Source: Candidatus Krumholzibacteriota bacterium (GTDB lineage Bacteria; Krumholzibacteriota; Krumholzibacteriia; Krumholzibacteriales; WJIX01). From it: a stretch of DNA of 64,000 nucleotides. The notes under the pieces were generated by a model. That model searched no databases. It was given only the letters and a program-made list of their open reading frames with translations, and was not told where the DNA came from. Position 1 is the first letter of the stretch, and each line of letters opens with the position of its first letter. Both the position numbers and the translations under genes were made by a program. The stretch lies in assembly GCA_034520215.1 (NCBI GenBank), contig JAXHNR010000002.1, forward strand, positions 532,642 through 596,641, in the 5' to 3' direction. Of this stretch, positions 1-64,000 are shown in pieces.

Positions 1-296
1 TTTACCGTCCAGTTGAGAAGTACGGCGTCATTGATGAATTCACCCTTAAATGAGACTATTGCCACGTCAACGGCTGATTCAAGGTCCGCTATATACCAGA
101 AGCCCAGCTGGACGTTGTGGGAGCTTCCGCTGAGCCTGTCGGCTGCGGCCTGCCCCGCGGTATCGTAAATAATATTTGTTCCGCTTCTTACCGTCCCTCC
201 GCAGTTAAGTGTCCCGTGCGGTATCAGATATTGAGTATTCGCCCGCGCGGGAAACAGCAGCAGAGGAATGAGAAGCAGCAGTATAACACTTTTCAT
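1..296 (-). CDS. Secreted protein, N-terminal part (cut by window edge)
   Basis: Reading leftward from ATG at 296 gives a signal peptide (MKSVILLLLIPLLL...) followed by a mature start NTQYLIPHGTLNCGG, with an AAAGGAGG ribosome site just upstream. The visible ~98 residues are almost the same as the N-terminus of the gene at 7489-8283, so this is a recent paralogue. In that copy the protein ends in an FCB-type sorting domain, so this one is probably also exported. The C-terminus lies outside the window. No enzymatic motif is visible; function unknown. Confidence 0.8.
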   Translation of the reverse strand, partial: MKSVILLLLIPLLLFPARANTQYLIPHGTLNCGGTVRSGTNIIYDTAGQAAADRLSGSSHNVQLGFWYIADLESAVDVAIVSFKGEFINDAVLLNWTV

Positions 297-383
297 CTGC
301 CCGCCTCCTTTGTCTGTAAATAAAAACGCCCTCTTAGGTATTTATGCCTAAAGGGTATATTATCTATGAAAAAGGGTCAAACA

Positions 384-685
384 TAATTTGTTTTGGAGTT
401 TCCCCAATTTTTTACATTCCTTTGTATATCCGGCTATTGTTATTTCAAAACCCTCTCGGAAGACGAGCGGGCATGGTTTTCCCATTTCCCTTAGGGAAAT
501 GGGAAAGAGCGAGTCTGAGAGCGGGAGACGCTATTTCCTCGCAGGGGAAATAGACGGCGTTTTTGACAATACCAATAGCCGGATAGAAACTAAATATCAA
601 TTCCACTTATCAATATGGGTAATTACTTGATAGTTATGTTACTAAAATATTGCCCTGATTTCGAGGAATGTCCTGTAATTTGTTT
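384..685 (+). mobile_element. MITE-like structured element, copy 1 (394-675) with 10-bp direct repeats
   Basis: The element begins TGGAGTTTCCCCAATTTTT and is flanked by perfect direct repeats TAATTTGTTT at 384-393 and 676-685, read as a target-site duplication. It is related to the copies at 49094-49401 and 56030-56338 but has diverged. The interior folds: outer arms TCCGGCTATTG / CAATAGCCGGA and a central hairpin TTTCCCATTTCCC / GGGAAATGGGAAA. The right duplication overlaps the stop codon of arfB (684-686), so the element landed exactly at that gene's end. It has no coding capacity; short ORFs across it are not credible. Confidence 0.75.
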
Positions 686-1112
686 ATTTTTCTCTGGAGG
701 GGTCTACTCCGGATCGAAGCTTTTTGAGTCTCGCGCGGCGCTTTTTGGTTTCCAGTCTTCGCTCTTTTGCCGATCTGGGCTTACGAGTCTTTTTTCGCCG
801 GGCAGACCGCTTGAGAGCGTTTTGAAGGAGAGAAACAAAGTGTTCCACGGCCGCCTTGCGATTCTCACTTTGCGACCTGTGCTTCTGTGATGAGACTCGG
901 AGAATACCCTCCTTGTTGATTCTGCCCTTAAGCTTCTTTATGATCCGGTTTTTTTGTCTTTCGGAAAGAGCCCGTGAAGCGGCAACGTCAAAAAGGAGTG
1001 TGACTTTCGTGTTCACTCTGTCCACATTCTGACCGCCCGGTTTGCTGCTTGTTGAAAACCTGAATGCTGTTTCGCTTTCAGGGACAGCAACTCTTCTGTT
1101 GATTTTTAACAT
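684..1112 (-). CDS. arfB: Alternative ribosome-rescue factor ArfB/YaeJ (peptidyl-tRNA hydrolase)
   Basis: Single-domain class I release factor-like protein of 142 residues. The catalytic GGQ motif sits in FSTSSKPGGQNVDRVNTKV near residue 25, followed by the RF-1 domain core and a very basic C-terminal tail (KKTRKPRSAKERR, KKRRARLKK). In ArfB the GGQ loop hydrolyses peptidyl-tRNA on stalled ribosomes while the basic tail enters the empty mRNA channel. The length matches ArfB and excludes full-length RF1/RF2, because codon-recognition domains are absent. Start chosen at 1112, with GGGAG and TAAGAG upstream. The 3' end abuts MITE copy 1. Confidence 0.9.
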   Translation of the reverse strand: MLKINRRVAVPESETAFRFSTSSKPGGQNVDRVNTKVTLLFDVAASRALSERQKNRIIKKLKGRINKEGILRVSSQKHRSQSENRKAAVEHFVSLLQNALKRSARRKKTRKPRSAKERRLETKKRRARLKKLRSGVDPSREK

Positions 1113-1520
1113 CTCTTACAGTCTCCCGTCGCTCGGGCTGAAAAATCACCGTTCGAGTAGCCGCGGTTTGAATTCGGGCTGACAGAATTATGTTATTACA
1201 GTTAGAGGGAAAAGTAAAGGAAGGCGCTCCGGCGCCCTGACTACTTTGTGTTGATTCTGATTTGTTTCCGCCTGGGCGGTATTCTGGGTAAAATCTTTTT
1301 GTGGAATTTTTTCGTAATATCAATTACCGAATACAGATACTCCGAGTCAGCCAGAAAAAAATTTTTATTATTGAGAGCCTGAGCTAAATCTGTTAACCTG
1401 TCCGGACATGAAAAAACAAATATGAGGGACATTCCGTTATATTGTTTTAAAATAATGAATCTGATCAATGTCCCTTTAAGTTAAGGATTTAAGACCTGTT
1501 TTTTACTGAAAGGAGATCAA
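1113..1520. other. Intergenic stretch without a supported gene
   Basis: About 400 bases between arfB (leftward) and the C69 dipeptidase (rightward), so it should hold both promoters. A 75-codon minus-strand ORF (1241-1468, TTG start) has no convincing ribosome site or family resemblance and is not called. The dipeptidase ribosome site AAAGGAGATC lies at the right end. No repeat or RNA gene recognised. Confidence 0.5.
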
Positions 1521-3134
1521 ATGTCAACCGGTATTTTTAAATCGATTCGTAAATTCGTTCTCTATGCCGCGGCGATTTCTCTGTCGGCTGTGATATTATC
1601 CGCTGAAAATATATCAGCCGCCGGTATACCTGACGGCTGTACGACTGTTACCGTAGGCCGTCTCGCTTCGTCGGACGGATCCGTTATGACCTCTCATACC
1701 TGTGACGGGCATGACGGGAGAACGTGGCTCGAGCCCATTCCGGCCGAGAAGCACGGCAAAAACGAACTTGATACCATATACATGAAAACGGATTATATGG
1801 CCGGACCGGGGGACACAACCGGATTAGTGTATAATGGAGCAATTCCCTATAAGACAAAAACATACGGGCACCTCTGGGCAATCTATTCGATTATTAATGA
1901 GCATCAGCTCGCCATTGGCGAATCCACCTTCGGCGGCAGAGAAGAGATGAAGAGTGAGAAGGGGATAATAAATTGCTATGAGCTGACGCGCATAATGGCG
2001 GAGCGGTGCAGGACGGCCCGTGAAGCTATAAAACTGGCTGGTAAACTTCTTGAGAAATACGGATACAACGACGGCGGGGAATGTCTTACTATAGCGGACA
2101 CGAAAGAGGTCTGGCATTTTGAGGTTGTAGGCCCCGGAGAGGGCAGGGTCGGAGCTGTCTGGGCCGCTCAGCGGGTTCCGGATGATCATGTCAGTGTAAA
2201 TGCCAACGCGAGCCGAATCCGCGAGCTCGACCTGGATAATAAAGATTATTTTATGGCTTCCGATAATGTCCGCGAAGTAGCCCGGGAGATGGGATTGTGG
2301 GATAAGGAAAGCGGGGAACCTTTTCAGTTCTGCTATGCCTACGCGGACCGCCGGTCGATGTGGGCTAGAAGACGCGAATGGAGAGTCTTTGATATTGTGG
2401 CTCCGTCACTCAACCTGGATCCTAACGGAGAGAATTTTCCATTTTCCGTTAAACCTGAGGAAAAGATATCGCTTGAGGATATGTATGCGATATTCGGCGA
2501 TTATTATGAGGGTACCGACTATGATATGACCAAGTTTATGACAGTGACAGATGAAGACGGCAGGAGTGTGAAAAGTCCTTACGCTAACCCCTTTATGAAT
2601 TATGACCAGATGCCTCTGTGGAAGATAAACGGTTCTCTGCACGAAATGGGAGAGCGCACAATAGCACGGTTTTACTGTCTTTACGTTTTTATCTCTCAGT
2701 CACGCGGCTGGCTTCCCGATCCTATTGGAGGAGTCGCCTGGTTCGGATGGGATAATCCGGCGATGACCTGTTATGCTCCCATATACTGCTGCGCGAGAGA
2801 TCTTCCCGATTCCTATAAGATAGGGGGAGAGGGCGGAAAGCCCGCGTATACACGAGAAAGTGCATGGTGGGCTTTCAACCGGGTTGGAACAATAGCCGCT
2901 CACAGATGGGGGGATATGCGTCATGATGTAGCCGCTGTGAGAGATTCAATTCACAAGCAGGCCCTGGCGGATCAGAAACGTGTAGAGGACAGGGCGTTGA
3001 AACTTTTCGAAGAAGATCCTGATAAAGCCGTAGAGTATCTTTCAGAGTACAGTTATGATTTCTGTGAGGAAATAACAGAAGCCTACTGGAAGCTTGGGGA
3101 TAAGCTGTGGACGAAATATGATGAAAAGTTTTAA
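1521..3134 (+). CDS. Exported C69-family (PepD-like) dipeptidase
   Basis: 537 residues. An N-terminal hydrophobic signal segment (residues ~10-35, ending AENISAA) precedes GIPDGCTTVTVGRLASSDG. The Cys of DGCTT is the expected N-terminal nucleophile of peptidase C69/U34 enzymes, which use the amino-terminal Cys after maturation. Other family hallmarks are EHQLAIGESTFGG and RCRTAREAI. Length fits the secreted dipeptidases common in Bacteroidota and relatives. Likely hydrolyses dipeptides in the periplasm or outside the cell, in line with the other peptidases here (SppA, GGT, C25). A strong ribosome site AAAGGAGATCAA precedes the ATG. Downstream sppA starts 123 bases later, so co-transcription is possible but unproven. 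Confidence 0.88.
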   Translation: MSTGIFKSIRKFVLYAAAISLSAVILSAENISAAGIPDGCTTVTVGRLASSDGSVMTSHTCDGHDGRTWLEPIPAEKHGKNELDTIYMKTDYMAGPGDTTGLVYNGAIPYKTKTYGHLWAIYSIINEHQLAIGESTFGGREEMKSEKGIINCYELTRIMAERCRTAREAIKLAGKLLEKYGYNDGGECLTIADTKEVWHFEVVGPGEGRVGAVWAAQRVPDDHVSVNANASRIRELDLDNKDYFMASDNVREVAREMGLWDKESGEPFQFCYAYADRRSMWARRREWRVFDIVAPSLNLDPNGENFPFSVKPEEKISLEDMYAIFGDYYEGTDYDMTKFMTVTDEDGRSVKSPYANPFMNYDQMPLWKINGSLHEMGERTIARFYCLYVFISQSRGWLPDPIGGVAWFGWDNPAMTCYAPIYCCARDLPDSYKIGGEGGKPAYTRESAWWAFNRVGTIAAHRWGDMRHDVAAVRDSIHKQALADQKRVEDRALKLFEEDPDKAVEYLSEYSYDFCEEITEAYWKLGDKLWTKYDEKF

Positions 3135-3257
3135 TATTTTATTATGCGGGGCGGGCGAATTTCACGGGGGATTTGAAATGCTCGAATTTAATTCCGGCTG
3201 ATTCTAAATGCTGTTTTTATCTTTAACGGGAAGTAAAAGGAAAAATGGAGGTCTGAG

Positions 3258-4997
3258 ATGAAATCGTTTTTCAAGTCTTTCTTCGCTTCACTTCTGGCTA
3301 TAGTAGTGGTTATCGTCATTATTTTTATTGTCGGGCTGACTGCTATTTCCGTTTCGGGGAAAAAGGAAACAGTAAAGGACGGATCTTATCTTGTAATAGA
3401 TATTTATGGAGATATTCAGGAATACAGACCTCCGGTGGGTATTATGTCTGAAATTATAGGAGACAGGACTGAAACCCTGCAGAGAATCCTCGGTAATCTT
3501 GAGAAGGCCTCGGTCGATGAGAGGATCAAAGGGGTTATAATGAAAATGTCCGGCACGAACAATGCCGGAAGGGCGATGATCCAGGAGATAAGAGAAGCAA
3601 TAAAGATGGTTCAGAAAAAGGGAAAGAAGGTCTACGGGTTTTCAGATTCGATTGACCGCAAGACCTGCTTTTTAGCGAGCGCGTGTGATTCTGTCTTTAT
3701 GCCTCCGACGGCATATATCACTTTCTTCGGGTTTTCAGTTACCACAGAGCATTTCCGCGGTACTCTCGATAAATTGGAGATCAACCCGCAGCTGCATAAG
3801 ATAAAAGATTACAAGAGTGCCGCTGAGATGATCATGGACAAAAAGATGTCAAAGCCGGCGCGTGATAATAAAGAGTGGATGCTTGATGAGTTCTGGGATA
3901 TGTACGTTCAGGCCCTCCGGGAAGACCGCGGTATCGGCGAGGATGAAATTATTGAAATAATGGAGATGGCCACTCTGTCTGCTCAAGACGCGAAACAGGT
4001 TTCTCTTATAGACAGCGTGATGTACTGGGATGAAATTGAAGAGATGCTAAAGGGAACGGATGACGAACTCAGAGTCGTTTCTCAGGAGGAATACGCCCGG
4101 ATAAGCCCGAGAATTGTCGGCCTCAGGGGTAAGAAAAAGATCGCGGTCATACACGCGCAGGGAACTATAGGGGGAAGAAAAAACAAAGTGGACCCGATGC
4201 TCGGAATAATGATGGGACATGAATCTATTGCCGAGGAGTTGGAAAAGGCCCGGGAAGACGATGGTGTCGCGGCAATTGTATTCCGCGTAAACAGTCCGGG
4301 GGGAGAATCTCTCGGAAGCGATCTTATGAGCCACGAAGTTGATGTAACGAAAGAAAAGAAACCCGTTGTGGTCTCGATGGTGGATGTCGCGGCGAGCGGA
4401 GGGTATTATATAGCTTACAGGGCCAGTAAGATTGTCGCCGACCCCATGACTGTGACAGGATCGATCGGTTCTATAAGCGGCAAGATGAATATCAACGGAT
4501 TAAACGAAAAGGTGGGGATCACGCACGATTTTGTCAAAAAGGGGCCAAACGCTCTGATGTTCTCACCCTACAAGGATTTTACGGATAAACAGTGGAAGAT
4601 TTTTACGGATAATCACCTCGAGGGGTTCAACAGATGGCTCAAGGATGTCGCGGAGCATAGAGGGATGACTTTTAATGAGGCCCAGAAACTTGCTCACGGC
4701 AGAGTATGGACAGGGCGCCAGGGAAAGAAGAACGGTCTCGTGGACGAACTTGGCGGACTCACCAGAGCAGTTGAAGTCGCCAGGGAACTGGCGGGGATAG
4801 AGCCGGAAGAAAAGGTTACACTCGTGCACTATCCGATAAGAAAAACCCTTTTTGAGAGTATTATAAGCGGACAGTTCGACCTCGCGGCCGCGGTAAACCA
4901 TATAATTTATAAATATATAAGGGAAGATCTCGCGGAAACCTGGGAGATGATATCTTCAAAAAGATTGTACATGCTGGATCGAATGGAGATAAATTGA
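3258..4997 (+). CDS. sppA: Signal peptide peptidase SppA, 67-kDa type
   Basis: 579 residues with one N-terminal transmembrane helix (residues ~7-32) and two tandem Clp-like (S49) domains, the long form as in E. coli. The general-base Lys is in HKIKDYKSAAEMIMDKKMSK of the first half; the nucleophile Ser is in DVAASGGYYIAYRA of the second half, preceded by FRVNSPGGES. The mature protein is expected to face the periplasm and degrade signal peptides left by signal peptidase; this cell exports many proteins. GGAGGTCTGAG precedes the ATG. No defect seen. Confidence 0.93.
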   Translation: MKSFFKSFFASLLAIVVVIVIIFIVGLTAISVSGKKETVKDGSYLVIDIYGDIQEYRPPVGIMSEIIGDRTETLQRILGNLEKASVDERIKGVIMKMSGTNNAGRAMIQEIREAIKMVQKKGKKVYGFSDSIDRKTCFLASACDSVFMPPTAYITFFGFSVTTEHFRGTLDKLEINPQLHKIKDYKSAAEMIMDKKMSKPARDNKEWMLDEFWDMYVQALREDRGIGEDEIIEIMEMATLSAQDAKQVSLIDSVMYWDEIEEMLKGTDDELRVVSQEEYARISPRIVGLRGKKKIAVIHAQGTIGGRKNKVDPMLGIMMGHESIAEELEKAREDDGVAAIVFRVNSPGGESLGSDLMSHEVDVTKEKKPVVVSMVDVAASGGYYIAYRASKIVADPMTVTGSIGSISGKMNINGLNEKVGITHDFVKKGPNALMFSPYKDFTDKQWKIFTDNHLEGFNRWLKDVAEHRGMTFNEAQKLAHGRVWTGRQGKKNGLVDELGGLTRAVEVARELAGIEPEEKVTLVHYPIRKTLFESIISGQFDLAAAVNHIIYKYIREDLAETWEMISSKRLYMLDRMEIN

Positions 4998-5318
4998 TCT
5001 GTAAAGTCCCCGATTGTTACTGTATATGACTGTTATGGAGTCTGGGGGTTTATGGGTTATTCATAATAGTATAGACTGCCGGAGGCGCCGGCACTCAACG
5101 CGGTAGTAAAAGTGTTGAGTTTCCTTCCCCTCAGCAGGTAATCCGATAGATCCCTGCCCCGGCGCCCGCGTATAATGAGTTGAAAGGATTTAAGAGGTCT
5201 AAGCTGTTCAGATATTATCAAGCGGATATGTAACAAATTAAGAAAAGGGGGAGCTTGTTGTAAAAAACTCCCCCTTTTGCCTAATTAGACATTATGCCTA
5301 TGTGATTATACCTGCCTG
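4998..5318. other. Convergent intergenic region with hairpins
   Basis: Gap between sppA (rightward) and the secreted protein at 5319-7433 (leftward). An inverted repeat ACTCAAC / GTTGAGT lies at 5093-5120, next to a GC-rich repeat GCCGGAGGCGCCGGC. A strong intrinsic terminator lies at 5244-5279 and is listed separately. No ORF supported. Confidence 0.5.
5244..5279. terminator. Bidirectional intrinsic terminator
   Basis: An 11-bp stem AAAAGGGGGAG / CTCCCCCTTTT with a loop of about 14 bases. The T-rich arms work in both directions. It sits between convergent genes, about 40 bases past the stop of the leftward gene at 5319. Confidence 0.8.
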
Positions 5319-7433
5319 TTATTTATTATTTCCCATCTCTCTTTCCAGCTTTTCCATTCTTTCTCTTATCTCGGCGAGTTCTTTTTCTACCCTGGCTTCG
5401 TTCGCGGCTATTGATTCTGTCCTCTCAGCGGTGATATCGGCTTCGGTCATGCCGGGATTGCCGCTTGAGTTGTCCTCTGGGATGTCGCCTCCACCCGCGA
5501 GAGTCGGTGAAACTGTGCCGTAGGATGTCGGGATATAGATCAGGGTTAACTGCGTATCATAGGCTTCAATGTCCGCCCCGGTATCAAGAAGGTCACCCAG
5601 GAAATAATAGGTATAGGTGCCCGCGGAAGCAACTTCAAAAAGCCCGTGCCCAGTAATTGGCATGTTATAATACCCCGTAGCCGCGTCGGATGGAAGTCCA
5701 GCCATTATATCCTGATTTGACGGCAATGAAGAGTTATTGTCTGAAACACCAAAATCAGCCCGGCTGTAAGTTCCGTTTGTGTGGTACACTGTCAGTTGCG
5801 CGGATGACATAACGAGCACATAACCTGAAGCGGGTACGGTGATGCTCCTGCTGCCAATAACAGTAGCTTCGGCGCCAATTTCCGTTGATGAAAGACCATC
5901 TATGTAACTGGCCGCTCCGGGTTCATCGAGAATCTCTGAATTTGAGATCGAATTTGCCGGAAGGGAGACTGAGCTGTTACCGGGAGAATCCATATTAAAG
6001 TAAGCGCTCCTGCTGGCCCCCATAATTCCGACTCGTGGATTCTCGGTGCCGGAATAATTTCCATCCACACTGAATCCGGTTGATCCGGTAGACCTTCTTA
6101 CATAAAAATATCCACCTACTCCATGTACGTCAGGCATCATTGATATTGTTGAATTGCCAGCTTCATCATATAAAGAAACTTGTCCGCCACTACTGTAGTG
6201 AGGGGAGATCACTGCCAAGGGATCGTTGAAGCCTGATTGATAGAGCTTAAGATTACCTGTATACAGGGAGCTTCCTACGCCTACCGTACCGGTGCTGTCC
6301 ACATGAAGCACTTCCCTTGAGCCCGCGCCCAGAATAAGGTTGTTCAACCCTCCCTGAACCCGGATTCCGGCTGAGCCGGCTCCTCCGCCTTCCGTGGCTA
6401 CTCCGAATTTAAGACGGTAGTTTTCATCTCCTATCTTAAAGTCGCCCTCTGTGTTGTCGAGGTCCCACTCTCCTCCGCTGATATCAAGTTTTGTCTCGGG
6501 GGTTGCGTCATCTATACCTATATTTGTGCCGTCGTTATAAATCGCGCTGCTGGCCGTCCAGCTGCTTCCGTTGTGCCGAAGAGTCTGCCCGGATGTGCCG
6601 GAGGGCAGGGAAGCGCCGCCCGATGTTAGCGACTGCCATGAACCTCCGTCATATCCTTCGAAATCTGAACCGGTCCAGCGCATGGTTCCCGCGTTTGTGC
6701 CTGTAGAACTTCCTAGTTTTATTCCGCCCGCGACATCCAGCAGTTCATGTGGATAAATAGTTCCTATGCCGACATTTCCTCCGGACAAGATCCTCATTCT
6801 GTTTGAATTGTATGTCACAAAAGAAAGAGCGTTAAGAGATGAAACAAATAAATCCCCGCCGTCCGCTTTCCTGAGGCCGGCCTGTTGTGTGCCGTTAAAG
6901 GCAAAGGAGAGAACATTCTGTCCGCCCGTTGTATTGTTGTCTATTTCAATAGCGGCGTTATTACTCGACAAATTGTCGTAGTGGATTTCAAGTTTGCTTC
7001 CCGGGCTCGCTGTCCCGATGCCCACGTTTCCAGTCGCGGGAAACACATTATCGGTACCGGTTACAGCCATAGCGTTTAAGCTGTAAGCTGATGCGGTAAG
7101 CGCTGTTCTTGGAGTAAGTTCAGTTCCCCCTTCGACGCTGATTCCGAGATAGTACTGAGTATCGAAAGAGGGAGCAAGCACGCAGCTTTCGCCAAGCACC
7201 GCGCTGAATATCCCCTTTGTAACTGTTACTGTTTCTGTGCAGTTCCAGATAGACGAACCGCCGGTAGCTACCGTGTAGAGATTAAATGTGAGATCATAGT
7301 CTCCGTCAGCTACTACTGTCCCTCCGTTGTCAGTAAGTACTCCCTGATAATTGATAGTCTTTGGTATCTGGGCCGTCGCGGCGGTTGCTATAACGATCGC
7401 CGAAATAATAATAAAAAACGCCAGTTTCTTCAT
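5319..7433 (-). CDS. Large secreted tail-fibre-like surface protein
   Basis: 704 residues from ATG at 7433, chosen because GGAGGAG lies just upstream and a clean signal peptide follows (MKKLAFFIIISAIVIATA, cut near ATAQIP). The mature N-terminus IPKTINYQGVLTDNGG is a domain recurring in exported proteins of FCB bacteria. The middle has repeated beta-structured segments with VGIGT motifs (GNVGIGTASPGSKLEI, GNVGIGTIYPHELLDV, VGVGSSLYTGN) as in phage tail fibres and adhesins. The C-terminus is a coiled coil rich in Glu/Arg (residues ~665-704), which could trimerise. Role probably adhesion or surface structure; substrate unknown. The next gene upstream (7489-8283) is transcribed the same way. Confidence 0.75.
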   Translation of the reverse strand: MKKLAFFIIISAIVIATAATAQIPKTINYQGVLTDNGGTVVADGDYDLTFNLYTVATGGSSIWNCTETVTVTKGIFSAVLGESCVLAPSFDTQYYLGISVEGGTELTPRTALTASAYSLNAMAVTGTDNVFPATGNVGIGTASPGSKLEIHYDNLSSNNAAIEIDNNTTGGQNVLSFAFNGTQQAGLRKADGGDLFVSSLNALSFVTYNSNRMRILSGGNVGIGTIYPHELLDVAGGIKLGSSTGTNAGTMRWTGSDFEGYDGGSWQSLTSGGASLPSGTSGQTLRHNGSSWTASSAIYNDGTNIGIDDATPETKLDISGGEWDLDNTEGDFKIGDENYRLKFGVATEGGGAGSAGIRVQGGLNNLILGAGSREVLHVDSTGTVGVGSSLYTGNLKLYQSGFNDPLAVISPHYSSGGQVSLYDEAGNSTISMMPDVHGVGGYFYVRRSTGSTGFSVDGNYSGTENPRVGIMGASRSAYFNMDSPGNSSVSLPANSISNSEILDEPGAASYIDGLSSTEIGAEATVIGSRSITVPASGYVLVMSSAQLTVYHTNGTYSRADFGVSDNNSSLPSNQDIMAGLPSDAATGYYNMPITGHGLFEVASAGTYTYYFLGDLLDTGADIEAYDTQLTLIYIPTSYGTVSPTLAGGGDIPEDNSSGNPGMTEADITAERTESIAANEARVEKELAEIRERMEKLEREMGNNK

Positions 7434-7488
7434 CTTGAGTCTCCTCCATTTTTTGTTTCCTGTTTTGTTAATAAACACTGAATTCCCT

Positions 7489-8283
7489 CTATCTCATAAG
7501 AACAAGTTTTTTGGTGATAACCTTTTTGCCGGCTGCCAGCCTGTAATAATAGACGCCGGAGCTGACAGGTTTTCCGCGGGAATTCCTGCCATTCCATTCT
7601 GTCCTGTATCTGTCTGCCGGTTTAATTTCGTCAATTAGAGTATTTATTTTTCTTCCCCTGACATCGAAGATGTCAAGTGTGACGCGTCTCTTGTCCGGAA
7701 TAAAAAACTTGATCGTAGTCGACGGGTTGAATGGATTCGGAAAGTTCTGATAGAGTGTGACCGGTTTTGGCGGAAGTGTCAGTTCAAATGTCGTAGAGCG
7801 TACTACTTCACTCTTTTCTTTAACCGCGCTTATGTAATATCTGTAGCTTCTCCCCGGAATTGCGGACTGATCGCTGTATTCAACCGTCGGCTCGGCTTCG
7901 ATTATGCTTTCGTTGATGCGCGTAAAATTCGCGCCATCCCCCTCAGCGCGGTATATATCATATCCGTCAAACGGCGCGCCGGATTTTACCGTCCAGTTGA
8001 GAAGTACGGTGTCATTTGTGTATTCCCCCTTAAAAGATACTATAGCCACGTCAACGGCGGATTCAAGGTCCGCTACATACCAGAAGCCCAGCTTGACGTT
8101 GTGGGAGCTTCCGCTGAGCCTGTCGGCTGCGGCCTGCCCCGCGGTGTCATAAATAATATTTGTTCCGCTTCTTACTGTCCCTCCGCAGTTAAGTGTCCCG
8201 TGCGGTATCAGATATTGAGTATTCGCCCGCGCGGGAAACATCAACAGCAGAGGAATGAGAAGCAGCAGTATAACACTTTTCAT
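7489..8283 (-). CDS. Secreted protein with FCB-type C-terminal sorting/FlgD-like domain
   Basis: 264 residues from ATG at 8283 (AAAGGAGGCGGGCAG upstream); an in-frame upstream start gives no plausible signal peptide. Order: signal peptide (MKSVILLLLIPLLLMFPARA), a short Cys-containing segment LNCGGTVRSGTN, a fibronectin-III-like region (VLLNWTVKSGAPFDGYDIYR), then the sorting domain LYQNFPNPFNPSTTIKFFIP to the end (ITKKLVLMR). Such C-terminal domains are known in FCB bacteria as type IX-like secretion signals. The first ~300 bases are nearly identical to 1-296. Function unknown; may be co-transcribed with 5319-7433. Confidence 0.8.
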   Translation of the reverse strand: MKSVILLLLIPLLLMFPARANTQYLIPHGTLNCGGTVRSGTNIIYDTAGQAAADRLSGSSHNVKLGFWYVADLESAVDVAIVSFKGEYTNDTVLLNWTVKSGAPFDGYDIYRAEGDGANFTRINESIIEAEPTVEYSDQSAIPGRSYRYYISAVKEKSEVVRSTTFELTLPPKPVTLYQNFPNPFNPSTTIKFFIPDKRRVTLDIFDVRGRKINTLIDEIKPADRYRTEWNGRNSRGKPVSSGVYYYRLAAGKKVITKKLVLMR

Positions 8284-8611
8284 CTGCCCGCCTCCTTTGT
8301 TTTTTGAATTAAGGATCATGTATAGGTTATTATACCCATATAATATTTTAAGCCGAAAAAAGATGCAAGCAGGTTCTTCTTATTCTTCCACGGAGGGATC
8401 TACCTTTGAACGGAGTTTTTTAGCCGCCCGCGGCTGATTATAATAAGTTCATGTAAAGAAGATCAATATGTTAGTATATTTATAGTAAAAAGGAATGGTG
8501 AGGTGGGTTAGCACTTTTTAGATCTGTTTCTATCGGTTTTATTTTGTTCTGCCCAAATTCCTTTATTGAGAGCTTATGGTTAAAGTGTTTTTTTTGGCCG
8601 GGAGGTTTAAA

Positions 8612-10345
8612 GTGTCTGCTTTAGGAGGAATTGTACGGCGCCGATCTGCTTCGGCGCTGTTTGCCGCAATAATATCTTTAATTCTATTTTCCGGATGGCC
8701 GCGTGCTTATGACAGGCCCGCTGGGGAGATGTACGCCTCCCGCTCAGAGGTTCTGGCCTCAGAGGGAATGGTCTGCGCGGCACAGCCGCTTGCCGCTCAG
8801 ATCGGAATAGACATTCTTAAAAAGGGCGGAAGCGCCGTTGACGCCGCTATTGCAGTAAATGCCGCCCTCGGTCTGATGGAACCTGTTTCCAGCGGGGTTG
8901 GAGGAGATCTTTTCGCCATTGTATGGGACGCGGAAACGCAGAAGCTCTACGGTCTTAATGCCAGCGGCAGAGCTCCCCGTCTTTTAAATATCGAGGAAGT
9001 TAAGAAAAAGGGATATTCAGAGATTCCCTATACCGGCGTGCTGCCTCAGACAGTTCCGGGGTGTGTTGACGGATGGTTTGAGCTTCACGGGCGTTTTGGG
9101 AAACTTGATATGAAGGAAATTCTCGCTCCCGCTATTCGGTATGCCGAAAAGGGTTTTCCCGTGACAGAAATAATAGCTCACTACTGGAAGATAGGGGGAG
9201 AAAGACTTAAAGATCAGCCGAACTTCGCGAAGACATATCTTCCCGGGGGGCGGGCGCCTCTCAAGGGAGAGGTCTTTAAGAACCCGGATCTTGCCCATAC
9301 GTATTCCTTGCTCGCGGAAAGGGGAAGAGATGCTTTCTACAGGGGTGAAATCGCGGAGACAATAGATAAATTCGAAAGGCGTATCGGCGGGTATCTTCGC
9401 CTGAAGGATTTTGAAAATCACACCTCAACATGGGTAGAGCCAGTCAGTACCGGTTACAGGGGTTACAACCTGTGGGAATTGCCTCCGAATGGACAGGGAA
9501 TAGCGGCTCTTCAGATATTGAATATCATAGAGGCTTTTGATCTTGAGGCCATGGGGCATAACAGCTCTGAATATCTTCATCACCTTATCGAGGCAAAGAA
9601 GATAGCTTTTGAAGACAGGGCAAGTTACTACGCAGATCCGGAATTTTCAGATATCCCGGTTGATAAATTGATATCAAAGGAATATGCCCGCGGAAGAAGG
9701 AAGCTTTTGAATCCGGAGAAAGCCCTCAAAGCTATAAATCCGGGGGATATTATACTCGAAAACGGCGAAACTACCTATCTTGCTGTCTCTGACAGTGAAA
9801 GGAATTTTGTTTCTCTGATACAGAGCAACTACGCGGGTTTTGGTTCCGGTCCCGTGCCGGACGGACTTGGTTTCTGCCTGCAGGACAGGGGGGCTCTATT
9901 TAATCTTGATCCGGAGCACCCAAATTCGCTTGAGCCGGGGAAGAGACCCTTTCATACGATAATCCCGGCTATGGTAACCCGGAAGGGCATGCCTGTATTT
10001 GCTTTCGGAGTGATGGGAGGTTCGATGCAGCCCCAGGGACACGTTCAGATCCTCTGCAATATAATCGACTTTGGTATGGGGATTCAGGAGGCCGGGGACG
10101 CTCCGAGATTCAGGCATCTCGGATCTTCTCAGCCAACCGGCCGAAAGATGTCGGCGGGCGGCAGAGTGGCTCTTGAATCTGGTATAGGCAGAGAGGTTAT
10201 AAGGGAACTTATCGAAAAGGGGCACAGGATAATAAAAGAGAGTGGCGGGTTTGGAGGTTATCAGGGTATATGGTGGGACCACAGAAATGATATCCTGATA
10301 GGAGGCTCGGAATCGAGAAAAGACGGATGCGCGATTGGGTATTGA
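8612..10345 (+). CDS. ggt: Gamma-glutamyltransferase (glutathione hydrolase), exported
   Basis: Ntn-hydrolase of the GGT family. N-terminal membrane/signal segment (RRRSASALFAAIISLILFSG), then AAQPLAAQIGIDILKKGGSA and SGVGGDLFAIVWD typical of the large subunit. Autocleavage is expected before the Thr in NGETTYLAVSD; small-subunit signatures follow (GFGSGPVPDGLGF, MGGSMQPQGHVQ). The family transfers or hydrolyses gamma-glutamyl groups from glutathione and related peptides in the periplasm. An ATG start at 8576 is possible, but GTG at 8612 has a GGGAGG site 7 bases upstream and gives a more usual signal peptide, so it is preferred. Confidence 0.9.
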   Translation: MSALGGIVRRRSASALFAAIISLILFSGWPRAYDRPAGEMYASRSEVLASEGMVCAAQPLAAQIGIDILKKGGSAVDAAIAVNAALGLMEPVSSGVGGDLFAIVWDAETQKLYGLNASGRAPRLLNIEEVKKKGYSEIPYTGVLPQTVPGCVDGWFELHGRFGKLDMKEILAPAIRYAEKGFPVTEIIAHYWKIGGERLKDQPNFAKTYLPGGRAPLKGEVFKNPDLAHTYSLLAERGRDAFYRGEIAETIDKFERRIGGYLRLKDFENHTSTWVEPVSTGYRGYNLWELPPNGQGIAALQILNIIEAFDLEAMGHNSSEYLHHLIEAKKIAFEDRASYYADPEFSDIPVDKLISKEYARGRRKLLNPEKALKAINPGDIILENGETTYLAVSDSERNFVSLIQSNYAGFGSGPVPDGLGFCLQDRGALFNLDPEHPNSLEPGKRPFHTIIPAMVTRKGMPVFAFGVMGGSMQPQGHVQILCNIIDFGMGIQEAGDAPRFRHLGSSQPTGRKMSAGGRVALESGIGREVIRELIEKGHRIIKESGGFGGYQGIWWDHRNDILIGGSESRKDGCAIGY

Positions 10346-10371
10346 GATATATTGTATTCAATATATACTAC

Positions 10372-10388
10372 AATTGCACTATTGCAAT
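10372..10388. promoter_or_regulatory. Paired TTGCA boxes upstream of the sigma-54 activator
   Basis: Two close ATTGCA half-sites (10373-10378 and 10381-10388, the second ATTGCAAT) lie about 90 bases before the activator gene. The same motif recurs upstream of the NifX-like gene (11850-11856, 11891-11898, 11968-11989). This suggests binding sites for the activator itself; inferred from recurrence only. Confidence 0.4.
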
Positions 10389-10476
10389 GTTGTTCTTGAA
10401 ACTTCCTATTATTTTCATTATTATTGGTAAAGAGGTTTAAAATGCCGGTTTCTTATTTTATTGGCAGGTAGTTTAC

Positions 10477-11838
10477 GTGAATTCAGGTTTTGATTTAAAA
10501 AATGAGATAATATTAAGCAGTATCGCTGACGGCGTCTTTACAGTCGACCTTAACTGGCGGATAACATATCTCAACAGAGCGGCGGAAAGGATTATCGGAG
10601 TCTCAAAGGAAGAGGCCGAGGGGAAATTCTGCGCCGAGATCTTCAAGGCGAACGTTTGTGAAAAGGATTGTGTGATGAGAAGGACGATGAAGACGGGGGA
10701 ATCGATAGTTAATGAAGCGATAACCATACTTAGAGCAGACGGGAAACCCTTGAAGCTTTCTGTTTCTACCGCTCTTTTAAAGGACGGGGAAGGTAATGTT
10801 ATAGGAGGCGTTGAGACGTTCAGAGATATCTCAACGGAGATCGAACTTAGGAAAAAACTCGAAAAGAGCTACAGTTTTGAAGATATTATCAGCAAAAATC
10901 ATAAGATGTGGGAGCTTTTTGACGTCCTTCCCGATATCGCCGAAAGTGACAGTACTGTTCTTATAGAAGGTGAAAGCGGGACCGGCAAAGAACTGTTCGC
11001 GAGAGCGCTTCACAATTTGAGCTCCAGGCATAATAAACCGCTTGTTACAGTAAACTGCGGAGCTCTGCCGGATTCCCTGCTGGAAGCTGAATTATTTGGG
11101 TATAAAGCCGGAGCTTTTACTGACGCGAGAAAAGATAAACCCGGAAGGTTTGCCATGGCAAGGGGAGGGACGATATTCCTCGATGAGATCGGTGATGTTT
11201 CCAGGGCTATGCAGGCCCGGCTGCTACGCGTACTCCAGGAGGGTGTTTATGAACCTCTCGGCGGCACTGAGACAGAAAAAGCGGACGTGAGGATTATCGC
11301 CGCCACTAATCAGAGCTTGAAAGGGCTTGTCGACGCCGGGGAATTCAGGCAGGACCTTTACTACAGAATAGATGTTGTAAGGCTGGATATCCCTCCGCTT
11401 ATTTCCAGGATAGAGGATGTACCTGTTCTGGTAAGGCATTTTGTCAATATGTTCAACACGCTTAAAAGCAAGAATATCAAAGGGGTATCCGCGGATGTTA
11501 TGGCTGTGCTTATGGGGTACGGTTTCCCCGGCAATGTGCGTGAGCTTGAAAATATAATTGAACACGCCTTTGTTCTCTGCCGCGGGGATGTTATAGGCGT
11601 AGAGCATCTTCCGAGTTTTTTAAGAAAAGAAAAACAGAAAAGTGAAGTTTCGAAAGTAAGCAGTCTCGACGAGCTCACATCGGCATTTATAAAGGATGTT
11701 CTAAGAAGAAATAACTGGAGCAGGAAGGAAACCGCCAGGCAGCTGGGGATACACGAGACAACTCTTTGGAGAAAGATCAAGAAGTTAAATATTGACCTTC
11801 CCCGCGTTGACGGGCGCAGTTCGAAAAAGAATCCGTAA
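10477..11838 (+). CDS. PAS / sigma-54 AAA+ / Fis-type HTH transcriptional activator
   Basis: 453 residues (GTG start). An N-terminal PAS domain (~5-125) carries a Cys cluster (KFCAEIFKANVCEKDC) that could bind a metal or Fe-S centre or sense redox. The sigma-54 interaction AAA+ domain (~135-370) has Walker A GESGTGKE, Walker B GGTIFLDEIGD and the sigma-54-contact loop as GAFTDA, with Asp where GAFTGA is usual; the key Thr is kept. The C-terminal Fis HTH (~400-445) has WSRKETARQLGIHETTLWRK. There is no receiver domain, so sensing is through PAS. It likely drives the NifX-DUF5320-Mrp genes downstream, where a sigma-54 promoter is visible. Confidence 0.9.
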   Translation: MNSGFDLKNEIILSSIADGVFTVDLNWRITYLNRAAERIIGVSKEEAEGKFCAEIFKANVCEKDCVMRRTMKTGESIVNEAITILRADGKPLKLSVSTALLKDGEGNVIGGVETFRDISTEIELRKKLEKSYSFEDIISKNHKMWELFDVLPDIAESDSTVLIEGESGTGKELFARALHNLSSRHNKPLVTVNCGALPDSLLEAELFGYKAGAFTDARKDKPGRFAMARGGTIFLDEIGDVSRAMQARLLRVLQEGVYEPLGGTETEKADVRIIAATNQSLKGLVDAGEFRQDLYYRIDVVRLDIPPLISRIEDVPVLVRHFVNMFNTLKSKNIKGVSADVMAVLMGYGFPGNVRELENIIEHAFVLCRGDVIGVEHLPSFLRKEKQKSEVSKVSSLDELTSAFIKDVLRRNNWSRKETARQLGIHETTLWRKIKKLNIDLPRVDGRSSKKNP

Positions 11839-11849
11839 TTCTGCTATAT

Positions 11850-11989
11850 TTGCAATTATGCAGTAAATCCCGTTTAGATAGCATAGCATTATTGCAATAC
11901 TATCGAATATTTTACCACATCCCGGAAGGTATAATAACTTTATAAGAGAATTAATAGCAATAAGATACAGATTGCTTTCCTGCAATCTG
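11850..11989. promoter_or_regulatory. Cluster of TTGCAAT boxes and a perfect palindrome (candidate enhancer)
   Basis: Between the activator and the NifX-like gene lie TTGCAAT at 11850-11856, ATTGCAAT at 11891-11898, and a perfect 8-bp palindrome CAGATTGC-N6-GCAATCTG at 11968-11989. All share the TTGC/GCAA core found upstream of the activator gene. Placement 10-150 bases upstream of a -24/-12 promoter is where enhancer-binding proteins act. Confidence 0.5.
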
Positions 11990-11995
11990 CTTTTC

Positions 11996-12011
11996 TGGTA
12001 CATATAATGCA
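11996..12011 (+). promoter_or_regulatory. Sigma-54 (-24/-12) promoter candidate
   Basis: TGGTACATATAATGCA matches the -24/-12 pattern (TGGCACG-N4-TTGCA) with the exact GG-to-GC spacing of 12 bases. It starts 39 bases before the ATG of the NifX-like gene, directly follows a sigma-54 activator gene and lies just downstream of the TTGC palindrome. The predicted leader is short, about 13 bases. Confidence 0.6.
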
Positions 12012-12034
12012 ATTTCGAGTGGATAAGTGATATT

Positions 12035-12586
12035 ATGTCGAGAATAGCGATAACAATATGGAATGATAGAATATCCCCGGTTTTTGAGTCAGCCGGAAGG
12101 ATTATCCTAGTTGAAGTAGAACAGAACCATGAACTGTCAAGGTCGGAGCGGGAGCTGCCCGTTACCCCCTTTCACGAGGCGGAGAGAGGCAATTATAACA
12201 GATCGTTTTCACCGCGATTTGATGAAGGGCTTGTATGCAAAAAGATCGAAAGATTAAGGGAACTTGATGTTGATATTCTTGTTTGCGGAGCCATATCCAA
12301 TTTTACAGCCGGGCTCGTCAGTTCAGCGGGTATAGAGATTATCGGATGGATAAGCGGTTATAAGGAAGAAGTTATTCAGGCGCTTATAAGAAACAGGATA
12401 GGTGATGATGGGTTTCTCATGCCGGGGTGTTTCGGAAGAAGAAGGAGGAGGGGAAGGAGAAATTCCAAGGACGGCAGGTTTCGAGATGGCGGTAATTATA
12501 ACTTCAACGGATTACAAGAGCGATGGGCGGGTGGAAGTAATCGTAATAGGGGAAACAGGTTAGATGGAAATAAGAAGAGGGATTAG
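12035..12586 (+). CDS. NifX/NifB-type iron-molybdenum cofactor-binding domain protein
   Basis: 183 residues. The N-terminal ~120 residues are a dinitrogenase FeMo-cofactor biosynthesis domain (MSRIAITIWNDRISPVFESA, DVDILVCGAISNF), a small fold that binds metal-sulfur clusters. The tail (from ~residue 135) is very basic and low-complexity (GRRRRRGRRNSKDG, then Gly/Asn/Arg-rich), unusual for the family. No nitrogenase genes are present; such proteins often sit with Mrp and DUF5320 proteins in anaerobes, as here. Two further NifX-like genes are at 39305 and 40603. Likely role is metallocluster carriage or storage. Confidence 0.8.
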   Translation: MSRIAITIWNDRISPVFESAGRIILVEVEQNHELSRSERELPVTPFHEAERGNYNRSFSPRFDEGLVCKKIERLRELDVDILVCGAISNFTAGLVSSAGIEIIGWISGYKEEVIQALIRNRIGDDGFLMPGCFGRRRRRGRRNSKDGRFRDGGNYNFNGLQERWAGGSNRNRGNRLDGNKKRD

Positions 12587-12797
12587 ATGTGGTATTCAAT
12601 AATAGAAAGGATTTTATTAATTTCAGATAGGAAAAGATGAGGAAGGAAGCAAACGAATGAATTTTATGGTTTTAGAAGCAGGGAGGTGTTTTAGCGGAAG
12701 ATCAATTCTTAAACGCGAGTGGATAAAGGAAGTGTCTAAATAAGTTTTTTATATTGAGATCTGAATTGAAAAGGATCTCTAAGGAAAGGAGGCAGTT

Positions 12798-13163
12798 ATG
12801 CCTGGAGGAGACAGAAGAGGACCTGATGGATACGGACCAATGACAGGTAGAAGCGCTGGTTACTGCGCTGGTTACAATATGCCGGGATTTATGAATCGCT
12901 CGGTCGGCGGCGGTTTTCGCGGCGGAGGCGGATTCGGACGCGGTGGAGGACGTGGATTTGGTCGAGGTTATGGATATGGCGGCCGCGGCTTCAGATGGAA
13001 TAACAGTTTCTATGGAGCGCCGTACGCCGCGCCCCCTGCGCCTGCCGCGACGAAAGAGCAGGAAATGGAATACCTGAGCGAACAGGCGGATTATTTAAAG
13101 GAAAATCTGCAAAATATTACCAAACGCATCGAGGAATTGGAGAAAGAAAACAAGAAAGGTTAA
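12798..13163 (+). CDS. DUF5320-type Gly/Arg-rich protein
   Basis: 121 residues. Begins MPGGDRRGPDGYGPMTGRSAG, the signature start of DUF5320 proteins, followed by a Gly/Phe/Arg/Tyr-rich stretch (~35-75), a short Pro/Ala linker, and a C-terminal coiled coil (~90-120, EQEMEYLSEQADYLKENL). The family has no established function but is often beside NifX-like and Mrp-like genes in anaerobes. A strong AAAGGAGGCAG site precedes the ATG. A 43-residue paralogue follows at 13188. Confidence 0.8.
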   Translation: MPGGDRRGPDGYGPMTGRSAGYCAGYNMPGFMNRSVGGGFRGGGGFGRGGGRGFGRGYGYGGRGFRWNNSFYGAPYAAPPAPAATKEQEMEYLSEQADYLKENLQNITKRIEELEKENKKG

Positions 13164-13187
13164 CTGCTAAGTATAAAGGAGGCAGAT

Positions 13188-13319
13188 ATGCCGGGAGGAG
13201 ACAGAACAGGACCTGACGGAGACGGTCCGCGTACTGGAAGAGGAAGGGGAGACTGCGGCAAGAAAAGTGGAGGAGGGCGCGGAACAGGAAGCCCCGGAAG
13301 AGGCAGAAACAGACAGTAG
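13188..13319 (+). CDS. Mini DUF5320-like protein (43 aa)
   Basis: ATG at 13188, 8 bases after AAAGGAGGCAG, the same ribosome site as the gene before it, and a stop at 13317-13319. The product starts MPGGDRTGPDGDGPRTGRGR, clearly related to the first 18 residues of the neighbour, then a Gly/Arg/Lys-rich tail with one Cys. It lacks the coiled coil. Too short for most gene callers, but the duplicated start and ribosome site argue that it is real and translated. Function unknown. Confidence 0.75.
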   Translation: MPGGDRTGPDGDGPRTGRGRGDCGKKSGGGRGTGSPGRGRNRQ

Positions 13320-13567
13320 ATTTTTACAGAGTGGATGATTATCATTCTTACAGGAGAACGAGGATGGGGTATATCCGTGTGTCATGAATAGAGAATTGCC
13401 CCGGAAGGAAAAAGGTTACTTTACTTTCCGTTATCTATTATAGTTACAATGGGATGTGCGCGCGGAGAATAGAAGAGGCCTGAAGTTGCTTTGGAAATCA
13501 ACCCCGCTTACAAAGTATAACAGGTTCTGCTGAGCGATGTTGTTGTTAAAGCCGGACAGGAGGGAAA

Positions 13568-14383
13568 ATGAACGATGCCAGGGAAGAAGCAAAAACAAAA
13601 ATAAAAGAAAGAATGGGCACTATCAAACATAAGGTGATTGTTCTTTCGGGTAAGGGCGGTGTGGGCAAAAGTACCGTGGCGGTTAATCTGGCTGTGTCAC
13701 TTGCTTCCGCGGGTAAGAAAGTAGGTCTGCTGGACGTTGATATTCACGGCCCGAGCGTTCCCACACTTCTCGGTGTCGAGGGATCTCAGCTGAAGGGGAA
13801 CAAGGAATCTGTTGAACCGCTGAAGATCGATGATAATCTTAGCGTTATGTCAATAGCTTTTCTCCTTCGCCAGAGTGATGACGCGGTAATATGGCGCGGC
13901 CCTTTGAAATATAAAATGATCCAGCAATTTCTTTCGGATGTCAGATGGGGCGAGCTTGATTATCTTATTGTGGATTCTCCGCCTGGAACCGGAGACGAAC
14001 CTTTGAGTATTATTCAGCTTTTGGGAAAGGCGGACGGGACGGTAATAGTTACGACTCCGCAGAATGTGGCGATATCCGATGTGCGCAAATGCGTTACTTT
14101 CTGCCGCAAACTTGACTTGCCCGTGCTTGGCGTAGTGGAAAACATGAGCTGGTTCGTATGTCCGAAGTGCGGGGAACGCACGGAGATATTTAAAACCGGC
14201 GGAGGTAAGGTGATGGCGGATGATATGGGAATTCCGTTTCTCGGAAGTCTCCCGATGGATCCGTCTGTGGTTAACGCCAGTGACGAGGGAAAACCTTTCG
14301 TCTCTTCACAGGCCGATACTGAGGTAGCGAAAGCGTTCACCGCTGTTTCCGCCCCTATATTGAAGCTTGGCGAAAAGGATTGA
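13568..14383 (+). CDS. mrp: Mrp/NBP35-family ATP-binding Fe-S carrier
   Basis: 271 residues. Deviant Walker A GKGGVGKSTVAVNLA at ~residue 26, switch motif DVDIHGPSVPTLLG, Walker B DYLIVDSPPGTGDE, and the family's CxxC as FVCPKCGERTEI, where a bridging [4Fe-4S] cluster binds in the dimer. Mrp proteins take up and pass on Fe-S clusters in an ATP-dependent way in the cytoplasm. Last of the NifX-DUF5320-Mrp group; a 248-base gap before it contains no clear gene. AGGAGGGAAA precedes the ATG. Confidence 0.9.
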   Translation: MNDAREEAKTKIKERMGTIKHKVIVLSGKGGVGKSTVAVNLAVSLASAGKKVGLLDVDIHGPSVPTLLGVEGSQLKGNKESVEPLKIDDNLSVMSIAFLLRQSDDAVIWRGPLKYKMIQQFLSDVRWGELDYLIVDSPPGTGDEPLSIIQLLGKADGTVIVTTPQNVAISDVRKCVTFCRKLDLPVLGVVENMSWFVCPKCGERTEIFKTGGGKVMADDMGIPFLGSLPMDPSVVNASDEGKPFVSSQADTEVAKAFTAVSAPILKLGEKD

Positions 14384-14539
14384 ACTTAATAACGGAAATG
14401 AAATAATTCTGTTTCGAATAATCGTTTTCTCCTTTCCTCCGATCGATTACTGGAATATTGTTATGTTTTTGGTTATAATACCGGAGTAAGTTCCAATACA
14501 ACTTGTTGAATTGGTTTTTCATGAAGGGAAAGGCACAAA

Positions 14540-15724
14540 ATGAAGGATATAAGAAAACTGGGAGAGAATACCAAGTGTGTTCACGGAAGTTTAATACCCG
14601 ATGAAACGGGTTGTGTTGTAACTCCGATATATCAGACATCGACATTCGCGTTCAAGGATGCTGACCACGGGGCCAGACTTTTCAGCGGCGAGGAAGAAGG
14701 GTATATCTATACCCGTGTGGGAAATCCGACAATTGAATCTGTTGAAAATGAGGTGGCTATACTTGAAAACGGATACAAGGGAGTTGGTTGCGCTACCGGT
14801 ATGGCCGCGGTTCATCTTGTATTTGCTTCTTTGCTCAGCGCCGGAGACCATGTGATCAGCAGTGAAGCGGTTTACGGCTCAACAAGTAAGATACTGAGTT
14901 CCGTATTCCCCAGGTTCGGAGTTAAAGTCAGTTTTGTGGATACTTCGGATACTGAAGCGGTAAAGGCCGCCGTTAGACCCGAGACAAAACTTATATATGT
15001 TGAAACTCCCGCGAATCCTACTATAGTTGTTTCGGATATTGCCGCTATTGCGGATATTGCCCATAATAATAATGTGAAGTTCTGTGTAGACAACACATTC
15101 ATGAGCCCCGTGCTTCAGAAACCCCTGGATCTCGGCGCGGATCTGGTTCTTCATTCGATGACAAAATTTCTAAATGGCCACGCCGATGTTGTAGCGGGCA
15201 TAGTCGTTTTAAAAACAGAAGAGGATTATGACCATTTCCGTTCCATGGCTACGGAATTTGGAGGAACAATCGATCCTTTCAACGCCTTTCTTGTGGCAAG
15301 AGGAATAAAAACGCTGTCGGTTCGAATGGAACGTCATTGCAAAAATGCTCAGAAGATAGCGGAATATCTTGAGACTCACCCCAAGGTTGAAAAGGTGGTT
15401 TTCCCCGGTCTTAAATCGCACCCTCAATATGAAACACATAAGAAACAGACTAACGGTCCGGGGGCGCTTATCAGTTTCTTTCTCAAGGGGGGATTGAAAG
15501 CGGGGAAAACGATGATGAATTCCGTAAATTTAAATACCCTCGCTGTCAGCCTTGGAGGTGTTGAATCCCTCATTCAGCATCCGGCTTCTATGACACATGC
15601 CTGTATGTCAGCTGAGGAGAGGAATGAAGCCGGTATAGGCGACGGCCTTGTTAGAATATCCGTAGGGATCGAGGATGTTGAGGACTTGATAGCCGATATC
15701 GAACAGGCCCTTGAAAAGGTATAA
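14540..15724 (+). CDS. Cys/Met-metabolism PLP enzyme (gamma-lyase/synthase type)
   Basis: 394 residues, the usual family length. PLP-binding Lys is in LVLHSMTKFLNGHADVVAG; YIYTRVGNPT near the N-terminus binds the phosphate from the partner subunit; VKFCVDNTFMSP holds the Asp contacting the pyridine nitrogen. Family members are methionine gamma-lyase, cystathionine gamma-lyase/-synthase or O-acetylhomoserine sulfhydrylase; sequence alone does not separate these here. Cytoplasmic homotetramer expected. The methyltransferase starting at 15745 is 20 bases downstream. Confidence 0.85.
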   Translation: MKDIRKLGENTKCVHGSLIPDETGCVVTPIYQTSTFAFKDADHGARLFSGEEEGYIYTRVGNPTIESVENEVAILENGYKGVGCATGMAAVHLVFASLLSAGDHVISSEAVYGSTSKILSSVFPRFGVKVSFVDTSDTEAVKAAVRPETKLIYVETPANPTIVVSDIAAIADIAHNNNVKFCVDNTFMSPVLQKPLDLGADLVLHSMTKFLNGHADVVAGIVVLKTEEDYDHFRSMATEFGGTIDPFNAFLVARGIKTLSVRMERHCKNAQKIAEYLETHPKVEKVVFPGLKSHPQYETHKKQTNGPGALISFFLKGGLKAGKTMMNSVNLNTLAVSLGGVESLIQHPASMTHACMSAEERNEAGIGDGLVRISVGIEDVEDLIADIEQALEKV

Positions 15725-15744
15725 GAATTTTATTGGTAAGGTGA

Positions 15745-16392
15745 GTGTTATCAGCGATGTTATGGAGTCCGCGTCAAGTTACCCCGCAAGAGATTGAAGG
15801 TGCTGCCGCCGGGTTAAGAAACAGAAACACTATATACAAAGAAAGAGGGCACAACCGGGCGGAAGCTGTAAAATTTATTATTGACTCTGTGGATCTTTCC
15901 GGGAAGCGCATTCTCGATATTGGAACGGGCCAGGGGTTTACCGCCGTTGAAATTGCCAGGAGGGGGATCCCTGTCAAGACCGTTGACCTATCGGAAGAAA
16001 ATTTACAAAAGGCCTATCTTTACGCTATGGCGGAATCTGTCGCTGAGTTTATAGAGTTTCATCTATTAGACGCGGCCAGGATGGGTTTCGACGATAACAG
16101 CTTTGATCTTGTTGTTATGGTAAACACCCTGCATCACCTTAAAGATTTCAAGAAAACAGCCGGCGAGATTTCACGCGTTTTGACACCGGGCGGGATTTTT
16201 GTTGTGGCTGACCTTACAGAGGAGGGGTTCGAAATTCTTCACAGTATTCTTAACAGCGAAGGCCGTGAGCACCAGAGGAGTAACCGAAAAACTATATATG
16301 ATATAGCGCAGATCATTCCGGAGTTCGGCCTCAAGTGCCGCAGTCAGGATATTCGGTTTCAGGAGCATTTGATGGTAGCGGAGAAGAACTGA
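15745..16392 (+). CDS. Class I SAM-dependent methyltransferase
   Basis: 215 residues. Motif I is ILDIGTGQGFTAVEIA, motif II acidic VDLSEEN, motif IV FDLVVMVNTLHHLKD, then SRVLTPGGIFVVADL, as in UbiE/COQ5-type small-molecule methyltransferases. Substrate unknown. Start is GTG at 15745, with AAGGTGA directly before it, or ATG at 15757, which has better spacing. Follows the PLP enzyme by 20 bases, so probably the same operon. Confidence 0.8.
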   Translation: MLSAMLWSPRQVTPQEIEGAAAGLRNRNTIYKERGHNRAEAVKFIIDSVDLSGKRILDIGTGQGFTAVEIARRGIPVKTVDLSEENLQKAYLYAMAESVAEFIEFHLLDAARMGFDDNSFDLVVMVNTLHHLKDFKKTAGEISRVLTPGGIFVVADLTEEGFEILHSILNSEGREHQRSNRKTIYDIAQIIPEFGLKCRSQDIRFQEHLMVAEKN

Positions 16393-16544
16393 AAATTCAC
16401 AAATTCACCCGTACTTTTTTTCAAAAATATTGCTCTGATTTACCCGAGTCGCAGCGCCTGGTTTATATTCTCACTTCTAAATGGAATATTATAATTGAAA
16501 TAAACCATCTCAGGCCATAGTGAAGGATATGTGTCAGCGGTAAT

Positions 16545-16880
16545 TCAGCATTTGAATTCAAGCGAGAAATCCCCTATTGATATTTTATCTTTGTTTTTCA
16601 GTTTTTTCCGGTGGATCTCTCTGCCGTTTATAAAGGTGCCGTTTTTACTGTTCAAATCTTCGACCCAGCAGCCGGATTTTGATTTGTATATTATGGCGTG
16701 TTCTTCAGAGACAAGATTGTGATCAAGGCAGATATCGCAGTCAGTGCTTTTACCCATAAGGGTTTTTTCGCCTTTCAGTTTCATTTTCAAACCCGAAAAA
16801 TAACCGTTTGTTATAATAATTGTTTCATTCTTCGATTTAGGGCCCGCGCTTCTCTTAGAAGTATTAGCTTTACTAGTCAT
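16545..16880 (-). CDS. Small FHA-domain protein
   Basis: 111 residues, essentially a lone forkhead-associated domain after a basic N-terminal tail. Motifs: LMGKSTDCDICLDHNLVSEEHA (Gly-Arg/Lys, Ser and His of the phosphothreonine pocket) and DLNSKNGTFINGREI. FHA domains bind phosphothreonine peptides made by Ser/Thr kinases; no kinase is encoded nearby. It lies opposite to its neighbours. Confidence 0.85.
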   Translation of the reverse strand: MTSKANTSKRSAGPKSKNETIIITNGYFSGLKMKLKGEKTLMGKSTDCDICLDHNLVSEEHAIIYKSKSGCWVEDLNSKNGTFINGREIHRKKLKNKDKISIGDFSLEFKC

Positions 16881-17220
16881 ATTTGAACCTTCCGTAATAG
16901 TATAATTTACGGTTAATCAATTTACGGATATTAGTTGCCACGCTTTTTCGCAAATAATGTTCCATGTTGTATGCCCGATTTGAGTATAAGTATTGTATCT
17001 CTTTGTTTTACATGAGCTTATAGAATATATAAAGATCTAATTATCTCTCCTGAATATTTGATTTGTAATGTTTTTTGCATTATTAATTGTTGTATTATGG
17101 CAACTTTCTCTCTTATAATGGGGGGCGGGACGTGTATATATTTTATCGAGGCTTGAAACTTGCATAAAGCTTAAATAGTGTAGATTTATAGGTACTAACA
17201 GGCCTGTAACGGTGTATAAA
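16881..17220. other. Divergent promoter region, FHA gene / exopolysaccharide operon
   Basis: AT-rich 340-base gap between divergent genes, expected to hold both promoters. TTGAAA-N17-TAGTGT near 17152-17180 is a weak candidate for the rightward operon. No RNA gene, repeat or ORF recognised. Confidence 0.4.
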
Positions 17221-17655
17221 ATGGATAAAGAAAAGAGAACGGATAAAAGAGAAGGAAAAGATAGTATAGAAACAAGCGGTGTTCTCGGGTTTATCCTTCA
17301 TGTGATTATAGGGATTGCGGGCTGGACGGTGTTCGGGTATTTCTGGTTTGTAGTAATAAAGAGAGGGGTTGGCAGGGGTATCCCTATCGCCGTTATCTCG
17401 ATGGCTGTTTTTACATTTCTTCTCGTAACTTTTACATCTCTATGGATCAGGCATAATATAAATATATCTAAAAGAAACAGAAGGAGAACCACCCCCGATA
17501 TTTCACCGAATACATACGCGTTCGATAAGGTTGGAGCTGAAGTTAAAATTGAGGATATTGAAGTATTGAAGAAATCGCCTTTGATAGAGGTTACCGTTGA
17601 CGCCGGCAAGAAGATATTCAAGCCTCTTCAGGTACAGACTGAAGATAAGGGATAG
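17221..17655 (+). CDS. Two-TM membrane protein, PgaD-like position
   Basis: About 144 residues with two transmembrane helices (~22-50 and ~58-80) and a short C-terminal cytoplasmic part. Placed 28 bases before a PgaC-like synthase, which is where PgaD-type partner subunits occur; size and topology fit PgaD, which works with PgaC to polymerise and export poly-N-acetylglucosamine. Sequence identity to PgaD is not obvious, so the name rests on context. GTG at 17212 is an alternative start. Confidence 0.6.
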   Translation: MDKEKRTDKREGKDSIETSGVLGFILHVIIGIAGWTVFGYFWFVVIKRGVGRGIPIAVISMAVFTFLLVTFTSLWIRHNINISKRNRRRTTPDISPNTYAFDKVGAEVKIEDIEVLKKSPLIEVTVDAGKKIFKPLQVQTEDKG

Positions 17656-17683
17656 AGATTAAACAATCTTTCAGGTTTAAATA

Positions 17684-18943
17684 ATGGATATTATTTCTGT
17701 ATTGGAAATTATTGAAAATTCAGGCATTTATCTGACAGCTCTTGTCTATTTTGCCTGGTATCCGATATTATCAAGCATAATGTGGATATTTACGGCTCTT
17801 GTTTATTTCTTCCGTAATGAAAAGGGAGACCACAGAAAATTCTATGAACTTGATGAGTATCCAATGGTAACGGTTGTTATACCGGCATTTAATGAAGAAA
17901 GAAATATAGGTCAAGTCCTAGAGAATACATGCAACCTGAATTACCCGAATTATGAGGTAGTTGTTATCGACGATGACTCTAATGACCGTACAGTTGATTT
18001 AGTGATGAGGTTTGTAAGAGAGGGAAGAGTTCGCCTTATAAAAAAGAAAGCAAATCAGGGGAAAGCAATGGCGCTTAATGACGCGATTCCCTGTACGAAG
18101 GGTGAATTCCTGTTGATAATAGATGCTGACGCCAGTCCGGATCCCGATATACTCAAGTTTATGATCCCTCATTTTAAGTATCCCAGAGTGGCGGCTGTTA
18201 CGGGGAATCCAAGGGTTGTAAACAGAAAGTCATTTACAGGGAAGCTTCAGGCGATAGAGTTTTCTTCGATAATCAGCATTCAGAGACGCGCTCAGAGGGT
18301 ATGGGGGCGTATTATGACGATGTCCGGGGTTGTTGGAGCTTTCAGAAAAAGCGCGCTGTTTGATGTCGGATTGTATAGTCCCGAGATGGCAACAGAGGAT
18401 ATTGATATGACGTGGAAGCTTCAGTTGAAGCATTACGATGTAAGATATGAATCCAAATCTATTGTATGGATGAGAGCGCCGGGGTCATTTAAGGGTCTTT
18501 GGAATCAAAGAAAGAGATGGGCTCTCGGCCAGGCCCAGGTCCTCAGAAGATACGGAAGACGAATGGCTGACTGGAAAAACAGAAGGTTGTGGATGGTGAT
18601 GCTGGAATCTCTGATGTCAATCGTATGGGCTTATGATTTTGTTATTCTTACAATTTTGTGGGTTTATTCCTACTCTATGGGTTTTCCTCCAGTTGGGGCG
18701 TCTCCAGTCCCGAACTGGTGGGGGATGATGATTTCTACTGTCTGTATGATGCAGTTGCTTACAGGAGTGATTCTGGATCGTAAGTATGACAGGGGACTCG
18801 GATGGTATTACGGAGTCGCTGTGTTCTATCCGATTATCTACTGGATATTTTTAGCGATGGTAACGGCGTCTTTCTCTCTGCGCGGATTACTTAAAAAACC
18901 CGAAACAGGCGTAATGACCCGCTGGAAACCAATAAGGAAGTAA
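17684..18943 (+). CDS. pgaC: PgaC/IcaA-type family 2 glycosyltransferase (exopolysaccharide synthase)
   Basis: 419 residues. One N-terminal TM (~14-40), a cytosolic GT-A domain with VVIPAFNEERNIG, IDDDSNDRT, IIDADASPDPD, ATEDIDMTWKLQ and the processive signature QRKRWALGQ, then three C-terminal TM segments. This is the architecture of processive beta-glycan synthases using UDP-GlcNAc. The operon order (PgaD-like, synthase, TPR/barrel, deacetylase) supports a PNAG-like polymer. Inner membrane. Confidence 0.87.
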   Translation: MDIISVLEIIENSGIYLTALVYFAWYPILSSIMWIFTALVYFFRNEKGDHRKFYELDEYPMVTVVIPAFNEERNIGQVLENTCNLNYPNYEVVVIDDDSNDRTVDLVMRFVREGRVRLIKKKANQGKAMALNDAIPCTKGEFLLIIDADASPDPDILKFMIPHFKYPRVAAVTGNPRVVNRKSFTGKLQAIEFSSIISIQRRAQRVWGRIMTMSGVVGAFRKSALFDVGLYSPEMATEDIDMTWKLQLKHYDVRYESKSIVWMRAPGSFKGLWNQRKRWALGQAQVLRRYGRRMADWKNRRLWMVMLESLMSIVWAYDFVILTILWVYSYSMGFPPVGASPVPNWWGMMISTVCMMQLLTGVILDRKYDRGLGWYYGVAVFYPIIYWIFLAMVTASFSLRGLLKKPETGVMTRWKPIRK

Positions 18944-19004
18944 GTAAGATGATTTTGTTTTCTATTTTAATCTCGAAGAGATCGCCTCTGCCGGAGGAAT
19001 TGAG

Positions 19005-20612
19005 TTGACAAAGAGCTTTAAGATAATAAGAGTGGTGTTTATCGCGATTTTTCTGTTTATTATTCTTCCGCAGATCAATCTTCGGGGAAATGAACAGCAG
19101 GGCGAAGACGTTCTTCGGCGGGCAAGAGAAGCAGCTGCGGATGACAGGCACGGGGAAGCTCTACGGTTGTATTTTAAAGCCGGCAGGATGGATACATCGC
19201 TAATAGGAGAACTCGGAAAAGAAATCGGTCTTCAGTACACGTGGAGTGATAAACCGGACAGTGCGATAATATGGTTTCAGAGATATCTTGAGACTCACCC
19301 TGAAGACATAGAAGGGATGCTCGGACTGGCGAGGGCTCTTTCATGGGCGGATAAGAATTCAGAGTCTCTTAAGTGGTACCGCCGCATAACCCGTGAATAT
19401 CCAGGTGTTTTAGATGCCAGAGTTGGAGAGGCGAGAGTCGTATCATGGCTCGATAGAAATGCTGAAGCGGAGGATCTATACAGAAAGATAATCGAAAAAC
19501 ATCCCGGTAATACTGAAGCTGCTCTAGGTCTGGCGCGTGTTCTTAACTGGCAGGGTAAGCACCGCGAGGCAATGTGTTTGTATAATGATATACTCGAGGA
19601 AGATCCTGACTCAAAGGAAGCTTTAAAGGGGAAGGCTCAGGCCCTGAAGTGGCTTGGACTCGGAAGCAAAGCCCTCGAATTGCTTTATAAAATTGAAGGC
19701 GACTCTGAAGCGGAAGAAATCATCAGTTCTATCGAACACGACAGGGCGCCACGCTTAAAATTCAGCTACGGTACTTCTTATGACTCGGACGGTCTGGAAA
19801 TTCACAGGGGTGAAGCCGCCGGGCTTTATAATATTTACGGTGAAACAACGATAGGGCTTGGTGTGGCGAGGCTTTCTATGAGACAGGAGGCAATGCCCCA
19901 TGTGACGAGAATCGATGCCGCCGCCCGCCTCTATAGCCGGTTTAATGAAGACTGGGCTCTTCATCTGAATATTCTGCCGGTGTTTCATTCGACCGGCAGC
20001 GAAGATTTTACAGCCCTGACCTGGGATGGATGGCTGACGTGGAATCCCACGGGAAGATTCAGAGCGGATCTGTCCGCCGGCAGAGCGGTTATAGCGACCC
20101 CTCTGTCGGTACAGAGAGAGATTATATTTAGCGGCAGCGGCATCGGGATTGATTATAAGATAACACAATCATTCAAAGCGCTGACAGCCTATGATCATAG
20201 ATCGTATTCTGACGGAAACAGGCGGAATTTAGTTAAAGCCGCTTTCCAGTGGAGGATAATCTCTTCTCCTGTGATAGTAGAAGTCCAGCCGGGATACACA
20301 TTCTTTTCATTCAGAGAATATAAACCGAACGGTTATTACAATCCCGCCGGATACCACAACGTTGGAGTTCAGGTTGGGATTGGCGGGGATTTTTCTGAAT
20401 CTGTATATTACAGGATTGAGGGAAGATTATCCCGTGAAAAGGAAAAGGGAGAGGATTTCTTTTCTGTAGGTTCCTTCAGGTCCAGCGTTGAATGGAGGGC
20501 GGGGGATAGCCTGGAATTAGGCGGCGAATTTTTTGCTTCCAATTCGCGCGTGGCGGGTGAAGCGGGATACAGCAGAACGTTCACCCGCGTCTTTTTAAGA
20601 ATTATCTTCTGA
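19005..20612 (+). CDS. TPR plus outer-membrane beta-barrel protein (PgaA/YaiO-like exporter)
   Basis: 535 residues, TTG start preceded by GGAGGA. Signal/TM segment at ~8-25, TPR repeats through ~residue 240 (IWFQRYLETHPEDIEGMLGLARALSW, AALGLARVLNWQGKHREAM), then a beta-barrel to the C-terminal aromatic (FTRVFLRIIF) typical of outer-membrane proteins. PgaA has the same layout: periplasmic TPRs bind the deacetylase and a porin exports the polymer. Much shorter than PgaA (~800 residues), closer to YaiO-type barrels. Confidence 0.8.
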   Translation: MTKSFKIIRVVFIAIFLFIILPQINLRGNEQQGEDVLRRAREAAADDRHGEALRLYFKAGRMDTSLIGELGKEIGLQYTWSDKPDSAIIWFQRYLETHPEDIEGMLGLARALSWADKNSESLKWYRRITREYPGVLDARVGEARVVSWLDRNAEAEDLYRKIIEKHPGNTEAALGLARVLNWQGKHREAMCLYNDILEEDPDSKEALKGKAQALKWLGLGSKALELLYKIEGDSEAEEIISSIEHDRAPRLKFSYGTSYDSDGLEIHRGEAAGLYNIYGETTIGLGVARLSMRQEAMPHVTRIDAAARLYSRFNEDWALHLNILPVFHSTGSEDFTALTWDGWLTWNPTGRFRADLSAGRAVIATPLSVQREIIFSGSGIGIDYKITQSFKALTAYDHRSYSDGNRRNLVKAAFQWRIISSPVIVEVQPGYTFFSFREYKPNGYYNPAGYHNVGVQVGIGGDFSESVYYRIEGRLSREKEKGEDFFSVGSFRSSVEWRAGDSLELGGEFFASNSRVAGEAGYSRTFTRVFLRIIF

Positions 20613-20621
20613 CGGTTGGCT

Positions 20622-21539
20622 ATGATAAATTACGTTTCAAAAAAGAGCATTGTAATAATAGTGTTTCTTATTACTTCTTGTATTCTAAGTTCATGCGCAA
20701 ATGACAGAGATTCAGGATTTGATAACAGGGCGCCGCGTTCGGAAGCCGGAATACCTGTACTTGCCTACCATTATTTAAATGACAGAAACAGATTTGAACA
20801 GGGGGGAAGAGCCTTAGGCACGGTTCTTCTGAATTTGCCCCTCCTGACGGTAAAGGATGCATGGACGGTAAGATTAGACGATTTTGAAAAGCAATTAAGA
20901 TGTCTCGATAAAAACGGTTATAAAACCATTACAATGGATGAGCTGAAATCTTTTATGACCGGCCGTGAAGAGATGACGGGAAATTGTGTGGCCATAACAT
21001 TTGACGACGGCGATAGAAGCGTTTACAAATACGCGTATCCGCTGCTTAAGAAATACGATATGAAGGGCACTCTTTTTATTGTTACTTCCAAGGTCGGGCG
21101 GAATTGGAATAGTCTTAATATCTCCCCGTGGAAAGAGCTGCGTGAGATGGAGGAATCAGGAGTTATCGATATTGAATCCCATACGCATGATATGCACTCT
21201 AAGCTGCGGGAAGGGGATATTCCCCATCCTGTCTTTATCGTTTCCGGAGAGACAATAGATAACAGCAGGAAGGAAAAAATATTCAATGACCTTAGACGGT
21301 CGAAGGTATCTCTGAATTTTAACCTCGGAACAGGGTCGAATTTTCTGGCCTGGCCTTACGGTTTCGGAACAGACATTTCAGATTCGCTCGCGGCAGCAGC
21401 CGGGTTTGAGGGTATATTGACTCTAAAGAGCGGAAGAAACTATCCTGGAGACCCTCTATCTGGAATCAAACGTTTTGCTGTTACATCCAAGACATCTTTC
21501 ACTAGATTCAAGAAGATTGTCGGAATTGATTGTAATTAG
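20622..21539 (+). CDS. Polysaccharide deacetylase lipoprotein (PgaB N-domain-like)
   Basis: About 305 residues from ATG at 20622 (TTG at 20616 possible). Lipobox ILSSC near residue 25, then a carbohydrate esterase 4 fold: motif 1 VAITFDDGDRSV (catalytic and metal Asp), motif 2 IESHTHDMHSK (metal His residues), and FLAWPYGFG. Expected to remove some N-acetyl groups from the polymer in the periplasm. The C-terminal glycoside-hydrolase half of E. coli PgaB is absent, as in IcaB. Starts 9 bases after the barrel gene. Confidence 0.85.
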   Translation: MINYVSKKSIVIIVFLITSCILSSCANDRDSGFDNRAPRSEAGIPVLAYHYLNDRNRFEQGGRALGTVLLNLPLLTVKDAWTVRLDDFEKQLRCLDKNGYKTITMDELKSFMTGREEMTGNCVAITFDDGDRSVYKYAYPLLKKYDMKGTLFIVTSKVGRNWNSLNISPWKELREMEESGVIDIESHTHDMHSKLREGDIPHPVFIVSGETIDNSRKEKIFNDLRRSKVSLNFNLGTGSNFLAWPYGFGTDISDSLAAAAGFEGILTLKSGRNYPGDPLSGIKRFAVTSKTSFTRFKKIVGIDCN

Positions 21540-21559
21540 ACAGGCACACCGGCAATGTG

Positions 21560-21605
21560 TAAAAAAAAGAAAAAGAATGCCGGCAGGCGAGGTGACCGGC
21601 ATTCT
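21560..21605 (-). terminator. Intrinsic terminator for the Arg-rich protein gene
   Basis: Ten-base stem AGAATGCCGG / CCGGCATTCT at 21574-21605. On the minus strand it is followed by a long T-rich run (complement of the A tract at 21561-21573). It ends the leftward gene at 21634. Confidence 0.8.
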
Positions 21606-21633
21606 CAGACTGAAGCGCTTATTAAATCATTCT

Positions 21634-22173
21634 TTATCGTCTTCTTGTTCTTGATCCCCTTGTATTTACACTTCTGGTAAAATTCTTCAATCTCGGCCGG
21701 CTGATACCGCCTCTGCTGGAAACGTGTTTCCGTCTGTAGTTTTGTGAAGTACCGTGATGGAAACTGCCGTTTGTGATCCCGTGGCGGCCTCGCGCCGGGT
21801 GGTCGAAACTGGCTGTACCGCGGCTTGGGGCTCTCCGGCGTTTCGCGGTGGAAGTTAAAAATCCTACCTTTCCCCGCTGGGTAAAACTTGAATTAACAAA
21901 CGCCCAGTTTGCTCTGCCGCTGCGGTAGCGCCTCGCCGAACCATTCTGTGAAGCACTTCTTCCGAAGGCTCTGTGAGTTGTCTTGAAGCTGACGGGGGTT
22001 AAAGCGTCAGACTGACTTATATTATTCCATTGCCTGTCCAGCCTGTTGCTCATCGAGGAAGCCCACTTGTTAAAAGATTCACCGGCTGAAGTTGTGCCCG
22101 AAACAGCAGCTGCAAGAACTGTCACGATCAGTATAAATACGGATTGTCTTAATGATAAACGCATTGTTGTCAT
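21634..22173 (-). CDS. Small secreted Arg/Ser-rich basic protein
   Basis: 179 residues. An N-terminal signal segment (RQSVFILIVTVLAAAVSGTTSAG) is followed by a low-complexity mature part very rich in Arg, Ser, Gly and His (AKRRRAPSRGTASFDH, NTRGSRTRRR). Predicted strongly basic, with no Cys in the mature part and no known domain. Could bind an anionic polymer such as exopolysaccharide, DNA or mineral; this is a guess from charge. A clear terminator follows. Confidence 0.6.
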   Translation of the reverse strand: MTTMRLSLRQSVFILIVTVLAAAVSGTTSAGESFNKWASSMSNRLDRQWNNISQSDALTPVSFKTTHRAFGRSASQNGSARRYRSGRANWAFVNSSFTQRGKVGFLTSTAKRRRAPSRGTASFDHPARGRHGITNGSFHHGTSQNYRRKHVSSRGGISRPRLKNFTRSVNTRGSRTRRR

Positions 22174-22384
22174 TCCGATCTATTTTAAGTTAGTGGATAA
22201 GACGAATTTAGAAATGCTTAATGTTCGCGCAGGGTATATAAAGAGGAGAGGAGTTACTTGAAATCTAATACTATTGTACCATTTATTCACGAAATTGTCA
22301 AGTTGCCGGGTGATGTATCGGGCTGAGGATCAGCGTCTGCTGCAGCCGTTTGATGGCCGTCGCGTGCATCCGGCTTGTTGGCAG

Positions 22385-24745
22385 CTATATCGTTTGTACG
22401 GATGAGGCATCGAGCAACTCTCGCACTTTGTGAGCGAGGTCATCGCGTGTGAACGGCTTGGACATGAAATGCATGCCCTCGTCAATTACACCGCCTCTGC
22501 TTATCACATCAGATGTGTAACCGGACATGAACAGCACCTCGACGCCTGGCTTGGCCACAGTGATTCTTTTCGCCAATTGGCGTCCATCCATTCCGGGCAT
22601 GATCACGTCGGTCAACAACAGATGAATGGCCCCCGAATGCTGGGCTGTCAGTTTCAAGGCTTCGCCCGGTGTCTCCGCTACCACGACGTGATACCCGAGG
22701 GTTTCCAAGAAACGGCCACAGGTTACGCGCAGTGCTTTCTCGTCCTCCACCAACAGGATGGTTTCCCCCCGACCTCTGGGTGCTTCCGCCTTGCTGGTAA
22801 CGGTTGTTTTCACGACCTCTGCCTCAACCTCTTGCAAATAGACCCTGAATGTCGAGCCCTTGCTTGGTTCGCTGGAGGCGTCTACGGATCCGAAGTTCTG
22901 CTTGGCGATACCATAAACGGTGGCCAATCCCAGACCCGTTCCCTTGCCGATCCCCTTCGTCGTGAAGAACGGCTCGAACACCTGCTCCAGATCCTCCTCG
23001 TTTATTCCGCAGCCATCATCGCTGACCGAGAGGCAGACATACTCTCCGGGGATGGCATCCGGATGGCTTGCGCAATAGTCTGCATCAATGTGAGCGCTTT
23101 TGGTTTCGATGACGATCTCCCCGACGCCGGGGATGGCGTCACGAGCATTGACGCACAGGTTGGCAAGGATCTGGTCAATCTGCGCCGGATCGATCAGTAC
23201 CGAACCGGTGCCCTTGCCGGGCCGCCAGACCAGATTGATGTCCTCGCCGATGAGCCTCCGCAACAGTTTGAGCATGCCCTCCACAGAATCATTGAGGTTC
23301 ACGATCTTGGGCTCAATAGTTTGTTTCCGGGCAAAGGCCAGAAGTTGCCGGGTGATTTCAGCCGACCTCTCGGAGCACAAGGTTATTTCGTCGAGCCACT
23401 TGCGGATCTCATGGCTCGGCTCAATTTTATCCTTGCACAACTCGACGTATCCTATGATGCCCATAAGAAAATTGTTGAAGTCATGCGCCACGCCCCCCGC
23501 CAACCGGCCCACGGATTCCATCTTCTGGGCTTGGTGGAGTTGTGCTTCGAGGTCCATTTCGTGAGAGAGGTCGCGTTTTACGGCGACATAATGGGTGGTC
23601 TTGCCCGTCATGCTTTGCACGGGTGAGATCGTGGACTCTTCCTTGTAGAGGCTGCCGTCCTTTCGTTTGTTGATCATACGGCATCGAAACACACGCCCGG
23701 CGGTCAGTTCCGTCCACATCTGACGGTAAAATCCTTCGTCGTGCTTGCCGCTCTTGAGAATGCGCGGGTTCCGGCCAATGGCTTCTTCACGGGTGTAGCC
23801 GGTAATTGTCTCGAACACCGGATTCACGTAGACGATGCTGCCCGTCTGATCCGTGATGACGATCGCCTCTGCCGCCTGCTCCACCGCAATCGCCAACAGG
23901 TCGCGGGATTTTTGGGACTGCTTGAGGGCCGTGATGTCCACATACGTTCCGATCACCCCAACGATTTCACCGTCTGTATTGAGCATCGGCATTTTGTTTG
24001 TCAGCAGTGTAATGGGGTCCCCGTCCGGGTTCGTCTGGGTTTCCTCGACGAGCAGCTTGGTGCAACCACTTTCGATGACGGCTCTATCATCGGCGCGATA
24101 CATTTCCGCTTGCTTGCGCCATCCCATCTGGAAGTCGTCTTTTCCGATAATGTCCTTGGGATCATCGAAACCCGCATCATGGGCGAATGCCGCATTGCCG
24201 CCCAGGATGACAAGATCCTTGTCCTTCCAGTAGACACGAGCGGGTATTGCATTGATAATCCGTTGGATCATCAGTGCGGATTCCCGCTCCACTCTTTCTG
24301 CCTTCTTTCGTTCAGAAATGTCTCGGATGTTGCACTGCATGACCTTCTGGCCGTTTTCCAGATAGGTATTGCTGATGAACTCCACCTCATGCCGCTTTCC
24401 ATCGCGACCCTCCAGCGCCAGATCATCGTACCGGATGAATTCCTTCTCCTGTAGCTCGGAAAAGTTGGCCTCGTTGGCGACGACATCCGATAGGAAACCG
24501 AGCTCCCAGACTTTCTTCTTGACCAAATCTTCGCGCGAGTAGCCCAGCAATTCCAATAGATACGGATTGGCATCCGTGATCATCCCGGTCTCGGCGTCGA
24601 GGATCAGAATACCGTCCTTGGCAGACTCGAAGAGTCTGCGATAGCGGCTTTCCGAGGCACGCAATGCCTCCCACACATCGGCACTCGCGGGTGTCGAGCC
24701 ATGACGACGTCCCGTTTCGCAATCTGGTCTCTTGTTTTGGCTCAT
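22385..24745 (-). CDS. Multi-PAS hybrid histidine kinase with C-terminal receiver
   Basis: 786 residues from ATG at 24745 (AGGAGAGG upstream); a longer ORF runs to within 41 bases of the IS and is not needed. Order: three PAS/PAC domains (~25-400; [39 protein letters not shown]), His-kinase dimerisation with H-box [17 protein letters not shown], ATPase domain ([22 protein letters not shown]), and a receiver domain with [12 protein letters not shown] phosphoacceptor. No TM segment, so a cytosolic sensor. Base and codon use is clearly GC-richer than the flanks, and it begins 49 bases from an IS end, both pointing to acquisition. No partner response regulator is adjacent. Confidence 0.88.
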
Positions 24746-24874
24746 ATTGCTTTCCTCTCCTTCCAGCCCCGCCTGCTGGTGCAAGTGATGTAATGGACTC
24801 CTCAGTAAATCTGTATGACATTGGTATAATTTCACCCGATGTCATTCTATTACTTCAATAAGGAGGAGTCAATA

Positions 24875-25906
24875 ATGAAAAGTACCACAATCACCGTTGA
24901 CCTTGCAAAATCTGTTTTTCAGGTAGCTGTATCCCATCACCCAGGAAAAGTCAGCGAACATTACCGGTTCACTCGGAGTAGATTCAAAAGTTTCTTCGTA
25001 AAACGTCAGCCAACAAGAGTAATCTTCGAAGCCTGCGGTTCTGCTCACTATTGGGCCAGAGAATTAAAGAAACAAGGACATGAAGTATCCCTTCTTCCCC
25101 CTCATGAGGTTAGACCATATGTTGCAAGAAACAAAACAGACCGGACCGATGCCAAAGCAATCCTTGAAGCATTCAGAAACAAAGATATAAATACGGTTCC
25201 GGTTAAATCAGTGGATCAACATACCCTGGCAACACTTCACCGTTTCCGCTCTTCTTACATAAGCCAGCGTACAGCCAGAATAAATGCAACCAGAGGAATC
25301 TTAAGAGAAATCGGAATTTTCATACCCTCTGGGGCTTCCAGAGTAGTTCCAACCGTTATTGAAGTTATCTCCGATCCTGAAAGCTCGACAACTCATCCTC
25401 TACGGGCAGCTCTTAACTCTGCCTGTGATGAGATCAAATATTTTGAGTCCAGGATTAAAGAAACAGAAGAGCAGCTGAAAACTATTTCAAAAGGTGACCC
25501 TGTTGTTCACCGGCTTCGTTCCATTCCAGGGATAGGGCTATTAACAGCTACAGCTATGGTTGCCTTTATCGGAACTGCCAAACGCTTTCCATCAGGAAGA
25601 CACTTCGCAAGCTATCTTGGTCTTACTCCCAGAGAACATTCAAGTGGCAGAAGAAGACATCTCGGCTCTATATCCAAGAGAGGAGATAAGTATATCCGAA
25701 TGCTGATGGTTCACGGGGCAAGATCAGTTCTGTGGTCTTCCAAGAAAAAATAAAACCTGGACAGATTAAGAATCTGGGCTCTTGAAATAGAGAGAAGACG
25801 TAGTCACAACAAAGCTGCTGTGGCTCTGGCAAATAAACTTGCCCGTATCGTTTGGGCTATCTGGACAAAAAACTGCAACTATGGATCAAAAAAGGAGGTC
25901 AATTAA
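24875..25906 (+). pseudogene. IS110-family DEDD transposase, interrupted by in-frame TAA
   Basis: ATG at 24875 after AAGGAGGAG. The N-terminal RuvC-like DEDD domain has TVDLAKSVFQVAVS (Asp), VIFEACGSAHYWARE (Glu) and NKTDRTDAKAI (Asp); the Tnp2 region has LRSIPGIGLLTATAM and SSGRRRHLGSISKRG. Translation stops at TAA 25751-25753. Sequence downstream stays in the same frame and encodes the conserved family end, including RSHNKAAVALANKLARIVW, to a stop at 25904-25906. So a single nonsense change removes the last ~50 residues. Without that tail the enzyme is probably inactive, unless the stop is read through. Confidence 0.85.
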
Positions 25907-26139
25907 TATCAGCTCTTACCCTTGATTGCTATGACAAATAGCTTTGATGGCTGACCGGTCTGCACCGGCGCAGGGGCAAGCCGATAACTGTCCTGACCCC
26001 TTTAGGTCGTGCATAGCGATTGGCTCCCTGTGCGCATTCTCCATCATGGCCCGGAGACGTTTTTAGATCTCCACTTTATGAGGCCGAAGATACGTTTGCA
26101 GTCAGATCCGTTCAGCTCATTAAATTAAACATATTATTG
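25907..26139 (+). ncRNA. Candidate bridge/seek RNA region of the IS1111-type element
   Basis: Non-coding stretch between the transposase end and the right inverted repeat. It has a small hairpin CCGGT-CTGC-ACCGG (25955-25968) and a long imperfect hairpin (25968-26035) closed by GCGCAGGG / CCCTGTGCGC with an inner AGCC / GGCT pair and a large internal loop. IS110-family elements encode a structured RNA that guides target and donor choice, located in the right end in the IS1111 subgroup. Folding and loop pairing were not computed. Confidence 0.45.
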
Positions 26140-26152
26140 ACAGAGGAGTCCA

Positions 26153-26168
26153 GATATGAGGGTTAGAC
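26153..26168 (-). other. Integron attC remnant cut by the IS
   Basis: On the minus strand the core GTCTAAC (26162-26168, pattern RYYYAAC) holds the stop codon of the gene at 26163-26933 and continues CCCTCATATC before the IS end. The intact attC at 26951-27054 has the matching start ACCTAACCCTA. The other half (GTTRRRY) is not found beyond the far IS end. Confidence 0.6.
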
Positions 26169-26933
26169 AGACCTATCTTTATTAACTCTACTGATGATAG
26201 TAATCGCATCTTCTACTAATTTAAGCATGTTTGTATCTATATCTTCCTTACGACCATGGACAACGAGATTCCTTATTTTACCTAATTCCATGAACTTATC
26301 TAAATATTTTCTATCGAGATACCCGTTATTTATATAAGCATAGACCATATTCTTATAAGTGTACATGTTATTAATATTGTTAGAGATTACTTTGATATCG
26401 TTACTCTCAAGAAACTCTCTCATTGTTATTTCTAGAGTAATAAATTTCTCAATAAACAAGGCTTTACTAATTACTTCTCCCTTCTCAGCAATTTTATCTT
26501 CCTCATCTTTTAGTAGTTTATCCGCAATATTGGAATACTTCCTCGGATTTAGTATGGATACTATGAACATCAATCCAAGAATCGTTACAGCAACCGATAA
26601 AACAATAGTGATTAATATAAGAATTGATTTCAGAGAATATAAAGTTTCATTTAGGATTATTAAGGCAAGACTCAATACTATAGTAAGAACAAACAATACG
26701 GATAAGAGAATCAATCTCCTAAAATACGTTGTCTTTAGCTTAAAGTTTATCTCAACCAAGCTCTCATCCTTAGTCTCATTGTTATCCATAATTGAATATA
26801 CCAGCGCATACCCGGCAATAATAAATGCTATAAACGCAGATATGGTTTGAGATATCGTACTGAATAACCAATAACAGGATTCTTGCGAGAAGCGTTCAGT
26901 TAAGGTAATAAGTGTTTCTACGTATTTGAGCAT
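26163..26933 (-). CDS. Integron cassette 2: three-TM membrane protein with HEPN-like domain
   Basis: 256 residues. Three hydrophobic helices (~25-48, 73-94, 103-128), then a cytosolic helical part whose end reads MELGKIRNLVVHGRKEDID. R221-N-x3-H226 fits the RNxxVH/Rx4H catalytic motif of HEPN ribonucleases. Very AT-rich, unlike its surroundings. It begins 18 bases after an attC core (GTAGGAGATT ribosome site) and its stop lies inside the next attC core, the compact layout of integron cassettes. Membrane-anchored HEPN proteins are candidate RNases in defence or toxin systems; nuclease activity and any pairing with cassette 1 are inference. Confidence 0.7.
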   Translation of the reverse strand: MLKYVETLITLTERFSQESCYWLFSTISQTISAFIAFIIAGYALVYSIMDNNETKDESLVEINFKLKTTYFRRLILLSVLFVLTIVLSLALIILNETLYSLKSILILITIVLSVAVTILGLMFIVSILNPRKYSNIADKLLKDEEDKIAEKGEVISKALFIEKFITLEITMREFLESNDIKVISNNINNMYTYKNMVYAYINNGYLDRKYLDKFMELGKIRNLVVHGRKEDIDTNMLKLVEDAITIISRVNKDRSV

Positions 26934-26950
26934 AATCTCCTACATTACCT

Positions 26951-27054
26951 GTCTAACAATCTTCGCTTCAGCCGCGGGCTTGCCTGGCGCGGGCTTTGCC
27001 TTCCGCAGGGGCCGTGACAGGGAAGATTCCGTCGGCTGCAAGCTAGGGTTAGGT
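26951..27054 (-). other. Integron attC recombination site (104 bp)
   Basis: In cassette orientation it starts with ACCTAAC (27048-27054, RYYYAAC) and ends with GTTAGAC (26951-26957, GTTRRRY). The inner L boxes pair as on the plus strand GCTT-C-AGCCG / CGGCT-GC-AAGC, with extrahelical bases as in known attC sites. The middle is a GC-rich imperfect palindrome. It lies directly after the cyclase-like gene, whose stop codon is inside the first core. Confidence 0.85.
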
Positions 27055-27936
27055 TCTCTTATCGATATCTGGTTTAAACAAATCTATAATTCTCTTTGTT
27101 AAAAAAGGCTTACATAGATCGTCGATTATTCTATCGGTCTCGTCACAATGATTGAGCTGTTTGTCTAATGCTGATAAGTAGTGCTCAGATTTTCTTACAG
27201 CATCCTCGTTAGTCGTGTCTATATGATGCTGGATTCTCTTTTTAAATTCGAGGATACCAATTCTGATATTATTGTTTGATTCCTTTTCTCTCTTTGGATC
27301 GAATTTTACTCCAATTCCTCCAATCAGAAAAGAATGTGATAATCGTTTGAAGGGGAATAATGCAGAAACGTCTCCATCCCTTTTCACAAATCGTTCAAAC
27401 ATCTTCTTCACACAATCATCTCCATTATCAGAAATATAATCTGTCACCATTTTGTCTATTTCGACAAAAGGAGTACCTCTTTCATCAGCGTTTCTTTTAA
27501 AAGCAGAAACGCCTCTCTCCCGTTCATAGGCTTCTTGATAGCCTGTTCCAACTACTTGTTCACCATTGTGATAAATTGTTCCCCTCGTTATATAACCACG
27601 GCACATCAGACCCTGTCTCAGCAAATAAAGCACCGTTGTCCAACAAGAAGATACTAAATTGATTATTGCACCAGGTGATATTTCTACCGAAATAACCGCA
27701 CAGTCGGACACTTGCGTTATTTGATAATCAATATCTGTTTCAATAGTCTCCGATTCAGGACAGGTTGTAATTCCGTATCGTTTGTAACCTTCCTTGTCCC
27801 CTGTCGCCCCTAATATTTTTGTGTATTCCAATAGTTCAGAAAGCTTAGGACCTGTACCTTTCTCTGCGGCCTCAGTCAGTTTCTTAAAACCTAAGATATC
27901 AATGTATGCGATAAATTTTTCTTTGAACTCTGTCAT
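27049..27936 (-). CDS. Integron cassette 1: class III nucleotidyl cyclase-like protein (PycC-like?)
   Basis: 295 residues. The start FIAYIDILGFKKL has the first metal Asp (D13) in a cyclase-like setting; the second fits D78 in QVSDCAVISVEI. CRGYITRGTIYHNGEQVVGTGYQEAYERE resembles the conserved middle of stand-alone single-domain cyclase homologues, the type to which Pycsar cytidylate/uridylate cyclases belong. No TM or sensor domain. Sits between an attI-like core and an attC, first in the array, with the promoter at 27979-28007 upstream. Which nucleotide, or whether it is active, cannot be told from sequence. AT-rich. Confidence 0.65.
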   Translation of the reverse strand: MTEFKEKFIAYIDILGFKKLTEAAEKGTGPKLSELLEYTKILGATGDKEGYKRYGITTCPESETIETDIDYQITQVSDCAVISVEISPGAIINLVSSCWTTVLYLLRQGLMCRGYITRGTIYHNGEQVVGTGYQEAYERERGVSAFKRNADERGTPFVEIDKMVTDYISDNGDDCVKKMFERFVKRDGDVSALFPFKRLSHSFLIGGIGVKFDPKREKESNNNIRIGILEFKKRIQHHIDTTNEDAVRKSEHYLSALDKQLNHCDETDRIIDDLCKPFLTKRIIDLFKPDIDKRT

Positions 27937-27952
27937 AATTTCCGTGATCAGA

Positions 27953-27959
27953 ACCTAAC
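27953..27959 (-). other. attI-like recombination core
   Basis: GTTAGGT (GTTRRRY) on the minus strand, 17 bases before the first cassette's ATG and 160 bases past the integrase relic's stop. This is the expected junction between attI and the first cassette. No second binding box was resolved. Confidence 0.55.
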
Positions 27960-27978
27960 ATTGTATATACAGTTTACG

Positions 27979-28007
27979 TATAAACCTATATTTGATTATT
28001 TCGTCAA
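27979..28007 (-). promoter_or_regulatory. Candidate cassette promoter (Pc-like)
   Basis: TTGACG (28002-28007), 17-base spacer, TTTATA (27979-27984), reading into cassette 1. It sits between the integrase relic and the attI-like core. The region is full of palindromes, e.g. TTATACGG-TTT-CCGTATAA just downstream of the integrase stop. Confidence 0.6.
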
Positions 28008-28118
28008 CATATATTTTTTAAATATCTTTGCGATATCTCCTTTTAAGTAAGGTGCTTATTCAACTTTAATAAAACAAATAAGTTCTTATACGGTTTCCGT
28101 ATAAAATCCTTTCAATAT

Positions 28119-28301
28119 TTACAATTCATCTGCTGGACTCTTTACACCATTTGGCCCTCTATTCAAAACATGCGTATATATCATTGTCGTTTTTATACCC
28201 TTATGGCCGAGAGGCTCCTGTGTTGAAGAACTTACACTTCTTTTAACTGCAAGGTGGGTGAGAAATTCGTTTATTTCCCTTAAGTCTCTCTTCACGCACA
28301 A
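28119..28301 (-). pseudogene. intI: Integron integrase (IntI) relic with large internal deletion
   Basis: Sixty codons remain. The first part REINEFLTHLAVKRSVSSSTQ matches the N-terminal core-binding domain of integron integrases; it is joined directly to PLGHKGIKTTMIYTHVLNRG and VKSPADEL, the C-terminus with the catalytic Tyr (IYTHVLNRG is diagnostic for IntI). About 200 or more residues between, including the first catalytic Arg and the integron-specific insert, are missing, so it cannot recombine. It reads in the same direction as the cassettes with attI at its 3' side, the reverse of class 1 integrons but known from spirochaete and some other integrons. Confidence 0.88.
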
Positions 28302-28388
28302 CAGAGCTGGAAAAGGCAGTCTCCGAACTGATACTTTCGATTATATCTGAATAAATAAAACCTATATCTTCTCCCCGGATGGACAAAC

Positions 28389-28417
28389 TTATACCATATA
28401 ATCAGTTATAATGTCAA
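28389..28417 (-). promoter_or_regulatory. Promoter candidate of the integrase relic
   Basis: TTGACA (28412-28417), 17-base spacer, GTATAA (28389-28394), about 90 bases before the relic's reading frame. It may still drive transcription into the cassettes. No LexA box was recognised. The remaining bases up to 28615 hold nothing recognisable. Confidence 0.6.
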
Positions 28418-28615
28418 GAGTGAAGCTGCTCTCTTTCGGGAACGGGGAAGGTTTTTAGGGGTTTAAGCATTTTAATAAACTTAAATACTTCAGCCATCTA
28501 TTTATCTTCAAAATAAATTTGTTATTTCCACATGCCCGCGTGCGTCCGCGTATATCCCTTATAAGTTTCAATAACTCTTAAAACAGATTCTTTTTTAACT
28601 TTTTGCAAAAGAGCT

Positions 28616-30976
28616 CTATCTCAGGAGGATCGCTTTGCGGCTCTTAGTTCCTTCTCTGGTTTTCAATCTGTAGAGATAGATGCCGCTTGCAAGATTAGAA
28701 GGACGCCAGTCTATAGAATAGGATTTTGCTTCAAGATTTTCATCAATCAGACAATCTACTTCCCGTCCCGTAATGTCGAATATCCTGAGATCCACATGCC
28801 CCGAGCGAGGTATGGAAAAAGTAATTGTCGTGGACGGATTGAACGGGTTTGGAGTGTTCTGAGCCAACCTGAGATGGAAAGAGGGATTGTCAGAACCGGT
28901 AGTATCTTCGACCATTATCGTGTCTCTGTATGTGTGGTAATTGTGAGATGTTACAGTCAGAACGATTGAATCAACCCCGGCGGGTATCGCCGAGGATAGG
29001 TTCAGAGTAATATCCCCCGTTCCGTCCGCTGTACCCCTGGAGTAGCAGACTCCGTTCCAGTAAAGTGCTCCAACAGAACCGCCGACATCTGTTCCTACTG
29101 TAAAGACCGTGTCTGAGCGCTCGATAGAGGTCGCGTGTGTCGCGTAAATCTGTTCCGGCGTGTCTGTCCAGCCGTCCATAGCGGGATCTCCGATAAGATT
29201 AAGAGTATAGAAACACCATCTGTGGGCGCCGGGTTCGTATTCATCCGGAAGGTCAATAAATGGAACAGTCTCATCCTTCGACCTCTGGTTCGCGGCTCCC
29301 AGCGTTGTGATGCCTTCTGTAAATACAGCATCATAGAATTCCCGCTGAAAATGATGAGATGGACCGTTTGTTGTACCCTCCGTGAACCATCCGTATCTTG
29401 AATTGCCTAAGAACGCGGCCGCGCAGTGCTGATTTGAGACCATATCTTCCCCCACACAATCATCGTAGTCGAAAGCGCCCGAGTAACATCCGTAACTGTA
29501 AATAATCGGGAAGTTCGCGTTCTGCCCGTCGTTGAGAAAATTAGAAGTCGTAATATCATAATTTGTGATTCTCATAACATAGGTCTGATTCGCGTGACCC
29601 GAATGGGCTATCCAGTTACTTCCCGAGCTGATAGCGTTGAATACGGCTGTTTCGTCCCATGGGGTGGTGTCTCTGTCGTAGTACTTTGTAATATTGAAAT
29701 CGATAGGTATGCCTTCTGTCGAGAAGCCATAGGCGCTGCAGGTGTCTATAAGCTGATCCATTTCATCTCCGCCGTACGTAAGAGGGCTGTCATAGAGTTT
29801 TTCACCGTAAAGGGTCGCGGTTTTTAGATCAGAGACGACGGGGGATTCCTGATACATAGTTGTCTTGTTTATGAATGCCGCGATATCATCGGCGTTCCCC
29901 ACGCAGGCGCGTCCAACGGCAATCTCAGAATAAAAATCCTCTTCACCGGGTTCTCCCCACAGTGAATCAGAATCACTGTTCCAACTGCCGTCGAGGGCCG
30001 CGTAGTAAATATCAGATGGGATATCGGCTATTTCATACAGGGAGCTGGATTGAACGGCGCCATAGAGCCCCCTATAGGGAACGATCCCGGAATTGCCGGC
30101 TTCTCCATCACCGTCTCCTCCGAGAAGAAGGTGGGTGATGCTGTGCTGACTGTATTCGCTGATTACGGCATTTCTGATCTTTTCGGCTGTGTCTTCTCCG
30201 CTGTATGCCGATTCAATATTTTCAACCGTCATGATCTGCGTGAGGAATCCGCGTCTGTTATAAAAATCGGCCAGTTCTGAGAAATCGTCTTCGAACGAAT
30301 CGCTCGTGACTATTAAATACTGATAGTCTCCTTCCGCGGCGGGATGGCACGGCAGATCGGCGCCGGATGGATTATCAACGAGTTTTTTAAGTCTGGTAAC
30401 AGTCTCCTTATCTGATTTCGGCATTATTCCGGAAGATGAATATTCCGAAGTTGTTACTATTGTGACTTTTATTTCCTTGAAATACCCCGCTTCATCAGCT
30501 GAAGGGTGAAACCCGACCGGAGAAAATGAACCGGTAGCTATGGGGTGTCCGCGGAGATAGTGAGTTGAGAAGTTTGACACAGGAGGATATATCCACTTGT
30601 CTATATTATATGACGAGCTTTTATAAATAAATCCGCCTCTGCCGCCTGACCTGAGGTCTCCCGGCACAACATGCTGTCTTGGATGCAGTCTGCACCGGCT
30701 TCCTATTTTTTCCCAGTTCCGTTTTTCTATCCTGACATCGATTGCTTTCTGGCCGGCAGGGAGCAGTATCTGCGCTTTACGGTAGGGAACGCTCGGTTCG
30801 CCCGGGTTCGCCGCCTGAATAGTATTCGGAAAGATAATACGGGAGAATCCTTTAGAGTTATTCATTACGTAGGGTGTGTCAAAGTGATAAACAACACTTA
30901 CCTCCGCGCTATAAAGGGAAAACGGTAAGGAGGCGCATATCAGCAGCAGGATAAAAGAGGCGGTTTTGAGTTTCAT
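28616..30976 (-). CDS. Gingipain-like C25 cysteine protease with FCB sorting domain
   Basis: 786 residues. Signal peptide (FILLLICASLPFSLYSAE), a propeptide-like region, then the C25 domain: YLIVTSDSFEDDF, THLLLGGDGDGE, the catalytic His in SNWIAHSGHANQTY, and the catalytic Cys in YSYGCYSGAFDYDD. An Ig-like segment follows, then the C-terminal sorting domain LAQNTPNPFNPSTTITFSIP ending SRKAILLR. In FCB bacteria such proteases are exported and held at or released from the surface. Start chosen at 30976 with AAGGAAAGG upstream. Monocistronic. Confidence 0.88.
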   Translation of the reverse strand: MKLKTASFILLLICASLPFSLYSAEVSVVYHFDTPYVMNNSKGFSRIIFPNTIQAANPGEPSVPYRKAQILLPAGQKAIDVRIEKRNWEKIGSRCRLHPRQHVVPGDLRSGGRGGFIYKSSSYNIDKWIYPPVSNFSTHYLRGHPIATGSFSPVGFHPSADEAGYFKEIKVTIVTTSEYSSSGIMPKSDKETVTRLKKLVDNPSGADLPCHPAAEGDYQYLIVTSDSFEDDFSELADFYNRRGFLTQIMTVENIESAYSGEDTAEKIRNAVISEYSQHSITHLLLGGDGDGEAGNSGIVPYRGLYGAVQSSSLYEIADIPSDIYYAALDGSWNSDSDSLWGEPGEEDFYSEIAVGRACVGNADDIAAFINKTTMYQESPVVSDLKTATLYGEKLYDSPLTYGGDEMDQLIDTCSAYGFSTEGIPIDFNITKYYDRDTTPWDETAVFNAISSGSNWIAHSGHANQTYVMRITNYDITTSNFLNDGQNANFPIIYSYGCYSGAFDYDDCVGEDMVSNQHCAAAFLGNSRYGWFTEGTTNGPSHHFQREFYDAVFTEGITTLGAANQRSKDETVPFIDLPDEYEPGAHRWCFYTLNLIGDPAMDGWTDTPEQIYATHATSIERSDTVFTVGTDVGGSVGALYWNGVCYSRGTADGTGDITLNLSSAIPAGVDSIVLTVTSHNYHTYRDTIMVEDTTGSDNPSFHLRLAQNTPNPFNPSTTITFSIPRSGHVDLRIFDITGREVDCLIDENLEAKSYSIDWRPSNLASGIYLYRLKTREGTKSRKAILLR

Positions 30977-31235
30977 CTTTACCTTTCCTTTTATGATTTA
31001 TTCAAATTCTTACTATTGGTCGCCAAAGGTATAAATAATAATAGATATAACCTGGCCGTACTTTTAATTGCCTTATTATAACATATTTGAGATGATTATG
31101 AAAGAGTCCGAAGAGTTCTGCGACGGGTTTAATTCTACCTTTTGGAATTTATTTTGCTCCGGATATTAATTATAGTAGAATAGGTCAGCCGGTAATTATT
31201 GACAAAGTCTCTTTTATGGGGTTTAAGGGTTATTT

Positions 31236-32237
31236 ATGAGATATCCAATCGATGCTGTAATAGCAGTTACATACAGATGCCAGGCAAAATGCAGGATGTG
31301 CTCTATATGGAAAATTGAAGAGCATGATGACATTTCACCCGAAATTTATAGAAGGCTTCCAAAGACCTTGAGAGATGTGAATATTTCCGGAGGCGAGCCG
31401 TTTCTAAGAGCGGACCTTGAAGAGATAGTCAGGGTGGTTCACGATCATATTCCGCGAAGCAGAATGGTAGTATCCTCAAACGGCCTTATGGGGGAAGATA
31501 TAATACCGAGAGCGCTTAGACTGAAAGAGATATTTCCCCGTATCGGATTCGCCTTCTCAGTGGACGGCGTGGGAGAGATGCAGGATTTCATCCGGGGGGT
31601 AAAGGGAGCCTATGAGAAGGTTATTTCAGCTGTCAGGGGAATAAAAAGAAACGGGATAAGCAATATAAGGATTGCCTATACACTCACATCTGATAATCCC
31701 GATCATATGATAAGGGTTTACAGGCTTGCCGAGGAATTAGGGGTTGAATTTACTATGCAGGTTTCACACGAGAGCGACTTCTTTTTCGGCAGGAATGAAT
31801 CATCTGTAATAAGTGACAACTCCGGCAATTTCAGCAGCGATCAGTTAAAAGAGGATTTTGAGACAATAATAAACGGCGAGCTAAGTTCTTATAATCTCAA
31901 AAGATGGGGTAAGGCGTTTATTCATTACGGAAGTTATGCTCTGGCCGCAGAAGGTAGGCAGCTTTTTTCCTCCCGTCCGGGAGAGGACTTTTTCTACCTT
32001 GATCCGGGGGGTAATATATACCCGTCAGTTATTCACGATCATATTATGGGGAATTTGACAGAAGATACTTTCGAAGGGATCTGGAATTCCTCTCAGAGCG
32101 GGATAATTCGTGAAAAGTGCAGAAATGATAAAACCCCTTACTGGATGGGGTGTTTACTCAGAAAGGCCCTTCTTGAGCGCAAGTTTAAGATCGGTCTCTG
32201 GGCTTTGAAAAATAAACTTATGAAAGTAAAATTATAA
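31236..32237 (+). CDS. Radical SAM protein with SPASM-like C-terminus
   Basis: 333 residues. Radical SAM motif CQAKCRMC (CxxxCxxC) at ~residues 14-21, followed by VNISGGEPFLR (SAM-binding GGE). The C-terminal part has YLDPGGNIYPSVIHDHIMGNL and CRNDKTPYWMGC, like the auxiliary-cluster end of SPASM/MoaA-type enzymes though with fewer Cys. Substrate unknown. Transcribed divergently from the C25 protease. Confidence 0.8.
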   Translation: MRYPIDAVIAVTYRCQAKCRMCSIWKIEEHDDISPEIYRRLPKTLRDVNISGGEPFLRADLEEIVRVVHDHIPRSRMVVSSNGLMGEDIIPRALRLKEIFPRIGFAFSVDGVGEMQDFIRGVKGAYEKVISAVRGIKRNGISNIRIAYTLTSDNPDHMIRVYRLAEELGVEFTMQVSHESDFFFGRNESSVISDNSGNFSSDQLKEDFETIINGELSSYNLKRWGKAFIHYGSYALAAEGRQLFSSRPGEDFFYLDPGGNIYPSVIHDHIMGNLTEDTFEGIWNSSQSGIIREKCRNDKTPYWMGCLLRKALLERKFKIGLWALKNKLMKVKL

Positions 32238-32335
32238 TTGTAAATTGAAGCTTTTCCATTTGTGATAATTATATAACAATCTGAGCGTTTTGCCGGGTTA
32301 GAGTTGTAAGGAAAGCTCTATAGACGAAAATAGTG

Positions 32336-32365
32336 TTGACGCAGGCAAAAAACCGCTGATATAAT
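32336..32365 (+). promoter_or_regulatory. Sigma-70 promoter of the DUF2914 gene
   Basis: TTGACG (32336-32341), 18-base spacer and a perfect TATAAT (32360-32365), 75 bases before the ATG. It overlaps a Fur-like operator just downstream. Confidence 0.75.
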
Positions 32366-32368
32366 TCG

Positions 32369-32381
32369 AATGATAATCATT
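32369..32381. promoter_or_regulatory. Fur-family operator
   Basis: AATGATAATCATT, a perfect 6-1-6 inverted repeat matching the core of the Fur box (GATAAT half-sites). It lies 3 bases after the -10 box, on the expected transcription start, which is classic placement for iron-dependent repression of the gene at 32441. Confidence 0.65.
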
Positions 32382-32440
32382 AAAATCAGGAACTTCACGA
32401 CCGGCGTAGTGTGTTTTAAGATTTTTAAGCAAAGGAGAGT

Positions 32441-32851
32441 ATGGTGAAACGTTTTAATATCGCGATTTCTCTTGTTTTCTTATTAACTTTTTTTATGCGG
32501 CCCGCTGAGGGCGGAGATATTCTAAAGGTGGAAGAAATGGTCTTCTGTAAGAATATTGAAAACATGTCGCCTGTGGGGGTTAAAAACCAGTTCTTCGAAT
32601 CAGTGGAAAAACTGTACTGTTTTACCAAGATAGCGGGGGCGCTTGATACTACATCCGTCTATCATATATGGTACTATGACGGCGGGGAGTTAGCCAGAGT
32701 TAAGCTCCCGGTCCGTTCGCCGCTGTGGCGTACATGGAGCTCTAAGAGGATGATCGACAGCTGGGAGGGGAGCTGGAAAGTCGTTGTTACCACACAGGAC
32801 AGCACCGTTATTTCAGAAAAAGAATTTATCTATAAACCGTTAAAGGAATAG
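32441..32851 (+). CDS. Exported DUF2914 protein, probably iron-regulated
   Basis: 136 residues. Signal peptide (AISLVFLLTFFMRPAEG) then a DUF2914-type domain: VEKLYCFTKIAG, VYHIWYYDG, RTWSSKRMIDSWEGSWKVVV. The domain has no assigned biochemical role. AAAGGAGAGT directly precedes the ATG. Perfect -10 promoter with a Fur-like operator upstream suggests expression when iron is low, an informative clue for an orphan family. Confidence 0.82.
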   Translation: MVKRFNIAISLVFLLTFFMRPAEGGDILKVEEMVFCKNIENMSPVGVKNQFFESVEKLYCFTKIAGALDTTSVYHIWYYDGGELARVKLPVRSPLWRTWSSKRMIDSWEGSWKVVVTTQDSTVISEKEFIYKPLKE

Positions 32852-32916
32852 GTCTTTTCATGTAGCTTGAAGATATTCTCATATTAGAAGGGTTAACCTG
32901 AAGCTTTGGAGTAACG

Positions 32917-33117
32917 TTATCCTCCATGAGCGAGATGGAAGACATTAACATCAGAGTTATCTTCAAGGGTATAACTGTCGTACTCTTCAGCGGGGACGAG
33001 TTTTCCATCGACAGTAACAGTTATGAGTGAGTAATTGTATCTCATCTCATCGAGTACGTTCTGAACTGTCATCCCCTTTTTCCATTCCAGTTTGTCTCTG
33101 TTATTTACTATGATCAT
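32917..33117 (-). CDS. ThiS/MoaD-like sulfur-carrier protein
   Basis: 66 residues, beta-grasp fold: MIIVNNRDKLEWKKGMTVQNVLDEM, SLITVTVDGKLVP, ending HLAHGG. The terminal GlyGly is the residue adenylated by a ThiF/MoeB E1 enzyme and turned into a thiocarboxylate. Last of an operon after the split AOR and the ThiF-like gene, its start 1 base from that gene's stop. Likely supplies dithiolene sulfur for the tungstopterin rather than thiamine, from context. Confidence 0.8.
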   Translation of the reverse strand: MIIVNNRDKLEWKKGMTVQNVLDEMRYNYSLITVTVDGKLVPAEEYDSYTLEDNSDVNVFHLAHGG

Positions 33118-33735
33118 TTATTTTTCACCTGGCCGGGTTAGAAGTTCTATTGCTACGTTGGCCTGCATACACGCCACAATAGAGACGCGGGAGGAGCAAA
33201 GACCCATAGATGAATTACTTTCTTCATCTCCGCAGACATATACATTTCCGGACGAATTCACTTTCAGAGAGTTTGTACGGCCGATTCCGGCTAATCCGCT
33301 TCCGCAGATTATTGCTTTGTCCGGATAGGCCGAGGACCACGATTCAATAAGCCAGCGTTTACTTTCAGCTTTGTCAAACCCCTCTATAAGCAGGTCGGCG
33401 TCTTTGAAAACTTCAGGAATGTTTTCGGGCGAGAGTTTTATCACCAGCGGATTTATTATAATATTCGGATTAATGGCCCGGAGATGTTCCGCGAGGGCGG
33501 CTACCTTGATCTTCCCGATGTCGTGCTGAAAGTAATGCTGACGGTTCAAATTCGACTCTTCAACCCTGTCGTAATCAGCCAGAATAAGACTGCCTATTCC
33601 GGCTCTTGTGAGAGCGACCGCGGCGTTTGAGCCAAGCCCGCCGCAGCCGGCTATTCCTACAGTTGATTTTTGCAGTATAGCAGTTGAACGCGGTACATTC
33701 CGCTTGAATATCGAAAGTTGGTCCTTGTTTTTCAT
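33118..33735 (-). CDS. ThiF/MoeB-like E1 adenylyltransferase
   Basis: 205 residues. Rossmann ATP-binding motif VGIAGCGGLGSNAAVALTRA, then ADYDRVEESNLNRQHYF, the conserved Arg/Gln region of E1 enzymes. It adenylates the C-terminal Gly of the adjacent carrier protein. It lacks the CxxC zinc pairs and rhodanese domain of larger MoeB forms; short ThiF-type proteins like this are known. Only 5 bases from the AOR gene upstream, so one operon. Confidence 0.82.
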   Translation of the reverse strand: MKNKDQLSIFKRNVPRSTAILQKSTVGIAGCGGLGSNAAVALTRAGIGSLILADYDRVEESNLNRQHYFQHDIGKIKVAALAEHLRAINPNIIINPLVIKLSPENIPEVFKDADLLIEGFDKAESKRWLIESWSSAYPDKAIICGSGLAGIGRTNSLKVNSSGNVYVCGDEESNSSMGLCSSRVSIVACMQANVAIELLTRPGEK

Positions 33736-33740
33736 TACGA

Positions 33741-35735
33741 TCAGGTTGCTTCTTCAATAATATTTACGAGCTCCGGAAGATCAATTCCAAGTTTCTTCAT
33801 CCTCTCAAGCGTGGGAACGCCGTTTTCATCCCACCCCTTGCGTTTATATGTCGCTTTCATTACCTGATTGTACCGGTCTTCTCTGTAATCACGAAGAACT
33901 TTCATCTTTTCCTCTGTGGATTTGCCTTCGGGATCGTAATCGCATTTTTCGCGCAGCTCTTTGTCGTATCTCTCGGCGCGGGATTCGTATTCTTCCTTTG
34001 TTACGGGACCTACGGCGCGGTACGGAGGAAAATCGTCTTTTTTAGTACCGTAGCCTAGCATCCTGCACAACAATCTCTGCAGCATATGAACCCGTTCGGA
34101 TTGCCCAAGCATACTCGCCTCGTCAAGGGGGCTTCCCGTCATACCCTCGAAGAATTTAAAGAAATCTTCAACGTGTTCTGGTATCTTGGCTGCTTCCTGA
34201 GGTGAATAGTTCTGTGTGCTTGTAGGAACCACATCATTCCAGAGAAGTTTGCAGAGACCGTGGAGCCCGAACCATGTTCTCCACAGGGGATAGTAATACA
34301 GCGCTTCCGCCTTGTCTTCGAAGGAGGGGATCTGGTTATTAACCATATCCATGAAGATAAGCCAGGATTCGTCATGCTGAGGGCCTTTTACCGCCATCGC
34401 GTAACCAGCCTGCTGGGCGAGAGATTCTTTGGTTACATATTCGGAGAATTCCAGACCCTTTGTTTCCATTCCTATATCGGCAAGGAAGTCAGGGTCCGCT
34501 CCAAGTTCATTAATCCATTTTTCTTTAAGCCAGCGGATCCCCTTGCCGAAATCAACACCGAACCCTTTGCCTTCCGCCATTTCGTGGAGGCATTTGAGGA
34601 CTTCATCTGTGGCGCCGAATTTGAGCTCTTTCCCTCCGGTCTCTTTCGTTGTGATAATGCCGTTTTCAAAACACTCCATGATAAAGGCCATGCATGTACC
34701 GGCTGAGATTGTGTCAATTCCGTAAGTGTCGCAGTAAAAATTGAATTCAGCGGCGAAGTCCGCGTCGAAACATCCCATATTAGCGCACGCCGCGGCTGTT
34801 TCATACTCCGGCCCGTCTACAACTACCTTATCTCCCTTGTAGGGACCGGTTTTTATCTCGAAATTATCGATTGTTTTAGAGCAGGCCATCGAGCAGCCCT
34901 TCCAGCAGCCGTCCGGTGAATTCTGGGTAAAATAGTTTGCCTTGAGCATAACCGAGTCGATCCTGTGTGTATCGGGATGTGATCCAAACTTGTAATTGTG
35001 TACGGGAAGAAGATCGTATTCATCCATTACGTCCACAATATTGGCGGTTCCTACTTCTCTCATGCGGCACTGGTTTTCATCGAGCGTTGCCATTTCAGCG
35101 TTGATGCGCATCCCGTAATTTCGAATCATCTTAGGTTTTGCGGGATGGTTCTGATCCTCTTCGATACTGATAGCCTGAGTGGGACAGACATATTCGCATG
35201 AACGGCAGCCAATACAGTGAGGGTCTACTTCTTCAAAGGGCATAGTCATATACTTGTCGATACCTCGTCCGGCAAAATCGAGAATGTTCTCCTGCATGAA
35301 TTCAGCGCACGCTCTCGCGCATCTGCCGCAGAGGATACATGCCTTAGGGTTTTCATCCGTTAGTTCACTTTTATATTTTTCCTTATCTGTTGCTCCGCAA
35401 TCCTTTGCTATCTTCTTAATAGCAGGGACATTAGGCCAGCGTCCAAGGTACATTTCGGCCAGTCTCTTGCGGTGCTTTTTTACCATTTCAGAATCGGTCT
35501 CAACTTTGATCGCGCTTCGCACAGGGTAGTTACAGGAGGTGACAAGTTCTCTTTTGTCTCCGGATATAATTTCGACTACACACAGCCTGCATGTGCCGCT
35601 AGGGGTTAGATCTTTGTGATTACATAATGTTGGAACAGATATGCCGTTTTCCTTCAGGACCTTAAGAAGAAAGGTGTCTTTTTCCACATTAATTTCTTTT
35701 CCGTTTACCGTTATATTTATCTTCTGAGCTGACAT
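33741..35735 (-). CDS. Split AOR, part B: NuoG/HydA-type Fe-S N-terminus fused to AOR catalytic domains 2/3
   Basis: 664 residues from ATG 35735, sharing one base with the previous stop (TAATG, GGAGGTGAT upstream). N-terminus: [2Fe-2S] ferredoxin domain (C38, C49, C52, C68), then two [4Fe-4S] sites (C133-x2-C136-x2-C139-x3-C143; C174-x2-C-x2-C-x3-C184). From ~residue 225 come the C-terminal domains of aldehyde:ferredoxin oxidoreductase (LLPVHNYKFGSHPD; cluster Cys C277/C281/C285 in GCWKGCSMAC; CDTYGIDTISAG). AOR_N is absent; it is in the neighbour. Typical AORs use CxxCxxxC; here the spacing is CxxxCxxxC. Expected to bind tungstopterin with part A and oxidise an aldehyde or reduce an acid; substrate unknown. 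Cytoplasmic. Confidence 0.85.
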   Translation of the reverse strand: MSAQKINITVNGKEINVEKDTFLLKVLKENGISVPTLCNHKDLTPSGTCRLCVVEIISGDKRELVTSCNYPVRSAIKVETDSEMVKKHRKRLAEMYLGRWPNVPAIKKIAKDCGATDKEKYKSELTDENPKACILCGRCARACAEFMQENILDFAGRGIDKYMTMPFEEVDPHCIGCRSCEYVCPTQAISIEEDQNHPAKPKMIRNYGMRINAEMATLDENQCRMREVGTANIVDVMDEYDLLPVHNYKFGSHPDTHRIDSVMLKANYFTQNSPDGCWKGCSMACSKTIDNFEIKTGPYKGDKVVVDGPEYETAAACANMGCFDADFAAEFNFYCDTYGIDTISAGTCMAFIMECFENGIITTKETGGKELKFGATDEVLKCLHEMAEGKGFGVDFGKGIRWLKEKWINELGADPDFLADIGMETKGLEFSEYVTKESLAQQAGYAMAVKGPQHDESWLIFMDMVNNQIPSFEDKAEALYYYPLWRTWFGLHGLCKLLWNDVVPTSTQNYSPQEAAKIPEHVEDFFKFFEGMTGSPLDEASMLGQSERVHMLQRLLCRMLGYGTKKDDFPPYRAVGPVTKEEYESRAERYDKELREKCDYDPEGKSTEEKMKVLRDYREDRYNQVMKATYKRKGWDENGVPTLERMKKLGIDLPELVNIIEEAT

Positions 35736-38700
35736 TATATCACCTCCACTGCGTCGAAGTTGCAGACTTGGCGGCAGATTCCGCATCTCGTGCATTTCTC
35801 GATGTCAATAAAATGTGGTTTCTTTGCTTCGCCCGATATTGCCTCTACGGGGCAGTTTTTAGCGCAGAGAGTACAGCCGGTGCACTTATCCTTGTCTATG
35901 CGGTACGTAACAAGGGCTTTGCAGACTCCGCCGGGGCATTTCCCCTCGTCGATATGTTTCTCGTACTCTTCTCTGAAATACTTGATTGTGGAGAGGACGG
36001 GGTTGGGAGCTGTTCGGCCGAACCCGCAGAGACTGATCTCTTTTACGGTTTGGCCCAGCTCCTTAAGTCTCTCGATATCACCCGCCTTTCCTTCGCCGCC
36101 GCATATTCGTGTCAGTATCTTGTTCAGGTGAAAGAGCCCCTCTCTGCCCGCGGCGCACTTCCCGCAGGATTCATTCATAAGGAAATCAGTAAAATACCGA
36201 GCGGTATCCACCATACAGGTCCTGTCTGACATTACAACTATTCCGCCCGAACCTGTTATTGTTCCTTCTTCCTTTAAAGAATCGAAATCGATCTTTATGT
36301 CAAGTTTGCCCGCAGGCAGAATTCCGCCTGAAGGACCGCCTATCTGAACCGCCTTGAGCTCGCGGCCTTCTGGAATTCCGCCTCCGATATCTTCGATGAC
36401 CTCGCGGAGCGTTGTTCCGAACGGAACCTCCGCCAGTCCCTGATTGTTTATGTCGCCGGAGAGGGAGAGAATCTTCGTGCCGGAGGAGCCGTTAAGGGGA
36501 TTGTCGCTTACGTCGCCTGAACCGATCGATGAAAACCACTTCGATCCCCGTTCGATGATAACCGGAATATTTGCCCAGGTTTCAACATTGTTAAGAACGG
36601 TGGGTTTCCCGCGGAATCCGCGTTCGGCATTGTGGATATATTTAGGTTGAGGTTCGCCTGCGCGTCCGGACATGGAAGTTATAAGAGCGCTGGATTCGCC
36701 GGTTATAAATGCCCCCGTTGCCGTTCGAATTTCAAGATCAAAGTCAAAATCACTGCCCAGTATTCCCTTTCCGAGCAAGCCGTACTCCCTGCACTGGGTA
36801 ATGGCTTTCTTAAGTCTTTCCCTGTCCAGTGTATATGCATTTCTGATATATATGTAACCCTCTTTCGCTCCGAGAGCGAAAGCTCCTATAAGAAGGCCTT
36901 CAATGACTGTGTGAGGGTCGGTCTCGATGATGCTTTTTTCCATAATTGCTCCGGAGATGTTACAGATGATATATATTTCTTCTTTTCTTTCCTCGGCCTT
37001 TTTCTTTGCTGTTTCCCATTTGATTCCGGTCGGGAATCCGCCGCCTCCGCGCCCTCTTATTCCCGAGGAAGTTACTTCATTTCTTATTTTCTCAGGAGTG
37101 CTCTTTTCGAGAGCGTTTTTGAAGGCTTCATAGCCGCCTCGAGCAATGTAGCTGTTAATCCTTTCAGGATCTATAACCCCTTTGTTCCTTAAAGCGACGG
37201 AAAGTTGGTTTTTGAAGAATGGAATATCTTCCATTCTTTCTAATATTTTCCCGCCGCCCGGATCTTTGCGCATGAGGCGATCTAGCTTTTCACCCTTAGC
37301 GGCGCTTTCAACGAGCTGGTCGATATTATTCTCCGCGACATTCTGATAGAACACTCCTTGAGGCTGGACTATGACGATTGGGCCGGCTGAGCAAAGCCCC
37401 ACACATCCGCATTGGGCGGCAGCGAATTCCTTTTCCAGCCCCTTTTCCCTGATTACTTCATCTAATTTTTCTTTTATTTTCAGACTTCCCGCGGCCACAC
37501 ACCCCGAGCACGCGCAGACATTGAATATTGATTTGTACCCGCGGGCCGCGTTATTTTCTCTTTTCGCGATCTTCTTTAGATCTGAGGGTGAGATTTTCTC
37601 CGCCGGAGCGTTTTTATTTTCGGCATAGCTTTTGTTCTCTTTATTTTCTTCTTTATCTGCTTCTTCGAGGAGTTTTTTTACATCCTGAGCTTTTACGTTT
37701 CCATACATTTTCCCGTTTATTTGTACTACAGGCGCCACACTGCATGCTCCGAGGCAGGATGTTCCCTCGAGACTGTATTTTTTGTCCTCTGTCGTCTCGC
37801 CTGCTTTTATTCCGAGAACAGACTCGAAACTTTCAAGTATTCCCTCCGCCCCTTTTACATGACAAGTCGTCCCCATGCATACCTGGATTACTTTCTCTCC
37901 TTTGGGTTCGAGACTGAATTCTTTGTAGAAGCTGGCTATGTGGTAAAGATGAGATTTGGGTTTTCCGGTCATTTCGCAAAGTTTGTCGATAGCGGTTCTG
38001 GAGATATAGTGGAAGCGGTTCTGCAGTTCCCGTAATATTTCTATCGCGTATTCACCGCGGCAGCCCCAGCTTTTGATTATCCGATCTATTTCCTCAAGTT
38101 CGCTTCTGTCTGTCTGTGGAGGACTGTTTTTGGATGCGGCGGCCTCGGCGGCCCTGCTTTTTTGAATACTCCAGCCGGGAATATCAGGTTTCCCTTTTAG
38201 GACAAGGGCTTTTATCCTTTTGTCGCGGAATACAGTTCCTATACCGCCTCGCCCGGCCTGTTTGAGTCTGGCAGTAGCTCTCCTCCAGTCCCAGAAGGAG
38301 AAGTTGAGCACTCCCATGTTGCCGTGCTCGGCCGCTCTTCCTGAAGTTACGCAGGCAATATTTCTTTTGTCCAGTTCATCGTCAGCGTACATCTCGGTGA
38401 GCTCCTCTGCCAGAAGATGTGAATCAATACTCTCAAGGGGGGCTTTCTCAATAGTAATTTCACCTTTTACGGCGTTTATGACGATAATTATTTCTTCTTC
38501 TGATTTGCCGGTCAGGGTTAAGGCGTCAAATCCGGCGAATTTAAGATAAGGCCCGAAATAACCCCCCACGTTACAATCCATAATCGAATGAGTGGAAGGA
38601 GAAACGGCGGTAACCAGGGTCTTGCCGGAGCCGGGAAATGATGCTGTTCCTCCGAGAGGACCCGGAGAAAAACATATACTGTTTTCCGGGCTGTCCCATT

Positions 38701-38929
38701 TTGTCTCAGCGTTTATTTCCTGAAACATAAGCCAGAGGTCAAAACCCTTGCCCCCTGTCCAGAGTTCTTTCATGCGTTCCGATACGGGGTTGATAGAAAT
38801 GTCCTTTTCACCGATATCAATTCTGAGAGTTCTGTTTGAATATCCCCTTTCCAATCTTATTGTTTCAAAGGGAAATTTGGCCAAGAGTTCGTGCGCTTTC
38901 TTTATCTTTGATAGAGATTCTTCCGCCAT
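35735..38929 (-). CDS. Split AOR, part A: AOR_N fused to NuoE-like, NuoF-like and ferredoxin domains
   Basis: 1064 residues. Domains: AOR N-terminal pterin-binding domain (~20-248; NVGGYFGPYLKFAGFDALTL, AGRGGIGTVF); NuoE-like [2Fe-2S] domain (~275-425; C351, C356, C392, C396); thioredoxin-like [2Fe-2S] (~465-545; C472/474/477, C507/509/513); NuoF-like core (~560-985; GRGGGGFPTG at 626); 2x[4Fe-4S] ferredoxin (~1008-1064). In the NuoF part several usual features are gone: the NADExxPG flavin/NADH loop is shortened to CNISGAIM, ICGEETAL reads ITGESSAL, and the SCGKCxxC cluster site has Gly for its third Cys (SCGKCAAG). First gene of the operon; TTTAGGAGG before the ATG. Probably a hetero-oligomeric tungsten oxidoreductase with part B. 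Confidence 0.85.
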   Translation of the reverse strand: MAEESLSKIKKAHELLAKFPFETIRLERGYSNRTLRIDIGEKDISINPVSERMKELWTGGKGFDLWLMFQEINAETKWDSPENSICFSPGPLGGTASFPGSGKTLVTAVSPSTHSIMDCNVGGYFGPYLKFAGFDALTLTGKSEEEIIIVINAVKGEITIEKAPLESIDSHLLAEELTEMYADDELDKRNIACVTSGRAAEHGNMGVLNFSFWDWRRATARLKQAGRGGIGTVFRDKRIKALVLKGKPDIPGWSIQKSRAAEAAASKNSPPQTDRSELEEIDRIIKSWGCRGEYAIEILRELQNRFHYISRTAIDKLCEMTGKPKSHLYHIASFYKEFSLEPKGEKVIQVCMGTTCHVKGAEGILESFESVLGIKAGETTEDKKYSLEGTSCLGACSVAPVVQINGKMYGNVKAQDVKKLLEEADKEENKENKSYAENKNAPAEKISPSDLKKIAKRENNAARGYKSIFNVCACSGCVAAGSLKIKEKLDEVIREKGLEKEFAAAQCGCVGLCSAGPIVIVQPQGVFYQNVAENNIDQLVESAAKGEKLDRLMRKDPGGGKILERMEDIPFFKNQLSVALRNKGVIDPERINSYIARGGYEAFKNALEKSTPEKIRNEVTSSGIRGRGGGGFPTGIKWETAKKKAEERKEEIYIICNISGAIMEKSIIETDPHTVIEGLLIGAFALGAKEGYIYIRNAYTLDRERLKKAITQCREYGLLGKGILGSDFDFDLEIRTATGAFITGESSALITSMSGRAGEPQPKYIHNAERGFRGKPTVLNNVETWANIPVIIERGSKWFSSIGSGDVSDNPLNGSSGTKILSLSGDINNQGLAEVPFGTTLREVIEDIGGGIPEGRELKAVQIGGPSGGILPAGKLDIKIDFDSLKEEGTITGSGGIVVMSDRTCMVDTARYFTDFLMNESCGKCAAGREGLFHLNKILTRICGGEGKAGDIERLKELGQTVKEISLCGFGRTAPNPVLSTIKYFREEYEKHIDEGKCPGGVCKALVTYRIDKDKCTGCTLCAKNCPVEAISGEAKKPHFIDIEKCTRCGICRQVCNFDAVEVI

Positions 38930-39006
38930 CTGAAGGCCTCCTAAAGGCTGGATATCAAAAAAACCTATTGAGACTCTAAATATACAATTTATTATTTCAG
39001 ATATAA

Positions 39007-39035
39007 AGCATAAATTATTTTCTTTGAAAGTTCAA
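39007..39035 (-). promoter_or_regulatory. Promoter candidate of the split-AOR operon
   Basis: TTGAAC (39030-39035), 17-base spacer, TATGCT (39007-39012), about 80 bases before the ATG. It lies inside the divergent region, downstream (minus sense) of the hairpin at 39071-39105. Confidence 0.45.
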
Positions 39036-39070
39036 AGGGGCGCGGCAATTTCCCGCGGGATGATTGGAGA

Positions 39071-39105
39071 AAAACGCCACAGGGCCCGAAGCTCTGTGGC
39101 GTTTT
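39071..39105. terminator. Orphan intrinsic terminator between divergent genes
   Basis: Perfect 12-bp stem AAAACGCCACAG / CTGTGGCGTTTT. The minus strand reads GTGGCGTTTTTCTCC after the stem, a good terminator. No gene ends here: AOR starts leftward at 38929, a NifX-like gene starts rightward at 39305. It may be an attenuator in a leader or an insulator. Another GC-rich hairpin lies at ~39141-39162. Confidence 0.6.
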
Positions 39106-39304
39106 AAGAAAACGTTCTCGTCTTTGTTCTGTTTTATCCTGTTGCCGGGCGCCGGGCAGCAAGATAATCTGCAAAGAGTATTTTAGGTGTGTTTTTTGTC
39201 TTTAAATTCCATTCATTTTGTTATATTCTCTAAGGTGATATTTTAAAGCGATGACGCCAGTTTATTTTCTAACCAAAGGGTTTTCAATAGAGGAAGGTAG
39301 ATCA

Positions 39305-39673
39305 ATGAGAATAGCAATTTCAACGGACGGAAGTCAGGTGGCTCCTCATTTCGGAAGATGCGAAAAATACACGATCTTTGATGTGGAAGATTCAAAAGTC
39401 GAAGCTAAGGAAGTACTAGACAGTCCGGGCCACGCACCGGGCGCTATACCGGCATTCCTTAAGGAAAAGGGATGTACTCTGATTATTGCCGGAGGAATGG
39501 GCGGCAGGGCGAAGGACCTGTTCAGGCAGGCGGATATTGATTGGATAGTCGGTGTAAGAGGAGAAGTAGACGCCGTTATTAATGACTATTTAAGTGACAC
39601 TCTCGTAGTTGGTGAAAGCAGCTGCGAGCATGGCGAAGGCCATGGGGACGGCACTCACGGATGCGGGCACTGA
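39305..39673 (+). CDS. NifX-like iron-molybdenum cofactor-binding protein with His-rich tail
   Basis: About 122 residues from ATG 39305 (GGAAGG before it). FeMo-co biosynthesis domain: MRIAISTDGSQVAPHFGRCE, HAPGAIPAFLKEKGCTLIIAGGMG. The C-terminus is His/Gly/Cys-rich (CEHGEGHGDGTHGCGH), a likely metal-binding tail. Start chosen over an upstream ATG at 39251, whose extra residues do not fit the family. Stands with a sirtuin and another NifX-like gene beside the tungsten genes, suggesting Mo/W or Fe-S handling. Confidence 0.82.
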   Translation: MRIAISTDGSQVAPHFGRCEKYTIFDVEDSKVEAKEVLDSPGHAPGAIPAFLKEKGCTLIIAGGMGGRAKDLFRQADIDWIVGVRGEVDAVINDYLSDTLVVGESSCEHGEGHGDGTHGCGH

Positions 39674-39691
39674 TCGATCACGGAAGTCTTC

Positions 39692-40438
39692 ATGTTTAAG
39701 ATGATGAAAAAAGCGGCTGAGATGATAATGAATGCCGGGAGGGTTACCGCTTTTACCGGAGCGGGGATTTCTGTTGAAAGCGGAATTCCTCCCTTCAGGG
39801 GCGAAGGTGGGTTGTGGAATAAGTATAATCCGGTTCTTCTCGATATCAATCATTTCCGCATGAACCCCTTCGAATCATGGACACTGATAAAGGAAATATT
39901 CTATGATTTCTTCGGTGAAGCCGCTCCGAACAGAGCCCACTACGGCCTCGCTGAAATGGAGAAAATAGGCCTTCTCGGCGCGATAATAACTCAGAATATA
40001 GATAACCTTCATCAGGTCGGCGGCAGCAGGAATATCTTTGAATTCCACGGAAATTCAAGAAAGCTTGTCTGCGTAGCCTGCGGCGAAAAATATTCAGTAG
40101 ATCAGGTCAGTTTGAATGAACTCCCGCCTGAATGTCTAAGTTGCGGAGGTGTGCTGAAGCCTGATTTTATCTTCTTCGGCGAGCAGATACCGGAACCCGC
40201 CAGGACCAATTCTTTCAGGGAAGCCGACATATCTGATCTTTTTATACTTATCGGAACTACGGGCGAGGTTATGCCCGCGTGCGCGATTCCCTATATAGCC
40301 AAGGAAAATGGCGCCGGAATTATTGAGATAAACACTAATAAGTCGAGTTACACGGACAGTATTACAGATATCTTCTTTCAGGGAAAAGCGTCTGAAATGA
40401 CCGCCAGTCTTCTGGAGGAGTTGAGAAAGAATCTGTAG
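39692..40438 (+). CDS. cobB: Sir2-family NAD-dependent protein deacylase
   Basis: 248 residues. NAD-binding AFTGAGISVESGIPPFRG, TQNIDNLHQVGGS, catalytic His in FEFHGNSRKLVC, zinc Cys pairs CVACG and CLSCGG, and FFGEQIPE. It removes acyl groups from lysines using NAD. Arg/Tyr of class III desuccinylases (AxxYxxR) is not evident. The start is 18 bases after the NifX-like gene. Confidence 0.9.
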   Translation: MFKMMKKAAEMIMNAGRVTAFTGAGISVESGIPPFRGEGGLWNKYNPVLLDINHFRMNPFESWTLIKEIFYDFFGEAAPNRAHYGLAEMEKIGLLGAIITQNIDNLHQVGGSRNIFEFHGNSRKLVCVACGEKYSVDQVSLNELPPECLSCGGVLKPDFIFFGEQIPEPARTNSFREADISDLFILIGTTGEVMPACAIPYIAKENGAGIIEINTNKSSYTDSITDIFFQGKASEMTASLLEELRKNL

Positions 40439-40602
40439 AGATTTATTTTAAGAAAATAAGAAAGAGATTTTATAAAAAAATTTTGCTTTTTTCAGCGTTA
40501 AAGGATAGCATGCTGTTAAAGGAATCCGCGAATTAGCCTCAGATGAAATTCGCGGAAAAGGATTTCTTTGAACACTATAAAGGTAAAGGGGGATTTAGAA
40601 GA

Positions 40603-40941
40603 ATGAAGATAGCATTAACTGCTAAGGGGACCGAGTGGGATTCACAGATTGACGCGCGCTTCGGGAGGTCTGAATATTTTGTTATGTACGATGAAGAAAA
40701 GGATGAAAAGAGCGCAATTGACAATACTTCAATTGTAAATGAAGCTCACGGAGCGGGCCCCAAAACCGCGCAGAGGCTTTTTGAAAATAAGGTTGATCTA
40801 CTGATTACAGGCAACGGGCCCGGAGGAAACGCCGCGGCTGTTCTCGCTGAAGCTGACATGCGGGTCTATATCGGCGCTTCAGGTATGACAGTAAAAGAAG
40901 CCTACGACGCATATAAAAAGGGTGAACTGAAAGAATTCTAA
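40603..40941 (+). CDS. NifX-like iron-molybdenum cofactor-binding protein
   Basis: About 112 residues from ATG 40603 (AGAAG and GGGGG upstream); 20 extra upstream codons to 40543 do not fit the family. MKIALTAKGTEWDSQIDARFG and VDLLITGNGPGGNAAAVL are typical. Ends GELKEF without a His tail. Third such domain in the window; its distance from the sigma-54 site suggests separate regulation. Confidence 0.82.
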   Translation: MKIALTAKGTEWDSQIDARFGRSEYFVMYDEEKDEKSAIDNTSIVNEAHGAGPKTAQRLFENKVDLLITGNGPGGNAAAVLAEADMRVYIGASGMTVKEAYDAYKKGELKEF

Positions 40942-41034
40942 ACAGTGCGTTTAGCTGCTTCAAAGAGTTAAACCCGGGGGGATTGATTAAGTCTTAATTT
41001 TAGATAAAGATGCTTTAAATAGTTTTTTTACGCT

Positions 41035-41058
41035 CGATATGCACATAAAAACATAACG
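41035..41058 (+). promoter_or_regulatory. ModE-like operator upstream of the tungstate/molybdate transporter
   Basis: CGATATGC-N8-ACATAACG, an imperfect palindrome of 24 bases with the spacing of the known ModE box (CGTTATAT-N8-type). It ends 1 base before the -35 of the transporter promoter. A ModE-like regulator is encoded in the same operon (43988). Confidence 0.55.
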
Positions 41059-41059
41059 G

Positions 41060-41088
41060 TTGCATTCGGTTTTTCCTGATGCTATTTT
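41060..41088 (+). promoter_or_regulatory. Promoter of the transporter/Moco operon
   Basis: TTGCAT (41060-41065), 17-base spacer, TATTTT (41083-41088), 54 bases before the first ATG. Adjacent to the ModE-like box, so oxyanion-dependent control is likely. Confidence 0.5.
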
Positions 41089-41142
41089 AAAAAAACTGTC
41101 AACGGGTTTTCGTTACCAAATTATGAAAGGGGTTTGAAGAGG

Positions 41143-42129
41143 ATGAGGAAAATAGGGTTAACTGTCATTTCGTTAATTATGGCTGTTCAATTCGTTTCCT
41201 GCTCCTGCGGCGATGAAGGATCCGCCCGGAAGAGGCTTATTATATTTCACGCGGGCAGTCTGTCTGTTCCTTTCGCGGAGATTGCCGAGAGGTTTGAAGA
41301 AGAAAATCCTCAGGTAGAAGTAAATATGGAGGCGGCCGGAAGCAGAACCTGCGCGCGCAAGATTTCAGAACTCGGCAGAAGATGCGATGTTATAGCGTCG
41401 GCGGATTACGCGGTTATCGACGCTCTTCTTATACCCGATTTCGCGAGCTGGAACATTAAATTCGCGTCTAATGAAATGGCAGTAGCTTTCAGGGATGATT
41501 CAAGAGAGGCGGATACTATAAATCGGAGTAACTGGTATGACATACTGCTAAAGGATGATGTTACTTTCGGGCGATCAGATCCTAATGCTGATCCGTGCGG
41601 TTACAGAACAGTCCTCACTCTGAAACTGGCCGAGAAGTTCTACGGCGAAAAAGGACTCAGCGAGAAACTTCTGGAAAAAGATACTGAGTTTATGAGACCT
41701 AAAGAGACTGATCTTCTGGGACTTCTAGAATCGGGTACTATTGATTACATGTTCATATACCGGTCGGTAGCCAGACAGCACGATTTGCGGTTTATCACCC
41801 TGCCTGATGAGATAAATTTAAAGGAATCTGAACTTAAAGATTATTACGCGTCCTCTTCCGTTAAGATTTCCGGGAAAAAGCCTGGAGAATTTATAGAACG
41901 AAGGGGCGCTCCCATGGTTTACGGTGTGACTATACCGGATAATGCTCCGTCACCCGGTCTCGCCCTCGAGTTTGTAGAGTATCTGCTCGAAGATTCAAAG
42001 GGACAGAAGATTATGAGCCGAAACGGCCAGCCGTCCGTAGTTCCGTCGCCGGCTGAGAATTACGAAAATATCCCGGACGAACTTAAGGCATTCGTTCTCC
42101 CCGCGGAAAAGATTGTGGGAGAAGAATGA
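41143..42129 (+). CDS. wtpA: Tungstate/molybdate ABC transporter substrate-binding lipoprotein
   Basis: About 328 residues from ATG 41143 (GAAAGGGG upstream; TTG 41134 is in frame). Lipoprotein signal with FVSC, then LIIFHAGSLSVPFAEIAERF, the hallmark of WtpA/ModA oxyanion binders (Ser contacts the anion), plus GRSDPNADPCGYR and the EFVEYLLEDSKGQKIM C-terminal region. WtpA-type proteins bind tungstate tightly, which fits the AOR. Stop overlaps the permease start (ATGA). Confidence 0.87.
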   Translation: MRKIGLTVISLIMAVQFVSCSCGDEGSARKRLIIFHAGSLSVPFAEIAERFEEENPQVEVNMEAAGSRTCARKISELGRRCDVIASADYAVIDALLIPDFASWNIKFASNEMAVAFRDDSREADTINRSNWYDILLKDDVTFGRSDPNADPCGYRTVLTLKLAEKFYGEKGLSEKLLEKDTEFMRPKETDLLGLLESGTIDYMFIYRSVARQHDLRFITLPDEINLKESELKDYYASSSVKISGKKPGEFIERRGAPMVYGVTIPDNAPSPGLALEFVEYLLEDSKGQKIMSRNGQPSVVPSPAENYENIPDELKAFVLPAEKIVGEE

Positions 42130-42917
42130 TGAGTAAGATCGAACCCGTCCATCTGCTTTTTTCGATTCTAGGCGGCGTTGTTCTGCTGTTTATAATAGCT
42201 CCACTCGCGGGTATTTTTGTAAATACTTCCACCGAGGAATTCATCAGTGCCGCCCGTGACGGTGAAGTGACCGGGAGCATCTGGCTTACCCTGTCAGCTT
42301 CGATGGGCGCCACACTTATATTTGCCGCGGGTTCGGTTCCTCTGGCCTATATTCTAGCCCGCAAGGATTTTCCGCTTAAAGGACTTGTCAACTCGATTGT
42401 AGATCTGCCTATAGTTATTCCTCACTCGGCGGCGGGTATCGCTCTGCTCGGTGTTCTTTCAGGCGGCAGTCTCTTCGGCGGAGCCGCCGAGAGAATCGGG
42501 ATAAAATTCATCGGTACTCCGGCCGGCATTATGGCCGGAATGGCTTTTGTGAGCGTACCTTTCCTTATTAATTCCGCGAGGGACGGGTTCGCTGCGGTAC
42601 CCGAGGTCTATGAAAAGGCGGCTATGAATCTTGGCGCTGGCCCCTTTAGAGTTTTTCTGACGATCTCTCTGCCTATAGCGTGGCGTTCTGTTGTATCGGG
42701 ACTGGTATTAATGTGGGCGAGGGGGATGAGTGAATTCGGCGCTGTTATAATTATAGCTTATCATCCTATGATCACCCCTGTTCTTATATATGAGAGATTC
42801 GGGGCCTTCGGCCTGAAATACGCACGTCCTGTATCTGCCGTATTTCTGATAGTCTGTTTTATTTCCTTCATTCTGCTTAGGAGTATTGGCGGCGGGAAGA
42901 ATTATGTTAAGAGTTAG
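42126..42917 (+). CDS. wtpB: Tungstate/molybdate ABC transporter permease
   Basis: 263 residues with about six TM helices and the binding-protein-dependent permease motif EKAAMNLGAGPFRVFLTISLP (EAA loop, contacts the ATPase). Start overlaps the previous stop by 4 bases and its end overlaps the ATPase start by 14 bases, so translation is coupled. Confidence 0.9.
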   Translation: MMSKIEPVHLLFSILGGVVLLFIIAPLAGIFVNTSTEEFISAARDGEVTGSIWLTLSASMGATLIFAAGSVPLAYILARKDFPLKGLVNSIVDLPIVIPHSAAGIALLGVLSGGSLFGGAAERIGIKFIGTPAGIMAGMAFVSVPFLINSARDGFAAVPEVYEKAAMNLGAGPFRVFLTISLPIAWRSVVSGLVLMWARGMSEFGAVIIIAYHPMITPVLIYERFGAFGLKYARPVSAVFLIVCFISFILLRSIGGGKNYVKS

Positions 42918-43965
42918 TGATCTGTCGAAAAGTATCGGTGAATTTAATTTAAGAGATGTTTCTTTTGAAGCGGCTCCGGGCGAATATTTTGTTCTTCTCG
43001 GCGCCAGCGGTGTGGGAAAGTCGGTACTTCTTGAGATAATCGCGGGGATATACCTCCCTGACACCGGAAGGATTAAACTCGAAGGATTGGATATAACATC
43101 TCTGAAGATACAGAAAAGAGATGTCGGAATAGTTTTTCAGGATGGCGCGCTGTTTCCTAATCTTACCGTGGAGGAGAATGTGTCATACGGATTGAAATGC
43201 CTGGGGAAAAACAGCAGAGAGATAAAAAGTACGGTAAATGATCTGGCTGAGGAGTTGGGGTTTTCATCATTGATGCCGAGGAATCCGGCGACACTCTCAG
43301 GCGGAGAGACGCAGAGAGTCGCGCTTGCAAGAGCTCTCGCCAGAACCCCCCGTTGTCTTCTTCTCGATGAACCCCTTTCATCTCTGGACAGAGGGGCCAG
43401 GTCCGAAATAAGATCTCTTCTCAGGAACCTCAAGAGGAGGGGGATGACGGTAGTTCACGTAACTCACGATTATGAAGAAGCGTTATCGCTGGCTGACACG
43501 GTGGGTATTATGGAAGAAGGTACCATTGTTCAGACCGGCAGTCCGGATAATGTCTTTACAAATCCCGCTTCAGGCTTTGTCGCTGATTTTGTGGGTATCA
43601 GAAATTTTTTCCGCGGAAGACTTACCGGAGCAACTTCGAAGGATGAGCAAGTCTCGGAATTTATATCTGACGGAATAACTTTCAATGTTCTGACAGATAG
43701 GGAGCCCGGAAAAGGGAATATTGTAATCAGAAGCGAGGATTTAACACTCTCTTCGAGACCGGGTTCAACAAGCGCCATGAACACTTTTCGAGGCAGGGTA
43801 GTTGATCTTTTTCCCGTCAGGCTGGGGATTGAAGTGATAATTGATGTGGGAGTCGAACTGGCGGCCCTCGTAACCAGAGGGTCGGCGGAAAGAATGCGAG
43901 TCGAGAGGGGAAGAGAGCTTTTTGTCAGCGTCAAAGCGAGCGCGGTGAAGTTTATCAGGATTTGA
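42904..43965 (+). CDS. wtpC: Tungstate/molybdate ABC transporter ATPase
   Basis: 353 residues from ATG 42904 with GGCGGGAAG upstream. Walker A LGASGVGKS, Q-loop VFQDGALFP, signature LSGGETQR, Walker B CLLLDEPLSSLD, switch His VVHVTHDYEEA. The C-terminal ~70 residues form a TOBE-like oxyanion-binding domain that can feedback-inhibit transport (NTFRGRVVDLFPVRLGIEV). Confidence 0.9.
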   Translation: MLRVSDLSKSIGEFNLRDVSFEAAPGEYFVLLGASGVGKSVLLEIIAGIYLPDTGRIKLEGLDITSLKIQKRDVGIVFQDGALFPNLTVEENVSYGLKCLGKNSREIKSTVNDLAEELGFSSLMPRNPATLSGGETQRVALARALARTPRCLLLDEPLSSLDRGARSEIRSLLRNLKRRGMTVVHVTHDYEEALSLADTVGIMEEGTIVQTGSPDNVFTNPASGFVADFVGIRNFFRGRLTGATSKDEQVSEFISDGITFNVLTDREPGKGNIVIRSEDLTLSSRPGSTSAMNTFRGRVVDLFPVRLGIEVIIDVGVELAALVTRGSAERMRVERGRELFVSVKASAVKFIRI

Positions 43966-43987
43966 CTTGCGGGTTGAGAGTGTGAGT

Positions 43988-44368
43988 ATGAATGAATTGA
44001 ATGTGAAACCCGGAATGAGGCTTTTTCTTCAGAGTAAGGATGGAAAAGGACTGATTGGCGACGGGAGGTTCAAGCTCCTGAAAGAAGTCAGAGACACTGG
44101 ATCAATTATGAAGGCCGCGGAATCACTGGGCAGGGGTTACAGAAAAGCATGGGAGGATATAAGGAAAGTAGAGGAAGGGTTCGGCCGCGAAGTAGTGGTC
44201 AAGAACAGGGGGGGCAGTGAAGGCGGTTCAACTCATCTTACGGAATTTGGATTAAGATTGATTGAAGCCTGGGAAGAATACAGAAAGGATATTTCATTAT
44301 ATCTCGAGGATTCATTCAGGCGTAATATAAAAGGGCTTATCAGAAAAGGAGGAAAAAATGGGCAGTGA
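43988..44368 (+). CDS. ModE-like molybdate/tungstate-responsive regulator (HTH domain)
   Basis: About 126 residues. LysR-type winged HTH of ModE: FKLLKEVRDTGSIMKAAESLGRGYRKAWEDI, then REVVVKNRGGSEGGSTHLTEFG. It lacks the two molybdate-binding (TOBE) domains of E. coli ModE; short forms exist in many bacteria. It may act on the box at 41035-41058. TTG at 43967 is an alternative start. Confidence 0.85.
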   Translation: MNELNVKPGMRLFLQSKDGKGLIGDGRFKLLKEVRDTGSIMKAAESLGRGYRKAWEDIRKVEEGFGREVVVKNRGGSEGGSTHLTEFGLRLIEAWEEYRKDISLYLEDSFRRNIKGLIRKGGKNGQ

Positions 44369-44546
44369 AGAGATAGACAGAGCTGTTATTGAAGCTTCTT
44401 TTGATATTGAAGGAAAGAAGAAGATAAAATGCGCAGCGGCGCTTGATCTGGCTGAAAAACACAAGGTCAGCCCCCGCGAAATAGGAAAGAGCTGTAATAG
44501 AACGGGGGTTAAGATTACAGAGTGTCAGCTGGGACTTTTTAAATGA
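44358..44546 (+). CDS. Small conserved protein with CQLGLF motif in the Moco operon
   Basis: 62 residues, ATG after AAAGGAGG, overlapping the ModE-like gene by 11 bases. Helical, with KIKCAAALDLAEKHKVSPREIG (HTH-like) and ending KITECQLGLFK. Two Cys (C25 in KIKCAA, C57) could bind metal. Proteins with this end occur near Mo/W cofactor genes; no function is known to me. Spacing and ribosome site make it a real gene. Confidence 0.7.
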   Translation: MGSEEIDRAVIEASFDIEGKKKIKCAAALDLAEKHKVSPREIGKSCNRTGVKITECQLGLFK

Positions 44547-44613
44547 TAAGAAATAAGAAGAGGGGAAAACCAAGGTTTCTCGGCTTGGGAAAAGAGTATG
44601 GAGAAATAACACG

Positions 44614-45051
44614 ATGAGGACTGTAGTAATTTCAGGAGCCAGTTCCAATGTGGGCAAAACAACCCTCGCGCGCAAGATCGCGTCCATTCTGCCCGGAGCT
44701 GTGTTTATAAAAATAGGTCACGGAACGGAAAAGAATGGCGTTGATAATGTCTATTATCACATTGGAATTTCCTTTGAGAGAATAAGGCGGGAAAACAGAA
44801 ACGCCTCATTTCTTGTAATTGAGAGCAATACTATTCTTAAAGAAATGACTCCCGATTGTGTTATCTATCTTCCCGGAGAAAATCCCAAACCCTCCGCCGC
44901 CGCCGCTCGGGAAAGCGCGGATATTATAAGAGGTGAAAAAGTTGATTTTGAAACCGCGAGACGCCTAAAGAAAGATCTTGCTGTTTCCGAAACTGTCTTG
45001 ATTGATATTATAAAAGCTTCCGAAGCCTTGTTCTGTGAACGGGATGATTAA
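44614..45051 (+). CDS. MobB-like P-loop NTPase of the cofactor operon
   Basis: 145 residues. P-loop VISGASSNVGKTTLA at the start, then a MobB-like small GTPase fold (NASFLVIESNTILKEM). MobB assists attachment of GMP to molybdopterin, but here no MobA is present, so it may instead serve cofactor insertion. Stop overlaps an ATG of the next gene. Confidence 0.7.
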   Translation: MRTVVISGASSNVGKTTLARKIASILPGAVFIKIGHGTEKNGVDNVYYHIGISFERIRRENRNASFLVIESNTILKEMTPDCVIYLPGENPKPSAAAARESADIIRGEKVDFETARRLKKDLAVSETVLIDIIKASEALFCERDD

Positions 45052-45065
45052 TGAAAGGAAATAAT

Positions 45066-46247
45066 ATGGAAATGATATCCTTTGAAAAGGCTTTTCAGTT
45101 AATGATGAATAGCGCGAAACTTCTTGGAAAAGAAACTGTTTCGCTGAATGAAGCTTCGGGCAGGGTTCTATTCGAGGATATCAGATCGGATGTTGATATG
45201 CCACCGTTTAACAAATCCGCTATGGACGGGTACGCGTGCAGGTCCGCGGATATTTACAGCCCCCTTGAGGTTATTGAAACGATTCCCGCGGGGAAAGCTC
45301 CGGAGAAGGATATCGGAGAGGGGGAGTGTTCAGAAATAATGACTGGAGCGGTTGTGCCTGAAGGCGCCGACCGGGTTGTTATGGTTGAGCATACAGAGGT
45401 TGCCGGAGGAAGAGTTGTAGTAAAGATCAAAGGTGGAGGGAAGAATATCTGCTACAGGGCGGAAGATGTCGCGAAAGGTGATATTGTGCTCAAAAAGGGG
45501 ACTGTGATTGGAGCTTCCGAGATTGCGGTTCTTGCGGCGGTGGGCTGCGTTGAGGTTCCTGTTTCGAAAACCCCGGTTTTAGGGATTATAGCGACAGGAA
45601 GTGAACTCGTCGAACCGTCCAGTGAACCGGGACGGGCGAAGATTAGAAACAGCAACAGTTATCAACTTGCCGCTCAGTCGAGAAACGCCGGATTTGAACC
45701 GCGCTATTTTGGTATCACAGAGGACACACCGGAAGCTATCGGCGATACTATAGACCGTTATCGAGGCAGCGTTGATCTCTTTCTGCTTTCAGGGGGTGTG
45801 TCGATGGGCGAATTCGATTTTGTCCCGGGTGTTCTAAAAGACAGGGGTTTTAAACTGCTCTTTGAAAAGGTGGCGGTCAAGCCAGGCAAACCGACTGTTT
45901 TTGGAAAAAGCAAGGATGATTTCGTTTTCGGTCTTCCCGGGAACCCGGTTTCGACATTTGTTATATTTGAATTGTTCGTTAAACCTTTCTGTTTTGCTCT
46001 AGAGGGGGCTAAGTGGGAACCTCGGCGCGTGAGCGCCCGGTTAAAAGATAAGATTGAGCGCCGGAAAACAGGCCGTATTTCACATATTCCCGTAAAGCTG
46101 ACTGGAAGTGGTAAGGTTGAAATTGTTGAATATCACGGATCAGCTCATATTCACGCCTATACGGCGGCTGATGGTTTTATAGCCGTTCCCGCGGGTACCG
46201 GGAAAATAGAGGCCGGCGAAACAATAGAGGTTACATTGATAAATTAA
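45066..46247 (+). CDS. moeA: Molybdopterin molybdenumtransferase MoeA
   Basis: About 393 residues from ATG 45066 (AAAGGAAATAAT before it). DMPPFNKSAMDGYACRS, GECSEIMTGAVVPEGADRVV, LGIIATGSELVE, LLSGGVSMGEFDFVPG and KPGKPTVFG are MoeA signatures. MoeA inserts Mo or W into adenylated molybdopterin. Some W-users carry separate MoeA paralogues; only one is seen here. Confidence 0.93.
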   Translation: MEMISFEKAFQLMMNSAKLLGKETVSLNEASGRVLFEDIRSDVDMPPFNKSAMDGYACRSADIYSPLEVIETIPAGKAPEKDIGEGECSEIMTGAVVPEGADRVVMVEHTEVAGGRVVVKIKGGGKNICYRAEDVAKGDIVLKKGTVIGASEIAVLAAVGCVEVPVSKTPVLGIIATGSELVEPSSEPGRAKIRNSNSYQLAAQSRNAGFEPRYFGITEDTPEAIGDTIDRYRGSVDLFLLSGGVSMGEFDFVPGVLKDRGFKLLFEKVAVKPGKPTVFGKSKDDFVFGLPGNPVSTFVIFELFVKPFCFALEGAKWEPRRVSARLKDKIERRKTGRISHIPVKLTGSGKVEIVEYHGSAHIHAYTAADGFIAVPAGTGKIEAGETIEVTLIN

Positions 46248-46259
46248 TGGAGATTCAGA

Positions 46260-47075
46260 ATGCTCAGGGACAATTTCGGAAGAAAGATCGACTACCTTAG
46301 GATCTCAGTGACGGATAAATGCAATTACAGGTGTGTGTACTGTATGCCCGAGGAAGGTGTTAAGCTGAAGAGGCACGAGGAGATACTGTCTTTTGAGAAG
46401 ATAACAAGGATTGCCGGGTGCGCGGCCCGTCTAGGTATAGTGAAAATAAGACTCACGGGCGGAGAACCGCTTGTACGAAAAGATGTTGAAAAGCTTGTAG
46501 CCATGCTTGCTCATTGTGAAGGGATCGATGAACTCGTAATGACAAGCAATGGTTCTCTGCTTTCAGAGGAAAAGGCTTTGGATTTAAAAAGAGCTGGATT
46601 GTCCAGAATTAATATATCCTTAGACACTCTCGACGGCGATGAATTCAAGAAAATAACAAGAAGAGGCAATATAGAAGACGTTCTTTCCGGAATAGAAGCC
46701 GCGAGAAGCGCCGGGCTGGATCCTGTTAAGATAAATATGGTGATATTCGAGGATACTTCGCACGATGATATTAAGGCAATGCGTTCTTTCTGCCAGAGAA
46801 AGGGATTAAAGCTTCAGACGATAAAACAATTTTCACTTTATAACAGAGAGGGAAAAATCAGCTTTCCCTTTGTCTTTGACAGGCCGCAGCCCTGCAGTTT
46901 ATGCAATAAAATAAGACTTACAGCGGACGGGTTATTAAAACCCTGTCTTTTGTCAAATTCTGAAATCAGAGTTGATTGGAACGATATAGAGAAAAGCCTG
47001 AAAAGGGCTGTAAGAGAAAAACCTCAGAGAGGCACCGTATGTGATAACAGAATGATGTCGCAGATAGGAGGATGA
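46260..47075 (+). CDS. moaA: GTP 3',8-cyclase MoaA, short form
   Basis: 271 residues. N-terminal radical SAM cluster CNYRCVYC, RLTGGEPLVRKD, and C-terminal cluster CSLCNKIRLTADGLLKPC (CX2CX13C), ending in the required GlyGly (MSQIGG). Roughly 50 residues shorter than typical MoaA, with the gap between KLQTIKQFSLYN and the C-terminal cluster. First enzyme of pterin synthesis, with MoaC. Confidence 0.9.
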   Translation: MLRDNFGRKIDYLRISVTDKCNYRCVYCMPEEGVKLKRHEEILSFEKITRIAGCAARLGIVKIRLTGGEPLVRKDVEKLVAMLAHCEGIDELVMTSNGSLLSEEKALDLKRAGLSRINISLDTLDGDEFKKITRRGNIEDVLSGIEAARSAGLDPVKINMVIFEDTSHDDIKAMRSFCQRKGLKLQTIKQFSLYNREGKISFPFVFDRPQPCSLCNKIRLTADGLLKPCLLSNSEIRVDWNDIEKSLKRAVREKPQRGTVCDNRMMSQIGG

Positions 47076-47167
47076 TATTTGCCGGCTTTGAAAAGTTTCT
47101 GAATTTGTCTTCCTTCTGTAAACGGCGGTTTTTTCAGGGCACCAAGTTATTAAGAGAGGAAACGAGA

Positions 47168-47623
47168 ATGGATTTTACTCACATTGATTCAGAGGGGAAA
47201 GCGAGAATGGTTGATATCTCCGGCAAACCGGTCCAGAAGAGAACCGCTGCTGCTTCAGGAGTTATAGTTGCCGGCAGTAAGGTTCTGGACTTATTAAAGG
47301 CGGGGTCTTTGAAGAAGGGGGATCCTCTCTCAGCCGCGCGAATCGCGGGAATTACGGCCGCCAAGAAAACCGGCGATCTTATCCCGCTTTGTCATCCTCT
47401 GCCTCTTGAAAATGTGGATGTTGATTTTGAGGTCGGAAATGACAGGGTCGTAATCAAAGCTACCGCGGTAACAACCGCGAAAACGGGGGTGGAGATGGAG
47501 GCGCTTACGGCTGTCACTGCCGCCGCGCTGACGATTTATGATATGTGTAAGGCTGTAAGTAAGGATATGGTTATCGGCGAAATTAAACTCATAAGTAAAA
47601 GGAAGGAAGAGCCGGATGAGTGA
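47168..47623 (+). CDS. moaC: Cyclic pyranopterin monophosphate synthase MoaC
   Basis: About 151 residues from ATG 47168 (AGAGGAAACGAG before it); the 32 upstream codons to 47072 do not belong to the family. FTHIDSEGKARMVDIS, KTGDLIPLCHPLPLENV, GVEMEALTAVTAAALTIYDM and KDMVIGEIKL match MoaC throughout. Converts the MoaA product to cPMP. Confidence 0.94.
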   Translation: MDFTHIDSEGKARMVDISGKPVQKRTAAASGVIVAGSKVLDLLKAGSLKKGDPLSAARIAGITAAKKTGDLIPLCHPLPLENVDVDFEVGNDRVVIKATAVTTAKTGVEMEALTAVTAAALTIYDMCKAVSKDMVIGEIKLISKRKEEPDE

Positions 47624-48056
47624 AGGAAGATTCAAGGTTGTGTCCGTTAATATTTCCCCCGGCAGGGGAACGGGGAAAAGGCCGGTTGGAAGAATCGTTC
47701 TTAAAAGTGAATATGGTATTGTCGGTGATGCTCACGCGGGGAGTTCGCGAAAACAGGTGTCATTTTTAGCTATGGAGGACATTGACAGAAAGAAAGAGGA
47801 ATTTTCAGGATTGAACCCCGGTGATTTTGCCGAGAATATTACTACTGAGGGGATTGACCTTCTATCCTTTCCCGTTGGAGCGAGATTTAATATTGACGAA
47901 GTAGAATTTGAGGTCACACAGATAGGAAAACCCGGGAAAGGGCACACCATTAAGGGATTAAGAACTGAGCCTCTTCTTGTAAAGAGAGGATTATTCGCCA
48001 GGGTGATCAAGGGGGGTGTTATTACGGATGAAAGTATTGGTTCTTACGATATCTGA
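47616..48056 (+). CDS. MOSC-domain protein
   Basis: 146 residues. MOSC fold with IVGDAHAGSSRKQVSFLA and LNPGDFAENITTEGIDLLS; GxFxENI is the Moco-binding signature. Such small MOSC proteins occur in Moco operons, often beside mogA, and may carry or sulfurate the cofactor. The start overlaps moaC by 8 bases and the end overlaps mogA by 29 bases. Confidence 0.85.
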   Translation: MSEGRFKVVSVNISPGRGTGKRPVGRIVLKSEYGIVGDAHAGSSRKQVSFLAMEDIDRKKEEFSGLNPGDFAENITTEGIDLLSFPVGARFNIDEVEFEVTQIGKPGKGHTIKGLRTEPLLVKRGLFARVIKGGVITDESIGSYDI

Positions 48057-48495
48057 CAGGGCTTCAGAGGGTATCTACAGTGACAGATCCGGCCCAGCCG
48101 TAGAAAGCGTCCTTGTGAATAGTATATCAGGGGCTGAAGTAGACAGACAAATAGTACCGGATGAAAAAGTAGAGATCAGAAAAGCCTTGAGTGCTAATCT
48201 TGACAAAGATGTAATTATAACTACAGGCGGGACAGGTATCGGCCCGCGTGATGTTACGCCCGATGTTACGAGCGCCTTCTGTGACAGACTAATCCCCGGC
48301 ATAGCGGAATATTTAAGAATAAAATCCCTTGAAGAAACCTTAAATGCCGTTCTTTCAAGAGGGGTTGCCGGGATCAAAGATAACACGATTATTATTAATC
48401 TTCCGGGATCTGTAAAAGGAGCGAGTTTCTGCGCTGAACTGATCCCGGACATTTTAAAGCATTCGTTAGCTATGCTGCGGGGCGGTGGGCATTAA
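48028..48495 (+). CDS. mogA: Molybdopterin adenylyltransferase MogA/MoaB
   Basis: 155 residues from ATG 48028 inside the MOSC gene (GGGGGG upstream). VLTISDRASEGIYSDRSGP, VIITTGGTGIGPRDVTPD and INLPGSVKGA are diagnostic. It adenylates molybdopterin before metal insertion by MoeA. Last gene of the operon; the convergent arsC-like gene ends 18 bases away. Confidence 0.92.
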   Translation: MKVLVLTISDRASEGIYSDRSGPAVESVLVNSISGAEVDRQIVPDEKVEIRKALSANLDKDVIITTGGTGIGPRDVTPDVTSAFCDRLIPGIAEYLRIKSLEETLNAVLSRGVAGIKDNTIIINLPGSVKGASFCAELIPDILKHSLAMLRGGGH

Positions 48496-48513
48496 ACGAA
48501 GAGGAACTCTGCG

Positions 48514-48978
48514 TTAATTTTTTTCCGGCTTCTCTCCTAAATCCCGGCTGGATATCAGAACTTCGGGCATACTTTCAACAAAAGCTCTGATTTCATCACG
48601 GGCCCTTCTAAACTCCGACATTACATATTCTCTGTCGCCGGAGAGCCCGTAGGGGTCGTCGAAAGGCCTGTGGATCTTTACGGCGTTACACATGCCGGCA
48701 GGGCAGTTTCTTTCGGCATTGGCGCAAAGTGTTATAACGTAGTCAAAATCCGCGCCTATAAATTCATCCATCGACTTGGACCTGTGCCCTGATATATCAA
48801 CGCCTTCTTCGGCCATTACTTCGATCGCCCTTCTGCTCACTCCAATAGGTGTAACCCCCGCGGAGCCAGCTTCTATTATATCCCCTTTGAGGTGATTAGT
48901 CCATCCTTCCGCCATCTGACTTCTGCAGGCGTTACCCGTACATAGATAAAGAATTCTAATTTTTTTATCCTTTTTCAA
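48514..48978 (-). CDS. arsC: Arsenate reductase of the low-molecular-weight phosphatase type
   Basis: 154 residues, TTG start after GGGGGG. P-loop LYLCTGNACRSQMAEG (CX5R, with Asn/Ser) and a second Cys pair in TLCANAERNCPAG form the thiol relay of thioredoxin-coupled ArsC; the usual DP is present in HRPFDDP. No arsenite pump or ArsR regulator is nearby. Could also be a protein-tyrosine-phosphatase-like enzyme. Confidence 0.82.
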   Translation of the reverse strand: MKKDKKIRILYLCTGNACRSQMAEGWTNHLKGDIIEAGSAGVTPIGVSRRAIEVMAEEGVDISGHRSKSMDEFIGADFDYVITLCANAERNCPAGMCNAVKIHRPFDDPYGLSGDREYVMSEFRRARDEIRAFVESMPEVLISSRDLGEKPEKN

Positions 48979-49082
48979 TACTACCCCCCGTCTTTAATCT
49001 TGTAATAATCATTACTTCCTTGCCTGTTATTAAATTGTAACAAATTGAGCTGATTAAATCATCTTTAAAAGAATCAAGGTCA

Positions 49083-49412
49083 CCGGGCAGATTTGGAGTT
49101 CCCTCTGAAAATTCGGCAAGTATTGTAATAACATTGCGAGATACAATTAGTTATCAGGATTGGTAAGTGGAATAGGGCTTTCATTGCTGATGAGTGCGGC
49201 TGATTGATATTTTCAAAACCCTCGCCGAGTGGCGAGCGGGCAAGGATTTCTGGCCCGAAGGGGCAGAAAGAGCGAGCCCGAGGTGGGAGTTGCGATTACC
49301 TCGCCGGGGAAATCGACAACGATTTTGAAAATATCATTCAGCCGCATACTATTATAAATCATCGACTACCTTATAGGTTATAAAAATTGGGGAAACTCCA
49401 GCCGGGCAGATT
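49083..49412 (-). mobile_element. MITE-like structured element, copy 2 (49094-49401) with 11-bp direct repeats
   Basis: Ends are TGGAGTTCCCTC and GGGGAAACTCCAG (terminal inverted repeats). Direct repeats CCGGGCAGATT flank it at 49083-49093 and 49402-49412. Relative to copies 1 and 3 it is inverted; it matches copy 3 at roughly 97% by eye. Inner arms GCGGCTGATTGATATTTTC pair with their complement across a central hairpin TTTCTGGCCCGAAGGGGC. No coding capacity. Confidence 0.85.
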
Positions 49413-49553
49413 AATTGACGGTAAGTTCATAATCGGTTATTCTCTCGATAGTGTTGGGGAGTTATCAGGCGGTGAGATAAAGCGAAAGTCGAAGCAGACC
49501 TGTTAATTCGTCTTATTATGCGAATATCTTCAATGTCTTTTTGGGGGGTAGAG

Positions 49554-51779
49554 ATGAAAAGAATAAACCGCAAATTACTTGTAACCTTAGTAGTTATCGC
49601 GATAGTTGTAATAGCGGCAAGCGTTGCTCTCAGGGTCGTTTTTACTGATGATAAACTGATTTCTATGATTGTGCCCAGGATCGAGAAGAATCTGGGCGCC
49701 GGGGTTGAAGTCGGGGATGTGAAAATTGAATTTCCATTCGGGTTTGGTGTTGAGGTAGAGCGGCTGAGAGTTTCAAAGGAACTTGAAAGTGGTGAAGAAA
49801 TAGGCTTCTACTCTGAAAGCGCGGAAGTAAAGGCTTCTCTTATGTCATTAATCAGAAGAAAACCGAAGCTTACCAAGGTCCGGATTAACAGAGGGGATAT
49901 AACGATCAGTAAGGATCGGGTCAAGATGCTTACTGTAAAGGGGATCTCTTCTGTGATGTCTCTTGTTCCGGAAGATAAATTGTACAAAATCGGCATCGCT
50001 CTCGGCATTGATTCAATTCTGTTAAGATCGGATGAGACTTCAGAGATAAGCTCAGCGGCCGGCCTGAATTATAAAGGTGTGATAGAGACAGATTTTCCCA
50101 TTAGAAAAACTGATGAAGAACTTTTCCCCCGTGCGACCATAAACGGCGTATTTAAAACCGGGAAGCTGATGTTTTCCGGGCAAAAGGTACCCGCTGAATT
50201 TGAAGGGGAGGGTTCTATAAACCTGTCTGGTAACGTTGTTGCAACGGATGATCTGGTGATTAAATCAGGAAAATCTTCATCTGATGTCAGATTCGAGATC
50301 ACTTTTGATAAAGACAGAAAACCTGAGGACCTGAATTTTACGCAGAGTATCAGGATAGATTTGTCTGATCTAAAACCCTTTTTAAGGGAATCATCTATAG
50401 CTCCGGAAGGTACAGTCGCATTGGATTTAAACGGAGATGGTAAGCTAAAGCCTTTAATAAGGGGGTTGAAGGATATTTCCAAAACATCCGGTGAAGGTAA
50501 AAAAGATCAGATATTCAAAGATTTCAAGCTGGAGGGGAAACTGGATATCAATGCCGCATCGATTGGCCCTGCCGTTCTTCCCGCCGATATTTCAGATATA
50601 AATATAGACGCCGGTATTAACAGAGGAAGCGTAAGGGAACTTAAATGCAATTTCAAACTGAACGGGAGACCTTTTTCTCTTGAGGGTTCATTTATAAATA
50701 TTATTCCCGCCGCGCTTGAAGTTGTTTCTATATTCAGCGGTGAAAGCGCTCCGGATCTTTCCCCTGCCGGGGTTAACTCAATATTCAGCGGGATGCGTTC
50801 AGATTCTGAAAATTCAATAGAAATCACAGGTTCATATATTGACTTGGAGGAATTCTTGGGCGATGATTCAGGGCCGGATTCTCAAGGAATGGAAGGATCA
50901 GATAGTGAGAATATGCCTCGAGCCATGATTATCAGGAATCCTGTAACATTAGTTTTTCTGAAAAGTTTAGATTTTTCAGCTCGCGTTGACTCGGTAGTTT
51001 CATCACGCGCCGTTATAACTTCATTGGATATGGCCTGTAAAATCAGAAATGGCAATATAAGTCTCGAGCCGCTTAAGGGAAGGGTCGCGGGCGGCAGCTT
51101 TGAATCGTCGGGAATGATAACCTTAAGGAATCCTGATCAGATAAGAACCGCCATGAATCTAAAAGCCGATGGTATTGAAATAGGACGGATTCTTTCCCGG
51201 TTTTCAAGCTCGAGCAGCCTGGTAAGAGGAAAATTTGATATAAATAGTACGGGAAGGATGAATTATTCACGCCATGCCGATCCGTTAGAATCTCTCCACG
51301 CCCGCTGTTCAATTTATTCAAGTGACGGGTATGTGGATTTCTCAGGTTTTTTTTCTCCGGTAACCGCCGCGGTGCCTTTGGATTTCTCAAAATATGAGAA
51401 ATACCACTATGAAACCTGGAAGGGGGATCTGCTTATTACGGGCGGAAGGGTGATTATAAAGGACTGGAAACTCAGATCGGGAGACGGCGATATTCTGGCC
51501 GGGGGTTCGATAGGCCTGGACGGCACTCTAAGCTGTACAGCCAAGCTGGTTATTCCGCCCGGCGCGCAGAAGAGAATGAAAGATTTGAGCAAATACGGCG
51601 ATCTTGTGGATCTTTTCAAAGATGACAAGGGGAATCTTATATTTGTTTTTGATATCGGCGGCACTGTTAAATCACCGATAGTTAAGCTGGATCAGACAAA
51701 AGTCAGAGATAAAGCGAAGAAGAAAGTCGTCGATGATTTAAAGAAAAAAGCTGTTGAGAAACTTAAAGGCCTCTTCTAG
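49554..51779 (+). CDS. AsmA-like / inner-membrane-anchored lipid-transport family protein
   Basis: 741 residues from ATG 49554 (GGGGGGTAGAG before it). One N-terminal TM helix (LVTLVVIAIVVIAASVAL), then a long periplasmic beta-rich region typical of AsmA/TamB-like proteins: repeats such as RINRGDITI, GVIETDF, GGSFESSGMITL, and a Lys-rich C-terminus (KKKVVDDLKKKAVEKL). This superfamily is thought to help lipid traffic or outer-membrane assembly. The long amphipathic body favours this call over others; exact subfamily uncertain. Confidence 0.78.
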   Translation: MKRINRKLLVTLVVIAIVVIAASVALRVVFTDDKLISMIVPRIEKNLGAGVEVGDVKIEFPFGFGVEVERLRVSKELESGEEIGFYSESAEVKASLMSLIRRKPKLTKVRINRGDITISKDRVKMLTVKGISSVMSLVPEDKLYKIGIALGIDSILLRSDETSEISSAAGLNYKGVIETDFPIRKTDEELFPRATINGVFKTGKLMFSGQKVPAEFEGEGSINLSGNVVATDDLVIKSGKSSSDVRFEITFDKDRKPEDLNFTQSIRIDLSDLKPFLRESSIAPEGTVALDLNGDGKLKPLIRGLKDISKTSGEGKKDQIFKDFKLEGKLDINAASIGPAVLPADISDINIDAGINRGSVRELKCNFKLNGRPFSLEGSFINIIPAALEVVSIFSGESAPDLSPAGVNSIFSGMRSDSENSIEITGSYIDLEEFLGDDSGPDSQGMEGSDSENMPRAMIIRNPVTLVFLKSLDFSARVDSVVSSRAVITSLDMACKIRNGNISLEPLKGRVAGGSFESSGMITLRNPDQIRTAMNLKADGIEIGRILSRFSSSSSLVRGKFDINSTGRMNYSRHADPLESLHARCSIYSSDGYVDFSGFFSPVTAAVPLDFSKYEKYHYETWKGDLLITGGRVIIKDWKLRSGDGDILAGGSIGLDGTLSCTAKLVIPPGAQKRMKDLSKYGDLVDLFKDDKGNLIFVFDIGGTVKSPIVKLDQTKVRDKAKKKVVDDLKKKAVEKLKGLF

Positions 51780-51780
51780 A

Positions 51781-51822
51781 AAAACCCCGGGAAAGTGAAG
51801 TCTCTTCACATTTCCCGGGGGT
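51781..51822. terminator. Intrinsic terminator between convergent genes
   Basis: Stem CCCCGGGAAA (51785-51794) / TTTCCCGGGG (51811-51820), with inner TGAAG / CTTCA. The minus strand follows with a T tract (complement of AAAA at 51781), so it ends the leftward lipoprotein gene well; the rightward AsmA-like gene stops right beside it. Confidence 0.8.
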
Positions 51823-51858
51823 AGTTTGCTTAACCGTTTATTTGAAATCCTCTATCGT

Positions 51859-52695
51859 CTACTGATAATTAATAGCGGCTTTACGTCCTGTTGCCTGGAT
51901 TTCATTCATATCCTTATCGAGTATAATTGGATTAGCAGCATCACCCGGTTCATTAGGGTTGGGAGCGATTTCAAAAGCAAGTTCGTTAAGGTCTTCAAGA
52001 AGCATTAGACCGAAAGAACAAACCAATGTTTCGCCGTCGGAATACACATCTCTAGTAAATGTGAGCGCGATTCCGCTTGAGATGCTTCCTAAGGGAAGCA
52101 CATAATCCGGGAAGTTCGTATATGTGTATACAAAATCTGTAGATTCATCAACTGGTGAACCTTCGGAATCCACGAAATTGATCTTGAATGAGGCGCCATT
52201 TGTCCTGTTGTACTCGGTTCCATCCAGCATAACATACGCGTAACAGTCAAGTACGGATGGATATGTAACGTCGCCGCTGCATACAGAAGTTTCTTCATCA
52301 AAGAAGATAGCTATTGAAGGGTTATCAGGTACGTCAACCTCAAGTGAGAAATCAACTTGATCTGTAGCCCCTTCATCGTCTGTACAAACTACGTCGAAAT
52401 TATAGCTTCCCGCCGATTCCATCACACCAGTAATAGTACCGTCTGAAGAAAGTTCCATTCCGCTGGGCAGGTTTGAAGCGGCATCAAGCGACCAGGTATA
52501 CGGTGCCGTTCCACCCTCGGCTTCCATCTGCACGTTATACGGGGAACAGGTGTATCCTGTTTCAAGTGTGGCATCAGTTGTGATTGCCAATTCTTCCGGC
52601 TCCGGTGTCGGAGCGACGGTGTCCTCATCCTCTGAGCACGAAATAAACATGCCGCTCAAAGAGAGAACTAAAAGAACTAAAAAAACCTTTCTCAT
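51859..52695 (-). CDS. Ig-like-domain surface lipoprotein
   Basis: 278 residues. Lipoprotein signal MRKVFLVLLVLSLSGMFISC, acidic linker (EDEDTVAPTPEPEE), then a putative Ig (He_PIG-type) domain (~residues 35-125; EGGTAPYTWSLDAASNLPSG, SSDGTITGVMESAGSYNF), and a C-terminal beta-rich half with no recognisable fold. Probably surface or periplasmic, role unknown. Promoter at 52727-52755. Confidence 0.72.
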   Translation of the reverse strand: MRKVFLVLLVLSLSGMFISCSEDEDTVAPTPEPEELAITTDATLETGYTCSPYNVQMEAEGGTAPYTWSLDAASNLPSGMELSSDGTITGVMESAGSYNFDVVCTDDEGATDQVDFSLEVDVPDNPSIAIFFDEETSVCSGDVTYPSVLDCYAYVMLDGTEYNRTNGASFKINFVDSEGSPVDESTDFVYTYTNFPDYVLPLGSISSGIALTFTRDVYSDGETLVCSFGLMLLEDLNELAFEIAPNPNEPGDAANPIILDKDMNEIQATGRKAAINYQ

Positions 52696-53222
52696 TTTGA
52701 GACCTCCTTTTGTCTCTTAAAGTCCGGTTGTACCCTTTGGCCTTGTCCATTGCAATCCGCGTGCCACATATGTTATGTATGAAGTTAGATTCTGTAACTC
52801 CTTGTCACGCATATATATAAATTCTATCGCCCGGAGGTTTTGCCTGTATTTTGAAGTAATATCAGACTCTCATTATGCCAAATTATGTTTTACAGTGGTT
52901 ATTAGTTCTTCAGTGTTTACAATAGTTACCTTCGGCGGCGGCTGCTTTCCGATACATCTGAAAGGGTCTTTGGAAAGCGCCTTGCGTACAGTAAGAAATC
53001 TTTTTAAGGGGAAGTATCAGAGTGTCTGTAAATTATCTACAGAGATAATTTGTTCTTCAGAGTGCAACACACTTTATACTTTTACGTTTATATTCCCAAT
53101 ACCGTAATTGAAGTTCTGAGATAGAGTAATTCCTGAAACAGGCAGTAATTCAGTCTGGATTATACGGCAGACTATGACGCCAGTATTAATCTGTATTGAG
53201 TCAGCGCGGGTATGTTGTATTT
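52696..53222. other. Intergenic region with lipoprotein promoter
   Basis: Holds the lipoprotein promoter (minus strand TTGCAA at 52750-52755, 17-base spacer, TACAAC at 52727-52732) and its GGAGGTC site. A 110-codon plus-strand ORF (52775-53107) has no ribosome site or family-like composition and is rejected. Nothing else recognised. Confidence 0.5.
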
Positions 53223-54188
53223 TCAGTCTATAAGCAGTTTTCCCGTTTCCATTATCATTTTGCCGTCCAACTCTACGGTGGGATTCATTACAATTCCGTC
53301 GAGGTGGATCGGAACATCCACAGTTCCTCCCATAGACATATTATTTCCGAGAGCAATGTGTATTGTTCCCATGACTTTTTCGTCCTCGAGTATCTTGCCC
53401 GTTATTTTCGCGGCATCGTTGGTTCCAATACCCAGTTCGGCTGTGTTGAATGCCATTGGCCCGACAGCTTCCAGTTTTTCTTTGAGAAGATCCGCCTCCG
53501 GTCCGCCTGTAATTTCCACGGCAAAGCCGTCTTTTACAGTAATTGTTATAGGAGTCTTCCCTGTAAGATCGCCGATTCCGGCCATAGATCCGTCGACTAT
53601 AAATACTCCGTTGGAACTGTTTTCAACCGGCATGAGATAGGCTTCGCCCGAGGGAAGATTTCCGAATCCGCCCTTTTCATGTATGAGCCCGGTCGAGGCT
53701 ATACCCTCTATCCCATCGATAGGTATTATTATATCTGTACCCGACTCTGTTGTTACACGCGCGGATTTTGCATCTGTCAGCATCTTAGTTATTTTTTTTG
53801 TTCTGTCAGCTATAGCGTAGTAATCGGCTTTAAGGCAGCGAACCATTGTATCCTTGGTAATTCCGGGCATTGTAGCTACTCTGGCTCCGGCCGAGCAAGC
53901 CTCTCTTCTTGCCGCCGTGTGAGTAAGTGATTTTGATGTCGGGATTATAACAGCTTCACTGGCGGCCATCGCGCGCGAGACTGCTTCAGGAGGTTCCTCG
54001 CCGTTTCTACTCAAAGGCATTATCTCCATTAAGACAGATTCCGCTCCGAGTGAGCGTCCAGCTTCAAATAGAGCTTGGCCTATTGTTTTAAGTTCAGAGT
54101 CTGTTACCACAAGGAATGATTCATCTTTTTTTACTTTCAGGCAATCTTTTACGGCTATTACCGCTGATTCATAAAGTTCTTTATCCAT
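53223..54188 (-). CDS. Leucyl aminopeptidase-like (M29/NicX-related) metallopeptidase
   Basis: 321 residues. Family features: KDESFLVVTDSELKTIGQALFEA, SLTHTAARREACSAGARVATMPGI, GFGNLPSGEAYLMPVENSSNG (metal Glu), AELGIGTN, and MGTIHIALGNNMSMGG with VDVPIHLDGIVMNP (His/Asp metal ligands). Related proteins include thermophilic aminopeptidases and the NicX hydrolase. Cytoplasmic. GGAGGAATCTG precedes the ATG. Confidence 0.78.
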   Translation of the reverse strand: MDKELYESAVIAVKDCLKVKKDESFLVVTDSELKTIGQALFEAGRSLGAESVLMEIMPLSRNGEEPPEAVSRAMAASEAVIIPTSKSLTHTAARREACSAGARVATMPGITKDTMVRCLKADYYAIADRTKKITKMLTDAKSARVTTESGTDIIIPIDGIEGIASTGLIHEKGGFGNLPSGEAYLMPVENSSNGVFIVDGSMAGIGDLTGKTPITITVKDGFAVEITGGPEADLLKEKLEAVGPMAFNTAELGIGTNDAAKITGKILEDEKVMGTIHIALGNNMSMGGTVDVPIHLDGIVMNPTVELDGKMIMETGKLLID

Positions 54189-54610
54189 CAGATTCCTCCT
54201 TTTTGCCTCAACTGTGATTGGCTTAATCAGTAATTCACTCCGTCTATTCTGCTTTATTCGATAATAAAGGGTATAGAGGGTTATCTTCCAGCTGGTAGGA
54301 TATTAACATGAACCGGGCGGGGTATTTCAATTCATTTTATAAAAAAGTGAAATATATATTCAGTAACATGAATTTTTTATAGAGTCTTCGCCGATGCCCG
54401 ATATCGTTCGACCTGATAATGGGGCTGAGGAAGGCGTAAAAGGCTATAAAACTGATTCTTCAAAAGCCGCCTGAAGCCCGGATTTACTTTCAGGAAATAG
54501 GTTTGCCGACCGGAAATCCTAAAAATTCTTGCGGAATTAACACTGAGAGGCTACAATGCTTTTTTTCGCAGTGGTGATATATAATTTGATTCGCCTCGGA
54601 GGTAAAAAAA
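54189..54610. other. Divergent intergenic region with purF-like promoter
   Basis: 422-base gap with a good promoter for the rightward gene: TTGCGG (54529-54534), 17-base spacer, TACAAT (54552-54557). No purine-riboswitch core was recognised by eye. No ORF. Confidence 0.5.
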
Positions 54611-56002
54611 ATGAGTGGGCTTTTCGGTGTAGTTTCCAGAGATCGTTGTTCTGAGCATTTGCTTTATGGAACGGATTATCACTCTCATCTCGGTAATGAA
54701 TTCGGAGGAGCGGCGGTTTTAGGGGAAACTTTTCACCGGCAAATACACGATATAAGCGCCAGCCAGTTCAAATCGAAATTCGATAAGGATATTATGGAAA
54801 TGCGGGGAAATATGGGAATAGGGGTCGTGAGCGCTGTTGATGAGCAACCTGTATATATTAATTCCAGGTTTGGTCCTTTCTGCCTCATCATGGATGGAAT
54901 TATCAATAATTCTCAAGAGCTTGCCTCGGCGCTTCTGGACCGTGGAATCAGTTTCAGTGAAGTAGGGAAGGGTTATGTGAATCTCGCTGAGCTTACCGCT
55001 AAATTGATAACGCAGGGTGACAGCATCGTAAGCGGTATCGAAAAGATGTTCGATCAAATAAGCGGGTCCTGTTCACTTCTCCTGCTGCATAGAGACGGAA
55101 TCTATGCCGCCAGAGACAGGCACGGGCATTCCTCTCTGGCCGTTGGGAGAAACGGCGATTCATGGGCGGTGGCTTCTGAAACATCGTCCTTTCCCAACCT
55201 TAATTTTGAAGGTGAAAAGTTCTTAAGACCCGGTGAAATCGTTTTGATAAATGAAAAAGGGCTTACGCAGAAAAAGAAGGGTTCCGACAAAAACCAGATT
55301 TGCGCCTTCTTGTGGGTATATACCGGGTTTCCGACTAGTAGATATGAAGGTATTAATGTCGAGACAGTCAGAGAAAAATGCGGCAGATTTTTGGCAAAGA
55401 GGGATAGTGATATCGAGGTGGATGTCGTCGCGGGTGTTCCTGATTCGGGGACTGGCCACGCGGTCGGATACGCTATTGAATCGAATAAGCCCTACAGAAG
55501 GCCTCTGGTAAAATATACTCCCGGATACGGGCGGAGTTATATTCCCAGTTCACAGGATATGCGGGATCATATCGCCAGAATGAAATTGATTCCTAATGAG
55601 TCTATAATTAGAGGAAACAGAATTATTATTTGTGAAGATTCGATCGTGAGAGGAACTCAGCTGAAAAATTATACTATCAGGAAGCTGTGGTCCGCTGGCG
55701 CCGAGGAGATTCACGTCAGAGTTGCCTGTCCTCCTCTGATGTTTCCATGTAAATTCAATTTTTCAACTCGGAGTATCGGCGAGCTCGCGGCCCGCAGGGC
55801 TATAAGAGCTATTGAAGGAACTGATATCGGGGATGTCTCAGAATACGTAGATCACACAACAGATAAGTACGCTGGAATGATAGAATGGATACGAAAGGAT
55901 CTGAAAGTGACGACTCTGAGATATCAGACGACCGATGATATGGTAGAATCGACAGGTATGCCGAGGGAAAAATTGTGTCTGAACTGCTGGAACGGTGAAT
56001 AA
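54611..56002 (+). CDS. PurF-like amidophosphoribosyltransferase lacking the catalytic Cys
   Basis: 463 residues. N-terminal class II glutaminase domain (~1-235) begins MSGLFGVVSRDRC where PurF needs Cys directly after Met, so the glutaminase nucleophile is absent (Ser instead). C-terminal PRTase domain has the PRPP loop RIIICEDSIVRGTQLKN and GVPDSGTGHAVGYA; CxNC-type end (LCLNCWNG) may reflect an Fe-S or zinc site. I recall similar Cys-less PurF-like proteins from Bacteroidota, so this is likely a subfamily rather than a mutation. May use free ammonia or do another reaction. Confidence 0.85.
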   Translation: MSGLFGVVSRDRCSEHLLYGTDYHSHLGNEFGGAAVLGETFHRQIHDISASQFKSKFDKDIMEMRGNMGIGVVSAVDEQPVYINSRFGPFCLIMDGIINNSQELASALLDRGISFSEVGKGYVNLAELTAKLITQGDSIVSGIEKMFDQISGSCSLLLLHRDGIYAARDRHGHSSLAVGRNGDSWAVASETSSFPNLNFEGEKFLRPGEIVLINEKGLTQKKKGSDKNQICAFLWVYTGFPTSRYEGINVETVREKCGRFLAKRDSDIEVDVVAGVPDSGTGHAVGYAIESNKPYRRPLVKYTPGYGRSYIPSSQDMRDHIARMKLIPNESIIRGNRIIICEDSIVRGTQLKNYTIRKLWSAGAEEIHVRVACPPLMFPCKFNFSTRSIGELAARRAIRAIEGTDIGDVSEYVDHTTDKYAGMIEWIRKDLKVTTLRYQTTDDMVESTGMPREKLCLNCWNGE

Positions 56003-56029
56003 TCGGGCCGCGGCGGGTAACATGGCTTT

Positions 56030-56338
56030 TGGAGTTTCCCCAATTTTTATAACCTATAAGGTAGTCGATGATTTGTAACAGTATGCGGCTGATTGATATT
56101 TTCAAAATCGTGGTCGATTTCCCCGGCGAGGTAATCGCACGCTCTGCGCCTCGGGCTCGCTCTTTCTGCCCCTTCGGGCCAGAAATCCTTGCCCGCTCGC
56201 CACTCGGCGAGGGTTTTGAAAATATCAATCAGCCGCACTCATCAGCAATGAAAGCCCTATTCCACTTACCAATCCTGATAACTGATTGTATCTCGCAATG
56301 TTATTACAATACTTGCCGAATTTTCAGAGGGAACTCCA
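56030..56338 (+). mobile_element. MITE-like structured element, copy 3
   Basis: Begins TGGAGTTTCCCCAATTTTT and ends GAGGGAACTCCA. Near-identical to copy 2 in inverted orientation. Pairing arms GCGGCTGATTGATATTTTC / GAAAATATCAATCAGCCGC enclose a central GGCC-rich hairpin. No convincing direct repeat flanks this copy. Lies between purF-like and PAP2 genes. Confidence 0.8.
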
Positions 56339-56430
56339 AATAACGCAGAAGCCGGTTTTTTCCAGCAGAAAACAGCTGGAAATTATATATATTTTAAATT
56401 CTGCCTTTGATAACAGGGTCTTCGCGGATT

Positions 56431-57174
56431 TTATTGCCCGGGATTCACCTCTCTGGAGTCTTCTTTCTTTTTCGTAAGTCTGCTGAAAATAATGTACGAA
56501 GGCACTGAAAGAATAATCCCCAGAGTAATTCCAGCCGCTACGTCAAGAGGCCAGTGTACTCCAACATAAATTCTCGAGAAGGAAACTGTTGCCGCGATCA
56601 GAAGGAGAGGGGCGAGAAGTTTTCTGTAGACGAGACCGAGAAACAGCATGGAAGTTGTTATATTAGCCGCGTGTCCGGACGGAAAGGAGAAGGATGATTT
56701 ATATCCTCTGACTGCTTCAAAAGATGTGGTAATCCATCCTGAGTTCCCGCTCCAGAAACGCGCGCCGCCCAGCACTTCGCAGGGACGCGATCTTTGAAAG
56801 AGGGGTTTCATAATTCCGCTGGATATTTGATCAGAAGCTACCAGAAGGGGTATGAGCGCGAGAGCGGCCCATTTCCCTTTCGCCCCTCCGAATATTACAA
56901 GAGCTGACCATGAAAGTAGAATAATAATCTTAGATCTGTCAAAATCTGTAATAATCGGCATGACAGTATCAAATGCCCTGTTGGCGAGCCCCGTATTAAT
57001 AAACCGGAAGATCTTCACGTCGTAGGATGATTCGTTCTGGAATTTACGCCAGGCGGACCCCGAAAGAGAATCTGTGTCTGTCGCGCGGGGAGTCGGCGCG
57101 CTGGCGGAAGCTGCAGGCAGCATAATTAGAACTATGAATATCAGGAATGTCTGCCGGATTCTTTCTTTTGCCAT
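56431..57174 (-). CDS. PAP2-family membrane phosphatase
   Basis: About 247 residues from ATG 57174 (a TTG at 57207 is also in frame). Signal-like segment (FLIFIVLIMLPAASASA), then a multi-TM PAP2 fold with the tripartite site KPLFQRSRP (KX6RP), FPSGHAAN (PSGH) and SRIYVGVHWPLD (SRX5HX3D). Likely dephosphorylates undecaprenyl pyrophosphate or phosphatidic acid in the membrane, on the periplasmic side. Confidence 0.88.
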   Translation of the reverse strand: MAKERIRQTFLIFIVLIMLPAASASAPTPRATDTDSLSGSAWRKFQNESSYDVKIFRFINTGLANRAFDTVMPIITDFDRSKIIILLSWSALVIFGGAKGKWAALALIPLLVASDQISSGIMKPLFQRSRPCEVLGGARFWSGNSGWITTSFEAVRGYKSSFSFPSGHAANITTSMLFLGLVYRKLLAPLLLIAATVSFSRIYVGVHWPLDVAAGITLGIILSVPSYIIFSRLTKKKEDSREVNPGQ

Positions 57175-57347
57175 AGCTGCAGAGTTTTTTCTAAGACAAT
57201 AATTCAAAAGGAAGTGTTCTGATCCTGCCGCCCGAAAAGTGCAATAGACAGAATCAGAACTCCTCTGAAATTACTTTACAATTCCTATCAGCAGGTGGTT
57301 TCGTCTGTGCTTCTATACCGCTGACACTTTTTAGCTGAAGCTTATTA

Positions 57348-57926
57348 CTAAAATGAGAAACCGCCGGAAATAGTGAAATATTTACTTGTGCCATCATTAA
57401 ATATTATATTAAGGGCGGGTTTGATCTCCCATCTTCTTGATTCAGACTGATGGATTATTATTCCGCCGCCTAAGCTCATCCCAAGATTTATTTCCGAATC
57501 ATCATAGTTATCATTTCCAACATCTACATCAAAAGCACTGCGGTAAAAGCCGATCCCCGCCTGTCCGAAATATTTATTTGTGCTGCCTGTCGAATCACTT
57601 TGTGAAAAGAGATATTTCACCTGGGGAATAAATTCCATTATCGAAGCTGAACCGTCAATATCAGTTCCCGTCCATCCGCCTTCATCGACTCCCCACCTGT
57701 TGTAGGCGATCCTTCCTCCCAGGAGTATATTGTCTGTATGTGGGATAAAACCGTCCAGGCCGAAGCATATTCCCGTATTGTAAGAATCGCCCGTATCGCC
57801 GATAGGCATTGATAGTCCGGCATTGGCGTTGAATTCGATTTGTTCCATAATGCTGTCCGCGGCCAAAGCTGATGCAGGCAGAATAATAATAATGGCGATC
57901 ATCAGCAACGCACTTTTATGAATCAT
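57348..57926 (-). CDS. Outer-membrane beta-barrel-like protein
   Basis: 192 residues from ATG 57926 (GGGAGGGAAAAAG before it). Signal peptide (LLMIAIIIILPASALAA), then alternating beta strands (EFNANAGLSMPIGD, YFGQAGIGFYRSAF, INLGMSLGGGIII) ending in Phe (ISGGFSF), typical of small 8-stranded barrels of the OmpW/OmpA size class. Function unknown. Confidence 0.72.
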   Translation of the reverse strand: MIHKSALLMIAIIIILPASALAADSIMEQIEFNANAGLSMPIGDTGDSYNTGICFGLDGFIPHTDNILLGGRIAYNRWGVDEGGWTGTDIDGSASIMEFIPQVKYLFSQSDSTGSTNKYFGQAGIGFYRSAFDVDVGNDNYDDSEINLGMSLGGGIIIHQSESRRWEIKPALNIIFNDGTSKYFTISGGFSF

Positions 57927-58293
57927 CTTTTTCCCTCCCTTTTGCTCGCACTCTTGCATGGATAAGAACTTTTTACTGTCCTTCTCAAAGTAAGTTGTTG
58001 TACAGGGTGCCACAGATTCAAGGAAAAGACAAGTATTGTTTTTTATTTTCAACCTTACACCGGGTAGGACCTCACGCGGTGAAAAGTTTACCCGCCCTTA
58101 AAACTTCTGTTTAGCTTCTTTGATGAGAGGAAATCAAATTCAAGCTTCCGGCACCGGCATAAAAAGTGAGAATTTACAGACTAAGTTCCAATAAATGTGA
58201 AAAATCCGGTTGGAGAAAGGTGTAATATTAATTAGAATATATCCTGTAGGTTCTTTCGAACGTTATTAAACAGCCGGGCAGGGAAGTTAAAAT
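57927..58293. other. Intergenic region upstream of the PanD-fusion gene
   Basis: 367 bases between divergent genes. No repeat, RNA or ORF recognised; expected to hold two promoters. Confidence 0.4.
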
Positions 58294-60015
58294 ATGTTAC
58301 CTCCTCTTTTACCTTCGTTAGTGAGACATTTTGTTTACCCTTTCTATAGAGGGTATAGAAAAGACAGGGTCCTTTCAATTCTCAGCGATCTGGAGGATAA
58401 TCAATGGCTCTCGAAAGACCAGATAGAAGAGATACAATGGAGGAAGCTGAAGAAGCTGTTGAGTTACGCTTCTATCCATGTTCCCTATTACAGGGATCTC
58501 TTCAGCAACAGGGGAATAGAGCCCGATGAGATAGAAAGCCCCGCTGATTTTACGAATATACCGTATCTGACAAGAAATGTTATCACAAAGAGCAGCCGTA
58601 ATCTTATTACGGGAGATCCGCTGATGAAGGGGTATGCTTCGAGTACCGGCGGGTCTAACGGTGACCCTCTGTATTTCTACTGTGATCTTGCGGCCGGCCC
58701 CGTACGTCGTGCCAACACAATCAGGCAGTTCCGCTATGCCGGTATTGATATTGGCGACAGACAGCTGCGGCTTATGGGAGATCAGCTGGATAGAACATGG
58801 AAGGAAAGCGCCGCGGCGAAGGTAAAAGATTACTTCAATAATATTAAATTCTTGTCATCGTTTGATATGTCAGACGAAGCGATGAAAGAATATATACGTG
58901 TTGAACGCTTTTTTAAACCCTCTGTTATTGTAGCCTACCCTTCAGCTCTCGCCCTTCTGGCTGATTTCTGCAAGCGGAGAACTTTGAAGCTTTTTAAACC
59001 GAAAGCCGTTGTTACAAGCGGAGAAATGCTGTACCCGGAGCAGAGGGAGATAATCGAAGAGGTTTTTTCCGCCCCTGTTTTCAACAGATACGGAACCAGT
59101 CAGTTTTCCAATGTTGCCAGCGAATGTAAACAGCATAAGGGGCTGCATGTCGCGAGTGATCTCTTCTTCGTCGAAGTAATTAACAATAGCGGAAAACCGG
59201 CTGAAGCGGGAGAAAAGGGGGAGCTGGTCATTACCGACCTGTCTAACTTTTACATGCCCTTTATAAGATATAGAACCGGAGATTACGCGGTGCCGGCAGG
59301 AAGAATTTGTGACTGCGGAATAGGTCTGCCTCTCCTTGAAAGGATTGAAGGACGCAACTTAAATACTATCAGAACTGCTGAAGGCAAATCTGTCGGGGGT
59401 GCTTTCTGGACGAGACTTTCGAGAACAGTGCCGGGGATAAAGAGATTTCAAATTGAGCAGAAAGGTCTAAACAGCATTAATTACAGAGTTGTTCCGGGTC
59501 CCGGATGGAAAGTTGAATTTAAAGAGATGCTTGAAAGAAAAATCAAGTCATACTGCGGAGATAATTTAAACATTACCTTTCTTGAAGTTGATGACATTCC
59601 TCTTACACCCTCGGGGAAATCCAGGTTTATTATTCCTGATACCGAAGAAAAACTTGTCATTAAATCCAAGATACACAAGGCAAATATCACCTCGGCGGAA
59701 CCTGATATGAATGACTGTCTGTGTATAGACGAAAAACTCATGGAGCTAGCCGATATTTCCGAATATGAAAAAATCCTCATCGTTGACGCCACAAATGGAG
59801 TTCGTCTCGAAACGTTCGCCGTGAATGCTCCCAAAGATAAAGGTGATATTAAAGCCTGCGGAGCGGTCGCGGAAAAACTTAACCCGGGGGATGAAATAGG
59901 CGTAATGGCGTTTACATGGTCGAAGGAAAACGAGATTGATTTCAGTAATATTCTCGTTGATAAGAAGAACAGGTTCTTACGTTATCTTACAGAATTTCCA
60001 GGGCAGAAAATATGA
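58294..60015 (+). CDS. CapK/PaaK-type adenylate-forming enzyme fused to a PanD-like domain
   Basis: 573 residues. The N-terminal ~445 are a CapK/PaaK-type AMP-forming ligase: SSTGGSNGDPLYFY (P-loop), NRYGTSQFSNVAS, GELVITDLSNF, IRYRTGDYAVPAG, and the C-terminal lid LTPSGKSRFII. Residues ~455-562 resemble aspartate 1-decarboxylase: IKSKIHKANIT keeps the PanD Lys/His, NGVRLETF keeps the Arg, but the self-cleaving Gly-Ser is replaced by Asp474-Cys475 (MNDCLCIDE). So the PanD part cannot form a normal pyruvoyl group. A separate PanD follows at 60183. Substrate unknown; beta-alanine activation is a tempting guess. AGGGAAG lies weakly upstream. Confidence 0.78.
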   Translation: MLPPLLPSLVRHFVYPFYRGYRKDRVLSILSDLEDNQWLSKDQIEEIQWRKLKKLLSYASIHVPYYRDLFSNRGIEPDEIESPADFTNIPYLTRNVITKSSRNLITGDPLMKGYASSTGGSNGDPLYFYCDLAAGPVRRANTIRQFRYAGIDIGDRQLRLMGDQLDRTWKESAAAKVKDYFNNIKFLSSFDMSDEAMKEYIRVERFFKPSVIVAYPSALALLADFCKRRTLKLFKPKAVVTSGEMLYPEQREIIEEVFSAPVFNRYGTSQFSNVASECKQHKGLHVASDLFFVEVINNSGKPAEAGEKGELVITDLSNFYMPFIRYRTGDYAVPAGRICDCGIGLPLLERIEGRNLNTIRTAEGKSVGGAFWTRLSRTVPGIKRFQIEQKGLNSINYRVVPGPGWKVEFKEMLERKIKSYCGDNLNITFLEVDDIPLTPSGKSRFIIPDTEEKLVIKSKIHKANITSAEPDMNDCLCIDEKLMELADISEYEKILIVDATNGVRLETFAVNAPKDKGDIKACGAVAEKLNPGDEIGVMAFTWSKENEIDFSNILVDKKNRFLRYLTEFPGQKI

Positions 60016-60182
60016 TAGATCTATCCGGCGCTTTTAAAGATGCCGGAGATAAACTTTCTCATTTGGCTTAATAATCAATTGTCTGTCGGGCATTATTAAT
60101 CCTTACTTTCCCTTTGATTTTATAGATAATTTGATATATTTATATCTGTACGCGATCGAAACTGTGGAGATGTGAGTATGTC

Positions 60183-60542
60183 ATGAAACGTATGTTTTTA
60201 AAATCTATGATTCTGAAAGCGAAGGTCACTCAAGCCGATCTTCGTTATGTGGGAAGCATTACGATCGACGAAGATCTTGTTGATAAAGCCAATCTGAGCG
60301 AAAACGAGAATGTATTGATCGTTGACAAAACCAACGGCAACAGACTCCAGACTTATATAATAATCGGGGAAAGGGGTTCCGGAGAAATTTGCATCAACGG
60401 TGCCGCGGCTCACCTTGTAGATGAAGGTGACATTGTTGATATCATGGCATTTTCCTGGACCACGGGTGAAGCTCAATCACTCTTTATAAAATTGGATGAG
60501 AATAATCATTTTTCCAGGTATGTCACAGCGGGTGAGCGCTGA
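60183..60542 (+). CDS. panD: Aspartate 1-decarboxylase-like protein PanD with altered N-terminus
   Basis: 119 residues. Has the self-processing site [14 protein letters not shown] (cleavage Gly-Ser giving the pyruvoyl group), NGNRLQTY (Arg and Tyr of the active site), and [15 protein letters not shown]. But [13 protein letters not shown] has Met and Leu where PanD has the conserved Lys and His (usual KSKIHRA). The neighbouring fusion has those two residues but not Gly-Ser. Normal PanD makes beta-alanine from aspartate for pantothenate/CoA. No panB or panC is nearby. Confidence 0.8.
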
Positions 60543-60573
60543 CCCTTCCTACGGTTTCTCAGAAAGGGAGTGA

Positions 60574-61710
60574 ATGTTCAAAAGAAGCCTACGCATCTTT
60601 GAGCTATGGGGCATTCCGGTGGAAATTCATATAAGCTGGCTTCTTGTCTTCATACTTGTAACATGGAGCTTTGCCACCGGTGTTTATCCCGAGTCTTATG
60701 GTGGCACTTTCTCCTCCACTCAGTTATGGATCATGTCTTTTCTGACGGCTGTTCTTTTATTCCTGTCGATACTTCTTCATGAGTTCAGTCATTCTGTTGT
60801 TGCTGTCCGAAATGGTCTTCCTATCGGAAAAATCACATTATTTATGTTCGGAGGAGTAGCTCAGATGCGCCGTGAGGTTGAAAGTCCTTCCGTGGAACTT
60901 AAGATGGCCTCAGCGGGACCCGCGATGACCCTTGTGCTGATAGGTGTTTATTACTTGCTGGGCGTAATTTTCAGATCTTTCGACACCCTTTTTGTGTTGT
61001 TCAGTTCTCTCGCGTTTATAAACGGAGCGATTCTTGTTTTCAATATGATTCCGGGATTTCCACTTGACGGCGGAAGAATACTGAGGGCGGTTATCTGGCG
61101 TAAGACTGGCAATCTCCTCAGAGCAACAAAAACAGCCAGCCGGATTGGAAAGGGTTTCGCCTTTTTCCTGATCGGCATGGGCATTATCAGTTTTCTGGTT
61201 AAGGGTAATCTTATAGACGGTATCTGGCTGATGATAATCGGCGCTTTTCTAAGACAAGCCGCCGAAAGAAGCTACAAAGCCGTTATTTACCGGGAGGTCA
61301 TGAATAGGTTTCAGGTTTCAGATATAGTAAGAAATGATGTTGTGACCGTTGGATTGTCAGTTGATCTGAAGACGCTTGTCGAGGATTATTTCAAGAAGTA
61401 CCCCTTTCTCTCTTTTCCCGTCGTGGAAGATGGAGTTCTAGAGGGAATAATAAGACTCGATGATGTTAAGAAGGTTGACAGCGGCAGGTGGCCTGAAATG
61501 AAGACGGCGGATTTAGTAAACAGGAATATTTCAGATTACGCGATCCGGGCTTTTGATAACGCCGGGAAACTTCTCCGTTTTATACAAGAGGGAAAGTACG
61601 ATTCTTTTCCGGTAATCGATGATTACGGAAGATTTACCGGCATTGTAACGAGGAGTGATTTCGAAGAAGCGGTGAGAGTTATGACTTCTCTTAGAAATTT
61701 GCCGGGTTAG
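60574..61710 (+). CDS. Site-2-protease-family (M50) membrane metalloprotease with CBS pair
   Basis: 378 residues. Six or so TM helices (~1-225); zinc motif LLHEFSHSVVAVRNG (HExxH) and NMIPGFPLDGGRILRAV (third ligand Asp). The C-terminal ~245-375 contains two CBS domains (DIVRNDVVTVGLSV..., DYAIRAFDNAGKLL...), which often bind adenosine nucleotides and would tune activity. Not RseP-like, since no PDZ domain. AGAAAGGGAG precedes the ATG. Close behind panD (31 bases). Confidence 0.9.
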   Translation: MFKRSLRIFELWGIPVEIHISWLLVFILVTWSFATGVYPESYGGTFSSTQLWIMSFLTAVLLFLSILLHEFSHSVVAVRNGLPIGKITLFMFGGVAQMRREVESPSVELKMASAGPAMTLVLIGVYYLLGVIFRSFDTLFVLFSSLAFINGAILVFNMIPGFPLDGGRILRAVIWRKTGNLLRATKTASRIGKGFAFFLIGMGIISFLVKGNLIDGIWLMIIGAFLRQAAERSYKAVIYREVMNRFQVSDIVRNDVVTVGLSVDLKTLVEDYFKKYPFLSFPVVEDGVLEGIIRLDDVKKVDSGRWPEMKTADLVNRNISDYAIRAFDNAGKLLRFIQEGKYDSFPVIDDYGRFTGIVTRSDFEEAVRVMTSLRNLPG

Positions 61711-61833
61711 TATCAATAAAGCTATATCACCCCTGAATCGGCGTAGTTTTCTATTGAGCTTAGAACTTAGGGGGCGCAGCCGATTTGACAGCAGGGCGTC
61801 TCTTGGCTGTCAGGTAACTAAATTTACTGAAGG

Positions 61834-62469
61834 TTATGATCTTTTCTGTTCTCGAAGTCTGTCTATTTCGCTTATCTGTTCGCGGGTGAGTCTGCTGGCG
61901 CCTCCAAGCAGTTCCGTGAACAAGGTCGTTCGAGCCGCCGCTTCAAGCGCTTCGATTTTACTAAAGGCGTCTTGAAGGGTCTGCCCAAGACAGACAGGTC
62001 CGTGATTCTTTATCATTATTACATCCCTGTTTGCCGCGGCTTCGAAGACCTCCCCGGCTAATTTTTCGGACCCCATAAGAGCATAAGGCACATTGGCTAT
62101 TTGTCCCAGTATAAATCGTGATTCACCTGTGAGATTGGTTTTTATCTCTATGTTGGATGCTGACAGGATGGTTGCCCAAGGGGGATGAGCGTGTATAACG
62201 GCTTTGATATCATCGCGTCGTTTATAGATTTTAAGATGAAGGGAGGTTTCCATACTGGGTGTAAGGTCACCGGAAAGATTTCTGCCGTCATTTGAAACTT
62301 CACAAATACTCGCGGCTGTGACCCTTCCCTTGTCGAGCCCCGATGGAGTAACAAGGATCGAGTTTGCGCCGTTTCTCAGACTGATATTTCCTCCTAGCGC
62401 CGTTGTAAGTCCGCGCGCGTAGAGGCGGTTCATAAAGTAGGCGATTTCTTCTTTTTTCCCTGATGACAT
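61834..62469 (-). CDS. Class II aldolase/adducin-family sugar-phosphate enzyme
   Basis: 211 residues. Zinc His in VIHAHPPWAT and MIKNHGPVCLG, phosphate-binding TALGGNISLRNG, VTPSGLDKGR. Fits L-fuculose-phosphate aldolase, ribulose-5-phosphate epimerase or MtnB-type dehydratase; the exact substrate is not separable by eye. Single gene, opposite to neighbours. Confidence 0.85.
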   Translation of the reverse strand: MSSGKKEEIAYFMNRLYARGLTTALGGNISLRNGANSILVTPSGLDKGRVTAASICEVSNDGRNLSGDLTPSMETSLHLKIYKRRDDIKAVIHAHPPWATILSASNIEIKTNLTGESRFILGQIANVPYALMGSEKLAGEVFEAAANRDVIMIKNHGPVCLGQTLQDAFSKIEALEAAARTTLFTELLGGASRLTREQISEIDRLREQKRS

Positions 62470-62596
62470 GGTATTTGCCTGTTTAAAATTGTCGTTCTAT
62501 CTGTTATTCTTCATTACTATCATATAAATTAACAGAATAAAAGGAAATATAAAACGGTTCCGAGTGATTGAATCTTACTTGGGGAGGGGTATTGAT

Positions 62597-63742
62597 ATGA
62601 AATATCTGGTGATTACAACATGTCTCTTAATGTTGATGATATCGACGTCTGTTTCTTCGTTTGGAAAAAATAAGTCTATAGAAGAGACGAGGTGTCCCAT
62701 GGATACTGTCGGGTATGCTGTTACACCTTCACAGACCGTGGCTGTTATAAATTTATGTGATTCCCTTGAAAACGCTCGATGTTTGGAGAATGAACGTTTA
62801 CATCCCGTAATGTCCAAAAGGGAGTTGATCGCCGCGGTCTGCCCGCATGACGATTATCTGTATGCCGCTCCCGTTTATTTTCACGTGATGAGAGAAATTA
62901 CAGCCCCTGTGATTTTAATGATTGGCGTTTCTCACCGTGCCAGACATATGGGGATAGAGGGGAAATTGATTTTTGATGATTTTAAAACCTGGAAAGGTCC
63001 CTATGGAAAAGTAAAGGTTTCCAGTCTCAGGGATGATATTATTGAGGCTCTTCCGCCGGAAATTGTTATTGTTGACGGCGATATTCACGCGGAGGAACAT
63101 TCTCTTGAGGCTTTTCTGCCCTTCCTGCAGTATCCGGGATTCCCTGACAGAAATAAAGCCCTGGAGAGGAGAAATTATTCTTTTCCGAGGATTATTCCCA
63201 TTCTTGTTACCAGATTTAAGGGGGAATCGCAGGGGAAAGCAGCCGGCAGGCTCGCCTCAGTTCTGAAAAAAGAGATGGAAGAGAGGGGTTGGATTCTGGG
63301 AGAAGACCTGCAGATTCTTATTTCAGCCGATTGCGTGCACTATGGAGATAAAAAATGGGGCGGGCGCAATTTCGCGCCTTTCGGAACGGATGACCAAGGG
63401 TATGAGAAGGCCTTAAAACAGGAAATGAAGGTAATAGATTCATCTTTAACGGGTGTAATAGATGATAAAAGGATAAATCGATTCAGATCTCTGGTTGAGA
63501 GGGATGACCCTGAGTTCCCCTATAAAATCCCGTGGTGCGGGGTTTATTCGATTCCTTTCGGTTTGAGTACCGCCCGCAGGTTGTGTGAACTTGTAGGCCG
63601 TGAACCCCCGGAGGGGTTTTTGCTGAAATATCAGACCAGCCTGGAACCTGGAAGGATCAACCCTGAACCTGACGGACTTGGAGTAACAAACATTAATACA
63701 CTTCATCATTGGGTTGGATACGCGGCTGTGGGTTACTGGTAA
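62597..63742 (+). CDS. Exported MEMO-family (AmmeMemoRadiSam system B) protein
   Basis: 381 residues from ATG 62597 (GGGGAGGGG before it). Unusually has an N-terminal signal peptide (MKYLVITTCLLMLMISTSVSSF). The MEMO domain follows: VCPHDDYLYAAPVYFHVM (His/Asp metal ligands), LMIGVSHRAR, VDGDIHAEEHSLEAFLPFLQY, LISADCVHYGDKKWGG. MEMO proteins normally are cytosolic partners of a radical SAM enzyme and an AMMECR1 protein, neither of which is adjacent here. Role unknown; export is the unusual point. Confidence 0.8.
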   Translation: MKYLVITTCLLMLMISTSVSSFGKNKSIEETRCPMDTVGYAVTPSQTVAVINLCDSLENARCLENERLHPVMSKRELIAAVCPHDDYLYAAPVYFHVMREITAPVILMIGVSHRARHMGIEGKLIFDDFKTWKGPYGKVKVSSLRDDIIEALPPEIVIVDGDIHAEEHSLEAFLPFLQYPGFPDRNKALERRNYSFPRIIPILVTRFKGESQGKAAGRLASVLKKEMEERGWILGEDLQILISADCVHYGDKKWGGRNFAPFGTDDQGYEKALKQEMKVIDSSLTGVIDDKRINRFRSLVERDDPEFPYKIPWCGVYSIPFGLSTARRLCELVGREPPEGFLLKYQTSLEPGRINPEPDGLGVTNINTLHHWVGYAAVGYW

Positions 63743-63748
63743 AGTATG

Positions 63749-64000
63749 TCAGCCGGGGAATAATTCTATTACATCACCCTGATTAGAATGGGTTTCGGAC
63801 AGTGTGTTTGGAGGAAGCTCAATCGCGCCGATAGCACCGTCGGCTGATTCCGTGAAACAGCCCGGGGGGAAGTTTCTCAATATCCTTATTATTCTTCTGT
63901 TTTTATCGATAAAAATTATATCTACCGGTTTTTTCATTCCTACGGTATAGATTCCGCTGCATTGATGCAGCCACAACGCGCATCCCGTTGGTATTCCGTA
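63749..64000 (-). CDS. DUF192-family protein, C-terminal part (cut by window edge)
   Basis: Reading leftward from the window edge: CALWLHQCSGIYTVGMKKPVD then IIFIDKNRRI and a C-terminus ending VIELFPG. The HxCxxIYTxGMKxPxDIxFID pattern is the DUF192 core (small periplasmic or cytosolic fold of unknown function). The N-terminus lies beyond position 64000. Confidence 0.75.
   Translation of the reverse strand, partial: YGIPTGCALWLHQCSGIYTVGMKKPVDIIFIDKNRRIIRILRNFPPGCFTESADGAIGAIELPPNTLSETHSNQGDVIELFPG

Follow-up and report, generated by a model that had tools for sequence, protein, structure and literature searches.

The window, a stretch of 64,000 nucleotides from a Candidatus Krumholzibacteriota genome, carries on its reverse strand an operon that encodes two large multidomain proteins, here called A and B, followed by a ThiF-like adenylyltransferase and a ThiS/MoaD-like protein (Table 1). 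The stop codon of A and the ATG start codon of B overlap by one base (TAATG), thiF lies 5 bases after B, and thiS follows thiF directly. A frame of 684 residues from position 35795 represents a longer start of B that lies inside A. On recheck, the coordinates and lengths that a preliminary description of this DNA had given for A and B proved correct, and thiF and thiS were found in the operon where it had placed them. An Rfam search of positions 32000-49000 returned no match.

Table 1. Features of the operon and of the adjoining metal-supply genes, in window coordinates
Feature	Position	Strand	Details
ThiS/MoaD-like protein (WorX-like)	32917..33117	-	same operon, directly after thiF
ThiF-like adenylyltransferase	33118..33735	-	same operon
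Protein B gene	33741..35735	-	664 aa; WorA/HydA-type N-terminus + AOR C-half
AFOR_C (AOR domains 2 and 3)	33783..35108	-	B residues 210-651
WorA/HydA-like N-terminus	35151..35735	-	[2Fe-2S] C38, C49, C52, C68; two [4Fe-4S] C133-C143, C174-C184
Protein A gene	35735..38929	-	1064 aa; AOR N-half + NuoE + HydB/WorB module
2x[4Fe-4S] ferredoxin domain (2x Fer4)	35744..35902	-	A C-terminus, residues 1010-1062; eight Cys intact
NuoF/HydB FMN-NADH domain + SLBB + N3 region	35951..37168	-	A residues 588-993
Degenerate N3 [4Fe-4S] motif	36134..36169	-	SCGKCAAGREG vs SCGKCxxCREG; third Cys is Gly928; common to L002
Degenerate FMN/NADH loop	36941..36961	-	NISGAIM in place of NADEGDPGAFM; common to L002
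Second thioredoxin-like [2Fe-2S] domain (HydB N-terminus)	37250..37531	-	A residues about 467-560
NuoE/HydC-like (2Fe-2S_thioredx)	37661..38086	-	A residues 282-423; four-Cys [2Fe-2S] site intact
AFOR_N (pterin-binding domain 1 of AOR)	38192..38833	-	A residues 33-246; Pfam E 2e-46
WtpABC tungstate transporter	41134..43965	+	probable accessory, outside the enzyme
ModE-type regulator, one further gene, MoeA, MoaA, MoaC, MOSC, MogA/MoaB	43967..48495	+	metal-pterin supply

The two large proteins share the domains of one aldehyde:ferredoxin oxidoreductase (AOR) between them, and the profile searches bear out the earlier claim of a split by reciprocal fusion. Pfam finds AFOR_N (IPR013983) in A, where AFOR_C has no match, and AFOR_C (IPR001203) in B, where it spans profile positions 5-385 of 385 (E 2e-83) and AFOR_N has no match; both family domains exceed the Pfam cut-offs, but on two chains, and neither chain combines them as the large subunit WorL does. 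The same searches place NuoE and NuoF domains in A and Fer2_4 in B. Across the whole genome (2.6 Mb, 97% complete), the single AFOR_N match and the single AFOR_C match are those in A and B, and the two profiles detect no second, complete AOR.

Within the NuoF/HydB part of A, Pfam locates Complex1_51K at residues 619-789 and NADH_4Fe-4S at 908-992. Because a second thioredoxin-like [2Fe-2S] domain is also present, the C-terminal 600 residues of A correspond to a whole HydB/WorB-type subunit; their matches among solved structures are HydB and WorB (including 9mqx chain B), and Foldseek returns both proteins from an AlphaFold single-chain model of A that is itself poor (pLDDT 67, with the AOR part largely below 50). 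Protein B starts with Fer2_4 and two [4Fe-4S] motifs, and the His-Cys3 cluster site is absent from this N-terminus. Among solved structures, this N-terminus is closest to WorA (9mqx_A), which scores 122 bits by phmmer and 164 by profile, with HydA below it (100 and 131 bits). Foldseek with the AlphaFold model of B pairs the C part with FOR, WorL (9mqx_D) and AOR and the N part with WorA; the two parts of B thus find their counterparts, WorA and WorL, within a single solved complex, 9mqx.

Scanning a genome collection with B yielded 80 loci, among which L002-L048 are of the split type and L049-L081 are one-chain members of the same subfamily. The split layout therefore occurs at 47 public loci, some of which end at contig ends, in about 15 phyla including one archaeon, with the reservation that these are mostly metagenome bins whose individual taxon labels may be wrong. 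The labels comprise Krumholzibacteriota, Aminicenantes/Acidobacteriota, Cloacimonadota, Eiseniibacteriota, Myxococcota and other deltaproteobacteria, Bacillota, Bdellovibrionota, Sumerlaeota, Elusimicrobiota, Planctomycetota, Coatesbacteria, Armatimonadota, Fermentibacterota, KSB1 and a Thermoplasmatota archaeon. L028 and L029, labeled Clostridia and Candidatus Dojkabacteria, have identical AOR sequences, so at least one of these two bin labels must be wrong. Within Krumholzibacteriota, about 17 of the 80 genomes searched have a split AOR. No relative of the N half was found in viral contigs.

Wherever enough sequence is present, the gene order is AORN / NuoE / HydB / HydA(N)-AORC, and the loci differ in how these units are fused. 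The minimal locus L043 encodes a free AORN of 269 residues and a HydA(N)-AORC protein, with no NADH module within its 18 kb; AORN, NuoE and HydB are three separate genes in L046 and L047; AORN is fused to NuoE with HydB apart in L008, L016, L018, L021, L045, L048 and others; and all three form one chain in the window and in more than a dozen other loci. The cluster motifs of B were found nearly everywhere they could be scored among the split loci, the few misses being due to contig ends, to open frames that run too long and so displace the region examined, or to alternative spacings, and these were not scored as losses. An apparent natural fusion of A and B in G015, a frame of 1785 residues, was rejected as a high-GC open frame, A being a separate gene of 1066 residues there and B lying in another frame; the apparent fusions in L019 and L035 are artifacts of the same kind.

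Genes for metal and pterin supply follow nearby, as had been noted before: WtpABC adjoins the operon, and MoeA, MoaA and MoaC are among the genes beyond it. Against the NCBIfam models, WtpA passes its cut-off, and WtpB and WtpC fall short of theirs. Since WtpABC lies next to the operon in the window and also in five relatives (L003-L007), the metal is most likely tungsten; as pointers to bound tungsten and two pyranopterins, WtpABC, MoaA, MoaC, MoeA and ThiF/ThiS are indirect. The thiF and thiS genes are near-universal neighbors, and a recent classification of tungsten-containing oxidoreductases (WORs) regards the ThiS-like WorX and ThiF as cofactor-biosynthesis proteins (PMC13328260). Beside the split loci no conserved gene points to a substrate; what recurs is thiF and thiS, together with WtpABC/ModE/MoeA in Krumholzibacteriota only. 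The MoaA-like protein (271 aa, 46260-47075, +) is short, with a partial Mob_synth_C match and a MoaA TIGR score just below the cut-off.

The closest known system is the electron-bifurcating WorABCSL (Wor-Bfu) of Acetomicrobium mobile (9mqx), a Class IV WOR (PMC13328260) in which the same three electron subunits serve an AOR-family chain: an A-type subunit with [2Fe-2S] and two [4Fe-4S] clusters that lacks His-Cys3, a HydB-like and a NuoE-like subunit. In that complex WorL is a whole chain, linked via the polyferredoxin WorS, whereas here WorL is halved and each half is fused to the module. Neither a separate WorL nor a WorS, the two marks of Class IV, was found: among the open reading frames of 31236-40941, the operon has no other gene of ferredoxin type. 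In Type 1 Bfu enzymes such as HydABC [FeFe]-hydrogenase, Nfn-Bfu/Stn and Fdh-Bfu, the catalytic domain sits at the C-terminus of the BfuA-like subunit, and Wor is given only as Type 2, with separate subunits (PMC9304861); the BfuA-like B resembles Type 1 in part, bearing AOR domains 2-3 only, with domain 1 on the BfuC-BfuB chain A. The one-chain members of the subfamily (Anaerosolibacter, Thermotalea, Alkaliphilus, Bacteroidales, Bipolaricaulota, Lokiarchaeota) are about 57-60% identical to the AOR part of B and 43-57% to that of A, and have no adjoining NADH module. Pyrococcus furiosus AOR (1aor) and FOR (1b25) resemble the C part of B in fold and in the matched residues at about 20% identity, and are single chains with a ferredoxin partner.

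We regard A and B as an AOR/WOR-family tungsten oxidoreductase whose chain was split once by a WorCBA/HydCBA-like module, at the border of domain 1 with domains 2-3, and which in the window probably uses ferredoxin as acceptor; judged from the sequence evidence, this reading has a probability of roughly 0.75. Protein A would provide the pterin-binding domain 1, and B would add domains 2-3, which hold the catalytic residues and the AOR [4Fe-4S] cluster. Upon binding of A to B, domain 1 and domains 2-3 would close on the W-bispterin, an aldehyde would be oxidized at the tungsten, and the electrons would pass to the AOR cluster of B and then via its [4Fe-4S] and [2Fe-2S] clusters to A. Where relatives have kept the module intact, bifurcation would then deliver these electrons to NAD+ (via FMN) and ferredoxin, as in WorABCSL. 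By this analogy such relatives probably bifurcate; the A. mobile enzyme is reported to reduce NAD+ and ferredoxin only together (PMC9304861). In the lineage of the window, the NuoF part may serve mainly as a scaffold.

The state of the NADH module bears on the strongest rival of this reading, namely that the window encodes a split AOR fully capable of NAD(H)-linked bifurcation, in which FMN and N3 function despite their changes. The preliminary description had spoken of an AOR plus an NADH-oxidizing module; one AOR is indeed divided over two chains with complementary site residues, but a module in working form is not supported, both the FMN/NADH loop and the N3 cysteine being lost. The loop of relatives, NADEGDPGAFMDR, is reduced to NIS-GAIMEK in the window, with residues gone between Asn657 and Gly660. 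In complex I this loop (Nqo1 Asp94, Glu95 and Glu97) contacts FMN and NADH. The nearest relative, L002, an independent assembly, has both defects and has in addition lost the NuoE [2Fe-2S] cysteines. Compared with the Bfu core, a BfuBC with an FMN site and six clusters, the window lacks the acidic loop and the third N3 cysteine. A second HydB-like gene in the same genome, of the Stn/Nfn-like kind, has kept its loop. On the other side, A retains the [2Fe-2S] sites of NuoE and HydB, the GRGGGGFPTG and NNVET motifs and the 2x[4Fe-4S] tail; the whole loop is present in 23 relatives; and NuoF is under purifying selection (dN/dS about 0.10; 0.096 in its core), so the domain is no dead remnant and may have retained a role for flavin or cluster. 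On balance we hold a working bifurcator in the window to be unlikely, and ferredoxin as sole acceptor becomes likelier with the damage to the FMN/NADH site in this lineage.

Decay of the module extends beyond the window. Of 37 scored loci, 14 have a lost or altered loop or a truncated module. State counts on the tree require at least 7 changes, a deleted loop being unlikely to return, while the AOR residues persist in every scored locus. L035 and L038 have lost NuoF almost wholly. In these two and in L034, L009, L012, L013, L014 and L041 most of the NADH module is truncated and an N3-like SCGxCxxCREG is kept on the AORN chain, which suggests that one cluster may keep an electron-transfer role in split AORs with a truncated module. 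As to the second HydB-like gene of the window's own genome (L104; G000:C1, around 417000-422000), it lies near a gene with an FAD/NAD(P)-type domain and a molybdopterin-domain match, and together these (L102/L104) are probably a bifurcating transhydrogenase of the Stn/Nfn type.

It is far less probable still that the halves rebuild no AOR at all, and that AORN and AORC serve only for structure or electron transfer in a Bfu-type complex that acts on another substrate. In its favor count the placement of the domains on different chains, the lack of a conserved substrate gene nearby, and the pterin motif DxxGLC, which reads GLHGLC in B. The glycine, however, replaces the aspartate in all 69 subfamily members and thus also in the one-chain members, where Asp489 is likewise Gly; it is therefore no consequence of the split, although the substrate may differ from an ordinary aldehyde. 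Against the rival stand the site residues, matched by alignment to solved AORs. In B, the cluster ligands C277, C281, C285 and C495 occupy the positions of PfAOR Cys288/291/295/494, and T230, E310, Y433 and H454 those of Thr243, Glu313, Tyr427 and His448, positions named for aldehyde-oxidizing members in PMC13328260; in A, the conserved AFOR_N residues are K103, N120, R227 and K237. The cluster and catalytic positions of B are invariant in all 38 split loci checked, as are the N-half positions of Arg76 (here Lys), Asn93 and Arg182 (PfAOR numbering). The AOR halves are the slowest-evolving stretches of both chains: comparison of the window with L002 gives a dN/dS of 0.049 (N half) and 0.041 (C half), which indicates strong purifying selection on both, against 0.10-0.19 in the HydB parts (0.096 in the NuoF core), these values being only rough because dS is high. 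Retention of thiF/thiS and the tungstate genes, and the minimal L043 with only AORN and HydA(N)-AORC, argue in the same direction.

We give next to no credence to a fault of assembly or sequencing, or to one gene that broke in two as it decayed; only the unusual layout speaks for these, since 47 loci from many assemblies share the split layout, which can therefore be neither chance nor assembly error, and since the AOR halves have a dN/dS of 0.04-0.05 and A and B overlap start to stop.

For the split tungsten oxidoreductase that we favor, the placement of domain 1 on A and domains 2-3 on B means that the W-bispterin site could only be completed where the two chains meet, and the sequences indicate that a tungstopterin site is most likely built across a subunit interface, given a heterodimer and tungsten as the metal.

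Split and one-chain relatives are separated by a single change on the tree (FastTree 0.94; IQ-TREE quick SH-aLRT 78); with the C half alone, this division was not recovered. The root of the split group shifts position with distant outgroups, so that fission followed by one re-fusion has to be considered as well; fission is nevertheless the simpler start, because all other AORs are one-chain. The fused AORN-NuoE-HydB state needs five changes, and the N half was joined to NuoE and HydB step by step. With an AOR half at either end of the order hydC-hydB-hydA, the arrangement resembles a cassette inserted at the interdomain point of an AOR. We see an even chance that one such insertion made the site obligatorily two-subunit, and that the split and its tether were kept, in the manner of a ratchet, while the NADH function decayed repeatedly, also in the lineage of the window, so that a lost function left a permanently split enzyme.

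This is not a new kind of enzyme: its parts, its chemistry and its partners are the ones known from bifurcating WORs, and it is the split that sets it apart. The earlier statement that known AORs are one chain agrees with the papers searched, in which AOR/WOR large subunits are single chains throughout, and with a PDB search in which each AOR/WOR catalytic chain found is a single chain. A split AOR is not described in the literature searched, a coverage that leaves aside most subscription journals and bioRxiv, and the consulted portions of a review of tungsten enzymes (PMC12096430), of the 2026 WOR classification (PMC13328260) and of a paper on Bfu enzymes (PMC9304861) describe no split catalytic chain. 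The 2026 census required both domains in one sequence (PMC13328260), and would therefore have missed the split type. If the enzyme works as proposed, a tungsten cofactor site is assembled across a subunit interface, and it would have to be explained how two chains coordinate the insertion of the cofactor; the natural series from free AORN through AORN-NuoE and AORN-NuoE-HydB to decayed modules would likewise offer a test of the gain and loss of the flavin branch in bifurcating complexes.

Several further genes surround the operon. A radical SAM/SPASM protein (31236-32237, +) adjoins it, as one does in L002 and L039, and matches the model of the tungsten-oxidoreductase rSAM maturase too weakly to be assigned to it (34 bits, cut-off 380). 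Between the operon and WtpABC, two NifX/NafY-like proteins of the dinitrogenase Fe-Mo cofactor family (39251-39673 and 40543-40941, +) flank a Sir2-type deacylase. Farther out, at 28616-30976 (-), lies a PorU-like (C25-type) peptidase of 786 residues with a T9SS-type C-terminal sorting domain.
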